From Ciborinia camelliae (lineage: Eukaryota > Ascomycota > Leotiomycetes > Helotiales > Sclerotiniaceae), in the NCBI GenBank assembly GCA_025890175.1, contig JANPYM010000001.1, positions 3,000,288 through 3,064,287 on the forward strand: 64,000 nt of DNA, in the 5' to 3' direction. Positions within the stretch are counted from its first letter, which is position 1; each line of letters starts with the position of its first letter. Below the pieces are notes generated by a model. The model was not told the origin of the DNA, ran no database searches, and saw nothing but the letters and a program-made list of their open reading frames with translations. The position numbers and the translations under genes were made by a program. Shown here piece after piece: positions 1-64,000 of this stretch.

Positions 1-1
1 T

Positions 2-175
2 ACTTCAGATGGAGGTGTGCCTCTTGCGGGAGGTCCGGGAGGTCCTGGGGGTCCAGGGGGTCCACCACCTAATGGAACGTTTCCAGGTGGACCGAATGGA
101 ACATTTCCCGGAGGACCGAGACCATCGATTAGTTCGAGTTCCACTATTAGTGTAGCATCGACAACTACTTTGTGA
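2..175 (+). CDS. C-terminal end of a Gly/Pro-rich protein (partial)
   Basis: The frame that starts at base 2 is open from the window edge to a TGA at 173-175, giving 57 residues. It is rich in GGPGGPGG-type runs and contains two NGTFPGGP units. It ends in a Ser/Thr-rich tail (SISSSSTISVAS...). The composition suggests the end of a secreted or wall-associated low-complexity protein, but no domain is visible and the rest lies outside the window. The function cannot be assigned. Confidence is moderate because the frame is short and supported only by composition and the internal repeat. Confidence 0.5.
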   Translation, partial: TSDGGVPLAGGPGGPGGPGGPPPNGTFPGGPNGTFPGGPRPSISSSSTISVASTTTL

Positions 176-1158
176 GGTTGTGAGGGTGTGTGGTGATGAG
201 GTGATGAGTTTGTGAAAATGTGGGAAGGGCGGTTGAGATTTCTTTTGCGGGAAGTAGAAGTGGTTATTATATTCATTTTCACTCGGGTCATGGGGTGTAA
301 TCTGAAATATTCCTCGCCGTTTATTCTCGGATCATCTCACTTCCCACCCCCACACTCTTTTTCCAATGTATTTTTGCACAGGAGTTGGTTTAGTCAAATG
401 CTTCTTGTGTTGATGATGCTTTGAAGTCACTCTTTTCTTTGAGGTCGGTATTCTAGTTAGGATTGAAATATATTGTGTTGTCTTTCGCTTGATTCGTGGT
501 CTTTGTGAAATCAATGAGTTTGTTAAGATTTTATTGTGGGTAGTACAGTAGAAACTTATTGAATAATATCCATTTGGGGAGAATGGTAAAATTGGCGAGG
601 ATGGATGGTATTGGGGATCACTATAATTTAGGTGTAATTTATATATGGAGGTGATGGGGAGGAACAATTGGTGAAGGTTAAGATTATGGAGTTAAGGTTT
701 GGAAGGAGTGGTAGGTTGTAGGAGAAGAGTGGGAGAGGGGAGTAAGGGCATGGATATGAATCACTAAGTGGTGAAAGGATAATAAATGAGAATTTGGGAG
801 ATGAGAATTAGAGATATGTTTTTCCTATAGAGTAGATTAGAGTCACCAAGTCATGTGTGGGGAAGAGGACATGAGAAAAAACGATTTCATTTCGGCATTA
901 TTTAGTATATCCCGTGCCTTGACAGTTATATAGAAAGACGAGCTGATCGTAGGTCCCAAGGGGCGTAGTGAAAGCTCGCATAGAAAGATACAAAAGATTC
1001 GTTTGAAATCCGTTAACGCCAAGATCATCCTGCTTCGAAATCATCACCCGTAAATAGTATTTCCTCCAGCCTCCCAAACCTTCACCTGAATCGAGACTCT
1101 CCTTCTCCTGCATCGTATTTCCTCTTGCTGGTCCTCCACCTCATACATCTTGCGGCAT
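176..1158. other. Intergenic, no gene seen
   Basis: No convincing coding region was found. A stretch at about 938-973 resembles one at about 4606-4640 on the other side of the STAND gene; see the findings. Confidence 0.5.
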
Positions 1159-4100
1159 TTAAACATCCTTGACTTTTCCTTTTGTCCTAATAACCAATTC
1201 CTCGCCTTCTCCTTCTTCTGCAGTAACAGAACCTAGAGCTTGCTCCATGTCCGAATCCAGAGACTCGTGTAAAGTTTGCTTGGAAATAGAGAGTTCATCA
1301 TCGAGCTCAGGATCGTCAGATTGTGCATCGTTCTCGAGATCCGATTCTTCGCCCGATTTGGAATTTTCAGATTGTGTGTCGCTTTCGAGATCGGAGGTTT
1401 GACTTGCGGATGAGGTTCTCTTACTTTTTGACCGCTGTAAGCGATCAATATGGCAGGTGCGACTATAGGGTCCATATATATATATGGCCTCACGATCGTA
1501 GCTTTAATAAATCAACCCTTCCACACCTACGACGAGAACCCTCCCATCTCTTTCCAATTGTTGTTCAACCTTCTGGCGTACCCTCATGTACCAACCCTCG
1601 GACTTTATGGTTAGAGGATTCTCGGGTCCGAATATTGTTAGACGTTTTTCATAGACATCTTCAAAATATGAGAGAGCTTCGGAGTATCTTCCTTGGTCGT
1701 CGAGTAATATGGCTAACTCTAATGTATAGGTAATTGTCTTTTGATGACTTACCCCTAATATTCGTTGGCTGTCTTTGATCAGGGTCCGGAAAAGGATTTC
1801 CGCCCCAGCAAAGTTTCCTGCGCTGCGAAGAACCCGAGCAAGGCCGTTTCTACTCTGTAATGTTTGGATTTTCTCAGGTCCAAGAACTCTCTGCTCTATC
1901 TCGATAACTTGTCGAAATAATTCCTCAGCTTTAACATGTTCTTTCCGTTCCATCAGACTCCATGCAAGGTTATGTGTAGCTAGCAATACATCAAGATGCT
2001 CGGGATCATATTTTCCTTTACGAATATTGAGAACTTGCTGGTCTATTTCAAATGATTCTTCGAATTCTGCTTGTCTATTAAGCACATGCGACAATCCGGC
2101 GAGAACATTTAGAGTTTTGGCGTGATTCGGTCCGTATTTTTGCACACTAGCTTCTACCCATCTTCGTGCAGTCATCTCCGATTCCATGTAGAAGCCGCAT
2201 TCTATGTATAGTTCTGTAAACCAGTCATATGGATATACCATATCTTTACTGAACATGGTATATCTTTTGAGTGTTACCATCAGATTTCAATTCTCCTCAT
2301 GAACATTGATGAGACAGTATTTCCTGCCGTAGCGGTAAAGGCATCATAAACGTTTCATCAGTATATGCACTAAGAACCGCAAGGTCGTAGCATAGTTGCG
2401 GAGGAGCGCGCAACCGAATCCAGTCCTGAACCAAAGGGTGTAGAGATAGATGACAATGGTTATCCTTGTCTCGATACCAGCTTTGGATCAAAGAGAGTCG
2501 AGAGAGCTCGTTCAGGATATCCACAAATTTCTGCTGATTCCATTTTTTGTTTTCGTCAAGAAATAAACCTAAATATAAAGAGCTCTTTGTGATCGCTGTG
2601 TCCATATCAGAATTGAGCTCTTTTGAATTGAAATCAGGCTCATACATATAGGAACCACACTTACCAGTGTGCCGAAACTTGAATATATGTTCCGAAGAAA
2701 TCTTGAATATATGTTCAGATATATGTTGACAATCGAAAAAAGCAAACAAAGTCAGAATTACCGACTTGTAATTTTTCTCATCATCGTGCTTCTCTAGTTG
2801 TTGGTAGGAGAGTTCCCAGGTTGTAAAGACATTCAATGCTGTTTCGTCTGCTGCTTCCCCAATTTTACGGCGATATTGGGACAGCTTTGGAGTTTCTTGT
2901 AAAATTGCTTCTCGTTGGCGATTGTAATTGTCTATAAAGTGCGACAGTTTGATCTTTTGGGTTTGAATATATGATCCAGCTTGTGTAATGGCCAGGGGAT
3001 GGTGTCCTAGCCGCTCAACAATAGTGTATGCATCTTCGCGCGATGCGGCATCGCCTACTCGACTTTGTCTAATGAGAAGATCACAAGCATCGTCTCTTGG
3101 AAGGCCGGGTAGCTCAATATCATGATTTGTCTCCGCTAAAGTGGCGGTATCTGCGTGCCTACTCGTTATCAAAATTCGGCCATGTCGCCCCGATGGCATA
3201 AAATCAGGCAGATGAAAACTTGAAGGATCGTCGTGATTGTGGAAAACCACCAACCACGGCTCATGCCATTCTCGAAGTTTGTCTAAGACCAAGGTGACTT
3301 CTTGATTATCTTCTGCAGAATCTGCTGGGCTCCTGATACGCCCCAATATTGTCTCAAAGTCTTTCTTGAGTGTATTATCGGATGTTGCATCGACCCAGAA
3401 TATGGTTTGGATATCTTTTCTTTTTGCACGATGGCAATACTCAAGTGCAATTTGAGTCTTGCCTTGTCCTCCTAAGCCTCGGAGAACAACAACCTTGGGC
3501 CCAGATTCAGAAGACAATCCTTTCTCTATCCTGTCTAGAATATCTTCACGCCCAATAAAGCCACTGACTTGAAGATTTGGTACGATGAAGTGTTTCTTGT
3601 TGGAGGATTTTGTAGAAGGGATATGCTCCGATTGGGAATTCATCTAGGTAATTGTTAGTTGTGCTTGGTGTGTAAACGTAGCGGCTTGTTTGGCTACCGA
3701 TTTGAGTATAGACTTGACGTCCGTAACATCGTTTGCAACCGCGCCAACGGTCAATTTTATGTCTTTTGCATGGCGATTGACTGTCTGCAATAAAGATCTT
3801 GAAAACTTAGTAGATTGAACAAGTTATAGCAACACACTCTTACAAATCAGTCTTTTGGATATATAGGTTCAACGAGCACTTCTCCCTTTCGAGATCCGCA
3901 AGCATAGAGGATATCTTCTTGGCCGCCCTCCCTCCCGTAAATGCTTTTCGTAATTTCATCCATTTTCCATCTTCCGGAGTAGCAAGATAGCTTCCAAGGT
4001 TGTGCTCAAGGTCTTTTGCAGAGCGAAGACAAGTCTTCAGAACGGAAGAAATTTCGGGCGTTTGCAGCGAGGCATTCTTGGTAACTAACTCAAGAAGGGT

Positions 4101-4255
4101 CATAAGTTGCTCAATCTGTTGTATTTGTCTACTAATCTTCTCCGGACCATGTTTCATTTGCGTCCTGATTCGCTCAAAAACTTGATAGTATCGTAACTTT
4201 GCTGGGCGATTTGAGAAGATGCTGCAACGGCGCCCAAGATTGACATTGGATCCAT
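1159..4255 (-). pseudogene. STAND protein gene (SesA-like N-terminus, NB-ARC, TPR), apparently damaged
   Basis: This is a minus-strand NOD-like gene of the fungal incompatibility/immunity type. The start at 4255 (MDPMSILGAVAAS) begins a helical N-terminal domain like those preceding NACHT/NB-ARC proteins (SesA-like). That frame stops at 4154-4156. The same domain continues in another frame (RTQMKHGPEKI to LYIQKTDL), so one base appears to be missing near 4166-4172. Introns at 3798-3843 and 3644-3697 keep phase and join a coiled linker to the NB-ARC part, with P-loop GLGGQGKT, LVVFHN and ILITSR. The NB-ARC frame stops at 2297; kinesin-light-chain-like TPRs resume in another frame at 2280-1504. 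After TAA (1504-1506) the same frame stays open for 114 acidic codons to 1159. Such proteins sense ligands and trigger cell death or defence through the N-terminal domain. Weak introns could explain one break, but three lesions favour a decaying gene or poor sequence. Confidence 0.75.
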
Positions 4256-4940
4256 ATCTGAGAATCAAATAGTATGCCAATATAGGTATATATATCGTTC
4301 AAAAGAAATAAAATTTGGGATGGAAGATTCAAATGCCCAGACTAGTGAAATATTATGATATAGTACCTTGTTATGAATTTTGAAATGCAGAAAACATGGA
4401 GATCTAAAGGGGACTGTAACAGTTTGAATGTGCGCAGCCCCCAAAGAGATAGAATGACAAGTACGGGGGCTCAACAGCCAGCCATGTCAGCGTACTATTT
4501 TTACTGTAATCTAGAGGACACGAGAGGGGCGAATCGCAATCGTAGCACTACTTAGATGGGTAGAGCTAATATTTTTCTTCATGAGTGTCTAATAAGCTAC
4601 GCAGTACGAGCTGGTCGAAGGTCGTAAGGGGCGTGAAATTTTTTAGCCCCGAACGGCCGTTTGATCGCGAACTGTCAACCTGGTATGATTTTACGTATCG
4701 ACAGGGTTTTTATGCTATGTATGATGTGTCTGGTCTCTCTAGGTCACGATCCACTTGTATCGCGATGTTGTGATTAGATGGCTAAATAATCTAATAAGCC
4801 GAACGAACTGAAGAACAGATTTTAGAAAGTCCATAACTCAAATCGTATGAAAGTACAGATTCGGCGATATGGAAGTGCAGTGCAGGCCAGCCAGCAAGAT
4901 CTGGTAGGCCAACAGGGAGCCCAAAGGAATCAATGTATAA
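4256..4940. other. Intergenic, no gene seen
   Basis: Spacer between the divergent STAND and Eme1-like genes. Short frames here show no domain or codon bias that I trust. Confidence 0.5.
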
Positions 4941-4942
4941 TC

Positions 4943-4996
4943 TATCACGTGATAACGCGTATTAGCGTGGCGGGAGGCGATAATTTTTGGCGCGAC
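4943..4996 (+). promoter_or_regulatory. Putative cell-cycle promoter elements of the Eme1-like gene
   Basis: A perfect 12-bp palindrome TATCACGTGATA (4943-4954) contains the E-box CACGTG. It is followed directly by ACGCGT (4955-4960), the MluI cell-cycle box bound by MBF in yeasts. A TTTTTGGCGCGA element, similar to E2F/MBF-type sites, lies near 4984-4995. All are within about 200 bp of the start codon at 5145. The sites are read from the sequence; their use is inferred from the DNA-repair role of the gene. Confidence 0.45.
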
Positions 4997-5144
4997 TTGC
5001 TGTATTGGAAGAGTGCAAAACGAACTTATGCTATCAATTGTTTCGCTTTCCTTCAATTCAACGTAATAATTTCTTTGCTTTTGATTTGAATCAACACAAT
5101 TGCCTATATTTCGATCTGCACATTCACATTTTAATATCAACAAA

Positions 5145-7160
5145 ATGCAAGAGTTTGTCGATTTGACAACTCCAACTCCAAGTCCGGAGCCAGAGCTGCC
5201 GAAGGCTCGAACCAAAGTCGCCCCCAAAGTCGCCCCCAATGTTCTTCTTGAAGATATACCACAAAATATTCCCAGACCACCCACGGTGCAGTTATTCGAT
5301 TATAGTTTTGCAAATTTTGACAATGCGACGAGTGCCGAAACATTCAAGGACTCGACCCCAAACCTTCCCATAAAATCCAGGCATCCCAAAGCTTCCAAGA
5401 CCATCAAACTTGACGATGGCAATGCGATTCAATTGTGGTCTGATGACTTTGACACGACACTTGGTTCTATATTGAATACTACACCTGCGAAGCGGAATGC
5501 TGAATTATCGAAGAAGAATGAAGGGGGCAACGATCCTATTAATTTAACTTCGGATGATCCGTTTACTTCCCCCCCACCTGCGAAACGAAGGAAAGCATCG
5601 CCCCCGAAAGATAAAGCGCCACGTATAGCAGACGGATACAAGCGCACCGTTTCCAATATCGAGTCCGTCGAAACGAGCAAAACAAGATCAAACAAATACA
5701 GTTTAAACCGATCGAAGTCTCTGGGCGCGGACCCTATATTGTTTACAAGCTCGCCAGATGTGTCTGCGGTACGATCAAGACAGGGGAAGGGGAAGGTGTT
5801 ATGCAGTCGATATGATGAGAACGAAGACGAGATGGAGGTGGAGGTACTACGGAAGAAGGCCGACATGCCAGATCCTTCAGAGCTCGATGATTCGGACGAG
5901 TTTCCATCCATTGAGAATCTAAAATATTGGGCTCCACCTTCCAAGAAAACAAAAAAACCTGAAGAACCGATGGCCAATTACTACGATGATGACGATATAA
6001 CTCCAGAGAAGAGGAAGCGGGAAAAGGTTGAGAAGGTCAAGGATAAAGTTTTGAGTGCAGCAGAAAAGAAAGCTGCTAAAGATGCCGAAAGGGAGCAAAA
6101 GCGCATCGACAAAGAGTTTGCCAAGGCCGAGAAAGAGCGAGAAAAGGAAAAAGCAAAAGATCTTGCTAAGGTCAATATTGACCGCACCAAGCCGGAAACC
6201 TCGACTCCAGAAATGATTGTTGATTTGCCTTCATGTATTCAGGATAAGAGTAATATGGCCCTGAGAACTCGTATCGACATTCTACTCAAAGAATTGAATG
6301 TCCAGCAGTCTCAATGGGAGAACTCGGACTTAGTCATTAAATGGCGTCGAAAGGTTATTTCGGAATACAGCGAAGAAAGTGATATCTGGGAACCCAAATC
6401 ACTGCAGATCAAGGATGAAAAGCACATTCTATGTGTTATACCAGCAAAGAAATTCGTTGATATGGCTATGGCGAGAGGAGATATAGATCTAGATACTCAC
6501 GTTTCTGTCCTCAAATCACAATTCGAATTCTGCAAGCTTATATATCTCATCGAAGGCCTCACAGCATGGCAAAACAAAAATCGGAACATAAAAGACCGAC
6601 AGTACAAAGCCGCAGTCAGAAGTCGAATACCAGAGGATGAAGTAGGAAGTACCGGCAGCCAGAGAAGAAGTGCACCGCAAGCCGAATACGTCGAAAACGC
6701 AGATAATGCAATCGAGGATGCTTTACTCAACTTGGAAGTCCTTCATAAAGTAAAGTATTGGCTCACAACCAATGCCCAAGACAGTGCAAAATGGGTCTCA
6801 CAATTTACCAAGCACATCTCTACGATTCCATATCTGGCCCAACGCGAAGCTTTCGGTTTAAATTTCTGCATGGCGGGTGGCCAGTTCAAATCCGGTAAGG
6901 ATACCACCGATACTTATATTAAGATGTTGGAAGAAATCCACCTTGTGACGGAGAAGATGGCTGAGGGTATCGTGGCGGAATATCCGACCCCTCAAGCGCT
7001 TCTAAAGGGGTTTAAGGAAGGCGGTCCCTCGGCATTGGAAGGGTGTCGAAAAATGGCAAATAAGAATGGAGCCTTGACAGATACGAGGATTGGGAAGGCT
7101 ATCAGTAGGAGGGTGTACAGAATTTTTACGGAAGAGGATCCGGAGAGTTTAGATGTATAG
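5145..7160 (+). CDS. eme1: Eme1/Mms4-like subunit of the Mus81 structure-specific endonuclease
   Basis: This is a single-exon gene of 671 residues. The frame is open from 5100, but the ATG at 5145 has a good context (CAAAATGC). Eme1/Mms4 is the non-catalytic partner of Mus81; the pair cuts branched DNA at stalled forks and recombination intermediates in the nucleus. The N-terminal half is disordered. It starts with an acidic VDLTTPTPSPEPE stretch that looks like a SUMO-interacting motif and continues with basic patches (AKRRKAS) and a Lys/Glu-rich coiled segment. The C-terminal half has the ERCC4-like fold pattern (DKSNMALRTRID, HILCVIPAKKFVDM, LIYLIEGLTAW). It ends with a helix-hairpin-helix-like tail (AEYPTPQALLKGFKEGG, RIGKAISRRVYRIF). 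The catalytic ERKxxxD motif of Mus81 is absent, as expected for Eme1. Confidence 0.85.
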   Translation: MQEFVDLTTPTPSPEPELPKARTKVAPKVAPNVLLEDIPQNIPRPPTVQLFDYSFANFDNATSAETFKDSTPNLPIKSRHPKASKTIKLDDGNAIQLWSDDFDTTLGSILNTTPAKRNAELSKKNEGGNDPINLTSDDPFTSPPPAKRRKASPPKDKAPRIADGYKRTVSNIESVETSKTRSNKYSLNRSKSLGADPILFTSSPDVSAVRSRQGKGKVLCSRYDENEDEMEVEVLRKKADMPDPSELDDSDEFPSIENLKYWAPPSKKTKKPEEPMANYYDDDDITPEKRKREKVEKVKDKVLSAAEKKAAKDAEREQKRIDKEFAKAEKEREKEKAKDLAKVNIDRTKPETSTPEMIVDLPSCIQDKSNMALRTRIDILLKELNVQQSQWENSDLVIKWRRKVISEYSEESDIWEPKSLQIKDEKHILCVIPAKKFVDMAMARGDIDLDTHVSVLKSQFEFCKLIYLIEGLTAWQNKNRNIKDRQYKAAVRSRIPEDEVGSTGSQRRSAPQAEYVENADNAIEDALLNLEVLHKVKYWLTTNAQDSAKWVSQFTKHISTIPYLAQREAFGLNFCMAGGQFKSGKDTTDTYIKMLEEIHLVTEKMAEGIVAEYPTPQALLKGFKEGGPSALEGCRKMANKNGALTDTRIGKAISRRVYRIFTEEDPESLDV

Positions 7161-9097
7161 GGGTGCGTGGACTTTGGAGTTTTTGGGCATATTTTTGGGG
7201 CTCTTGGGAAGAGAGGATAAGACAATAATTATCAATGTGTAGAGTTTTTTTTGGGACATTCAAAATTCTTTCTCCTATATGGAGCCTGGGGGGCTTTTGG
7301 TACGGAAATTCTTGGGCTCAAGATCAAGAGGAGTTGGTAAGAAAATTGGTGCCGTGGAAAATATTGAGCTTTGGTTTGTACATGCATCGATATTTATTGC
7401 ACGGTATATTTTGTCTTGCCATGAACATACAAGCACAATACATTATTTTAGATTCTTCACCATAATTATCCTCCTCCAAAGCTATGATCAAGATAAGAGG
7501 CTCATGATACATGTGTCTGCAAGGAAGAATCATCCATGAGTCAAAGCGCAGTTGTAAGAATTATTTGAGGATAGTTTCTCTTCTCAGGTAACAGATAATT
7601 AGTCTACGTATTTTGAGACGTTTAGCTTTTGGTCCACCCCATAATCTGATAAAGTCTCTGTCTCTATCCATAAATTATAATTTTGTATTTATCATTTTTC
7701 GTCCGCTCAACCTCAGTAGTCTGAGCTATCATGGCCGGCATGCAATCCCTATGAACTGCCTGGCCCCTCGATTCTGCGAATCTGCCTGTCCGTATTCCTC
7801 ATACTCCATAAATTTTCGCAAGATAGCCGTTCTATTTTGATCGATCTAATACGTCGAACAATATCCCCACACCAATTAAACCAGCCCAAGCCAAGTTCAA
7901 AAATCAATCAATCAAACCGGAATCTCCTTGACTCCATACTATTCTTCCAATCGCCTATTTGCTTCTTTTTTTGGCTCTTCTCTAGTGATGTCTTCGAACA
8001 TCATCATAACTAGCGCATCTCGTTCTTTCATGGGAGTCATGTCATTGGCCCGTCCCTCTTATCTCTCTTCTGCTTGCTCTCCCCCTTTTCCTTCCCCTTC
8101 CCCTTCGATCTCGATATCTCAATTTATCGTTATCACTATCTCGTAATCTCCTTTCATTACCAAGATTAATCGCATCCGTTGCATCAGTCTCATCCATCTC
8201 ATCTCTCGCTTTTCTTTCCTTTCCTCTCACAATCTTGCCTACCCCTTGTATCCTTAAAATCATCATTCAGCCCCCTCATTTCCTTCCCATCCCTCTCCTT
8301 CTACTCTCCCACCTCCCCATCAAAGACCGCGACCTCTCCAAACACAACTCCATCCCCACCACTATCGCCGTAGCTGCCAGCGGCCACTCTACTCTTCCAT
8401 ACCCTCCCTTTACTGATCGCCTAAGCATGGATTCTAACCCCTCGGATATATTCTAACCTTATAGGCATGTGGCGGAGCAGGTGTCACAACGCCGAACCTC
8501 TTGTCAACGATAGTCAAAAGCTACCAACGTTCATTAGATATATCCCATGAGTAGTCAAGTCAGTGAGCAAATACATTCCAAAAGAAATCAAGCAGAAAAG
8601 CACCTGAAATGAGTGAGAATGTAAGTTACGTGCCAATGGCTGAGCAAATATCATTACAGTTTGGGAATCCGAGAACTATTTCGCTTTTGGTTGTGGAATC
8701 TTGCATGGGATCCCGAAAGAGGTTAGAAAAACGTGTAAAGACCACTGAGAATTACGCTGGTTACCGAGTTTGGTTCTAGTATAACAACTATCGTTGATTT
8801 TCCTGGGATAAAACCAAGAAATGTAAGATTACAAAGTTTGTACAGACATCTGCAATGTAACCATAGTCGGTGAGAACTTCCTTCCGCTCCCGAAATCGCG
8901 GCTTGTAGCATGCATGAGTTCTAGGACTACTTCAGTTAACTTTTAGAATAAAGAAGCCAAACACCCTTCGGAATGAATTCTATCTCGACCTACATTTTCC
9001 CTAAGTACCCAGCCATTTCTTACGAGATAAAGAGCCGATAAACTCTAATCCAGCGGCTCCCATCAATACGTCGGAGTAATTCTTTTCCATATTTACC
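7161..9097. other. Intergenic with a pyrimidine-rich tract
   Basis: No supported gene. The plus strand at about 8050-8400 is strongly C/T-rich, as in fungal promoters and 5' UTRs. No convincing coding exon follows it; only tiny frames occur, such as the ATG at 8427. Confidence 0.4.
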
Positions 9098-11198
9098 ATG
9101 TCGATCTTGCATCTCCTAAGATCAATCGCAATATTCACAGTATTCATCTTCACAATTGAAGGTCTCCCCCCGAGGTTAGATCCCAAATATATATGAGCAA
9201 TTTTAAGTCCACTAATGAGAAGTTCTCAGACTGGAAGAGCTTTCATATGTGCATTCTAAGCATGATTTAGGAATCTACGTCAATTACACCTCTCCTGGGA
9301 TTTGTGAGACTACGCCAGGGGTTAAGAGCTATTCCGGTTATATCCATCTCCCCAAAGAAGTGCTTGGGAAACTCGGCCCGTCTCAAAGCTATGATGTCAA
9401 TACCTTCTTCTTATTTTTTGAATCACGATCCAATCCCACAAAGGATCCGTTGACAATCTGGTTCAGCGGTGGACCCGGAGGATCAAGTTTGATCGCAGCT
9501 TTCCAAGAGAATGGACCGTGTCTCGTGAATCCCGACTCAAATAGCACACGCCTAAACCCGTGGTCGTGGAACACAGAGAGCAATATGCTCTATATAGACC
9601 AGCCAGTCCAAACTGGATTTTCATACGATAGTCTGATGAATGGAACTATCGATCAAACCGGCACAGGAGAGCCTGTGAAATGTAATTCTGAAGCTACAGA
9701 ATCAAATACCACTTTTTATCATGGCGTTTTCGCTAGCCAGAACATTTCGCAGACTGCAAATACCACAAAGATTGCAGCGGGAGCTGTTTGGCTTTTTCTC
9801 CAGTCATGGCTGAGAGAGTTCACAGAGTATGATACTAAAAACGGTCAAGTCAACATCTGGGCCGAATCTTACGGAGGCCATTACGGTCCAGTCTTTACTA
9901 AATATTTCCTTGAGAAGAATAATAAAATAGTCGATGGTTTCCTAGGGGTCATACCTGCAAAGGCCTTGCAGGTACGGACCCTAGGATTGATCAATGCATG
10001 GTTAGTTGAAATGTCCCATAGAAAGGCAATCGCTAAACCCAGGAATAGCATCGATTCTCAGGTTCCCGCAACCACGTGGCCAGAGTTTGCTTACAACAAC
10101 ACGTATGAGATTATTGCGATCAATGAAAGTGTTCATGACAAAGCCATTAATGCCTATGAGAAACCAGGAGGTTGTAGAGATCAGATCGAGTTCTGCCGTT
10201 CGATATCCGTCGGTAACGAATTCGCACAGAACTCCACTGTAAACAGCATTTGCCGGCAAGCCGATGACTGTCAAGAAGACGAAGTTGAAGGACCTTATTT
10301 CTTTTACAGTGGTCATGGAAATTTCGACTTAGCACATGGATCTATTGATCCTTTTCCTCCACCGTTTCACGTTGGTTTCTTGAATCAGCACCACATACAA
10401 AGAGCACTTGGGGTCCCACTTAACTACTCTGATTCTTCTAGTGCGGTGAGAAACAGTTTTAACAACACGGCTGACTATGTACAAGGTGGTGGAATCGAAG
10501 ATATCGAATACCTCCTGGATGCTGGTGTCAATATTGTGCTGGTATATGGCGACCGCGACTATGCCTGCCAGTGGATTGGTGGAGAGAAACTGAGCTTAGC
10601 TCTTGAATTTGTCGGTGCAGAGAGGTTTCGAACATCTGGGTATGCTCCGTTAATTGTGAACAAGACTTATATTGGAGGTATGGCAAGGCAAAGTGGTAAT
10701 CTCTCTTTCACGCGAATATTTCAGAGTGGTCACGAAGTTCCAGCATATCAACCGGAAGCCGCATTTCGTGTATTTTCTCGTTCCATCAAGGGTCTCGACA
10801 TCGGAACCGGAAAAATTAACGTCGATTCCTTTGAATATAGCACAACTGGCATACGGGATGCTTTTCAGGTCAAGAATCCGGTTCCTCCAAAACCACAGCC
10901 TACTTGTTATGTGCATAACCTGAAATATTCCTGTACAGAAGACCAGATAAAAAATGTGATTCAGGACACGGCTGTAATCCTCGATGGTATTGTAGTCGGT
11001 TACACCAATGGCACGAGTGAAGGGCTGGTTGATCTATGGACGGGCGGTCCTGGTAATTACACAGGTCCTGCTTGTTTTGACTTCTGCAATGTTACGCAGG
11101 GCGATCAAGATGATTACTACCAACCGATAACTTCACAGAAAGAACAAATGGGGCTGCAGAACCCGTCTCAGAAGGCTTTGATTGACGACACAAACTAA
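9098..11198 (+). CDS. Secreted serine carboxypeptidase, family S10
   Basis: Two exons, 9098-9174 and 9230-11198, are separated by a 55-nt intron (donor GTTAGA, branch CTAAT, acceptor TCTCAG) that keeps phase. The product is about 681 residues. Exon 1 encodes a signal peptide (MSILHLLRSIAIFTVFIFT). Family landmarks are WFSGGPGGSS near residue 104, the nucleophile motif ESYGGHYGP (Ser about 239), the acid motif VYGDRDYACQWIG near 465 and the histidine motif QSGHEVPAYQP (His about 527). There are many N-glycosylation sites. A Cys-containing extension follows the catalytic domain. S10 enzymes remove C-terminal residues from peptides in the secretory pathway or outside the cell. The gene lies upstream of the ABC transporter and the repeat-peptide genes, where a carboxypeptidase could trim C-terminal Lys-Arg after Kex2 cleavage. 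That link is inferred from position only. Confidence 0.88.
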
Positions 11199-12630
11199 AG
11201 TCTTTGGACCATACATTCTGAATTGTATCAGCTAAAATTATCAAGCTATATTGGTAACACTGGTTTTCCACTTTGGAACAGATATATTGCCTTTTGAAAA
11301 CTCTCCGATAATACTTTCCTATTGTTTCTGTGTCCCCAAGACATAGACCCCAATCCGAGCTGAGAGCATACAGCGAATTAAATGGTCTGATGAGGTTGGC
11401 AAGAATATAATTGTTGGAAATCCGTGGTACAGTATCACCTGACAGTCAATAAACTAGTCCTACTAGTGTTATGTCACCTTAAATATACTAGGTAGGTAGG
11501 TAGGTAGGTATTGTGCAGCTAGATCACCATCACCATCACAATATCACATGCTATATTACCACCATACTGACCACCATACCACTTTCCCACAATGATACCC
11601 GCAGTGAGACTGGCAAATGAACAATTTAAACTCTAGACAGCAGATAGTAGACAGGAAAGACGGAAAAGGAAAGTTGCAAAAAGAAATGTGTTACTGACTA
11701 TACCGGTAGACTCTGCCTTTACTGCCACTTGCCAATAGTTTTGCTGCCAAAAAGTGTAAACTTCATTTGGGAGATCCGATATTACTATTAGGGCCTTTTT
11801 AAACAATGATACATGAATTTCCCATTTACGACCGTGTCTGTCAAATATTTCGGCTGCCTAACCGGGAAGGCTTCGAAAAGTAGGTAGTGTGAGAGAGAAA
11901 GAGCAAAAGAATAGACAATTAAGACCTCGCGACAAACATACTACACAGCTCCGGCAACTCTAGTGAAAGGTGTATCAAATGGCTCCACGTGAAAATGTAA
12001 TAGCTTTACCCAGAGGTACAGCAAATAGTGGCATGCGAAGTGAACCTTTAGAAAGAACATAGAAGTTTCACGTGAAGATAGATTCACCTAATAGGTAACC
12101 TTTTACGACCTAGGGTTGTGAAGTGATCGTCATTTAAAATTGAACTATGAGACGTTACATTATGGTCAATAATATAACCTCAGAATATCTCCAACCGGAA
12201 AACCTGAAAATCATATGATTGTGGAATGATTTGGTTGGAGGCAATACAAAGGCGGTGAGACAAAATTAGACCATATACCTCCGCAAGCTGAATGCTCCTC
12301 CCTAACCTGGAAATGTATGTCATAGGTAGGTAACCCTAATACTGCCATTGTGTAGGTAGGTATTACATAGAATGAGTCACCAGTCAGCCGCTGTGCTTCA
12401 TCTATTGCAAAGTTTCACCATTAAACTTCGAGGCAAACCGTGAATCAAATAGTGAAGTGAATATGGATTCAAATAAAACTTTTACCACTTTTGCTACCTA
12501 CTCATTGACAATCTCAAAGCCTCGAACGATACTATATATGATAAAATTTAGGTGCCTTGAAGGAAGAGATATTTGAAGATATTTGAAGATATTTCGTTTT
12601 TTCTTTCTATCTGGGACTTTCCTGTCAGCC
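11199..12630. other. Intergenic with a TAGG microsatellite
   Basis: No gene seen. A short (TAGG)n run lies at about 11490-11511, and CACCAT-type repeats follow. A triplicated GAAGATATTT lies near 12567-12597, shortly before the ABC transporter start. Confidence 0.4.
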
Positions 12631-15600
12631 ATGCCTTTAAAATGTGAAGGTCCAACTTGGAACAACAGCGAACTCTCACCTTGCATACTTCAAAAGTAAG
12701 TTAAGCTCAAATCACCCGTTTTTACTTTGTTCCTGAGAAATCTTTTGACATAATATGAAGAATATTTCAGATTCTGCTACCTTTAGCCATTTGCGGAATA
12801 TCATTGGCAAGTTTCCTCTGGGAGCTTGTACATAGATCAGTTCGAAGCCGGAGTCTCTTCATTGTCAAGAATACTGGGAATTCTCTTCTCAATGACAGGT
12901 TGCGTGAACCCCAAGAGGAGAATGATTTCGAAGGGCGACCAGAATGGGCCAATAAAAGGGATAGGCGGATACCAATCAATAACAAATTCTTATTGTTCGC
13001 ACAGAGTTCGATTTGTATGTTGCTACTTGGCATCGAAATTGGAGCAGCTATCAAGAATACAAAAACCTCTAATGGAAAATGGGTTATTGTTAGTAGCATA
13101 ATATGCTGGTCGTACATTTTGTTTTTATCTCTGCTCCGATTTCAGATTGCATTCTCTACGAAGCTTTGGTACCATGTCTCCTGGATATACAGTTTGCAGT
13201 GGTTGTGTTTTCTTCTTCCTTTCCGGAATGCATTATTGCACACAAAACACCTCTTATATAGACCTTACGTATGGATCCTTGAGTTTGTGTTTTTAACTTT
13301 CTTAATGCTATCAGCAATCGCAGTTGGAAGAAGAGAAGGGGTATCGATGACACAGAAAGGTAAAGATCGCAGGGTCTCGGGGATACAATCAGCAAGTGCA
13401 CTCGGATTATTATCATTTGCTTGGCTTGATCCAATGCTTCGCGAGGGATATAGAGGAACATTGGAGGCGTATCATATTCCAAAGCTCGAGTTCAAGGACC
13501 GAGGTGCTGAAGTTATTAATGTTGCAGATGGACTTCGGTAAGTTAGATCTCTAACTGTCGTGATGGCAACTCTTGGAAATTAGCTTTCTAATCCGCAATC
13601 TTAGCTCAACTGGTAGCTTTGTTGGCCTCCTCTGGAGGTTTTCTCGTACTCGGCTTCTTCTTCAGACTATATGGGGCATTATTTACGCCGTCAACACATT
13701 CATACCCACATTACTCTTGAAAGCAATCTTACAGTACTTTGAATCGCCATCTTCAAAATCATCACCCTGGTTGTTTGCCATTCTTCTATTTGTATCAGGT
13801 ATTGTATCGGCAGTTGCGGGCAGCCAGCCACTTTGGATTGGTCGTAAATTATGCATAAACCTTCGGACACTGATTGTCGCCGAAATCTACCAGAAAGCCC
13901 TGAGACGACAAACAGCTACTTCGCATGAAGATGATTCTGACATAGAGAATAAGAAAACTTCTCCAACAGTGGGAAAGATAATCAATCTCATGTCTGTAGA
14001 TTCTGTCAAAATCAGCGAGGCTGGTGCGTATCTCTTCTCTCTCTGGGCCGAGACGCCTGTGCAAATTTCTGTTGCTGTTATCCTGTTATTTTCCATTCTC
14101 GGTGTTTCTTCACTCACTGGAGTTATCATCATGATACTTCTCATGCCCGTGAATGCTTTTATTGCGCAGAAACTCACCAACACTCAACAAAAGATTATGA
14201 GCGCTACGGATGAGCGAATCCAGGCTACCAACGAATTGCTCCAAAGTATACGCTTGGTCAAACTATTTGCTTGGGATATTCAAATGCGAAAGAATGTTGA
14301 AGTGAAGAGAAGGCTAGAGCTCAAAATGTTGAGATCCCGTTTTTTGATCTGGTCGCTGTTCTCTCTTTTAACACGAGCAACGCCGCTGATCATAACTTTC
14401 ACAACATTCTTGGCTTATGCAAAATTTCAAAAGAAAGCTTTAACTCCCTCGGTAACTTTTCCGGCGTTATCGCTTTTTGGAATACTTCAAGCACCTTTGA
14501 ACCAAATCACCAGTCTTGTTGCACGATTCCAGGCTTTCAAGGTCTCTCTTGTTCGAGTCCAAGAATTTCTTCTTGAACCAGAGACAGAAAAGTATGAAGT
14601 TTTAGGAGGTTACTCTAGGGAGAGTCGCCACGAACTCGGATTCAAAAACGCCACTATGACATGGACAGTGTCATCATCAAAATACAGCGATCAAGAGCCG
14701 ATTGTGGATAACGGACATGTAACAGATTCTATGCAGCCCGGCAATATACCTTTCAGATTAACTGATATTAATCTGAAGTTTCAAGCTGGCAAATTGAATG
14801 TTATTGTTGGACCGACAGGTAGTGGTAAAACATCATTATTACTTGCGTTATTGGGAGAGATGTCTTTGTTGCACGGGCGTATCCGTCTCCCAAACGATGG
14901 ATCCCCATGGAACACTACCCCTGGTTCGAGTTTTCAAATCAAAAACAAAATAGCATATTGTGCACAGCAAGCTTGGTTGCTCAATGACACTGTCAAGCAG
15001 AACATTCTTTTTGCAAGTCCATGGGATGAAGACCGCTATCGACAAGTTATCAGTTGCTGCGCACTCGAGACGGATTTCGCAATTTTCGATCGCGGCGACA
15101 GCACTCTTGTAGGTGAGAAGGGAGCTGCTCTCTCAGGTGGGCAAAAGCAGCGCATTTCACTTGCTCGGGCGCTTTACTCCAATGCTGCTCACCTGATTCT
15201 TGATGACTGTCTGAGTGCCCTAGACTCAAAAACTGCGCAATGGATTTACAAACATGGAATCCGAGGTCGGCTAATGCAAGGCCGCACGTGTATACTTGCC
15301 ACACACAACTTGGCGCTCTGCATTCCTGGCGCCGATTTTGTTGTGGCCATGGAAATGGGAAGAGTGGTACAGCAAGGCCCATCAAGCGACTTCTTGAAGA
15401 CCAATCCATTTATAGCCTCAGCAGGCCATTCACCAAGCTCCATCTCAGACCTACCAAAGCAGCAAGAAAGCAATCATACAAGGGTACACAGAGAATTAGA
15501 GGCATCAAGTTTCCAATCACAAACCATCGAGGAAAGCAAGAGAGAAGGTGTGGTAGCTGTTAAGACTATTCGGATGTACTTGAAAGCAATGGGGGGTCGT

Positions 15601-17650
15601 ATTTTTTGGATTTGCGCTATGTTTCTCTTCTTAGTGTCTCCTCTAGGAGCAGTAGCTTCTAATATTTGGTAAGATAGAAATCTTTGACTCTTATCTCAAT
15701 AAAAAGAAAGGGCTGGCATGGGTTGTCTGCAAGCCCTCAATATTTTTGGGAATCAAATCATCTCCTTTGGAGCCTCCTTCCCCTTCTACTAAACAACTGC
15801 TAATTTGTTCAAACTTGGCAGGGTTCGAGAATGGTCAAACTCCGAAAGAAGTACTGCAACCACATCGATTAATAATGGCCGGGACTCTGTAAGTATAACG
15901 CCACTTTCAATCCAGCCCTCTATGAACGAAGATCAAAAGTTGAAATACTATTTGGGCATATATGCGTTGATTGGAATTGCATACCTAATTATATCTCTGG
16001 CACGGGACATAGTTCAATTTGGAGGCTCGTTGAAAGCATCAGGTAATCTTCACAAGCAACTTATTGAAAGTGTTACCAAAGCCAAGTTTTCATTCTTCGA
16101 TAAAACACCAATGGGCCAAATCGTCAACAGATTTTCGACAGATATCGAGCTTCTCGACCAAGAACTAGCACCTGTAGCGGTTCAGACCCTTGATTGTGTT
16201 ACATCCATCGCTACAACCATCATCATGATTTCGATTTTTACCCCATACTTTCTTGTCGCAGTAGCATTGGTATTTTCCATTTATCTTTATATCGGCAAGT
16301 ACTTCTTACGCACCTCTCGAGATCTAAAACGCATCGAGGCAGTGACAAAAAGCCCCCTGTATCAACATTTCGGCGAGACCTTAAACGGATTAACTACTAT
16401 ACGAGCTTATCAAAGTGAGAAGATATTCATAAATGAAAATCTAGATAGGATCGATAACAACAATGGGCCTTACTTTTATTTATGGGCTGCCAACCGCTGG
16501 CTAGCTTTTAGGTTAGATGCAATGGGTGCCTTTGTGACCTTTTGTGCCGCAGCTTTTATCATCTCAAGCCATGGAAGGATTGATGCTGGCGCCGCGGGTC
16601 TAAGTTTATTGTATGCAGTGACGTTCACGGAAAACGTAGTATATCTAGTGAGGTTACAAGCTAACAATGAGCAAAACCTGAACTCGTAAGTCAACCACAT
16701 CATATACCAGGGCTTACCGGGTAGATAGCAGCTAACGCAACATCAGAATGGAAAGAATTGAAGAATATATTCAGTTAGATCGCGAAGGAAATACAAACAG
16801 TCAAGAATTTAAACCGCCTCTTTCCTGGCCTTCGAAAGGAGCGATAGAATTCGTCAACTTTTCAACACGCTACAATCTATCCTTGGCTCCTGTTTTACAC
16901 CAAATCAATCTCAAAATCTTGCCACAGCAGAAGATCGGAGTTGTTGGTCGTACTGGAGCCGGGAAAAGCTCGCTCGCAATGGCACTATTTCGTGCCTTGG
17001 AAGCGGATGAAGGTCAAATTCTCATCGATGGTATTGATATCGGTTCCGTTGATCTCACGACCCTAAGACAGAGAATTTCTATTGTGCCACAAGAGGCGGT
17101 TCTTTTTTCAGGGACTATTAGAATGAATCTTGATCCGATGAATGAGTTTTCCGATTCTCACATTCTAGATACTCTTTCGCAACTGGGTCTTACCGGCTCT
17201 CAGGCGTCAAATTCAGTTGATACATTCTCTGTGGACTCTTCAACATCCTCAAATTCCGCAGATCGTACACGGGAACAATTTTCTAATCTTTCCTTCTCTA
17301 TTTCAGAGGGTGGTGGCAATATCTCACAAGGTCAGCGACAGTTACTCTGTCTTGCTAGGGCTCTTCTTAAGGGCTCGAAACTTATTTTGATGGATGAAGC
17401 AACTGGTTCAGTTGACCACGATACGGAGAAGAGAGTTCGAGAGGCAATTAGAGATATTGATTCTACGATGATCGTTATTGCTCATCGCTTGAGGGCAATA
17501 TTTGACTATGATGTTGTCGTGGTCCTGGATAAAGGTAGAATCATTGAGACTGGAAGCCCAAAAGAGTTGGTTCACTCTAAAAAGGGAGCATTTTGGGAGA
17601 TTTGTAAAGAGAGTGGCGATGCGGAAATCTTAGCGATGGTGGAAACTTGA
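12631..17650 (+). CDS. ABCC-type (MRP-like) full ABC transporter
   Basis: Proposed exons are 12631-12695, 12761-13537, 13605-15668, 15822-16685 and 16747-17650. They join in phase to 1,557 residues. The layout is an N-terminal membrane region, TMD1, NBD1, TMD2 and NBD2. NBD1 has Walker A GPTGSGKTSLL (near residue 683), signature LSGGQKQRISLARAL and Walker B HLILDDCLSALD, where Asp replaces the usual catalytic Glu, as is common in ABCC NBD1. NBD2 has Walker A GRTGAGKSSL (near 1323), signature ISQGQRQLLCLARALL and Walker B LILMDEATGSVD. The family exports conjugates, drugs and secondary metabolites at the plasma or vacuolar membrane. Introns 2-5 are well supported. The short first exon and its AAG acceptor are tentative, and the third exon could begin at 13584 instead. 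Its place beside the repeat-peptide genes makes it a possible exporter, not proven. Confidence 0.87.
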
Positions 17651-18056
17651 TTAAAATTTCTGGTTTGTTTATACCTAGTTTTAGTTGTCAAATTTGTTCG
17701 AAGTAGGAATGCAATGCCTGATTTTTATCCATCTCCCACACAAGCATGCTTTAAGTACCTATGAATTCTAAGATTAACGAGTTTGAGGGTGGTTGGCCAA
17801 CACCCCCCATCTTGATGATTAAAATGTCAACAAAACATAGGAGGTAGAAATAAGAGAGTATTGGCAGCAGCAAAATTGAATCCCAATTTCAAATTCAATT
17901 CAAAATTGACAGTATAATATAATAGTAAAATTAACCCTATATACTAAGCATCTTTCAAAATTCAAAAAAGTTCCACATGTGGATTAAGATATCAATTTAA
18001 TCTTCTCCCCGGCTACGTTTATCCAAAATCGTGGCAATATATCAAACTTTACTATC
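17651..18056. other. Convergent 3' spacer
   Basis: An A/T-rich spacer between the convergent ABC transporter and UstYa-family genes. No gene seen. Confidence 0.5.
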
Positions 18057-19064
18057 TCACATCTCTCCTGCAGCCACAGCATCAATAATCATTTTATCAT
18101 TGACATCAAAGAATCTTTCTGCAGCTCTCTCCTTAGACCAAGCATGTATGGCGTCGAAATTTCGGCACGTATGCATTTGAGTTGTGAACTGCGGAATGAG
18201 ATATTTCACCTGAGGATCCCACTTCAACATAACAGGCGAGAGATCAGAGTGGCACATGACCTGTTGACGCAGATAATCGAGACAATGTTCTCTGTGTAAA
18301 CGAACAAGACGGGGTGGATCGTCAAAATCTTCGGGGTAATACTCTGCGTCAAAGGCTTTACGGACGAGATTCTGTAATCATTTAGTACAACACCACGAAA
18401 TGGATTTTCCTTGACGGTTATTGAATAGAAAAACTCACCACACAATGCAGAGCATGGAAGACATCCAATCCTGTTCTCCACATGTTCCCCAGTGGTTCTT
18501 CGAAAGTTTTGTTCTTGACAGCCAAGGCTTCCTCGCCTTCCAAATCCATAGCAGAGGAGTAGATGAGATCGGTCCATGCCTTGTCAATCTCTGGACTCGG
18601 GACACCGAAGTAGTACGGTTCACCCTCAACATGCTCTCGATAGAGCTGGCCATTTTCGTCTTTGAGGAGACCGCCGCGGAATCGGACTTGATGGGTCGAA
18701 ATTACGGCTTTGGCGATACCTGGGAGGATTGCAATCTTAGCTACAAAGTTATTGGGAAACAGAGGAGAGAGAGCTGATTTGACATACCCAGATCGGTATC
18801 AAAACCAGCTTCATATGTATTTGTTTCTCGGCATGTGAGTTTAGGTTTCTGACACAGAGATACATGCGATTGCTTTGCAAGCACCAGGCAGAGGATGGAC
18901 AGTATCGCAGTCGTAGTCATCCATGGTAATGCTGGACCGAGATTGGTTGGAAACCATCGATTTCTTTTTGCAGTACGGCCAAAGGGTCTTTCTCCCGATT
19001 TCTGTATAAAAAACTCTTCTTCTTGATCTCCATCTCGTGAAGGGTTCTCTGAAGAAGAAGGCAT
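18057..19064 (-). CDS. UstYa-family (DUF3328) oxidase, candidate RiPP cyclase
   Basis: Exons 18788-19064, 18439-18740 and 18057-18371 (minus strand) join in phase to 297 residues. Introns are GTATGT...TTTGTAG (47 nt) and GTGAGT...TTACAG (67 nt). A short cytoplasmic N-terminus is followed by one membrane helix (about residues 47-63, PWMTTTAILSILCLVLA) and a lumenal domain. Both family hallmarks are present: HALHC at residues 188-192, in the context VFHALHCVNLVRK, and HREHC at 219-223, in HREHCLDYLRQ. The second intron falls right after the first motif. UstYa-type proteins are membrane oxidases that form the Tyr side-chain ether macrocycle in ustiloxin, phomopsin and asperipin; others halogenate or oxidise small molecules. 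The gene is divergent from the repeat-peptide precursor (starts 1.7 kb apart), which supports the RiPP role. Confidence 0.92.
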
Positions 19065-20745
19065 CTTGCAAAGCTTGTTTCGACTCTGAGAAATGAAAAT
19101 TGGGAAAGGGGGAAGAGTGCAAGAAACGATGTAGGTGTAAAGGTTTTCCTTAGACTTCACCAATGCCAGATACTACCTAAGCAATGGAAGATCGATTGTG
19201 CCTCCTTTCCTTTTCAACTAGACCGAGGAGGGTGGTAACTATCAAACGAGAAAGGAATTGGTCCTTCGAAGCAGCCAGCACAAACTCGGTGGCGTCTACT
19301 ACCTGACGAGCTTGATGTTGATTGTTTCCTTATCTGAGCTGCACATTTCCGTGTTGTGGTGACAATATCGATCTGGATCGAGGCTTTCATTGGCCATATA
19401 CTTACAAACGAGTAGCAATAGTTTTTGACACCTCTCCCGTGAAACGAGCAATTCTCGTTGCATCTCTGGCCCTTTTTATGCAGAGAATTTGTAACAGTCT
19501 TTTTAATATCCGTAATAGGTTTGTATTTTTCGTGGCAAGAATTGCGGCATCGACTTATGATACATTTGGTATTTTTATATTACAATCTTTATTTCTTTAA
19601 ATTTTCAATAATAATTCAATCCTTTTCTTTTAGATAATAAATGAAACCTATACTTTAAATTTCAATTCATTATATTCATTTTTTGTAAAGTTATTATTAC
19701 GTTAAAATCACTGTTTTTGGTGTAAATACTGGCCGGAAAGGGTAAGGGACTTGATAGAAAACACCAGGCGTGCGCGATGAGCCGAGGCTGCAGCTCTTGC
19801 CTTTAATTGGCACTTCGATTCGGGGTTGATGTGGTATTGAATGCCGCACAGCAGTTCCGTGCCGTGTCGTACCGTAACATTATCGGTAGCCGCTGAGGGT
19901 AATGCCCCCACACACGGCAGTGTAAATGATACACAAGCTGCAGTGACTTGATAGTTTATACTGAAATTCAAGACAGATAGGAGAACCTTTTCTTTATTAG
20001 ATACCAGAGATTACATTCGATCTAGCCATGTTCCCAATCCAACCACGTCTATCACTTTCTTTGAGCCATGGACGAGGTGTCCAACGTATTGCCATTGCGA
20101 GCGTATGACTGATGTGGTGTTGACGAAGCAGAAGAAAGTAGTGTACACGGGTAGAAGTTGAATTTGCTACCCTTCATTCACCGTATCGCTCGTAGACTTA
20201 CATTCCCTTCGCGCCCGAAATACCACATGGCTTGTTAATTCGATACGAGTCATATGGGACTACATAATCGAATCAACGCTATTCTGTGCTTCTGAGGACC
20301 TTTCCAAATGCCAATCGGCGATGGTTGAATCTATTCTTCGTAATACATACCCCGGATTGAGATGTGTTGCTGTCTCCTTAGGGAACTCGAAACTACGATA
20401 ACATCCTCAAACTGCGAAGATCAAAGGTGAATTGGGAAGGTATCTGCAGTGCAAGTAACGCATCAATACACGGTGAAGTGATCACTGCGCATCTACGACC
20501 CGATTCTGAGAGGCATCTTGAGGGGAATGTAACAATTACTTGTGGGGGGTTTCCGCAATCAGGTAATTAGCATCATGATTGATATTCATGTTTCCTTGGA
20601 TGATCTGAAGAGATGGTTTGCATATAAATTCTCTTTCCCTCGACTCTCTAACAGTCTCTCTTTCTGCAGTCACAGATATATTATCACACTGAAGTCATAA
20701 AATCCTTAACCAATTCACAACGTGCTACTTTTACAAAAAGTCATT
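19065..20745. promoter_or_regulatory. Shared divergent promoter region of the UstYa-like gene and the repeat precursor
   Basis: This 1.68-kb spacer separates two divergent start codons (19064 minus and 20746 plus), so co-regulation is plausible. A TATA-like TATAAA lies at 20623-20628, 118 bp before the precursor ATG. CCG-N9-CGG at 19872-19886 fits a Zn2Cys6-type factor site. About 19560-19700 is strongly A/T-rich. No further UstY-like gene, tyrosinase or regulator was found here. Confidence 0.5.
19708..19971 (-). CDS. Doubtful small secreted-protein-like ORF
   Basis: An 87-codon minus-strand frame inside the divergent promoter. Its start, MNFSINYQVTAACVSFTLPC, could act as a signal peptide, and the segment is more G/C-rich than its surroundings. 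I do not recognise it, no introns or UTR signals support it, and it may be a chance frame or a relic of another sequence. Confidence 0.15.
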   Translation of the reverse strand: MNFSINYQVTAACVSFTLPCVGALPSAATDNVTVRHGTELLCGIQYHINPESKCQLKARAAASAHRARLVFSIKSLTLSGQYLHQKQ

Positions 20746-21562
20746 ATGAAGCTTTCAATCGCTAGTTTAGTAGTTGCTCTCGCAGCTTTCTCGGCTGCTG
20801 CTCCTGTTGCAGGCAAGTATCTTTGATTTCCTTTTCTATCAAGTCAGCCCTAACGACATCTCCAGAACCTGACCGTTCCGTTGTTGGAACTGGATCTGAT
20901 CGCTACAAGAGAGAACCAGATCGCTCAGTTGTGGGAACTGGATCTGATCGCTACAAGAGAGAGCCAGACCGTTCCGTTGTAGGAACTGGATCTGATCGTT
21001 ACAAGAGAGAACCTGAGCCAGATCGTTCCGTTGTGGGAACTGGATCTGATCGCTACAAGAGAGAGCCAGACCGTTCCGTTGTAGGAACTGGATCTGATCG
21101 CTACAAGAGAGAGCCAGATCGCTCAGTTGTGGGGACCGGCTCTGATCGTTACAAGAGAGAACCTGAGCCAGATCGCTCTGTTGTTGGAACCGGGTATGTA
21201 AATTCTTTTCTCCCATACTTTTACTACTTGAGAAATTGCTAACCTCCCCAATCTCAATAGTTCCGACCGCTACAAGAGAGAAGCCGAACCTGACCGCTCT
21301 GTTGTGGGCACAGGCTCCGATCGCTACAAGAGAGAGCCTTCACCTGAGCCAGACCGCTCTGTTGTTGGGACTGGGTATGTAAAGTCTTTATTGCTCTACT
21401 TTTTCTGTCCGAGAAATTGCTAATTCCCTTGATTTAAACAGTTCGGACCGCTACAAGAGGGAGCCAGATCGTTCCGTTGTAGGAACAGGATCTGATCGCT
21501 ATAAGGAGCGTGGCGTCTACAGCAACTACGAGGGCATAGGTAAGCTTAACTTTGACAATTAG
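20746..21562 (+). CDS. Kex2-processed repeat precursor, candidate dikaritin-type RiPP precursor
   Basis: Exons 20746-20812, 20866-21193, 21261-21374 and 21442-21562 join in phase to 209 residues. A signal peptide (MKLSIASLVVALAAFSAAAP) is followed by ten units of DRSVVGTGSDRY. Nine end in KR, the Kex2 site; the last reads KER and leads into a Tyr-containing tail (GVYSNYEGIGKLNFDN). Units are preceded by EP, EPEP, EAEP or EPSPEP, X-Pro/X-Ala dipeptides of the kind removed by Ste13-like peptidases. All ten cores are identical in protein while codons vary, which indicates selection on the peptide. The first intron has a GC donor (GCAAGT). Introns 2 and 3 sit at the same codon of the repeat. Ustiloxin-type precursors share this design, with a Tyr-containing core before KR. 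A secreted signalling peptide without a crosslink is the main alternative. The stop at 21560 could be bypassed by a further intron (GTAAGC at 21540). Confidence 0.9.
20866..21508 (+). repeat. Ten tandem copies of a 12-residue core with Kex2 spacers
   Basis: Intragenic tandem repeats of mainly 48 or 54 bp encode EPDRSVVGTGSDRYKR-type units. Copies 7 and 9 are each interrupted by a 67-nt intron between the second Gly (GTG) and Ser of the core. The two introns resemble each other (GTATGTAAA start, GAGAAATTGCTAA before the end), so exon plus intron was duplicated as a block. Confidence 0.93.
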
Positions 21563-22395
21563 AGCGGTAGGGGGCATTCGAACTAGAAATCTTGAGACGG
21601 GAGTGAATCCGAGCATTTCTAATACTCTCAAAGTTATATAAGCTGATTCTAGCTCACTGTTAGGTACTCTAGTTGCTAAAGCGAGCTACTAGCGGTTGCT
21701 GGTAAAATCTGGGCTGGATTGATGGTGGGAAAGTAGTTGAGAGTAATCTGTTTCTATGATCTAGTCACTATTGAGGTTGACTTAAAATTCATCCCTTATT
21801 TTGATGAGAGACTATATCGGAATTCGTTCTCTATTCCGATGATATTGAGAAGTCTAGTTTATTTATATCTGTCGAGAAGAAAACAACCGCCACATTCATT
21901 TAAATATCGAGAAACCCCAAATGCTTGAGAAAAGATTATGTGACTTGCAGCGAAATATATAAAGCGCAAAGAGTTAGGCAGCGAGATCATTTCCGAAATA
22001 GTCCAATAGCCTGTCTGCAACACAAAAATATTGCATTAGGAATGATTCGTGATACCTGGTAATGAATGCCATTTGACTATTCTGGGTCATTGAAGTGAAT
22101 ATGCTATGAAATGAGACAGGGAAGACAAGTATATATATCAGTGATTCCCACCAATCTCTCTTGCTACTCATTCCTCTTTTCCTCTTCCTTTAGAAATTCT
22201 TTCTTCTCTACATAATATCTGTGCCCCCGTTTTTCTGAGCACACCGAGCAACTCACAATATTGCCTCTCGTCCAAGACATGACATAAAAATCTGACATCT
22301 ATTTGTTTTAAAAACTTCGAAGACCCCAGCTCGAGTGTATCAAAAAAGATTCGAACTCTCAGGCCTAACTATTGTATTCTTTTTTCAAAACCTCC
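21563..22395. other. Spacer between precursor and MFS transporter
   Basis: No additional gene seen. A possible downstream exon of the precursor cannot be excluded because a GTAAGC donor overlaps its last codons. Confidence 0.4.
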
Positions 22396-24061
22396 ATGGA
22401 GCGGATAGTCTCAAGCCGTCGTGTGCCATATCTATATGCACTGTATACAACTCTCAATACGGCTGGCACAGTTCTGTGTGAAGCACCTCTGCTCCGTCTC
22501 GTCGAGCGCTCGTTCTGCCGAGAATACTATTTGAAGAACGACCCTAGCTTGATCGGGCTTAATGGGCAAGTTGAAGAGAGATATTGTAAGGTCGATGACG
22601 TCCAATCAGCAGTGGCAGAACTGCTTGGCTGGGAAGCTTTTCTGACAGCTATGATTGGTAGGTCTTGGAAAGAAGAAATATGGATATTGTGATAAGTTAA
22701 GAGAAAGGAAGAGAAAAATGCTAACTTTGAAGCCAGGCATAATTGTTGCACCATTTTACTCATATATCTGTACAAGAGTAGATAGAAGATGGGTAATTTT
22801 AGCTGGTATGGGCAGCTGGGTAGTTTCTACTGGCTTTGTTTTTGTCGTTGGTAAATACACCCACCCCTCAAGCGACTTCAAAATTATTGAACTAACTAAT
22901 CGTCTCCAATCAGGTTCCTTTCAAGAAGTATTCGACATCAGATTTGTATTGTTGGCCAATCTTTTCACTTTTATCGGTGGTGGGCCAACAGTTACTTTTT
23001 CTATCATCCATGCCATTATCGCTGATTCCCTGCCACATTCCTCATTGTGAGTACACTTATCTCACAGATATATTATCACTGACGTCTTTTCAAGAGCCTC
23101 AGCACTTTATTTCATCAGAGCAGCTGGTCTCGCCGTCGACGTTGGTGCACTAGCCGCGGCGGCCAAATTGATGACATTAAACCTATGGTTGCCGCCCTTG
23201 GTTGGGTTTCCAATCTACATTACGTGCCTTCCAATACTTGCTCTTATCCCTGGAGCCCAAGAAGACGGATATAAAATTGTTAACGGAACGGAAATTAAGA
23301 TAAACGAAGAATTTGAACTCCAGTCTAATGAAATCTCAACTCAAACGAATCTCGATTCTCTCGCAGCTAGTCCTCGTAGCTTATTAGGAAATGGAAACTC
23401 AAGATCTTTGACTAAGGGATTGACAGCCCGCATTCGAAAAATATATCTGATTTGCCACAGACTATTTGCGGGCAACCCTATCTCACAAGCCTGCCTGATC
23501 ATCTATTTTCTGGACTCTTTAGCTACCAATGTAAACGGTATCGCACCGCAATGGGCCAGCAAAAACCTAGGTTGGACCATTGCCGAGACAAATTACTTGC
23601 TCTCTTTCCGCTCTTTTATAAGCGGCATTGTTCTCATTTTGCTGCCTTTACTCAGTCGTATCCTTCGTCATCGAGACATTTCGTCTTCAAAAATTGACCT
23701 TGGCATAACCTCCTGCAGCATGATTTTCCTCCTCCTCGGTTCTGTAGCTTTCGGATTCTCTTGGTCCAAGTCGGTATTTATTATGGCTTTGGCGGTGGAT
23801 AGTCTAGGCGGTGGGTTTCATGATGCTTTAAAAAGTTACTGCACAGCCAAGGTGCCACCGCAAGAAGTCACCCAGCTTTATATTGGCATTGCAACAGCTG
23901 CTAGAGTTGGAAACTTGATAGGAAGTCCTTTGTGGGCAGGAATGTTTGTAATTTCAATGGATGCAGGCAGAGCATTATCTGGATTACCATTCTGGGCGAG
24001 TGCCGTAGTATGGAGCGTGGTTGGATATTTGCTTTGGGGTTTAAGAACAAAGTCATTGTAG
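22396..24061 (+). CDS. Major facilitator superfamily transporter
   Basis: Exons 22396-22657, 22737-22850, 22914-23046 and 23095-24061 join in phase to 491 residues. The second intron (63 nt) is read-through in frame but has a donor, an ACTAAC branch and a CAG acceptor. The start at MERIVSSRR leads into the first membrane helix. The family pattern CREYY...DPSLIGLNGQVEERYCKVDDVQ in the first loop is typical of fungal MFS proteins of the general substrate/multidrug type. RVDRRW fits the loop 2-3 signature. A long cytoplasmic loop (about 23270-23440) separates the two six-helix halves, and LGWTIAETNYLLSF begins the second half. Substrate unknown. As the next gene after the repeat precursor, it is the best candidate exporter of the mature peptide, like AprT or UstT in known clusters; this is inference. 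Confidence 0.85.
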
Positions 24062-26357
24062 AAAGCTGTGGGAAATGCATACAATCTGCAAGAAAAGGCG
24101 GAAGGTAGACTCTCATGGAGACTCAAAAGGAGGCACATACCAAGGAAAAGACTAGACAGGGGGCTAGTGTTCGACGTGAATTGTTTTAAAGTTGAAGTTT
24201 TTTTTGACAAAAGGTCCTGTACAATGGACTGCTCGCCTAATACGCTTCACTGCTTGGCATATAGAGGTTGCTGATAGCGCAGCACCAACCTCATTATCCC
24301 GAATGTAGCTGCCAACCTTTGGCCACAATCTATTTTGCAAATAACCCCGTCAGCCAAATGGCAATCTCAATACTCGCAATAAAAATCAAAGTAAACTGGG
24401 TTTAAATATCGACAAATCCGCACTGGCTGACATCCCAAACCAACCCTCCTCAATATTTCCATATTCTTTTCTTATAAGATCTTAAAAATAAGTCAGTCAC
24501 GAGTCACGACTCACAAATGAGGCTGAGCCACCCAAGCCTTGCTTGAAGATCTGCGGGGCGTTTAGTGGCGGGGCAAACTTTGTGCATGAGCGTGATGTGA
24601 AGATTCAAAATTCCAGGGCTGAAAAACATCTGATCAATGTGATTTTCTTGATATTATTGATATGATATAGCGTTAATGTTTCTAGCATGTTTATAGAAGT
24701 CCTTATATACGTAACTGAAAACTGCAACCTTTTTGACTTACATCTATCCAGTTTCCCATTCTCATCGCTCATCACCCAATCCCAATCCCAATCCCAATCC
24801 CATATTCAACTTTGAGTTGCTTAAATATTCAAAAGTACTTGTATGCAGGAACAAATACTTGCTGGAATGATTAGGTACATTCTTATTCCAATCGTTCGCT
24901 CAGCAGATTATAATGAAAATTCATGCACAACCAATGAAATTTTTCAAAGCCTTAATTAATTAAACCTTAAGGGTTTAAAGCCTAGAACTTCAAATCTAAT
25001 GCAATTTTCAGTCGGTTTAAGCTAAGCCCAATAAGCGGGTATATAACCCTCGGAAAAAATTAGTACTTTCATAAGGTATCTAAAGATTATACATTATTCA
25101 ATTGGATTGTAAACTTTCATTATAGCTTACTATTCGAATCTCTTCAAGGCAAGGAAACCGAATAGATCGGATCGTAATAACGAGTATTAGAATATCCCTG
25201 GTAACAAGGGGAGCTAATATATACTAGTACTCTCCCTTAATCAAGTGAGTGTGAGAGAAAAATGCCCATTTATGATTCAACAAAGGAAAATAAGATAGTC
25301 ATTTTGACTCGCACTTGCCTAAAATCTTACTCGGGCTGCTTGCTCAAAAAATGTCCCATAGAATGAGGGATCGCGAACTCGAAGATGTATATCTCCATTA
25401 TTATCGCTTAACGATTCATGAAGGTGGAGGAGTATTATATAAAAAAGGATTAGGGGTCTCTTTAAACCGTCCCATCTCAATGATCTCATACCACGAACCC
25501 CTATCAAATCCCTCCCTTTTCTCTCCCTTCCCATTCTTTCCCTGACCTCGTATTCCGCAAAATACTCTCCGGTCGGCCCATATTCAAGCTTTCGAAAGCT
25601 TAAAACGGTGTAGCAGGCAAGAGCAAATAAATATGTGGAAATGTTTTACGATTCCATCTGCATAAGGTAAAAGATACTCAAATTGCTAGAAAATCTAAAA
25701 TATCAAACGCCAAAAAAACCACAGATCTTCTATTTATAATTTTACCATCCCATCTTATGGCATTTATACTTTCTGCGGTATGAGTAGAGGTCTCCCCATT
25801 GGTCCTATTATACGGAACAACTAGGTATACTGCCAATGCCAAGAAGCCCTACTTCAAGTAAACAACAAATTGACTCCATTTTCACGTTTTTAGATGTCGA
25901 AAGTGGGGAGCCCGAGGACTTCCATAAGTTCCATTCCACTTCTAATCTTACCGCTAGAACATCTGGAATTATAATGAATCCAAGATGATTTGTTCGCTTA
26001 CAACGGATCCTTGGTTTAGTATCGGTACTCAATTAAGCTTGTTCGTGATCATGGAGTATCCGTTGTTATTACGGGCATGTGGGCTGCATATTAATATTAA
26101 AGATGGGAATTCATACGGGTAGGGTGGAATAGGTGGATAGGCTCGGGAGTCGGTAGGCACGAGATGGCATTTGGTGATAGGGATGTGGTGGGATCTCCAC
26201 CCCACCCCCCCTTTTAAGTTTTAACCCATATATAACCCACCAACCCGCCCTATCTGTCGACAGTATTGATTTTTAGATTATTCTGATCAACTACTACACT
26301 CGTTTCTGTTGCTTCGTTTTTAATTCTAGATATTGTTTCCTGAATAATTTTCAAAAA
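24062..26357. other. Intergenic, A/T-rich; TATA box before the peroxidase
   Basis: No supported gene in 2.3 kb. A CCCAAT-type tandem (CCCAAT x5) lies at about 24775-24804. TATATAA at 26229-26235 is 123 bp before the peroxidase ATG and is its likely core promoter. Confidence 0.45.
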
Positions 26358-28032
26358 ATGAAGGCGGTATCTTTGATCAGTATGGGCCTATTGCCCGTGC
26401 TGTCAGCGAAGGCAGCAGATTTCACCTGGCCCTCTGAGTACGATCGGCTTGATGATATTCTTTATCTTCAGCATGGTTGGTTGGGTTATGGTTTCAGAGA
26501 TGGTAAGTCATTCAAAGAAAGATGGCATTCCAACCAGCAACCAGAACATGTTTATTGATTCTCACATAGGTGTTACACCGTGTTCCTTCTCATCGGCCGG
26601 AGGTGGCCGTCAAACAGCGGCAGAATGGATAAGAACAGCTTACCACGATATGGCAACTCATGATGTCGAAACTGGGCTTGGAGGGCTTGATGCCTCTATT
26701 GCATACGAGCTTGGCCGAGCGGAGAATCCGGGTGACGCTTTTAACGGCACCTTCGGGTTTTTGGACGGTTATCACTCAATTAAGGCTTCGATGGCTGATC
26801 TCATCGCCATGTCTGTTGTGGTTGCCTCGGTGTCCTGCGGAGGTCTTGATGTTCCATACAGAGGTGGGCGAGTCGATGCAACTGGGGCTGGTGTCTCTGG
26901 CGTCCCCGAACCCCAGCAGGATCTAGCGACGCACACTGCTATATTTGCAAAGCAGGGCTTCAACACTAGCGAGATGATCACCATGGTAGCATGCGGACAT
27001 GTTCTCGGAGGAGTACATGGAGTCGATTTCCCCCAGATTACTGGCGACGACACAAACTTCCCACATTTCGATTCGACACACGACCAGTTTATCAACACCA
27101 TTGTAACCGAATACCTAGAGGATAACTCAACCGACGTGCTTGTGATGGGCAAAAACGACACCTTCAATTCCGACAAGCGCATATTCGGTGCTGACAACAA
27201 CAAAACCATGAAAGCTCTAGCTGAACCAACTTATTTCCAAAAGCAGTGCTCTGACATCTTCGCGAGGATGATCGACACCGTTCCTGCAGCCGTCACACTA
27301 TCTGATGTCATGACACCCAGAGAAGTGAAACCATGGGGAATCACCTTAACCTTGGGTGCAAACAACACTCTAGCCTTTGCAGGCCACATCCGTGTGCGAA
27401 CCACCGGCCAGGACGACAGCAAGTTGTCATTATCAATCAAATACCGTAATCGCGATAGCAGCACCTCTACTGTTCTCGCCGCCACTCGCGAGACCTACCA
27501 GGATGGACAAAGTTACGGCTTCAACCGGGAGATTTTCACTTGGTACTCGTTCAGCACCGAACTGAGTGCTTCATCGGGCGTCTCATCTTTCGACGTTATT
27601 CTACACACCACTGGTGCAGCCGATCAAACCAACACCAACAACGGCAACGGGTTCCCCGTCTCAGACGCAATCCTCTTCCAATCAGCGCAATCCTGCAGCC
27701 CTCAAATCGCCGTCAACGCAGCCGGTCAATACAACTTGACCATGACGGCCGCCGTTCGCGCCGACCGCGCCAGCGAGCTCGTAGCCTTCGACTGGGTTTA
27801 CAAGCGCTCCACCCCAGGAATAGACATCAACCAACTCGAGGTCCAGCGTACGATTATGGAGAAGACAAGTGCGGAAATCGATGGATACTATTTGTTTTCC
27901 GCGACAAAGACGATCGATACTACGCAATATCAGACAACACTTGATTTGGTGTTGGGAGAGGGTAAGGATGTAACGAAGGTGGAGTATATTGTCACTGCTG
28001 GGTTGGCCGCGGCCTGTAAGGCGTTTCCTTAA
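26358..28032 (+). CDS. Secreted fungal haem peroxidase (plant/fungal peroxidase superfamily)
   Basis: Exons 26358-26502 and 26570-28032 (67-nt intron, GTAAGT...ACATAG) give 535 residues. A signal peptide (MKAVSLISMGLLPVLSAKA) is followed by the peroxidase domain. The distal motif RTAYHDMATHD supplies Arg70 and His74, matching the RxxFH pattern of lignin-type peroxidases. The proximal motif MVACGHVLGGVHG supplies His192. Substrates cannot be told from the sequence; extracellular oxidation of phenolics with hydrogen peroxide is the family role. The domain of about 270 residues is followed by about 250 further residues with several Asn-Xaa-Thr sites and a Cys (QSCSPQIAVNAAGQYNLT). This makes the protein much longer than a classical class II peroxidase; the extension is not recognised. 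I see no transmembrane or GPI signal. Confidence 0.85.
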
Positions 28033-28505
28033 GCTGTAGAATTGGCTGGGCTAAATAAAAGCTTGTTTTGTTGTAATTTTGCATTATTTAAGTATAGATG
28101 CTTAAAAGTAATGATTTGATATTATTATTAGAGTTACGGCAGTTTTGAAGAAATTAGTAATGGGAGAAGATAGATGAAAAGGATATATTAAATTGAATTT
28201 AATGAGATTTAAAATAAATTTGAGTATCATTAGATACCTAATTCTGATATTCCAAGTTCTTTCTTAACGAGACATGAGATATGATCGGATCACTGGATCA
28301 TCGACTTATGACTGTAAACTTATGAATGGGAATCTTTCTTGAACGTTAGACAAAATCTTACATGCCAGGGAAAAAATGTACACAGCATCCCGAGACCAAC
28401 AAGACTGCAAGGATGCAGTAGGACATGATCGATATTGTCCGATATAGATGCATAACACAGCATCAACTGGGATATTAACAACATTCCACAATATAGTATC
28501 ACGAT
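28033..28505. other. Convergent 3' spacer
   Basis: A/T-rich sequence between convergent genes; no gene seen. Confidence 0.5.
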
Positions 28506-29570
28506 TCACCACCTCTCGATCCTCCCAACCATTCCCACATTTCCAAGGCCATCCACAATCCTCATATCCACCACGTTCCCCGTCTCCTCCCCCATCAATA
28601 TCCTATACGTCTCCCCCACATACAGCGGACTCGTAGCTCTGTATGTGACCCTTTTTGGCGTCAATACATCAACATCATCAGTCCATTCACCTTTACTTTT
28701 ACTCTTTCCTTTCAACCATATGTATTAAATTCAACGGCCCATGTACGACGCAATCCCGATGGCCCTCTACTTCTCGACACCATTCACGGTTATAATGTAT
28801 TTTATGCGCGTTGAATGTGAGAGCCGAGAAACGGAAGAGTGAGATGGGTGTATGGGTAATGTCGCGTGAGTGCGGAGCGGAGGGAAAAGGAATGCGAGGA
28901 GGAGGTGGTGGGAGAGGAAGGGGATTACGCGGATCTATTTCGCGTCTGAATATCCAATTCCTGGTCAATTTCTGAATTAGTCTATATCAATCATGTGAAA
29001 ACCGTAAATGCACTTTAAAGAAACATATGTAGTTGATATTCAAACCTAGAATCATGATAGAATAGTACGTATGACTTGCCTCCGATCTATAATTGCAAGC
29101 CCCTTGGCATTCTCGAACCTCTTCTCAACCCCCACAACCACCATCTCCTCACCCGCTCTCGTCATCTTCGCCTCTACACTCTGCAACACCGTCTTCTCCT
29201 CTACCTCCTGCCCCGCCATCAACTGATTATCCCTCACCCATTCCAATTCTCCCCCGGCCCACATGCGTCTTGTAAAGGGACCCGGGGGGTTAAAGACCCT
29301 ATCCGATCCATCAGCCCCCAATTCACTCTCTACAACCTCCGGAGTAAAATAGACGAGATGGTGGCATGGAGGAATGGGAGTATTATCCTGATTGTATATT
29401 GTGGAGTATGGGAGCGTGGCTCCTAATCGTTGCAGTTGATTTGCATCGAGGTATTGCGAGCGGATTAAGGGCCGACTGGTTTTGTGGGTGGACAGGAAAG
29501 ATGCTGCGATTGTGGATGCGGTTGTGGAGGGGGTTACGGTGCTATAGAGGCGACGGAGGGGGAGAGTCAT
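28506..29570 (-). CDS. htd2: Mitochondrial hydroxyacyl-thioester dehydratase type 2 (Htd2-like), with an apparent frameshift
   Basis: Exon 1 is 29080-29570 and exon 2 is 28506-28960 on the minus strand. The intron is of GC-AG type (donor GCAAGT, acceptor GACCAG) and restores the motif DRRNWIFRREIDP. The N-terminus (MTLPLRRLYSTVTPS) looks like a mitochondrial presequence. PPCHHLVYFTPEV and PPGPFTRRMWAGGELEW mark the first hot-dog half, shared with mesaconyl-C4-CoA hydratases. HTPISLFRFSALTFNAHKIHYN and VVHGPLNL mark the second. Htd2 removes water from 3-hydroxyacyl-ACP in mitochondrial fatty-acid synthesis. Within exon 2 the frame breaks at 28716-28717 (ATGGTTG): dropping one G joins HGPLNLIHM to the next stretch ending in PLYVGETYRI. 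A sequencing error or a real mutation are both possible. The intact length would be about 314 residues. Confidence 0.75.
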
Positions 29571-30459
29571 GGTTGAGAAGGGGAAGGGGAAGGGTAAGGG
29601 GAAAGGGAATGGAAGGTGTCATTGTGTATTGAAGGAATGAAAGAATGAGGGGTAGAGAGAGATATTCCAAGATCTGGGGTAACGTTAAATGTTAAGGTTC
29701 GTTGATACTACCTCCCTAGGTAGGTACCTATGTAATCTTTCTTATTCCCGACGCGGTTGATGTTAGGTAGTTTTTATTTCCGGGGCTTATTATCCTAGCA
29801 CTTCTCCACTAAATAAGAGTTCGGGCACTAATCCATGGATAACTTTGAAGAAACGTCCATCATCCTCCCGTCTTCTCTGGTGCCTCTTTTCCAATACCAA
29901 AATCAATTGAACAAAAACTTCGTATTATCGTATAATTAATATTTATGAGCATTCGTAATTCCAAAGGGCGTTTTACCCAATCTTGAATACATGCATTTTG
30001 TGGGTACGAATTGTTTTAGATGCAATCTCACCTCACCGTTTCCAAAGATGAAACCATGGGTATGTTTTATGTCGAAGATCACGGAGTCTTCAAACAAACA
30101 AAAAACTGGAGAAATAATCTTAGACAAATGGGGGAGATAGGTTGGAAGTTCAAAGGTCGTTGCAGGTTTTTGCGTTGCCGCGATCAAATCTCACTACTGT
30201 ACAAGTATCCCAAAGGACCAGTAGATAGATTTCAATACCCACTCCATTTCATTGCGCCGAGAAGAATTGTTCATCGTGCATTTGAGATACCCCTTAATAC
30301 ACCTTTACAACCCTCCCCAAACAAAATATCGAAGTTGAACTCCACTCCCGGCCAATCCAATATATCATCCAATTCATGTCATAGCAATATGATTACCATT
30401 TCCTGTGCACCACCTGACCAATGAAATTGTGAATAATTTATGAAATAGAAAAATACCAT
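29571..30459. other. Intergenic, no supported gene
   Basis: A plus-strand frame at 30020-30424 (134 codons) shows no recognisable domain or promoter context and was not accepted. CCTAGGTAGGTACC-like microsatellite sequence lies near 29714-29728. Confidence 0.4.
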
Positions 30460-31472
30460 TTAAGACATCTCTCTGCTTTCCTCCAGTCTCTTGATCATTT
30501 CCCTCTCCTTAGGGCTGCGGGGGTTGGCATCGATGCCGAGAAGTGCAGAGATACTAGTAGCGTTGACCTTGCTTTCATGCACTGGTGTTGGCAATCGTTG
30601 AGGGGCTTGGGTGTTGTAGTGATAGCTTGCTCGGTTGAGATTTGACATATCTGGTGATACACATGGAGTTGGCGGTCCGTTGGATGCGACGCCTTGCTTC
30701 CAGGTTTCCTCGAGCAAAAGAGGAGATACACCTCCACCATACTCGGATGCGATAACGTTCCAGAAGGAGTTGCGATGAGCTTCGTATACACGACGAAGAC
30801 GCTCCTTGTCAACACTGGCAACAGTGACTGGGGTTGAAGTCATAACACAATCGATGCGGAGGGCTTGGTTGGCGGTGGAATCGGTAATGGTACGTCGAGA
30901 AGGGGATGGCTTGGGAAGAATGGCAATGGGTTGGCCGAGAGTTCGAGGAGGGCTGTTGGAGGCTGAGCGAGATATGAGAGAAGATGCAGATGGGAGTTGA
31001 ACGTGATGAGGTGACTGGGGTGAGTAATTGTAGGTAGGTGGTGTCACTGGGGGGAGGGTAGCCTCATTGATTGGCGATGGCAGGCGAAGAGGAAGGATCG
31101 GGGATTCTGACGTGGAGCTACCGGAAGGAGTCATCGAATTGGTACGCTTGCGGCGGTTACTTCCGTGGGATAATTGATGGTAGTGAAGACGGCAAGCCAA
31201 TTCAGTCTTTTTCAGATGAGCGGCGATGTGCTTATAAGGCATTTTCTGGAGACGGGTTTGGAGAAGATAAACTTCCTATAGAGAAATTGATTAATGAGTT
31301 TTCTTATGACATGCTGTTGTTCCATTCATACCTCATCCTCGCTCCATGCCCTACCACCACCAGTAGAAGCCGCTTTGCGATTTTTCTGTATGCCATATTC
31401 GTGTCTTTGGGCTACATCGACTGGAACGTATGTAGATGGTGTCACTTGGATGTTCATTTGATTGGAAGACAT
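30460..31472 (-). CDS. Myb/SANT-like DNA-binding domain protein
   Basis: Exons 31332-31472 and 30460-31275 (minus strand) join in phase (56-nt intron, GTATGA...CTATAG) to 318 residues. The intron splits the Myb-like domain: RAWSEDE ends exon 1 and EVYLLQTRLQKMPYKHIAAHLKKTELACRLHYHQLS follows. The single helix-turn-helix repeat keeps the Trp of W-S-x-x-E-D and the recognition-helix pattern. A basic NRRKR stretch lies just after it and could be a nuclear signal. The rest is Ser/Pro-rich with a second conserved-looking segment (KERLRRVYEAHRNSFWNVIASEYGGGVSP) and a C-terminal LLGIDANPRSPKEREMIKRLEESRE. This is typical of an uncharacterised filamentous-ascomycete regulator. Target genes are unknown. 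Confidence 0.8.
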
Positions 31473-34400
31473 GATGATAATCGTTGATTGGTGTTAAATT
31501 GAGAGAATTGTGCTGGAAAGCTCAAAGTATACTGTATAAAGGATGATTGAACCGGCAATCGAAGAATCAAAGAAGTTTATGATGCTATTGTAGAAGGTAA
31601 TATTTATCAAAAAGTTGAGATAAATGAGAAGACTTGTAATGTAAAGCTGTGAAGCAAAATAAAACAAAATATATAACTACAATAAGGAATGTAAAGCAGC
31701 TAAATCAGTTGGTAAGGAAAGGAAAGTAAAGTTAGCAGCGAAATAAGTAGTCACATCAAGTGCAAGGAAAGAAATATTTTTGAGGAGGATAACGATGAAC
31801 ATTATATGGAGAACTGACTTGGTTGCTCGGAATAACCATAATTCCAAGTCCAACAGTCTCTGAAGTCCAAAACTTTCTCGCAGGGAATGATGAGAAGTTG
31901 ATGTTCCTCAGAGTTTCTGATTATACATGGGTAGAGTTGCATATCTCCATTCGTTTTCGTCCCGTTTCTGCATCATAATGGTGTTTCTTAGATACGGGGG
32001 TTGATGATGTAAATCTCTGTTTGGCGTTTGAAGCTGGGTCTCAAGTATCATAACAGTGATAAGTTCCAAACTTGCCATAAAATCTCACAGAGAACTTGCC
32101 AAGATGACCATTGAATATTGAAATTCCCACAAACGCCATCTCCTGTGTGGTTGAACTTTTCATAACATCCATGCGACTTCGCAAACAAAGCGTGTTTTTT
32201 CTTCTCCATAGCAACGTGACTGATAATGGCAATGTAATTGCAAGGTCACAATGAACTTGACCGATAAGTAGTAAATATTGAAATTGATGGTTTCTGCAAT
32301 GTTACAACACCTGGAGGGGTTGAGGGGGAAGCGAGTTTCGAAGAGTTTCGTGCCGGGATTGGGTGACCCTCATTGACCCTCGAGCCACCCACCAATTCCA
32401 AGGGCTTTAAAAATCTTATCTTGCTCATCCTTCCTAGTAGTAAACGGGTCGAGTGCATGAATGATCGTGGAGATCGGACGTAAATAAGACCACAGTTGGA
32501 ACAATCGCCGCGCGCCTCTTTGGTTATGCTTGATGTTAGTGTTTGGACCATTTAAAACCGTTTAGAGTGAGTGGCTCATTAGTACGACCCATCTCGCCTT
32601 ATAATACCTCCATTCAGCACAAGGAAGAGCAACCAAGAAATTACTAATGACGAGTGACAGGTTAAGAATAGGAATAAACATATTCAAAAGAGAATAGCGT
32701 CATTATATTCGTCGTCGCACCGGCACAGGTACAGGCACGACTCCATCTATAGGTACTTGGTCAGAGTACTAAGAAATGTTGTGTTGACGGATGCAAAGTT
32801 ATGGTACTCGCAGGAAATATTACAAACGTGCTCGCTCTCTCTAATCTCTAATCCGAATTGAGCAAGAAGATTTATTTCGGGATGACGGTACAGGTGGAGC
32901 GTCAGTACGATTGGGGTATGAAATTAATGAAGTATTCTTACATAAATTGTTTTGAGGTATTTTGAGATATGTATTGAAGCCATTCAAGCCATTCAAGCCA
33001 AACGATCAAGCAATATTTCCAAATATTCTTTTCATTGTCCGTCTCAAATCATGCAAATCATGTAAGATATTCGATTTTGCGGGTTGAAGCAATAGAAGTG
33101 TTGAAAAAGGGAAAAAAGAGATTGGCAAGTATCCGGAAGGGTGAGCGTCCGATCTTTTGGTGAGGTGTCATCGTAATAGGTGTGTGTAGGTATTAGGTAG
33201 GTAGTATGTACTGTACTTGAGCTATTGATGGTCATTAAAGGGCTTTAATTCTGACAGCCACAACAGCCCTATAAGGAAAATGTTGATTGGTGTACCTACT
33301 ACAAGGTAGGTACGCTTAGGCTTGAGTTTGAATGGAAGTTAGATAACGAAGGTCGGGTAGGTTTGATCTCAAAGGGTAAGGGATGGAAATTTGATCACTT
33401 GATAAATGAACCAACTACGAGGTAACCAAGGTAAGGTATTCGAGTAAGTAAAATTGCAAATGGGATAATCTTCAGATGAATTAGATAGCTGGAGATGAGA
33501 TATCTAGAAAAACCTAAGCTGAGGTTGTGAAGGGGTTCGTTAAGCTTTTAAGTCGTTAAAACCCCTTGTCCTGAGCAGTGAGCACTGAGCACCTACCCTG
33601 AATTAAACAACCTTTGGAACCACCTTCATAGGGTTACTTCCAACCTTATTATTATCATTATTGCCGTTATTATTATTATTAGGTATTCAACCATCCATCC
33701 ATTATTATTTCCAGCTACAGTATCTCTCTAGCTATTAGCTAGTTATAGCTATCCATCTCCAAAATGATCCTCCCCTTATCTATAGCTACCTAGGTACCTA
33801 TAGCTACTACGGACAATTTCTTATTTACCCCATCATACTTCGTATACGATTAGCCATCTCCAAATTATCCTTCCATTACCTTACCTAACTATAAGTTACC
33901 ACGGGCAATTTACCCCATCCATACGATATACGATACCAAGAATGCAAAATTGGAAATGCATCCTCAAATTTTACATTCGTACTTTTCTTTTCTCCCATGC
34001 CATGTTGTTGAAGTGGTTGGCCGAGTCGAGATCTAAGCAAGTATTGGATGAATAGGGTGGCGCGGCCTCAAACAAAGTCGATGATATTCTGTCACTCATT
34101 ATGTCTCGATATCGCATGAAAAAAATGGGAATAACAAAAAATCTTTTTATCATAACGTTGTGAAGGAAAGTAGGTATTACTACCTAGATAGGTATCGTAC
34201 CATGGTAAGCAAAACACACGACCAATAAGAATGGGTTGAAATGGGTCGGAGGATAAAACATTTAGCTTAAGCATTTTATGCGCCTGTTGCGCTGTTGTAC
34301 TGTGGTTACAACCTTTAGGATGTGATGGTTTGTTGGTTAAGGTTCATTTAATGACATGCTGTGTTTGGATTCCTCAAATTCTGTCATGATTTCTTCGCAA

Positions 34401-37265
34401 ATTTCCATCATAGAAGTTTTACAAACTTGTTCTATCATTCCCACATCGCCCCCAATTTGTCGATCTCACCCATCCGAATTGAAGGATCATTTAGGGAGCA
34501 TCAAGCTGGAGGTACCAAAAGGACAACCAAAACAACATACGTTATAGGGAGTGGTAGTGTTAGATCTCATACAGCCTTTACGACCTTGGAAGTTTGGGAA
34601 TTGCATCACGTGTAATAATATTCACGTGATATTCTCGACTATTTTTCTCTCGGACTTCATTTTGATGAATTTTGATGAAATACAGCAGATGGTCGGATGC
34701 AAGTAACCGGTATACTTTACCTCCGAGTATTATCCTATAGTTTAACAAGTATGGCGAGGTGCATCTACGCCAGGATACATACTCCGTTCCTTTGGTCAGC
34801 CAAGATCATGCATGTATCCGGAGGTATTTCCATATGATAGTCTCACCACATTGCTCATTGTTCACGAGGTATAGTTTCTTAACTGCCATAATATAGCCAT
34901 CAAGAAGGGAACAGTCACGAGTCCCCTTTTCTTGAGAAACAAAACTAAATCCACCATATCAGAATTTCGGAGGAACCTAAGGGGCTGTTACCTGAGATTC
35001 TGAGAACATCAAACAAAACAAACAAAAAGCCGAAAAGCCGTTTTAACGGAATAACTTCTCGATGAGTAACACCTGTCCGTTCTTGGACCCCTTTCCTTGA
35101 AACAAACATCTGAGGCTAAAATTGTTTGTTTGCTTAGAGTCTAGACAACTGTTTTTCTTTCTTTTACCCCAAAACTCAAATCCAATGTTGGAAAAACAAT
35201 ACAAACGGTCGGGTTCACCATTCATGTTGTTGGGCAAATGAAATCCCAACCACTCTTTTGAGTCTTTTCCAATCTCGGCCCGAGGATCCCGCCTAATATC
35301 CAACAACCGGCACGGAAGTGTCATCGAGTCCATATACCGCTTTTCTACTCATTTTCCATTTGAATGCTATGTCGGCGAATGCCTTGGGGGCTGCGGCGAA
35401 GCGACGCCATTTTCGAACCATTGGGAACGCCTTGCAGTTGACAGCAAACATTTCTACCATTCACAATGAAGCCTTTGCGCCGTATACCTTGGCCTCATTA
35501 CATTATTTTACTGCATTATCAAGGTAACCCGAAGGTTATTACTTGTACTGTACCTACGGAGATATATGTAATTGATGTCAAAGGATTGAAGATGCACAAT
35601 GCTGTCAGATTAACCAAACACTGCCAGCAGGATGCCTCGTACACGCATGGACGTGCACATGGATTGACAATTAATAAGGTGACGGAAACCAACCTAGAGG
35701 GGAACAAAAATAAAAAAAAGGGGGGTGCCACGAACGGTGACGAACTAATTCATATTGACCTAATAGTGACAACAACACAAGCCAAGATCTTGATGAGAAG
35801 GAAGAAGTACAATAGCCTCATCTAGAACATGAATCCTCTATACACCGCTTTGATTTTCAAGGTTTTTGATACAAGGGCAATGATTACTCGGATTTTCCCG
35901 CTGGTCTAGGATATCCTCCGTCATAATTCTTCTCACTCGAGAACAAATATTGATTAATACTTCCATTACAGAAGTGAGTACGAAGAGACCATGGCATATG
36001 GCGGGAGGGGGATTAAATGATAAGCTCCAATATCATAATTTCATTTGTTAATATGATTCTAAACTAGGTAGATTACGAGATGCTGGGATACTATACTAAA
36101 TATTGCATACCCCGCAACTTTCGGTTCTAGTTTAAACGACGGTACTGCCCTTCAACCATTCAGATCTCTGCTCAGACAATTCCCATTTAGCAACCGCCAA
36201 TCAAGAAATTCATATTCCACCATTACATGCATCTTACTACTGCACAGCGAGCTGAGTTAAATAACCAAGCAAAAGCCGGCAGAATTTCTGTATCACGATG
36301 GCTTAATTCTCTCCGGGGGCAATGAAAATTATGAAATGCAATTATTGCATCCCCTTCACCAACAGTCCACGTTCATCCCCTGCCTGGTGTAACCGAGACG
36401 CCGGAGAAAGACAAAAGGATTTGGGGGCAGATGGAGTTTTCCCATCTTTTATACCTGGGGACGACTTCTAGAGACCCTGGTTTTTTTGGGCTGGTAACAC
36501 AGAGGTTTATAATAAACGCAGACGTGGATCTGGCGATCTTTCCACTTGGAAAATGCATGGATGATGGCCATTCATCTATGCTCATTTCTCATCCACCTCA
36601 TCCACACCACTTGTCAGCCTGTTATTGCAATTCGAGCCGGTCAACCCCTCCACTTTCCATCCTCGCAAGCCGCGCTGCGCTGGAAATGAGAAATATAAAA
36701 GTATGTTCGGGCTAACAAATATATCTTAATACATGACCAATACTTGAAATTATGGCGATGCATCTCAGATTGTTGTAGCGTGTGCGATAGACCTATGACT
36801 GGCTCCTCAGCCGCTCAAAGTCACTACAAGTACCGTTGGCACCGTGTATGTACTATGGCCCGATCGTAGACAGGCATATATTATTATTGTTTCGCTTCTA
36901 TTCCTTGTCCACATGTTCAAGGACATGTACCGAGGGTACTTAATGCCTAGATGTGGCCGCCCCCTCTAGTCATCAGATCACACCTATAACAACAAAATCC
37001 CCCATCATCAATCTTCACGCAAAATTCTTGCTCGTCACACCGTATTAGATGAATGGGCCACCGACTATATCATTCAACTTCTCCACTTCCCCAGACGCCT
37101 TACGGGTTGTCCTAGGATCCGAAGTGGTGCCAAGCGCTTCCAACGGTCTCCGGCAAGATATGCAGAGAATGGGATGTCAGCCCTGTTGACTACATTCAAA
37201 CGTTCCCAAGTACATGAGAACGTAAGTATCTTTGTACCTGTACCCCAGCCTCACACGGTGATCTT
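31473..37265. other. Gene-poor region of 5.8 kb
   Basis: Short frames occur (such as 32246-32551, 35466-35825 and 36431-36715), but none has a domain, good codon context or splice support. Visible elements are a triplicated AAGCCATTC (about 32978-33000), CTAGGTACC and TAGCTA-type short palindromic runs at about 33720-33810, and two CACGTG boxes near 34607 and 34623. I cannot exclude a non-coding RNA or degraded transposon. Confidence 0.4.
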
Positions 37266-38409
37266 ATGAACCAATCCACACGCGAGCCTGCAGCTCCCCC
37301 CGACACCTCTCCCGCGCAACCATTCTCCAAAAGCTTCTCGAACGTTTCCGACTTCGAAGACTTCTCTGCCTACCTTAACTTTCCCACGCATTCACCCCCG
37401 ACCACCCATCCAATGTCTAAGCGTGTAGATAGACAAGAAATCGATCCCAACGCGAGCTTTTCCCTCTCACACAACCACCCATCGTCCACCGACACGTCTG
37501 CTCTCAAGTCGGAGATTCCCTCGCCAGCCAGTGCTCGAAATAAGAGACGCGCCACGGGCCCAGCGACTGCGTCGAATCCTTCGGCATTCAACATGCAGTC
37601 GGGTTCATCCATGGCAGGACCTTCCTCGGCGGGCTTAGATGATTCCAACATGACCTCGTCAATGGCACCACCGGCCAAAAAAAGTCGCACCAATACTCCC
37701 TGGACACCTGCCGAAGAGCAGAGATTGAAGAATATGAGAGATGCGGGTAACAGCTGGGCGGATATTGCAAAGGTAAGAAGATGAGATAAAAAGGCTCCTT
37801 TGGAGCGATCCAAAAACGACATCTCATGTCGAGTCGCACAAAGCCTCGAGATAAAATGAAGACGCGAATCTAAACATGTATTTGCAGACTTTCCCGGCCA
37901 GAACTGAAGGGAGTGTGAAGAAGCACTGGTATAAGGTAAATACATCCTCTCATTTTTTGCACCATGATGCTTGGCTCGCTCGGATGAGAGTCACTGTGTG
38001 GATGATGGACATGGGTTAACGGATTTTTAGGACATGCATTATGCGGAATTTGCGGAAGATGAGGTACGTTCTGTCTTTGCGGCATCATGCATACGGTACG
38101 TGCTGATGCTCAAATAGAGTCAGGCTTTGCTCGCTGCCATCAAGGATTACGAGGCGAATAAGTGGAAGGCTATTGGGCAGAAAGTCGGGAAGCCCGCTAA
38201 GGTTAGGCTCGATTTTTCCTCCTTGTATGAGTTTGTATCTCGAGACATGCTGGTCTCGAGATACGTATAGTGTTGAGGTATTGGTACTGGTCCTGGTACT
38301 GGTACTGATATACGGAATGACCTTATGAATCGTCTGCTGACCCACACCCCCACCTTCCCAATAGGCATGCGAACAATACGCCAAAGATAATTTTGGCGGC
38401 AAAATATAA
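37266..38409 (+). CDS. Two-repeat SANT/Myb-like protein
   Basis: Exons 37266-37772, 37888-37935, 38031-38063, 38118-38201 and 38365-38409 all join at phase 0 to 238 residues. The N-terminal 150 residues are Ser/Pro-rich and disordered, with basic clusters (RNKRRA, PAKKSR). A first SANT-type repeat follows (TPWTPAEEQRLKNMRDAGNSWADIAK, then TFPARTEGSVKKHWYKDMHYAEF). A second is EDESQALLAAIKDYEANKWKAIGQKVGKPAKACEQYA. Both contain the spaced Trp residues of the Myb fold, and exon borders cut the first repeat after helix 2. A nuclear DNA-binding or chromatin role is likely; the target is unknown. Exon 4 is followed by an unusually long intron (163 nt) with a perfect hairpin. The 3' part of this gene is copied after the N gap. 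Confidence 0.85.
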
Positions 38410-39253
38410 AGGGGGGGGCTGGGAGGGATGCTTTGTTCACGTTTCTTCGAAAGTACTATAACTTTGGCTTGGCTCTTGGTTTGGGGAGAAAGTTACTTTA
38501 CCTATATGTACAAGCATGGATGTTATTTGCCTGCCCAAGGTCCAAACCATTCCATGACCATCTTCCCTTCTCTCTTTTTCAAGTTTTCTCTCCCCTCCTC
38601 GTCTGGGATGGTGTCATGGTATCATGAACGAATGAATGGATCAATGGATGAACGGGATGGAAAGGACGGAAGGGCGGGATTTTTCACGGCGTTGAATTGC
38701 GACGACGACATTTTTCTTTCTTTCTCTTTTCTCCCCTCCCTTTTTTTAAAAAAATCTTGAATGACAATGGCGATCGCAGTGGCCATGGCAATGGTGCACC
38801 GCATGGCGCATGATCGGATCTTGATTGATATATTTCTCCTTCACATTTTTTTCTTCCGATTTTCCATATCATCTCAAAAAGTTCCTCTTCCACACGTGGT
38901 GCTTGACAAACTTTGATTCTTAGCTAGTGAGCGAGCGTGGGAAACTTGGTGGCCTGCTTTCTTCTTTTTCTTCTTCTTCTGCTTCTTCTTCTTTACATCC
39001 CTAGGGTATTTTTCTTCTTCTTGAATTTGGAGCATTGTTTCTCGAGGATAGGAGAGGATATGGTAGGCCAGGCTCAGATAGGGCGTATGTATGGATGGGG
39101 AATGGAGGTATGATATATCATGGAAAGGACGGGGGGGGGAAAGATAGGAAAGATAGGATAGGAAACGAAAGGAAATGAACGGAAAGAAGAGGAGTATTCC
39201 GAGGGGGAAGGGAGGGGAAGAAAAGGTTTCACTCAAAGCTTGACGCTTGAAAC
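37502..39253 (+). repeat. Left copy of a near-perfect 1.75-kb direct repeat
   Basis: The sequence from 37502 to 39253 is repeated at 39264-41014. The only difference I found is one G in a homopolymer (8 G at 38411-38418, 7 G in the second copy). The two copies abut a 10-N gap. Confidence 0.95.
38235..38264. other. Perfect intronic hairpin in the SANT/Myb gene
   Basis: GTATCTCGAGAC, a 6-nt loop (ATGCTG), then GTCTCGAGATAC: a 12-bp perfect stem inside intron 4. A short GGTACTGGTCCTGGTACTGG repeat follows it. The second copy is at 39997-40026. Confidence 0.8.
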
Positions 39254-39263
39254 NNNNNNNNNN
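39254..39263. other. Assembly gap (10 N)
   Basis: Ten N bases sit exactly at the junction of the two repeat copies. Confidence 0.99.
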
Positions 39264-40171
39264 TCTCAAGTCGGAGATTCCCTCGCCAGCCAGTGCTCGA
39301 AATAAGAGACGCGCCACGGGCCCAGCGACTGCGTCGAATCCTTCGGCATTCAACATGCAGTCGGGTTCATCCATGGCAGGACCTTCCTCGGCGGGCTTAG
39401 ATGATTCCAACATGACCTCGTCAATGGCACCACCGGCCAAAAAAAGTCGCACCAATACTCCCTGGACACCTGCCGAAGAGCAGAGATTGAAGAATATGAG
39501 AGATGCGGGTAACAGCTGGGCGGATATTGCAAAGGTAAGAAGATGAGATAAAAAGGCTCCTTTGGAGCGATCCAAAAACGACATCTCATGTCGAGTCGCA
39601 CAAAGCCTCGAGATAAAATGAAGACGCGAATCTAAACATGTATTTGCAGACTTTCCCGGCCAGAACTGAAGGGAGTGTGAAGAAGCACTGGTATAAGGTA
39701 AATACATCCTCTCATTTTTTGCACCATGATGCTTGGCTCGCTCGGATGAGAGTCACTGTGTGGATGATGGACATGGGTTAACGGATTTTTAGGACATGCA
39801 TTATGCGGAATTTGCGGAAGATGAGGTACGTTCTGTCTTTGCGGCATCATGCATACGGTACGTGCTGATGCTCAAATAGAGTCAGGCTTTGCTCGCTGCC
39901 ATCAAGGATTACGAGGCGAATAAGTGGAAGGCTATTGGGCAGAAAGTCGGGAAGCCCGCTAAGGTTAGGCTCGATTTTTCCTCCTTGTATGAGTTTGTAT
40001 CTCGAGACATGCTGGTCTCGAGATACGTATAGTGTTGAGGTATTGGTACTGGTCCTGGTACTGGTACTGATATACGGAATGACCTTATGAATCGTCTGCT
40101 GACCCACACCCCCACCTTCCCAATAGGCATGCGAACAATACGCCAAAGATAATTTTGGCGGCAAAATATAA
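39264..40171 (+). pseudogene. Truncated second copy of the SANT/Myb gene
   Basis: This copy holds the end of exon 1 (39264-39534) and exons 2-5 (39650-39697, 39793-39825, 39880-39963, 40127-40171). They are identical in coding content to the gene at 37266. It lacks the first 79 codons because it begins at the N gap. It is best read as an assembly duplicate and should not be counted as a second gene. Confidence 0.85.
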
Positions 40172-41014
40172 AGGGGGGGCTGGGAGGGATGCTTTGTTCA
40201 CGTTTCTTCGAAAGTACTATAACTTTGGCTTGGCTCTTGGTTTGGGGAGAAAGTTACTTTACCTATATGTACAAGCATGGATGTTATTTGCCTGCCCAAG
40301 GTCCAAACCATTCCATGACCATCTTCCCTTCTCTCTTTTTCAAGTTTTCTCTCCCCTCCTCGTCTGGGATGGTGTCATGGTATCATGAACGAATGAATGG
40401 ATCAATGGATGAACGGGATGGAAAGGACGGAAGGGCGGGATTTTTCACGGCGTTGAATTGCGACGACGACATTTTTCTTTCTTTCTCTTTTCTCCCCTCC
40501 CTTTTTTTAAAAAAATCTTGAATGACAATGGCGATCGCAGTGGCCATGGCAATGGTGCACCGCATGGCGCATGATCGGATCTTGATTGATATATTTCTCC
40601 TTCACATTTTTTTCTTCCGATTTTCCATATCATCTCAAAAAGTTCCTCTTCCACACGTGGTGCTTGACAAACTTTGATTCTTAGCTAGTGAGCGAGCGTG
40701 GGAAACTTGGTGGCCTGCTTTCTTCTTTTTCTTCTTCTTCTGCTTCTTCTTCTTTACATCCCTAGGGTATTTTTCTTCTTCTTGAATTTGGAGCATTGTT
40801 TCTCGAGGATAGGAGAGGATATGGTAGGCCAGGCTCAGATAGGGCGTATGTATGGATGGGGAATGGAGGTATGATATATCATGGAAAGGACGGGGGGGGG
40901 AAAGATAGGAAAGATAGGATAGGAAACGAAAGGAAATGAACGGAAAGAAGAGGAGTATTCCGAGGGGGAAGGGAGGGGAAGAAAAGGTTTCACTCAAAGC
41001 TTGACGCTTGAAAC
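39264..41014 (+). repeat. Right copy of the 1.75-kb direct repeat
   Basis: Matches 37502-39253 at an offset of 1762 (1761 after the G-run). After 41014 the sequence becomes unique again. Most likely both contig ends held the same sequence and were not merged. Confidence 0.95.
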
Positions 41015-44000
41015 AAGAAATACCACGGATTTTTATATTTCCAGGTCCCCGTTCCTCGGGATGTAGATGCACATGTGCGTGAGCGAGATGAGGTATTTCG
41101 TATACATTGAGACGGAGACGAGCAACGAGAGCCGAAAGTACACACGCGCGTCGTATTTTTCATACATCCATATCATAGGTATCTTATCATATGAAAAGAA
41201 ATGTGAGTGAGAAAGATACCTAGTACCTCGTACCTACCTTCGTACCTACATTTGGAAGACCCAATTTGTCGAGGGAGGTAGGACAAGGTATAACGTAGGC
41301 ATCTCGGTACGCCAGGACGTAAAGGAAAAGGAAATTGGTGGTGTGTGGAACGAAACGCTTCGTCGATAATCTTATCATGCGGGTTGCCGCTGTCTAATAT
41401 ACTTTTTGGTATGGATAGGGTGGTTTGGATCTGATGGGTTGGATATCTAGGTAGATGCTCTATCTATCTCCTTCTCGCAGTTTACCATATATTCATTTAT
41501 TCTTTTATTCACATTTTAAATACATACTATGATAAACTATAAGGTAGGCGTAAGCATCATAACGAAAACCCGGTTCGAGAAACCCGTTGGTTCCTGGCTT
41601 GATCTGAATCTGATCTGATATAGAATCTTGACAGCTAGCATACTAGGTAGGTAGTTAGTACCTAAGGTAGCGGCACGATAATCCCGCGGCGAGCACTTTA
41701 CACATCCGTGGCTCGACCGACCAACGGCGTTACATAGGTACTGTACTATCTATCTATACATACTAGTATCTAGGTAGGTCTAGATAAAGTAGGTATCTAC
41801 CTAGTTCAGGTACGGACGGTATCTCCCGTATGTACAGTACAGTAAGTAATAAGTAAGTCGTTCACGATAATTTTTAATGAACATGAGGGGAGATGCAAGG
41901 CTGATGGATGGATGATCTTTTACTTCTATCGGGTAGTATCCATACTAATTTACCTATCTAGTATGAATGAAGTGAAGAGTAACATGGAAGGGTGAGAAGG
42001 CTTGGCAAAGATCTTTTCTTATACGGGGGGTGGGTGATACATGTATTTCTCGAGGGAAATCATGTAATCTTACTTGGTATTGATACTTGCCATTTGTACT
42101 TACTACTTCCCATTTGTACTTACTACTTCCCATTTGTACCTACTTTATGTGATAAAAAAAAATGTCTGCCGCAGAAGTTAAAAAAGGGCGTTGTCATTCC
42201 CCATTCCAAGCAACGCTCCCACATATTTTCCCACCGTTTAATTTATTTAAACTTTGTTTCTTCTTTTTTTCCTTTTTTGAATCATCACAACCTCGTGGGG
42301 ATTTTCAGGGGTGGGCTGAACCTTAGAATGTCTTAATTGTTAATTGTTCAAACGAAAAGTTTATCCCCGGAATTTGAATTTGGGTGGAGCGAGCGGACGG
42401 ACGGATGGGGTTGTCTTCGCTTTTTGACTTCTCCGTATATTATTACATACGATTCATATTGATAGCTAGGAAGATCAACGTAGATGGTTCATCACTTCAT
42501 CATGTACACACTAATTAGTAAATTTATTATTCACATACTACCTACACTACTTGGGTAAACACCACACTGTAGCACACCTCATCATCCAAAAGATGTAATC
42601 TTACAACTCCAGGCTGACTGTAGTACCTATACCTTACCGTACTCGCTCATCAGCACTAATCAACAACAATCTTCCTGGAAAATCTTCGTATTCATTTTCC
42701 CTCTGTGGCCCAAAAATGATTCGTATTTTCGTGTTTGCGCAGTAGGTAACATTAATTACAAATTGGCTCTATCCAGCTCTATTCGCAGATGGCCCTGAAG
42801 GTGGGTATTATTATTTGCCTCCTCTCAGTACAACATGTCTTTTTATTAGCATGTGGCATTGGATGTGGCATGTGTGCATGGATTGAGTACGAGGTTCCCC
42901 ATATTTTATATTTGTGATGCGTTTTCTTTTGTTGGATGATGATGAATGGATGGATGGAGGAATCATAATACCTAATGAGCGAATGGAATAATCATTACCT
43001 AATCAAGCTGGAGCTTTGAATTCTCCACACTTCCACTTTTTATAATGGGTCTAGAGAGGGTGAGAGCTAAAATGATCCCATCAATAATCCCCGGCCAAAT
43101 CCCCGGCCAAATCCCCGGCCACCGTGAGAAAAGTTAAAGTTCAGAACTGCCTAGTCGGGACGGCACGGCCGATCGATACGGGATCTACTAGGTTAGGATG
43201 ATCAATGATGGCGGGGCCCGAGGGTATCAATTAACAATCTTGAGAGGAAAGTAGTATGTTTATTTACCTAGGTATTGTAACCAACTTGGAGGTTGGTAGA
43301 AGTCTTCCTAAAAATAGAAAATTTCTGTCGAGATTTGGTTTGATTGCGAGCTGTTCACTTTGATGTCAACGTGATTGATTGTAATTGTTGAATGAAATGA
43401 AAGCTACCTACCTAATGCCAAATACCTACGTACCTAGGTACCTAGGTACGTTAATTGATACATCATGAGGTGCAGCCGCCTTTAAACACCTGCACAAGTG
43501 CACACACAGGCAGTGAATAAAATAATTGGTAAGACCAGTAAGACCAGTAAGACCAGGGATATTGCATGGATGAGTGGTCTTTAAGTGGTCTTATCTTTTC
43601 TGAGGTAGCCTTCCCCATTAAATGGACATCACTCTCCCTCTCATCCTACTCCTTTCCCCAACTTCGACAATTTGTTCAAGAATAATTCAACACGCTTCAT
43701 AGGAGTCCATGCTCGACATCACTCGTTAATCGTCGTAGCATCTTGAATATTATCTTGTCGGACACATTCGCTTGTGAATCGATTCTTCCATTAGTTGAGG
43801 TACTTACATACGTTGCCAAGCAAGCAAGCACTTGATTAATCTTTTTCTATTTTGGTATTTTCAGGGAAGGAGCTCTATGAAGGAACGGTAAACGCGCATC
43901 GTACTGCTATACCAACATAATAACGACGAGGAAAGACATAGGGATCTTAGAATTCTGCGGGGGGATTACTTCTTATTCCAACTTTCGACAAGAAATCCAA

Positions 44001-44196
44001 CCGCATCGCATACTTATTCATTCGATACGGAGAGATTCATCTGCAATTATCCGTTCATCTTACGTCTTCATCGCGTACTCTCCTATATTTAACTCTCCTA
44101 TCGACGTACCACCTTCAACCCTCTCGATATCGCCAATCGTTTCGGTATCGACTTTTTGTGGTTTTCTTTTTTATCTACTCTGCATATACATACAAA
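41015..44196. other. Intergenic, repeat-rich
   Basis: No supported gene in 3.2 kb. Simple repeats include three copies of a 20-nt unit ending in TTGTACTTACTAC (about 42087-42143), three ATCCCCGGCCAA units (43087-43122), three GTAAGACCA units (about 43529-43556) and CTAGGTAC palindromic runs (about 43431-43448). The last part, rich in pyrimidines, is probably the GH16 5' UTR. Confidence 0.45.
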
Positions 44197-45679
44197 ATGG
44201 TTAGAACATCAACATTGTTGGCCTTCTTGGCTTCCGCATCGGTGGCGCTCGTTATTGCAGATTGTACTCTTGACAGTCACTGTCCTGAAGATGCTCCATG
44301 CTGCTCTCGTGAGTAATATCTTCTGGGATGCAAGTATGAGGGGATGGACTAACGATTGCAGAATATGGAAAGTGTGGTACAGGAGCATATTGTCTGGGAG
44401 GTTGTGATCCTCGAATGTCATTTTCTCTCGATTCCTGCGTACCGGAACCGGTCTGCGAAAGCGCTTCATATACCTTTAGTAGCTTGAACGGCATCACTTC
44501 AAACACAAAATACTTGGGCGATGCATCAAAGACGAGTTGGGTTTACAGTGGGGATCCAGTAATCTACAATAATAATGTGTTGTTGACTATGGCGGTTGAT
44601 TCGGTCGGAACGGTTATGGCATCTTCGACTTATATGTGGTATGGAAACGTTAAAGCAAAATTCAAGACTAGTAGAGGTCAGGGTGTAGTAACAGCTTTCA
44701 TTCTATTTTCGGATGTGAAGGATGAAATTGATTTCGAATTTGTTGGTTCGAAATTAACTACTGCTCAGTCCAACTACTACTTCCAGGGTATCACAAATTG
44801 TGAGTAAATCTTCCATGGATACTCGAAAATTGTACTAACCGGTTATTAGATGATAATGAGCAGGATATCACCCTTTCCGACACATTTGACAACTATCACA
44901 CTTACGAAATCGATTGGACCCCTGACCAGATCACTTGGCTTGTAGATGGACAGGTCGGCCGTACAAAGAAGCGCGTAGATACCTGGAATGCAACATCAAA
45001 CCAATGGGACTTCCCACAAACTCCTGCCCGAGTCCAACTTTCTCTCTGGCCTGGTGGTCTCGCCACTAATGGTGCTGGAACCATCTCTTGGGCCGGTGGT
45101 GTAATTGACTGGAATTCCCAGGATATCCAGAACAACGGTTACTATTATGCCTCGTTTGAGTCGGTCGATATCTCGTGTTATAACGCAAAATCAGCTCCTG
45201 GAACCAACTCTGGAACGTCATACTATTATAACAGTGCTGTGGCCACTAACAACACGGTGGTTGATTCGAACAATGCCACTATTCTCTCGTCCCTCTTGGG
45301 TACGGGAACAAACTTGACAGCAGGAGCACCCGCAGTAGCTTCTGGTTCCAATACCGCTTCCAAAGCCACTCCCACTCCTGCTTCCACTATTGCAACAGTT
45401 CCTGGACTCACGGGTTCTAATGGTGGAGGAGTTGGAGACACACATTCTGACGATGGCAGTAGTAGTGATTCCAGCTCAGGAACAGACGCAGCACCATCCA
45501 GTACTTCAACAACTTCAAGTTCAACTAGCAATGGTGGATTCTCTCAAGGAGACGGCTCTTCCTCTTCTTCATCATCCAGCAAAAGTAGTGCAGATAGCCT
45601 CGGCGCCAATCAAGAACGAGTATTCAAAGGGAGTTTATTTGCAGGTGTCGTGGCGGTCGTTGCCATGATGGCTATGTAA
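44197..45679 (+). CDS. GPI-anchored GH16 chitin-glucan transglycosylase (Crh family) with CBM18
   Basis: Exons 44197-44308, 44362-44799 and 44850-45679 join in phase to 459 residues. A signal peptide (MVRTSTLLAFLASASVALVIA) is followed by a small chitin-binding type module (CPEDAPCCSQYGKCGTGAYC), split by intron 1. The GH16 core comes next. The catalytic motif DEIDFE is at residues 158-163, with Glu159 as expected nucleophile and Glu163 as acid/base. IDWTPDQITWLVDG and PARVQLSLWPGG are further landmarks. A Ser/Thr-rich stalk and a C-terminal hydrophobic tail (FKGSLFAGVVAVVAMMAM) indicate GPI anchoring. Crh1, Crr1 and Utr2 enzymes join chitin to beta-glucan in the wall. The GH76 wall gene lies 2.6 kb downstream on the same strand. 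Confidence 0.92.
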
Positions 45680-48286
45680 ATTCTGATTATTTTTCTTGGG
45701 GTCCTTTTTTTTGTATACTGGAGTGGGGAGGAGGGGTTTTGGGCATTTGCATATTTCTTTTGGACGATTCGTTTGGCATTGGGATTGGTACTCACTCACG
45801 TTACAATAACATGAATATTTCTTTTTACAGCTTCTGTTTCCGCACTGCCTGATGGTTATTTTTGAGAGTAGATATGGAGAGTGGGGATTGGTGATATCAC
45901 TTAATGGCGTTTTTAGCTGTCCAGTCCTTTGGGGAGAGGGAGGTAGTTAGTGGAAGAAAAGAGAAAAAGGGGGGGGGGTTAATACGCTTCTTGTGCATAC
46001 TTTTTTTTCGTTATCGGCTACTCTGGAGTGGATAGGTGGATAAGGTGAAATGATGGATGAAGGGGAAACTGAACTGATAGGATAGAACGTGATAAGATTG
46101 ATTGATTGATGATGGATCATGCAGGTGGCCATGGGATAACGATTACCATTCGAATGGAAGATTTGAACGCTTACAGAATTTTACGTTACTAGGTATAAAA
46201 AAGCAAAGCAAAGCAAATGGAAGCGAATGGATATTGGAAATGCCCAATGCCCGTGGATAATGTAAGATGGGATTGTAAATACTCTGTAAAGTATTTTGGG
46301 TTGGATGGTGGGGATTTGGGTGGGTAGGTGGGTAGGTGGGTAGGTGGGTAGGTGGGTAGGTGGGTAGGTGGGTAGGTGGGTAGGTGGGTAGGTGGGTAGG
46401 TGGGTAGGTGGGTAGGTGGGTAGGTGGGTAGGTGGGTAGGTGGGTAATGATGATTTGTTGTGTTATGTAGGTAGGTATGGATGGATGGATGTAGTGTTGG
46501 AGGGGTTAGGCGATTTATAATGGCTAGTGGCTAGTGGCTGGCTGTAACTTTGGGGGGGATTTAGATGGAGATTGAGGAAGGGAGGAGGGAAGATGGGTGT
46601 TTCGGAATGAATTGGAAGGGTTGAAGATTTAGGTTCCGAGGGCCGGCGGGTGGATGGTGGATGGTGGATGGTGTATGGTGTATGGATTATACAGGGGAAT
46701 TGGGGAATTGGGGATGAGGAAATGAGGAAATGAGGAATTGAGGAATTGATATAAATTGTAGGGTATAGGGCTGGAGGGTAGGGCTGGTATATATAATAGG
46801 TAGTTATTAGTAAGTACTTACCTACCTACCTAGATCTGTTGAGTTCACTACCGGGTTATATGGTTGTTTGTTATTAACATGGGTTGGGTAGAGTATTGAT
46901 CTATGATCTATATGTTATTTAGGTAATGTGGGGTCTGGGTCTGGGTCTGGGCTAATAAGTAAGGTTAAGGTTAAATAAGGTTGATGGGAGCTTGGGCTTT
47001 CGTTAATTGATTGATAGATAGGTAAACTTTATTTCGTTTGATAGAATTGGAATTGGAATTAGAATTTCCAAGGTTGATCGTGATGTGATGCGATGTGATG
47101 TAAACTTATGGATGGTGACTGGTGTGTGGTGTGTGGTGTGTGACTGGGCTGATTTATTTTATTAATAAGTAAAGTATTTGGTATCTTTATATGGGTATAT
47201 AGATGGGCATATAGATAAGGTAAGATAGATAGATATATTTAGATAGGTAGATAATATATCTATCTATATATTGTATTTTTGAAGGAAATATACAATATAT
47301 AGGTAGGTAGGTAGTAGGTGGGTATGGATGGATACACAATATTGGTACCTACCTAGGTAAGTAGGTATGGAGGTAAGATGAAGATAGATTTGGATTTGGA
47401 TTTCGTTTTGGTTTTTGGGTAAACGGTTCGTGTCTCAGGATGGATGAGACGCCGGGAATAAAATTTTGGAGGTAGGTAGGTAGCTGGAGGTAGGTATCTG
47501 TTGATCCTTTGCGCGGTTTCATATGCTGGCTGGCTGGCTGGCTGTGTTACGTTTGAGGTTTTGGTATGGTATTTATTGGTATTTATTGGATTGCGGTTGT
47601 TGGGGTTTTGGGGAGAAAGAGGATAGAGAGGAGAGAGGGAATGAAGGAAATGAAATGTAGTGATGAATGATGGATGGAAATACAGTGAGGGTTTTATTAT
47701 ATTATCTACCTAGTAATTTTACTGGTTTATTTATTGGGAGTACAGGATAGTAGGTAAGGCAGGGTAGGGTTTTGGTATGACTATATACGTGGAGTAAGGT
47801 TATCTAGATACCTACTTAAAGAACTTTGCAGTTGGTGACAGTGGAATACTGAAGCCGTTTTATTTCATTTCATTTCATGATTATCTTTGTATACCTACTT
47901 TTCCTTCAAGATTTAAAACCGTTGCACAGTTTTTAATGAATTCTTTTTTTTGTATCTCATTCCCCTTTTCTTGTTTGTTTGATTTTCAGCAGCGAGAATC
48001 TAGATGGGCCTGGTGGTCACTTGGAGCTTACTTATCTGGTACCTATTTGACTCGGGGTAGTTTAAATTGAATACGACTGTATGATCCGAATGATTCCAAC
48101 GCATCTTTGATAGGGCTACATTATTTGCATTACCTGCCGTTTGTCATCTTTACGATCCTTTTTTAGAACTGCGCCACGTTATTCATACAAGCCTTTTCCA
48201 AGATCACTTTCACTTCTTGGTTCTAATTCCCCGCGTTGATTTAATCACCTTTCGCTTTTCCGTTTTCTCCAAGACTTAATTTTATT
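45680..48286. other. Intergenic, microsatellite-rich
   Basis: No gene seen. The G-rich plus strand carries GGGTAGGT arrays, GATGGATG and TAGGTAGG runs, and TGGCTGGC repeats over most of 45950-47800. Confidence 0.5.
46317..46446 (+). repeat. Tandem GGGTAGGT array, about 16 copies
   Basis: An uninterrupted 8-bp repeat (GGGTAGGT) covers about 130 bp. The G-runs would allow quadruplex-type folding of the plus strand. It resembles the short TAGG repeats scattered over the window but is far longer. Confidence 0.95.
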
Positions 48287-49929
48287 ATGAAGGTTCAAAG
48301 CTTGTTATGGCCGTTGCTTGGCTTGAGTGGTGCGAGTGCTCTTACGGTTGATACTTCTCAGGCTGGTATGTTTTGAGGGTTCTTGTTGGTGCCATATGTT
48401 GGGTTTATTGATGAATGGATCTAACCTGTATTTTTAGATTCGATAAAAAGTGCCGCGAGTACCGTGGCTGCAAATCTGGTATCATATTATCATGGCAATG
48501 AATCTGTATGTACATCTGATATTCATATCCTTCGATATAAGTTCTCTCCTAATATACTACAGGGTCAAGTCCCAGGACTTTTACCTCCCCCATATTTTTG
48601 GTGGGAAGGTGGTGGTATGTTCATGACTTTAATAGACTATTGGCGCTACACGGGCGATACATCATACAACAGCATCGTCTCCGAAGCTCTTCTCTTTCAA
48701 GCCGGTCCAGATGCCGACTACATGCCTCAAAATCAAACCAAGGATGAAGGAAATGACGATCAAGGGTTCTGGGGAATGGCCGCTATGTTAGCCGCAGAAT
48801 CGAATTTTCAAAATCCTCCCGCAGACCAACCTCAATGGCTCTCATTGGCCCAAGCCGTCTTTAATGAAATGGCCAGTCGATGGGATACCAGTACGTGTGG
48901 GGGAGGTCTAAGATGGCAGATTTTCACATTCAACAATGGTTTTACGTATAAGAATTCCATTGCGAATGGATGCTTTTTCAACCTAGGAGCTAGATTGGCG
49001 AGGTATACTGGCAATCAAACGTATGCGGATTGGGCGGAAAGGGTTTGGCAGTGGGAACAGAGTGTAGGGTTGATTGATAGTGTGTATAATATTTATGATG
49101 GAACTAGTGATACGGACAACTGTGCGGGCGTGGATCATTTGCAGTGGAGTTATAATGCGGGGATTTACTTGCATGGGGCAGCAAATATGTATAATTATGT
49201 AAGTCTCTTCCCCCTTATTTCTCCCATTCTCTCGTTTAATCGCTTCCACTTTTCAACCCTTTCCTCTCTCCCTCTCAAATGATACATAAAAACGAAGGAG
49301 AAAAGAAAAAAAACATAAACTAACCAGATACCCATCCTTAGACCGATGGCAACTCAACATGGCAACAACGCACAAACCAACTAGTGAACACCTCAATCAA
49401 CGTCTTCGCCTCTAGCAAAACCAACTCCATCATCACCGAACAAGCCTGCGAGATCCCCAATACCTGCGATACCGATCAACTCTCCTTCAAAGCCTACTTT
49501 ACCGCCTGGCTCGCCTCGACCTCGATCCTCGCGCCCTTCACGTCCAAAACGATCTTCCCGCTGCTGCAAACCAACGCCAAGGCCGCCGCCGGTCAATGCT
49601 CGGGTCCCAACAACGCATGTGGGTTTAAATGGACACAAGCGACGTATGATGGAAACACGGGCATCGGCCAACAGATGAGCGCGCTCGGGGGCATACAGAA
49701 TGCCATGGTGGCGGTTCCCGGGGCGGATAATAGTAGGAATGTCCCGGTGACGAATAGTACCGGCGGCACGAGCGTGGGGAATAGTAATGCCGGGGGTGGG
49801 ACGACCGGGAAAACTAGTATGAAGGTCGAGATTGTTATTACGCAGGGTGATCGGGTGGGCGCGGGGTTTGCGACGGTCGCCGTGTTGTTGAGTGTGCTTG
49901 GGGGAGCGGGGTTTATGGTTTTGGAGTAG
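48287..49929 (+). CDS. GPI-anchored GH76 endo-1,6-alpha-mannanase-like (Dfg5/Dcw1 family)
   Basis: Exons 48287-48365, 48438-48505, 48563-49198 and 49342-49929 join in phase to 456 residues. Intron 2 (57 nt, GTATGT...CTACAG) would read through in frame, but removing it restores the family sequence YYHGNES-GQVPGLL. A signal peptide ([18 protein letters not shown]) precedes the catalytic domain. [11 protein letters not shown] and [10 protein letters not shown] are typical of the family; the Asp pair 114-115 is the expected catalytic site. [25 protein letters not shown] is also conserved. A C-terminal hydrophobic tail ([20 protein letters not shown]) after a Gly/Thr/Asn-rich stretch indicates GPI anchoring. 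Dfg5/Dcw1 proteins are thought to transfer GPI proteins onto wall glucan. The last exon is much more G/C-rich than the rest. Confidence 0.92.
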
Positions 49930-52416
49930 GGTCGTGTGTGTGGTTGGGGAAGGGGGAGGGAAAATCTCTGGCGGGATGAGATCAGTGTGATAGATAGATA
50001 CCTATTTGATTCCCTTTTTTTTTCTTTGTTCTCGGTAAGAATATGTTGGATACATATCTAGGTATAGAAAGCATCAGGGGTTTTCGAAATTAAAAAAACC
50101 AATGAGTGGGTTTGGGAGCGAGTTGGGGAATTGACGTTGGCGTTGGAATTGGTATTGGAATTGGGATGGTCTTATTGGGAATAGTAACGGTAACCTAGAA
50201 AGAAATGCTTGAAATCTAGATGGTTTTGAGATCCTTATTGTAGATTGTAGATACGTGGAGGGTGTTGAGATCGGTAGGTACTTATATACCTGCCTATGAA
50301 CAGAATTAAAATAGAATGATATATACTATACCTATAGGTATGTGTTGTCGTATGTTGTTATATGCATATGCTAATTGGGCGTCTCAGGTAGGTAGATAGG
50401 TAGACAGATAGATATCTCCCTTATACCATCGAACTCAACCCTAACCCTAAGTAAGTTATTTCAACCCAATACATAGGTATCCATTCTTTTCCTATCTATT
50501 TTTACCCTAACCCCACCCCGAGTGGTGTCCCAAATCAGAAACCCTAGGTAGGTAGGTAAAAATCTTGTCGGTTTCGAGTGTTGGGATCATTATGTGATAC
50601 CGATGCTATGGCAAGCACATACAGCCGGGCTGCTGGATGGCTAGCGCCCGCGCCCGCGAGCATATATACGTAGGTAGGTACATTGGCTTGTTGTACTAAT
50701 ATTGCCTGCCCCCAATTTGATGTTGGAGGAAAAGAGTTTAGGGAAAGGGGGGCGCACGCCCAAATCTGCTCTTGCTTATATATTTGGATAAAATACGTTT
50801 TGGGCTCTGTGGGTGTTGCTCACTGTACCTAGGTAGTGTTGATGAAGCTTGGCGTCTCAAAACCGCTGTGTTTCACGTGATATACATAGGCATGACTCCA
50901 AACGTGATGGTGTGTGGGCAACACCCACAGAGCCTGAAACGTATTTTATTTAGATATGCTAGCAATAACAGTACAGTAGCTTGAGGAGAGGGGGGAAGCA
51001 GGCAATATTAGTAGGGTAAGTCGATATGGCTATTTTAATTTGTGGGACAAATCACGTGAGCCGATGGCAGTAAAATGGAGAGTTCCGTTTTTTTGCTCCT
51101 GCCACGGAACCCTTCTACTTCGTTTCAGGCAAATTGACGAATTTGGTAAGATCTCACGAGAGCACTTGCTTTGATATAAACGGCAGATTGTAGCGTAGGG
51201 AGAAATCCAAATTTCAAAGCCTCATTCTTGCAATCACATGTCGTCATAAAACACGTGCAGGGTGGATCGGAAAGTTAGGTTCCCTTGCTTCTTGCCGCCA
51301 TCTGCCTTTTTACGGAACGCGGGATGCAGAGACATGATTTAAGGGGCGGCGGGAAAAGATATTTGGTGGTGAGATACTTGTAAGGAGAATTTTTTGGGGG
51401 ATGTACGCGTCGTATGCGATGCTTAATTTGATTGCAACTTGGCAAGAGCTTGGAAGGTACGAATACACAACACAGATGTAGTAGCAGCGGCGCGCCTTCC
51501 CTTTTCTGTAAGGAAACGCTCGTACTTGCTCTTTTATTCTGACATGGTACTCGAGTACATCTTTTTCATTTTTATCTTTCTTCCTACATCTTCTCATCCG
51601 CTTTTCATGTTTTTCTTCAATAATAACGATGAATCTGTCACTCTTCCTGATCTAATTACTATGGCTGTCAAATGGTATTCTTCTTCTGGAGGACCCCGCC
51701 AGACTCTCCCATCCATCATACGGCATGCTTTTGCCACTTTCCAGGCCCGAAACACAGTGCACAAGTCTTCTTCACTTGGAGATTCGAAACATATTTTTCG
51801 GGGGAGACCCCCTTCATCTTGTTGGCGCCATGTTTTTCAACTTGGTGAAGAATGCACATCCATTTCAAACGTTCCTTGGCAGTAAAATACACCAAACACT
51901 TTATAGACATCTACCGTACTATGGTGCTCTTCTAATTTCATTAGGACTCTGAAACTTTCTGCTGGTCAGTCCCGTGGTTTTTCGTTCCGTCCGATGAGAA
52001 TATATTATGAAGTCGAGTTTAACTTTAGGTGGTTTGTAGTGTGCATGTTTGAAGTCAAATTGCTCCGACTTTAAAGAGCGCTGTCGTTTGATATCACATT
52101 CCAATATGGGAATCTTGCCTAGCTACCACCAAACATTCTCATTCCTCGACTATTCTCGTCTTGACTCCTGAGCGTGTACCAACATGTCTCTGACTTTGGC
52201 ATCGTCTCCTCGACGCGGGAAAGACGCCATCCACATTCTTCCCACCACCACATTCAAAAACAAAGTTTACATTCTATATATCACCCAATCCATTGGGAAT
52301 ATACTTTTACAAACTTTCACGTCAGTCTTTACACAGGACTCAAGTACTTGTTATTTCAGACATTTCGAAGCCTCAATATCACTTACTCGAGTTCAACTAG
52401 ACACTACGTCAGGACC
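49930..52416. other. Intergenic with a MITE-like element
   Basis: No supported gene. TAGG repeats and the 320-bp inverted-repeat element (separate entry) are present. A 148-codon frame at 51439-51885 was not accepted. The last 300 bp are pyrimidine-rich and probably serve as the 5' region of the wall protein. Confidence 0.45.
50694..51013. mobile_element. MITE-like inverted-repeat element, about 320 bp
   Basis: TACTAATATTGCCTGC at 50694-50709 is matched by its exact reverse complement at 50998-51013. The outermost TA on both sides could be the target duplication of a Tc1/mariner-type element. A second, inner inverted repeat pairs about 50789-50823 with about 50914-50950 (GGCTCTGTGGGTGTTGC core). 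The whole could fold as a long imperfect hairpin. No transposase frame is inside, so it would be non-autonomous. The family is unknown to me. Confidence 0.7.
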
Positions 52417-55400
52417 ATGCGTCCAAATTCACTTCCAAAGAGCCTGCTGCAGGTAGCAGCTTATGGCATTGCTCTCCTTCCTTTCGTCCATGCAGTAGAT
52501 ACAACTATTTACTCAACTGTCACTCGTTATAGGATATCGGTCGTCCCACAATTCACGACTTATACTGAAACCACTTTTTCAGTCGTTACTTATACTGCGC
52601 CTCCTTCAATTCATACTGAATATGTTACTGCCACAGAAGTGAAGCGTAGAACTACGACTTTTTATGATGCGACTATGACTATGACTATAACGGAGGCGGC
52701 TGCGGCTGCCACTGTATTTGGTAAGTTTTTTCAAATGTCTTGATTGAACATTGAATTGTTTCTAATGACGAATAGCCTCCGAATGCTCTAGCTCGGAATC
52801 TTCTTCTGCAGCTCCTTCATTGGATATTCTGAGCAGCTCGACCACTACAGCTTCTGAATCTGTGTCTTCAGGATTCACGGTCCCACCTGTCAATAATTTC
52901 GTTTCTGGATCTTCGACTGCCAGTGAAGAAGTGTCAATAACTTCTGAGGTCACTTCTGCTCCACAGATCACTCCTGAGCCACCTCTTACGAATACTGAGC
53001 CTGGACAACCGACAGGAGCTGTTGGTACAGAAGAACCGGGGGTTACCACTCAGCCACCCGCTACGCCAACTCGTGTTCAATCAGTCACTGTCCCATCTGC
53101 ATCTGGTAGTTATAATGCAAGGGATTGTTACTCGGATGATGAGGGTACTGGCTACCCATTATCTCCGCCCATCACTAGTAGTACCAATCCATCGGACACT
53201 GATACACCAGCCCACTGCATTGCATTCTGTTCTGCAGCAAACCAGGGTCATCATTTCAAATATGCAGGAATTGAGCCAGGTCATTGTTATTGCTCGGACT
53301 CATTGATCATAACAGACCCATCGGATAGTTGTGACTACCCCTGCCCAGGTGATCCATCACAACTATGTGGAGGTGGTGCTGGCCAAACTAGAAAACTCCG
53401 ACGTCGTGCACCTGCCATCGGGATTATTATTTACGAATTCATTGAAGATTTCTTGCCAACCTCGCCTGTTGTTACGGATATCGCTCCAACCGAAACACCC
53501 GGGGAAATTACAACAGAGCTTGTTGTCACCCAAGGACCAGGCAGTACCTCCATAACAGAAATTGTTATCACCGTGGAGCCAGGAGTCAGTTCTACAGAAA
53601 TCGTTCCAGTTGAGACCCCAGGGGTGTCTTTTACCGAAGTTATTGTCACCGAGACCCCCGGAGTGTCCTTGAGCGAAGTTGTTGTCACCGAGACCCCAGG
53701 GGTGTCTGTTACCGAAGTCATTGTTACCGAGACCCCCGGAGTGTCCTTGAGCGAAGTTGTTGTCACCGAGACCCCAGGGGTGTCTGTTACCGAAGTCATT
53801 GTTACCGAGACCCCCGGAGTGTCCTTGAGCGAAGTTGTTGTCACCGAGACCCCAGGGGTGTCTGTTACCGAAGTCGTTGTTACCGAGACCCCCGGAGAAA
53901 CTAGCACAGCTGAGATCGTTGTTACTGAGACACCAGGGGCAACTAGCATTGTGGAAATCGTTGTTACCGAGACCCCAGGAGAAACTAGCACAGCGGAGAT
54001 CGTTGTTACCGAGACACCAGGGGCAATTAGCACAGCGGAAGTTAATACAGAGGCACCAGGGGCAACTAGCACAGCGGAGATCGTTGCTACCGAGACACCA
54101 GGAGCAACTAGTATAGTGGAGATCGTTGTTACCGAGACACCAGGAGCAACTAGCACAGCGGAGATTGTTGTTACCGAGACACCAGGTGCTAGTACCTCAG
54201 AGGCACCTAGTGGAAGTAGCACTATTCCACCTGTTAACAACTTTGTATCTGGTAGCAGTACAACTTTGGAGGTCGTGAATACTGAGGAGCCAGTCGCTAC
54301 CACAACTTCGGGAGGTGCTGTTAATACCGAAGAACCTGGGGCTACCACAACATCGGAGGTCGTGAATACTGAAGGACTGGGCACTACAACAACTTTAAGC
54401 CCCGAAGAAACTGGGACTGCTACCTCGATAGGTGCTGTTAACACGGAAGAACCAGGAACTAGTACAACTTCTGAGGTCATCAACACTGAAGAACCGGCAG
54501 CCACAACAACCTCAGGAGTTGCCGTTAACACGGAAGAACCTACGGTTGCTACAAGCTCAGGTCCTCAAGAAACCGGGGCCGCAACATCGGAGATCATTAA
54601 TACCGAGGAGCCAGGCGCTACCACAACTTCAGCAGGTGCCGTTAATACGGAAGAACCTGGAGTTACTAGCACGTCAGAGTCGCCTGAGGGAACTAGCACT
54701 GGTCTCCCACCAATCAATAATATAGTATCTGGTAGCAGTACAACCAGTGAAGCCCCAGAATTTACTACTGAAACTGTTTTGACCACAGGTCAAGAGGCTA
54801 CAGCAACCGCTCTTGTTTCTACCGTTGAGCCAGGATCTGATTCTACGGCCTCCGTATTTATAACGGAAGCTTCAGTAACTAGTAACGGTGTTGAGGTAAC
54901 TCCTGGCCCTCAAACATCTAGCACGCAAGGAGAAGCCGAGGAGACGACCATCGCTTCAATCGTTGAAACATCAGCATCGATTACAAGCTCCCTCCCAACA
55001 TCCAGCGCTGGTCCTTCTTATGATTATGTTTGTTCGGGTGCTCCAGCCCTATTCAACGTAGTTATTGATGAACCCGGCAAGCCAATGCAGTGGTTGTCTC
55101 AACTTAATTATCCAGATAGTGGAACTTCCGAGAGTACATGGGGTTATGATACATTACCACTTGTAACATCAAGTTCACTAGCATCTAGTTTCAATATTGG
55201 ATTTGGCAACGCTTTCCAAGGCACCCTTCAATCTAATGGTGCACCAATTACTGGTGCTGTTAGATTGACAGCTTTAGGATCCCCTCTTCAACTTTTCACT
55301 GCCGCTCATATTGCAGATAGTATGAGAATCTTCAAGGCATCTGTCGGCTCAGATTGTTCACTTGGCTTGGATATTGCAAACACTGGAGATAATATTTTGG

Positions 55401-56143
55401 CTCAATGTAGTGGTGTACTTACTATTTTGACGCCGGCTAAGCAGATCCAAAAGGGAAGTGCATGTACACAAGTTCGAGCTTATGCTGTTACAGTTGATGG
55501 ATCTCCATCATCATCAACATTGGTAACAGCTGTTGCTTCAAGTACAGGATTAATCGCTGAATCGTCTACTGTACCATCTGGAACAGTTGATTTGGTGACA
55601 AGTTCTTCAACTTTCTCACCTATTGCAACCTCAACAACGATCGCTGGATGCCCCGTTGCACCATTCTTCAAGATTCTTGTAAATGAGACAGGAATGCCTT
55701 CACAATATCTATACGATCCTGTCTCATTTGATGATGACGCTTTGTCATTTACTACTGATATATCACAGAGTTTGGTCTTCTCCTTGTCCCCTGCTACAGG
55801 CCAACTTCAATTCAATATTGTAGATTTCTTTGGAAACCCAGTCTTATTAGCATCTAATCAAGATATGCACAATGCTGGGAACGAGGCAATCTTCTTCACT
55901 ACCGCAACCAAATATCAACAACTTGGTTATCAACCCGTTGTTGCAACTGTTAAGCCAGATTGTTCTATCGGTTTAGCCTTACCATACAACGCCGCTAATA
56001 TCATACAATCTTGTCACGGATCGATATACTTGATGTTAACACCTGGCGCAGGTTGCGTTACGGTGACATTACAGATGTTGCCATTTAATCCTTCTGCCAC
56101 AACCACTTCGTCTATTTCGACGACGACGTCTTTTTTAGTCTAA
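52417..56143 (+). CDS. Giant WSC-domain Ser/Thr-rich cell-wall protein, N-terminal part
   Basis: Exons 52417-52720 and 52776-56143 give 1,223 residues before a TAA at 56141. A signal peptide (MRPNSLPKSLLQVAAYGIALL, cut near VHA) starts the protein. A short TVTRYRISVVPQFTTY region follows, then a Ser/Thr-rich spacer and a WSC domain (about 53095-53385) with eight Cys (DCYSDDEG, HCIAFCSAA, HCYCSD, LCGGG). WSC domains bind wall glucan and serve as stress sensors or wall anchors. Next come 12-13-residue ETPG repeats (53612-54192), more Ser/Thr/Glu spacer, and two related domains of about 150 residues (55018-55500 and 55650-56085; FNVVIDEPGKPMQWL and FKILVNETGMPSQYL) that I do not recognise. The motif IPPVNNFVSGSS recurs here and after the stop, so the gene probably continues. 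No membrane helix is visible before 56141. Confidence 0.82.
53612..54192 (+). repeat. Intragenic ETPG repeats (12-13 residues)
   Basis: Fourteen ETPG units and one EAPG variant. The first half alternates VTETPGVSLSEV and VTETPGVSVTEV with nearly identical 72-bp DNA pairs, which points to recent expansion. The second half has diverged (ETPGETSTAEIV, ETPGATSIVEIV). Confidence 0.9.
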
Positions 56144-59100
56144 GTTCGGCGAGTCTGGAAAGCCTTCCCGTTACTTCGACTGAAATAATTCTTTCTAGTT
56201 CATCAGTTGAATCCTCTAACGGATTGCTAGCTACCAGCTCGCCCGTCTTCACGAACACGCCGTCCGGGGTGGCCAGTTCGTATTCTTTTGTATCATCTTC
56301 ATTTTTTGACCAGTCACTCTTTAGTTCTGAGGGGCCTACGGCCTCGTTAACATTCGCTTCCTTCCCCGGTTCTTCCTCATCTGCGACTCTTAGTAACTTT
56401 GCCACAATCCCTTCTTCATTTCCATCAATTACGTCCGAGCCATTTTCTCAATCTGAGTCCTCCATACAATCCCAGACTCTTCCCGCATCTTCTGGAGAAG
56501 AATCCCAAATCCCATTGTCAGCTTCAGAAACCGTTTCTTCTTCTGCCATGCCTTCATCTTTCGTCCAAAGTTCAATTTCAGCAGCCCTATCTTCATACGA
56601 AGCTAGTTTGGCATCTTTCTCCGCCGCTCAATCTTCTGGATTCGTGACTAGCCTTTCCGCACCTTCATTATTAAGCCTTGAACCTTCGGGAGCTTTGAGC
56701 AGCACTATTTCATTCATATCGAGTGCTGCTTCTTCCAGCTTTGGGGAGGAAACTTCTAGTGGAATTCCACCAGTGAATAATCTTGCTTCTGGATCAACTA
56801 CAGAGCAGAGTGGCATGTCTACTTTTGAACTGTCATCTCTGTCTGAAGCTTCCACCACTTTTGGACAATCATCTTTGCCTCAGATCACAACCTCTTCCGA
56901 ATTGGCCGAAACTTCATATCTACAGGTTTCCTCGACTGGGATCCAGCCTAGCTCTTCTCTTTTCCCTATCGAAAGTTTTAGTTCCCAGAGTGTTGCTTCT
57001 CCGACAAGCTCCGGTGTCATTTCTGAACCACAAGCAACATACACCTCAGATCTTGGTCAATCGTCTATTTTATCCTCAACACCGGGAGCCTTTAGTCTCT
57101 TGCCAAGCGAGATAATACCATCCTTCACAGGAATTTCATCCTCAAATATAGAGATCCCATCTACCCTTGGCTCTGAGTCTTTAACGGGAATAATTTCCAA
57201 CTTTGAGACGAGTACTCTAAGCAGCCCACCATTATCTTCTTCGATTGAACTCCCCGGGTCGTCAATCATATCACAGGTCTTACCTACGAGTAATAGTTTG
57301 TTGGAATCATCCCAAGTTTCTGGTGTGTCTCAAAGTGAAAGTGCTTTCCCATCAGAAACTGGCACAATACAATTATCTGGAGCTGCAAGTAGCACGGATA
57401 TCTTGTCGTCTCCAGCATCATCAGCCAATCCGTCAAACAGTCAGCCGGCAAGTACACTTCAGGAATCCAGCGGTCTTCTATCAATCACGCCAATAAGTAG
57501 TTTGACCGCATCTCTAGGTGTGGAAACATCCATTGGGGTTACAAGTAGCTTGGTGGGACTACAAAGTCAATCTTCTGAGGCTTCAAGCAATATTGGATCA
57601 ATTCTACCTATAGAGACGATACTTACCACAACTGGAATCTTCGAATCAAGTTCGTCTATTGAAACCAGCAGTGGTATTCCACCTATAAATAACGCAGTGT
57701 CTGGAAGTAGCGCTTTGAGCACTTTGGATATTCAATCCACGGTTGAAGTTACAAGTGGTGGTCTTGGATCTATTGCTTCTACGACTGGTTTAATTGAATC
57801 GAGCCTATTTGAGGGCCCCAGCAGTACCCTCGGTGTTATTCCAACGTCCACAGATCTCGAATTTGTCTCATCGACACAGGTACCCGAGACTTTACCAGAG
57901 AGTGTCAGCCTTACCTTCACAAGCAACCTTGAATCTATTGTTTCTACAACTGGTTCAGTCGAACAAAGCTTATCTGAGACTGTTAGCAACATCATAGGTC
58001 CCGTTCAAACCTCTACAGGACTTCAAATCGTTACCTCTGTGCCGGTATCAGAAAGTGCTAGCTTCGAGATCACAGGTAGCTTTGGATCTATTGTTCCTAC
58101 ACAAACTTTTATCGCCTCTTCCATCGAAGCTAGCTCATCTCAGGCTTTCGGTAATTCAGCGGGCGGTGTTGAGACAAGTACAGGCCTCTTCCAATCAGTA
58201 CAGACACCAGAAAGTTCAAACCCGATATACACGTCCACAGGCTCTTTTGAAGCGTCAATATCGGCGCCACTTGTGGGAAGTACCGCCCAGATTACCTCTG
58301 AGTCAAATCTGGTCCCATCCACCAGTCTATTCATCGCAACCAGTGAGCTCTCATCCTCTACCGGAGGCGGTACCATTTCTATATCCAGTTCGATCGAATC
58401 CATCACCAATTCAGGATTACCAAATGTAGAGCCATCATTGACAGTGTTCAGTAGCTTATCAGCTATCACCAGCGAGGTGAATTCTGAAATATTCACACCT
58501 AGCACAATTGAGATCATAAGTGCGTCAGAGTCATTCACTTTGGAGCCATCTTTCTTTTCCAGTGTCGCTGGCGAATCTACATCTGCCACATCGGGTCTCT
58601 TTATATCACCTTCTACCACTATTGGATCGCTTGGATTTGAATCTTCTACTACAGAGCCGTCTCTCGCATTTTCGAGCAATTCACTGATCGTTTCTGAAAC
58701 AGCCAGTTCTGCATATGCAAGCTCTACAGGCATCGAGTTGACTTTTGGCAATGGTATTGGACAAAGTGGTAGCATATATACATCCATCACTAGCTCTGGC
58801 TTTGCAAGTTTGACTGAGAGTTCTGTTTTGAGCACAGAAGGCATAATCTCGAATAGTGCTGGGGAAACATCTAATGCGGCCGAGACATCCATTCCTACTC
58901 AAACATTCAATTCAGTTGATATATCGAGCGCTATTCAAACATCCAATCCAATTCAGACATTCAACTCGGCTGAAATATCAAGTTCTGATCAGACATCCAA
59001 TTCAGTTTATATATCAAGCGTCGTTCAGACATCTATCCCAGTTCAGACATTCAATTCAATTGAATTATCAAGTGCTGTTCAGACATCCAATCAAGCTCTA

Positions 59101-62100
59101 GCATCCAGTGAAGTTCAGACATCGGGCGAGAGTTTGACATTTATCTCTGCTCAAACATCCAACGATATTCAGATATCTAGTGCTTCTCAAACGTTAAATC
59201 CAGTTGAAACATCAAGCTTTATCCAGACAAGTAACTTCTTTGAAACATCGTCTGGTGTTCCAAGTATCGGACCACTTGAACCCACATCGACCTTGCTGGG
59301 CGCCTCTTCCACAGAAAGCGACACTGTCAATACTGGTTCTACACCATTGACTAGCGCAGGATCATCTAATATAATCTCGGAATCAATTGTTGGCACACCT
59401 TTGTCATCGTTGGAGCCTCAATCGATTGGAATAACGACAAACGCTATAGTATCCGGTACTATTGAATCTTCCAGTTTAATCACTTCACTCGCGATTGGCA
59501 GTGCATTGGAAACTAGCCCTGTGATATCTCTCCCGCCTTCATCAACGATTGAAATTGGCTTTAGTACCTCAGTTGTGCCAAACAGTGCATCGGAGACCTT
59601 TGTTTCCCAATCGCTGGGAGAGTCAAATGCTTCAGGGTTACCAGAAATATCAAGCATTTTCCCTGAGTCCTCGATTGTTTCTCAAACCCTTTCGATGACT
59701 ACTCCTGGAATCATCACAGATATTGCTCCTTTACAATCAGAGCAGGTTTCATCCTTCACCAACTCATTGAGTCTGAGTGGTCCATCAGCGGCAATCAGCA
59801 GCTTTCTCTCCGAGGCTACGAGTCGCATTTCGAATGAAATTTCGACGTCTGCAGAAAGCAGTTTAATCCCATCCTCATTGGCTCAAGAGACTAGCAGTAA
59901 ATTATTCCAGTCACCAGTCCCATCTGCTTTTGCAACCAGTGAAGGATTATTCACTAGTGCTTTTTTGATAGGTTCCAGCTCCATTATATCAACATATGAG
60001 CCGTCTGGCACTAGTAGTGGTATCCCCCCTGTTGGCAATCTTGTTTCGGGTAGTTTGACCTCCTCTATGGAGTTCTCGACTGAATCGTTCGGAACTTCCA
60101 CTTTTGAAAATTTGCCAGGGCCATCCAGCACCGGATTAGATCTATCTGTCTCGTCTCTGAGTGGTGTATCTGCATCTTTCTCGGCTTCTGATCTTGAGAG
60201 TAATACTGCTGGCCAGTCAATAACTCTGTCAGTTGGAAGTGAAACCTTGCAGCCTTCTGTGTCTAGTACACTTGATATTTCGAGCCAATCTGGATCGGCC
60301 GAGAACACACTTATTCCATCCACTACTATCGGTAGTTCAGAGATAAGTGGCATCTTCTCGACTCCCGTCTCAACTGCTTTGAGTAGTACTATTGGATTTC
60401 TGCCATCCATCTCTAATGAGGCTCTTAGCAGCGTTAATTCTGGCCTCGGCGAATCCTCAATAGGCTCTTCGGCTTTGGGTGCCTCAGGATTTAGTTTGAT
60501 TCCAGCACAATCTACACCCGGGCCAATATCCCAGTCTTCTGTGATACCAAGTAGCCTTGAAGAGTCTCTGACGGCAGCTATTTCCACATCCTTTGGAATA
60601 TCCAGCAGTGAACTCCCGTCTGCCACTCCCACAGGCTTTGGAACACAGATTTCAAGCAATGAACCCGAATCCTCAATTCTTTTGATAGTTTCAAGTACCA
60701 CGCTCATAAGTATACCTTCTGAAATAGGCAGCATCAGTTCATCGGTCGCACTTGTTGGTGAAAGTACTTCTCTTCTAAGTTTTGAAGCCTCTTTCTCGAA
60801 TGGATTCCCAACTCTCACGTCTGAAATTGGACCGCTAGCAACGTCTTCCATACCAAGTGAGACTTTGTCAATCAGTGAATTGCAAAGCTCTTTTTCGACC
60901 GGAACATTTTCTTCTCTAGAAATTACGGCCAGTTTAACTCAGAGTTCCGCTCCCTCATCAAGTGCATCAGCTTTCTGTGTTGCTGGTACTGGCTCCAGCT
61001 CCCAAGATAACTCCGACCTATGCTCATTTACTTGCAACTTTGGAGTATGTTCCGATCCATGTACATGTACTGCATATGCAGTCTCAGCAATCGCCCCTCC
61101 ACCTGAGACCAATATTCGTGGCTATGCTCTTGCTGACTTGGATGCCGAAACTTACGATCCGCTCTGCGACTTTGCATGTAATCATGGATATTGTCCTCCT
61201 GAGACTTGTACATTCAACTCAGACGGATCCCCTATTTCATCTAGTTCTCTTTCAGCAACTTCATTGTTGCAGATTTCATCTGCTGTTGAAAGTGGTTCCA
61301 TCCTATCGGCAATCCCCTCAATTTCGCTCGAGAATTCCCAATCGATTTTGGCCTCTTCATTCCAGCCATCATCAACTCTCTTTGAATCTAGCACTGGCAT
61401 CCCACCAATCAACAACGCGGTATCTGGCAGTGGGGCATCAAGTACATTTGGATCCCAATTCACTAGTGCCATTGAATCTCCGCTAATCTCAGGAAGTTTT
61501 ACAACTGATATATTGAGTAATGAAGTCAGTTTTTCTACTGGTCTTGGCATTTCAAGTACAACTTTCATATCCGTGCCGTCTGAAGTTGCCAGTAGTAGTG
61601 GTGGATCACTACTAGCATCGGAAACCACAAGCAGTATTGAACAATCTGTTGTCACTTCTCTCGGGATTTCTGCGATTTTTACAACACCGCTTGAATTCTC
61701 CGTATCGCAGTCAATTGGTGAACTTCAAACCTCTCTTCCCTTCAGTGATGAGATAATAACCCCAACCATTGGTGCTAGCACTAGGCTGGTTGACTCTTCC
61801 ATATTGCCAACAGTTAGTGGATTTCAAACGTCCGTGCCACTTAGTGATGAGGTCATCACTCCTTCGATCACTACCAGCACTTCTCTTATTGAATCAAGTG
61901 GGGCTGTTGAAACTTCTGTGCCGTTTAGTGATGGGGTCATAACTCCTTCTATAGGTGCTAGCACTTCACTCATTGGATCGGTTGTTGAAACCTCCGTGCC
62001 CTTCAGTGATGAGGTCATAACTCCATCTATCACTGCCAGCAACACGCTGATCCAATCATCTGTATCGCTCTCAATTGGTGGATTGGAAACTTCATCCCCT

Positions 62101-64000
62101 TCTGTCAGTGATGAGGTTATCACTCCATCTATTGCTGTTAGTTCGACACTACTTCCTGGCTCTAGCATCGAAATTATTCCTGCTGGTAGTACTGGATTTA
62201 TCAGTTCATCTCTAGGACCTCAAGTGACAAGTTTACCAGCTGGAAGCTCAGGCTTACTATCAACAACTGGTATAATAGCAGAATCATCATCTGGGTTGAT
62301 AAATTTCGAGACTACATCAGCTTTAGATTCCTTGATAGCCACAACATCATTCCTTCAAAATGAAGCGTCTTCAAGCTTCGGTTTTTCGGCTACTGGACCC
62401 AGCGTTGTCCCAACGTCAAACTCCGGCATAGAAACAAATTCTGAGGCTGAACCATCGTCCCTTGCTTCTTTAATTGCATCAAATATTGGTATATCGACAA
62501 ACCAAATCACCCCTCTGCCTACGGAGCTCACTCCAGCTTCCAGTGGCCTAGGATTTGAATCTAGTACTGCTATTTTGACATCTGTTATAGAAAGCGAATC
62601 CCAACCTCTAACCTCAGTTCTCATTTCTTCATCTCTTCCAATCGAAACTTTGAGCGCTAGCAGTTCTTTTGAATCCAATTCAGCTATTATATCAACAACT
62701 GGAATAGAATCAACAGGAACAGGGGCTCCAATTGTTTCAAATTTGGCTTCTGGAACCTCACTTGAACCATCAGAATTGTCTAGCAGTACTTCAATATCTC
62801 CACCTATCACTGATGTTGACACGGCCACGAGTGCATTCTCGTCCTTACAAACTGAAGTCTCTCCAAGTCTGAGTGACTCAAATACTGTAACAAGTCTGGC
62901 TTCAGAGCAGAGTTCAACAATAAGTGTCCCGAGCATTGACATTCAATCTACCTTAGGTTCTGAGACAATATCTGGAAGTATTGGTGGTGTATCTGCCTCT
63001 TTGATTGATACCCAGTCAGTTCCTATAACGAGCCCTGCAATTTCAGCAATTCCATCCAGTACAGTTGAAAGCCCTACTTCAGAATCAGCTTCATCTCTCG
63101 GGGTTGAGTCTACATTCATCCCGTCAGCTCAGCCTACAGCCTTTGTGACTCAGATCCTGTCTGAGACTATTAGCGGATCTAGTCTGTCGTCAACTCCAAG
63201 TTCAATTCAGAACACTGGATCCTTATTGATTTCATCTTCAGAAATTGAAAGTCTTTCAGCAGCCCCAAGCAATCTATTTTCAGGACTACCTTCAAGTACG
63301 ATCGAAAATTCCCTCATTTCGTCGGTCCAGTCAGCCCAGCTTTCATCGCCTGTGATTGAGCTTTCTACAGGAGCTTCAATCAGTTTCCTTGCTTCGGAAC
63401 TACCATCTGGGCAGCCTCAGTCTTCTTCTATTGCCTCGATAATACCGACGCCAGTAACCTCACAGTCTGAGATTTCCTCCACAATCCAGGAACTTTCAAA
63501 TATTGGCACACCCATCCCTCTCTCGTCTACTCTCTCTGGATCCGAAAGTTCTCTCGAACATGTTCTTAGTACCAGCTCTGTTGCCTTACTATCTGAGTCC
63601 TTATCTGGCAGTTTATCCGAAGTTCCATCATCTACAATTGAGGGATTTTCTGAAAGCTCCTCGGTCTTAGATGCCAGCAGTATAACTGGCAGCAGTATTC
63701 CGATTATTGGAAACCTTGTCTCGGGCACTTCCCTCGAACTCCCAGCGTCAGAAACGTCTCTATCGGCCTTTCCAAGTTCCTTGTCATCTGAGCTTGGTGT
63801 TATAAGTTCTACTCCTGCGATAAGTTCAAACACACTCATATTGACCGTTGGTTCACAGACACCTGAACTTTCTTTATCTCCTACCGCTTCTTTGGGAAGC
63901 ATAGAGGCTTTGGAAACATCCCTCGAAGGCTCAGCATCAATTTCTGGGCTCCTTTCCAACTCAGAGTCTGCATTGCCAAGTACTCTTGGATCCCAAGTCA
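56143..64000 (+). CDS. Continuation of the giant Ser/Thr-rich wall protein (open at window end)
   Basis: The frame beginning AGT TCG at 56143 is open for about 2,619 codons to the window edge. It is shifted relative to the upstream part by what amounts to one missing T (or two extra) in the run before TAG at 56131-56138; a weak intron (GTTGCC donor, TTTTTTAG acceptor) is an alternative. The content is Ser/Thr-rich low complexity (SSGIPPVNNLASGS, many SSxxxETSS), five copies of the IPPVNN-like motif, a run of QTSNSVQTF-type repeats (about 58890-59110) and one Cys-rich module (60976-61209). It is probably heavily O-mannosylated and extracellular. The end and any anchor are outside the window. 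Long frames on the opposite strand are shadows of the serine codons. Confidence 0.75.
60976..61209 (+). other. Cys-rich duplicated module in the giant wall protein
   Basis: Ten Cys in about 78 residues with two similar halves, LCSFTCNFGVCSDPCTC and LCDFACNHGYCPPETC. This CxFxCxxGxC pattern is known to me from the C-terminal regions of fungal alpha-1,3-glucanases (GH71-type proteins). It is the only Cys-rich part of the downstream frame and shows that the frame is truly coding. Confidence 0.7.

Follow-up and report, generated by a model that had tools for sequence, protein, structure and literature searches.

A Kex2-repeat precursor beside a UstYa-family oxidase gene in Ciborinia camelliae: a probable dikaritin-type RiPP locus of pheromone-like design

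Dikaritin clusters and the locus in Ciborinia camelliae

A DUF3328/UstYa protein with two HxxHC motifs is given as the class-defining enzyme of the dikaritins in PMC12048977, which also describes an older five-gene definition that includes a tyrosinase, a methyltransferase and a peptidase, and clusters that are without some of these. The members of the DUF3328 family are described as binuclear copper enzymes; in CctR the motif holds the two coppers, and its change to alanine results in loss of activity (PMC12435403). The asperipin-2a cluster of Aspergillus flavus includes the precursor aprA, the UstYa homologue aprY, the transporter aprT and the reductase aprR, and the single homologue AprY is enough to generate the bicyclic product (PMC6514808). 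The ustiloxin and phomopsin clusters hold two and five UstYa genes, respectively (PMC7329392), and Ste13 processing is not among the predictions that PMC6339444 gives for their precursors. In a survey of 7878 Kex2-processed repeat precursors (KEPs), 22% have DUF3328 nearby, mostly as the next gene, and Tyr is contained in 65.6% of the repeats of the DUF3328-associated KEPs vs 38.2% of the repeats of the others; KEPs annotated as pheromones or mating factors almost never have DUF3328 nearby, with three exceptions (PMC7329392).

The locus described here lies in a 64,000-nucleotide stretch of contig JANPYM010000001.1 of C. camelliae, which is called the window below. Given that the gene for an apparently secreted ten-core precursor adjoins a UstYa-family oxidase gene, the locus probably belongs to this known class of peptides as an undescribed member whose design resembles that of a pheromone. 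The parts of a dikaritin-type system proposed by a sequence-only reading of the window are supported for the precursor and oxidase pair by the Pfam match of the oxidase, its two HxxHC motifs and the ten cores.

The locus resembles the asperipin-2a cluster in that it is small, with one UstYa homologue, a Kex2-repeat precursor, a transporter nearby and a core that ends in Tyr. It differs in the core itself, FYYTGY there and DRSVVGTGSDRY here, in its X-Pro/X-Ala ladders and in a transporter whose family match falls below the cut-off. With ustiloxin and phomopsin it shares a secreted precursor with KR-separated repeats and a UstYa-family oxidase with two HxxHC motifs; in contrast to those systems the Tyr-x-Ile core is absent, a single UstYa gene was seen, and Ste13-type ladders are present. 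The sequence-only reading had set the core apart from those of ustiloxin, phomopsin and asperipin, which holds, as DRSVVGTGSDRY has neither a YxI nor an FYYTGY motif. In a Pfam scan of 20 proteins from the window, 7 of them without any family match, there was no match to a tyrosinase, a methyltransferase or an S41 peptidase, unlike in the ustiloxin and phomopsin clusters, or to a reductase, unlike in the asperipin-2a cluster. The only peptidase of the older five-gene definition among these proteins is an S10 carboxypeptidase.

Precursor and oxidase genes

The precursor gene (20746..21565, forward strand) encodes 209 aa in four exons (20746-20812, 20866-21193, 21261-21374 and 21442-21565), with splice sites predicted from the sequence; its start, splice sites and stop are all intact. 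The N-terminus is an apparent signal sequence as judged by eye, and is followed by repeats split by dibasic Kex2 sites, the combination by which KEPs are recognized. Intron 1 (20813..20865) has a GC-AG boundary, and its predicted removal fuses PVA with EPDR such that the X-Pro/X-Ala ladder before core 1 is preserved. Introns 2 (21194-21260) and 3 (21375-21441) have GT-AG boundaries and interrupt the core array. The array (20871..21502, forward strand) consists of ten copies of DRSVVGTGSDRY with the spacers KREP (five times), KREPEP (twice), KREAEP and KREPSPEP. The ten identical cores reported earlier are exact copies, but KR stands on the C-terminal side of nine of them, and core ten is followed by KERG. 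The core has 12 residues, including neither Cys nor Trp, and its single Tyr (Tyr12) is at the C-terminus, seven residues from a Val-Val pair; the calculated [M+H]+ of the linear peptide is 1311.629. A Pfam match of the precursor to KaiB (8e-7) was discarded as an artefact of the repeats.

The DNA of every core copy is different, and the peptide is identical. The 11 variable nucleotide columns are all third codon positions, and the copies require at least 17 changes, all of them silent, where silent changes make up 30 of the 108 possible single changes; the naive product of 3.5e-10 ignores the shared descent of the copies. Because the ten copies differ solely at third positions, the peptide is under selection. 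Introns 2 and 3 are themselves duplicated copies, with 39 of 58 inner bases identical compared to a maximum of 28 of 58 in 1000 shuffles, and thus unconstrained sequence lost one third of its identity while the cores kept all residues. A tandem repeat that has no coding role or no function, and reads as protein by chance, would fit a window in which tandem repeats are frequent (34 rows), but the silent-only differences, the diverged introns and the unbroken gene structure make this explanation of the array extremely improbable.

The UstYa/DUF3328 oxidase gene (18057..19064, reverse strand) has three exons (19064-18788, 18719-18439 and 18371-18057) that encode 290 aa with one apparent N-terminal membrane helix, as judged by eye. 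Residues 53-268 match Pfam UstYa PF11807 with an E-value of 8.8e-40 and 137.3 bits against a cut-off of 25, so the enzyme is a UstYa as had been claimed, but calling it divergent was too strong. By translation and alignment, the HxxHC motifs are HALHC (residues 181-185, 18442..18456, reverse strand) and HREHC (residues 212-216, 18282..18296, reverse strand), and the His, His and Cys of both are invariant across the alignment of UstYa with P0002, P0003 and P0004, to which it is 58%, 69% and 37% identical. The gene is 1.7 kb from the precursor gene and is divergently transcribed.

The contigs that carry the two closest relatives of the oxidase (58% and 69%) are no longer than 1354 and 1298 bases, and the third relative, P0004, is from a lichen fungus MAG (40% over 43% of the query, on a contig of 25.3 kb). 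Relatives of UstYa were not found in viral contigs, and a PDB sequence search with UstYa gave a single match that is not meaningful (E 0.82). An AlphaFold2 model of P0002 was set aside (mean pLDDT 46.6, pTM 0.33). For the precursor, the matches listed from about 5.8 billion proteins include only P0001 (E 1.3e-4) and P0005 (E 0.8), where one of the searches scored only the 7994 candidates that share most words. All that P0001 has in common with the precursor is GTGS-like pieces within a WSEP repeat, and it was judged a chance match. No relative that carries both precursor and UstYa was found among the proteins searched, and no second copy of the precursor was found in the genome, where the sole other match has an E-value of 0.06 and 31% identity. 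None of 5.39 million open papers contains any of four strings cut from the core, a scope that is exclusive of the KEP-survey supplements.

Pairing, spacers and neighbours

Only 0.52-0.58% of the genome is 3 kb or less from a UstYa match, which makes a chance pairing unlikely. Of 16 other UstYa windows examined, 4 likewise contain a Kex2-repeat precursor, at about 3 kb or less from UstYa, a lower bound given that the scan is crude, with six unspliced frames. These windows come from 15 of 31 merged loci and are not a random sample, comprising lower-scoring ones and three of the best. Ten more UstYa loci, all short (3.1-3.9 kb), yielded no Kex2-repeat precursor in the same scan, and as a control five single-base shuffles per locus, with four-letter words only, yielded none. 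Two matches with three-letter words (L036, and L042 on the minus strand) were dropped as chance, as was a match at positions 53829-54113 of the window, which comes from a different frame of the repeat-rich gene at that site. With so little of the genome near UstYa and yet four such precursors, the pairing of KEPs with UstYa is recurrent in this genome, a habit.

The spacers preceded by KR, nine in all, are without exception X-Pro/X-Ala ladders (EP five times, EPEP twice, EAEP and EPSPEP) that are Ste13-type by sequence and vary in length by whole dipeptides. The four other UstYa-linked precursors of this genome are without such ladders. Three points add to the earlier reading: spacers of the Ste13 type, a Kex2 site that is missing after core ten, and the frequency of such pairs, both in general and within this genome. 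Ascomycete alpha-pheromone cores are of the WCxxxGQxC kind; WCGRPGQPC genes are at C7:164.7 kb and C6:490.6 kb, with 13 and 4 tandem motif matches, respectively, and one lone match is at C3. The alpha-pheromone precursor of C. camelliae itself (C7:164.7-165.7 kb) has the same kind of spacers, and in both genes a ladder comes straight after the signal sequence. Ascomycete alpha-pheromone precursors of the Ccg-4/Ppg type likewise have a signal sequence and repeated cores with KR and then X-Pro/X-Ala dipeptides; the precursor here differs in its unrelated core, without Cys or Trp, and in the UstYa gene next door. The Ccg-4 homologue of Rutstroemia is also a pheromone-type KEP, with DUF3328 two genes away and pieces that bear Tyr, but it mixes pheromone-like and other pieces (PMC7329392), whereas the ten cores here are one peptide that ends in Tyr, and none is a pheromone core. 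Genes for proteases of the Kex2 and Ste13 types are present: a single P-domain match in the genome belongs to a subtilase whose layout is Kex2-like, and a single DPPIV_N match belongs to the protein of the Ste13-type gene (C1:3686 kb), which has one N-terminal membrane helix, both features judged by eye.

An MFS-type transporter gene (22396..24061, forward strand) was modelled with four exons and 483 aa, picked by eye among several open models. The adjacent MFS transporter of the sequence-only reading is retained as a gene model, but its MFS_1 match (E 1.3e-7, 31.3 bits) is below the curated cut-off of 33.4. An ABC transporter is as near on the opposite side, and in the survey of PMC7329392 MFS genes do not cluster around KEPs to the degree that DUF3328 does. 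For these three reasons the gene is weak evidence, and it may be an exporter or a mere neighbour. Upstream words of 8, 9 and 10 bases common to the non-overlapping UstYa and precursor regions number 39, 14 and 4, where shuffles gave means of 24.2, 6.6 and 1.9 and maxima of 43, 15 and 6; those that the MFS upstream region has in common with UstYa or the precursor are about equal to or below shuffles. The S10 carboxypeptidase at 9.2-11.2 kb is not claimed as a cluster member, as it is nearer to carboxypeptidase Y (E 5.9e-34) than to Kex1 (2.3e-16) and S10 matches occur in 26 stretches across the genome.

Predicted maturation and alternative explanations

It is fairly likely that the locus is a dikaritin-type RiPP pair in which the core is oxidised by the neighbouring UstYa. 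Judging from its signal sequence, the precursor would enter the secretory pathway, where Kex2 would cleave after every KR. A Ste13-type membrane dipeptidyl aminopeptidase could then trim the amino end by removing EP, EPEP, EAEP or EPSPEP, and a Kex1-type carboxypeptidase could strip KR from the carboxyl end to give DRSVVGTGSDRY. By analogy with CctR, UstYa would be a binuclear copper oxidase bound to the membrane of Golgi-type compartments, and may oxidise the core before or after it is cut. The likeliest product, assigned tentatively and by analogy to asperipin-2a, whose core likewise ends in Tyr, would be an ether from the Tyr12 phenol to the beta carbon of an upstream residue, with the loss of 2 H. 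Several observations count against the pair: its spacers resemble those of linear pheromones, and pheromone-annotated KEPs very rarely neighbour DUF3328 (PMC7329392); the core has neither a YxI nor an FYYTGY motif; the protein searches gave no relative with both genes; and no reductase, tyrosinase, methyltransferase or S41 peptidase was hit by the 20 window proteins scanned.

Within the same dikaritin-type reading, UstYa might not form the Tyr macrocycle that the sequence-only reading put forward, or any ring, and might instead hydroxylate, dehydrogenate or otherwise oxidise the core at an sp3 C-H of one of the residues Val, Ser, Thr, Asp and Arg. The UstYa family is implicated in hydroxylation and halogenation (PMC12435403), a reference title cited in PMC12186524 links UstYa proteins to the dehydroamino acids of phomopsins, and the sole Tyr is terminal and distant from the Val-Val pair; but the sufficiency of AprY for a bicyclic product indicates that a single gene can make rings (PMC6514808), and this outcome is considered somewhat unlikely. 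A linear, unmodified secreted signal peptide, matured by Kex2, Ste13 and Kex1 like alpha-pheromone while UstYa acts on something else, is also unlikely. It would account for ladders that grow by whole dipeptides in all nine spacers, as in the alpha-pheromone precursor of the same genome, and mushroom KEPs with Ste13 ladders yield linear or minimally modified peptides (PMC9769878). However, so close a pairing with UstYa would seldom arise by chance in this genome and is recurrent for KEPs, both here and in PMC7329392, and Tyr in the repeats is commoner in UstYa-linked KEPs (PMC7329392). The precursor was also set aside as a standard alpha-pheromone, given that its core is not WCxxxGQxC and canonical WCGRPGQPC genes are elsewhere in the genome.

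The dikaritin-type reading leaves room for a coupling of a pheromone-style precursor to a UstYa copper oxidase, such that a cross-linked or oxidised signalling peptide might be made via the maturation line of mating pheromones; this is possible, and is proposed with caution. The idea that dikaritin-type RiPPs arose from linear or mating-pheromone precursors is raised in PMC7329392 and PMC9233826. Of 92 papers with two of the three terms STE13, Kex2 and DUF3328, 20 were listed, and among these PMC7329392 alone combines STE13 with DUF3328. Were the coupling true, the locus would have the architecture expected should cyclic fungal RiPPs stem from pheromone-type precursors. It would contribute a RiPP core not yet described in fungi and, of more use, a site at which UstYa oxidation and trimming of the Ste13 type may come together. 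The pair makes the proposal of a pheromone origin testable, by trimming with pheromone proteases, by oxidation and by signal activity.

The precursor gene and its repeat array

The precursor gene (20746-21565, plus strand), modelled from the sequence with four exons, encodes 209 residues that translate as an apparent signal sequence, ten exact copies of the Tyr-terminated core DRSVVGTGSDRY, and the tail KERGVYSNYEGIGKLNFDN. The spacers between cores are KREP (five), KREPEP (two), KREAEP (one) and KREPSPEP (one). The sequence-only reading had described ten identical cores separated by KR, the Kex2 site; the ten copies are borne out, and no KR follows the last of them. A donor-like GTAAGC at 21540 allows an alternative 3' end, and the unspliced reading was adopted. 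No second copy of the precursor was found in the genome of this fungus (46.2 Mb, 27 contigs), where only one further, weak match appeared (E 0.06). Introns, the UstYa family and pheromone genes identify the fungus as a filamentous ascomycete, and its pheromone core is suggestive of a Leotiomycete.

The DNA of all ten cores differs, with 11 variable columns, every one a third codon position. At least 17 changes separate the cores, all silent, and 30 of the 108 possible single changes would be silent; the product of the silent-change chances, 3.5e-10, assumes independent changes and is a guide only. Two introns of 67 bases each interrupt cores 7 and 9 at the same place (21194-21260 and 21375-21441), and 39 of their 58 inner bases are identical, where 1000 shuffles gave a maximum of 28. 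Given this match, and the shared place and length, the intron was therefore copied along with the repeat unit. These introns have diverged by a third, and the cores retain every residue. The repeat array is old and is maintained by selection for the peptide.

The UstYa oxidase and neighbouring genes

The UstYa gene (18057-19064, minus strand) is divergent from the precursor gene at a distance of 1.7 kb. Its 290-residue product has an apparent membrane helix and scores 137.3 bits for the UstYa domain (DUF3328, PF11807). Both HALHC and HREHC are intact, which upholds the earlier assignment to a UstYa-family oxidase with two HxxHC motifs, and the motif His and Cys are invariant across four aligned proteins (the window protein and its database relatives P0002, P0003 and P0004). 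The UstYa-family hydroxylase CctR is described as located on Golgi, endosome and vacuole membranes, where this motif binds two copper ions and its alanine mutants are inactive (PMC12435403). The two closest relatives by alignment, P0003 (69% identity) and P0002 (58%), lie on contigs no longer than 1354 bases, which leaves no room for a neighbour gene to show; P0004 belongs to the MAG of a lichen fungus, and its contig spans 25.3 kb. An AlphaFold2 model of P0002 was set aside for its poor quality.

An adjacent MFS transporter had also been proposed. The gene does lie 0.8 kb downstream of the precursor, and its Pfam match is below threshold. ABC transporter exons (13567-17647, plus strand), with matches to ABC_membrane and two ABC_tran domains, are convergent with the UstYa gene on the side away from the precursor, at a shorter distance than separates the MFS gene from the precursor. 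Beyond them, as seen from the UstYa gene, lies a single-frame S10 serine carboxypeptidase (9219-11195, plus strand), nearer carboxypeptidase Y than Kex1. The window also holds a MUS81-type nuclease (5.1-7.2 kb) and a haem peroxidase (26.4-28.0 kb). Among the 20 window proteins scanned against Pfam (19 open frames and the spliced MFS model), 7 of which matched no family, there was no tyrosinase, methyltransferase, P450 or S41 peptidase. Only UstYa and precursor are taken as the pair, and both transporters are candidates.

Elsewhere in the window, adjoining NB-ARC and tetratricopeptide open frames (1507-3643, minus strand) mark a gene for an NLR-like STAND protein, and an open frame of 1124 residues (52769-56140, plus strand) combines a WSC domain with several tandem repeat arrays of 39-42 bases. 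At 37502-40469, two pairs of 300-base stretches, 100% identical within each pair and about 1.76 kb apart, either arose by tandem duplication not long ago or are an artefact of the assembly.

KEP-UstYa pairing across the genome

The genome contains 58 UstYa matches, 57 above the Pfam cut-off. Merging at 10 kb collects them into 31 groups, and 0.52-0.58% of the genome is no more than 3 kb from a match. When 16 other UstYa windows were scanned crudely, 4 held a Kex2-repeat precursor (KEP), all with different cores; the scan with four-letter words gave none in shuffled controls. The four are built on DTNSNGHRINEAVDDGVPDTHYKR (L035 1509-2156, minus strand, in C5:526400-536300), around SPNVETILPDPGEIG (L040 6726-7148, in C1:1744200-1754100), around AVEIPNADGSSDAAELWKKR (L042 848-1483, in C10:443000-452900) and around GDAKEALNAYQMFSEIERR (L053 1561-1872, minus strand, in C9:127500-135500), with coordinates local to each inspected stretch. 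Several L035 repeats end in HY before KR. Given the small genome share, the four windows and the empty shuffles, the pairing is therefore real but ordinary. DUF3328 is reported near 22% of 7878 KEPs, peaking at the adjacent gene, and MFS genes within 15 genes of KEPs average 7.7 genes away (PMC7329392).

Pheromone-like spacers and the likely product

Every KR is followed by a spacer that can be parsed wholly into X-Pro or X-Ala dipeptides and that varies in length by whole dipeptides; the stretch before core 1 would also be such a ladder if signal peptidase cuts ahead of APVAEP. The same Ste13 signature characterizes alpha-pheromones. In this genome, a pheromone precursor with tandem WCGRPGQPC cores (C7:164732-165670, stretch L050) has Ste13 ladders before its cores, such as KRDAEP and KREALPEA, and another after the signal sequence; it shares the ladder design, but also holds longer non-ladder pieces. 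A second gene with tandem WCGRPGQPC cores (C6:490646-491041, L046) has long spacers, Ala/Pro-rich and Ser/Glu/Gly-rich. The ladder is absent, as read from the scan, from all four other UstYa-linked KEPs of the genome. The genome encodes a Kex2-like protease and a membrane-anchored DPPIV_N protein, with one match each.

The precursor would most likely be secreted and trimmed by Kex2, Ste13-type and Kex1-type activities to DRSVVGTGSDRY, which the window UstYa would most likely oxidise. Asperipin-2a, whose cluster has one UstYa homologue, has the core FYYTGY and ethers joining Tyr side chains to beta carbons (PMC6514808), including one from Tyr-O to the Phe beta carbon. As both cores end in Tyr, it is a precedent for an ether from the terminal Tyr of DRSVVGTGSDRY. 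The UstYa protein, a relative of the hydroxylase CctR, may instead oxidise the core and form no ring. The product may also be a linear signal peptide, as the pheromone-like spacers would allow, and the UstYa gene an idle neighbour. The original observation is right, and its interpretation is mostly reasonable, though short of proof.

According to Le Marquer et al., no Ste13 action is predicted on ustiloxin and phomopsin precursors (PMC6339444). Umemura finds DUF3328 almost never near KEPs annotated as pheromones, takes up an exception in Rutstroemia, and proposes a linear origin for the cyclic forms (PMC7329392); a pheromone-gene origin of dikaritins has been raised as a question (PMC9233826). 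The locus probably belongs to a known RiPP kind, and its precursor is pheromone-like. It fits a pheromone-type origin of cyclic RiPPs, shared design being distinct from descent.
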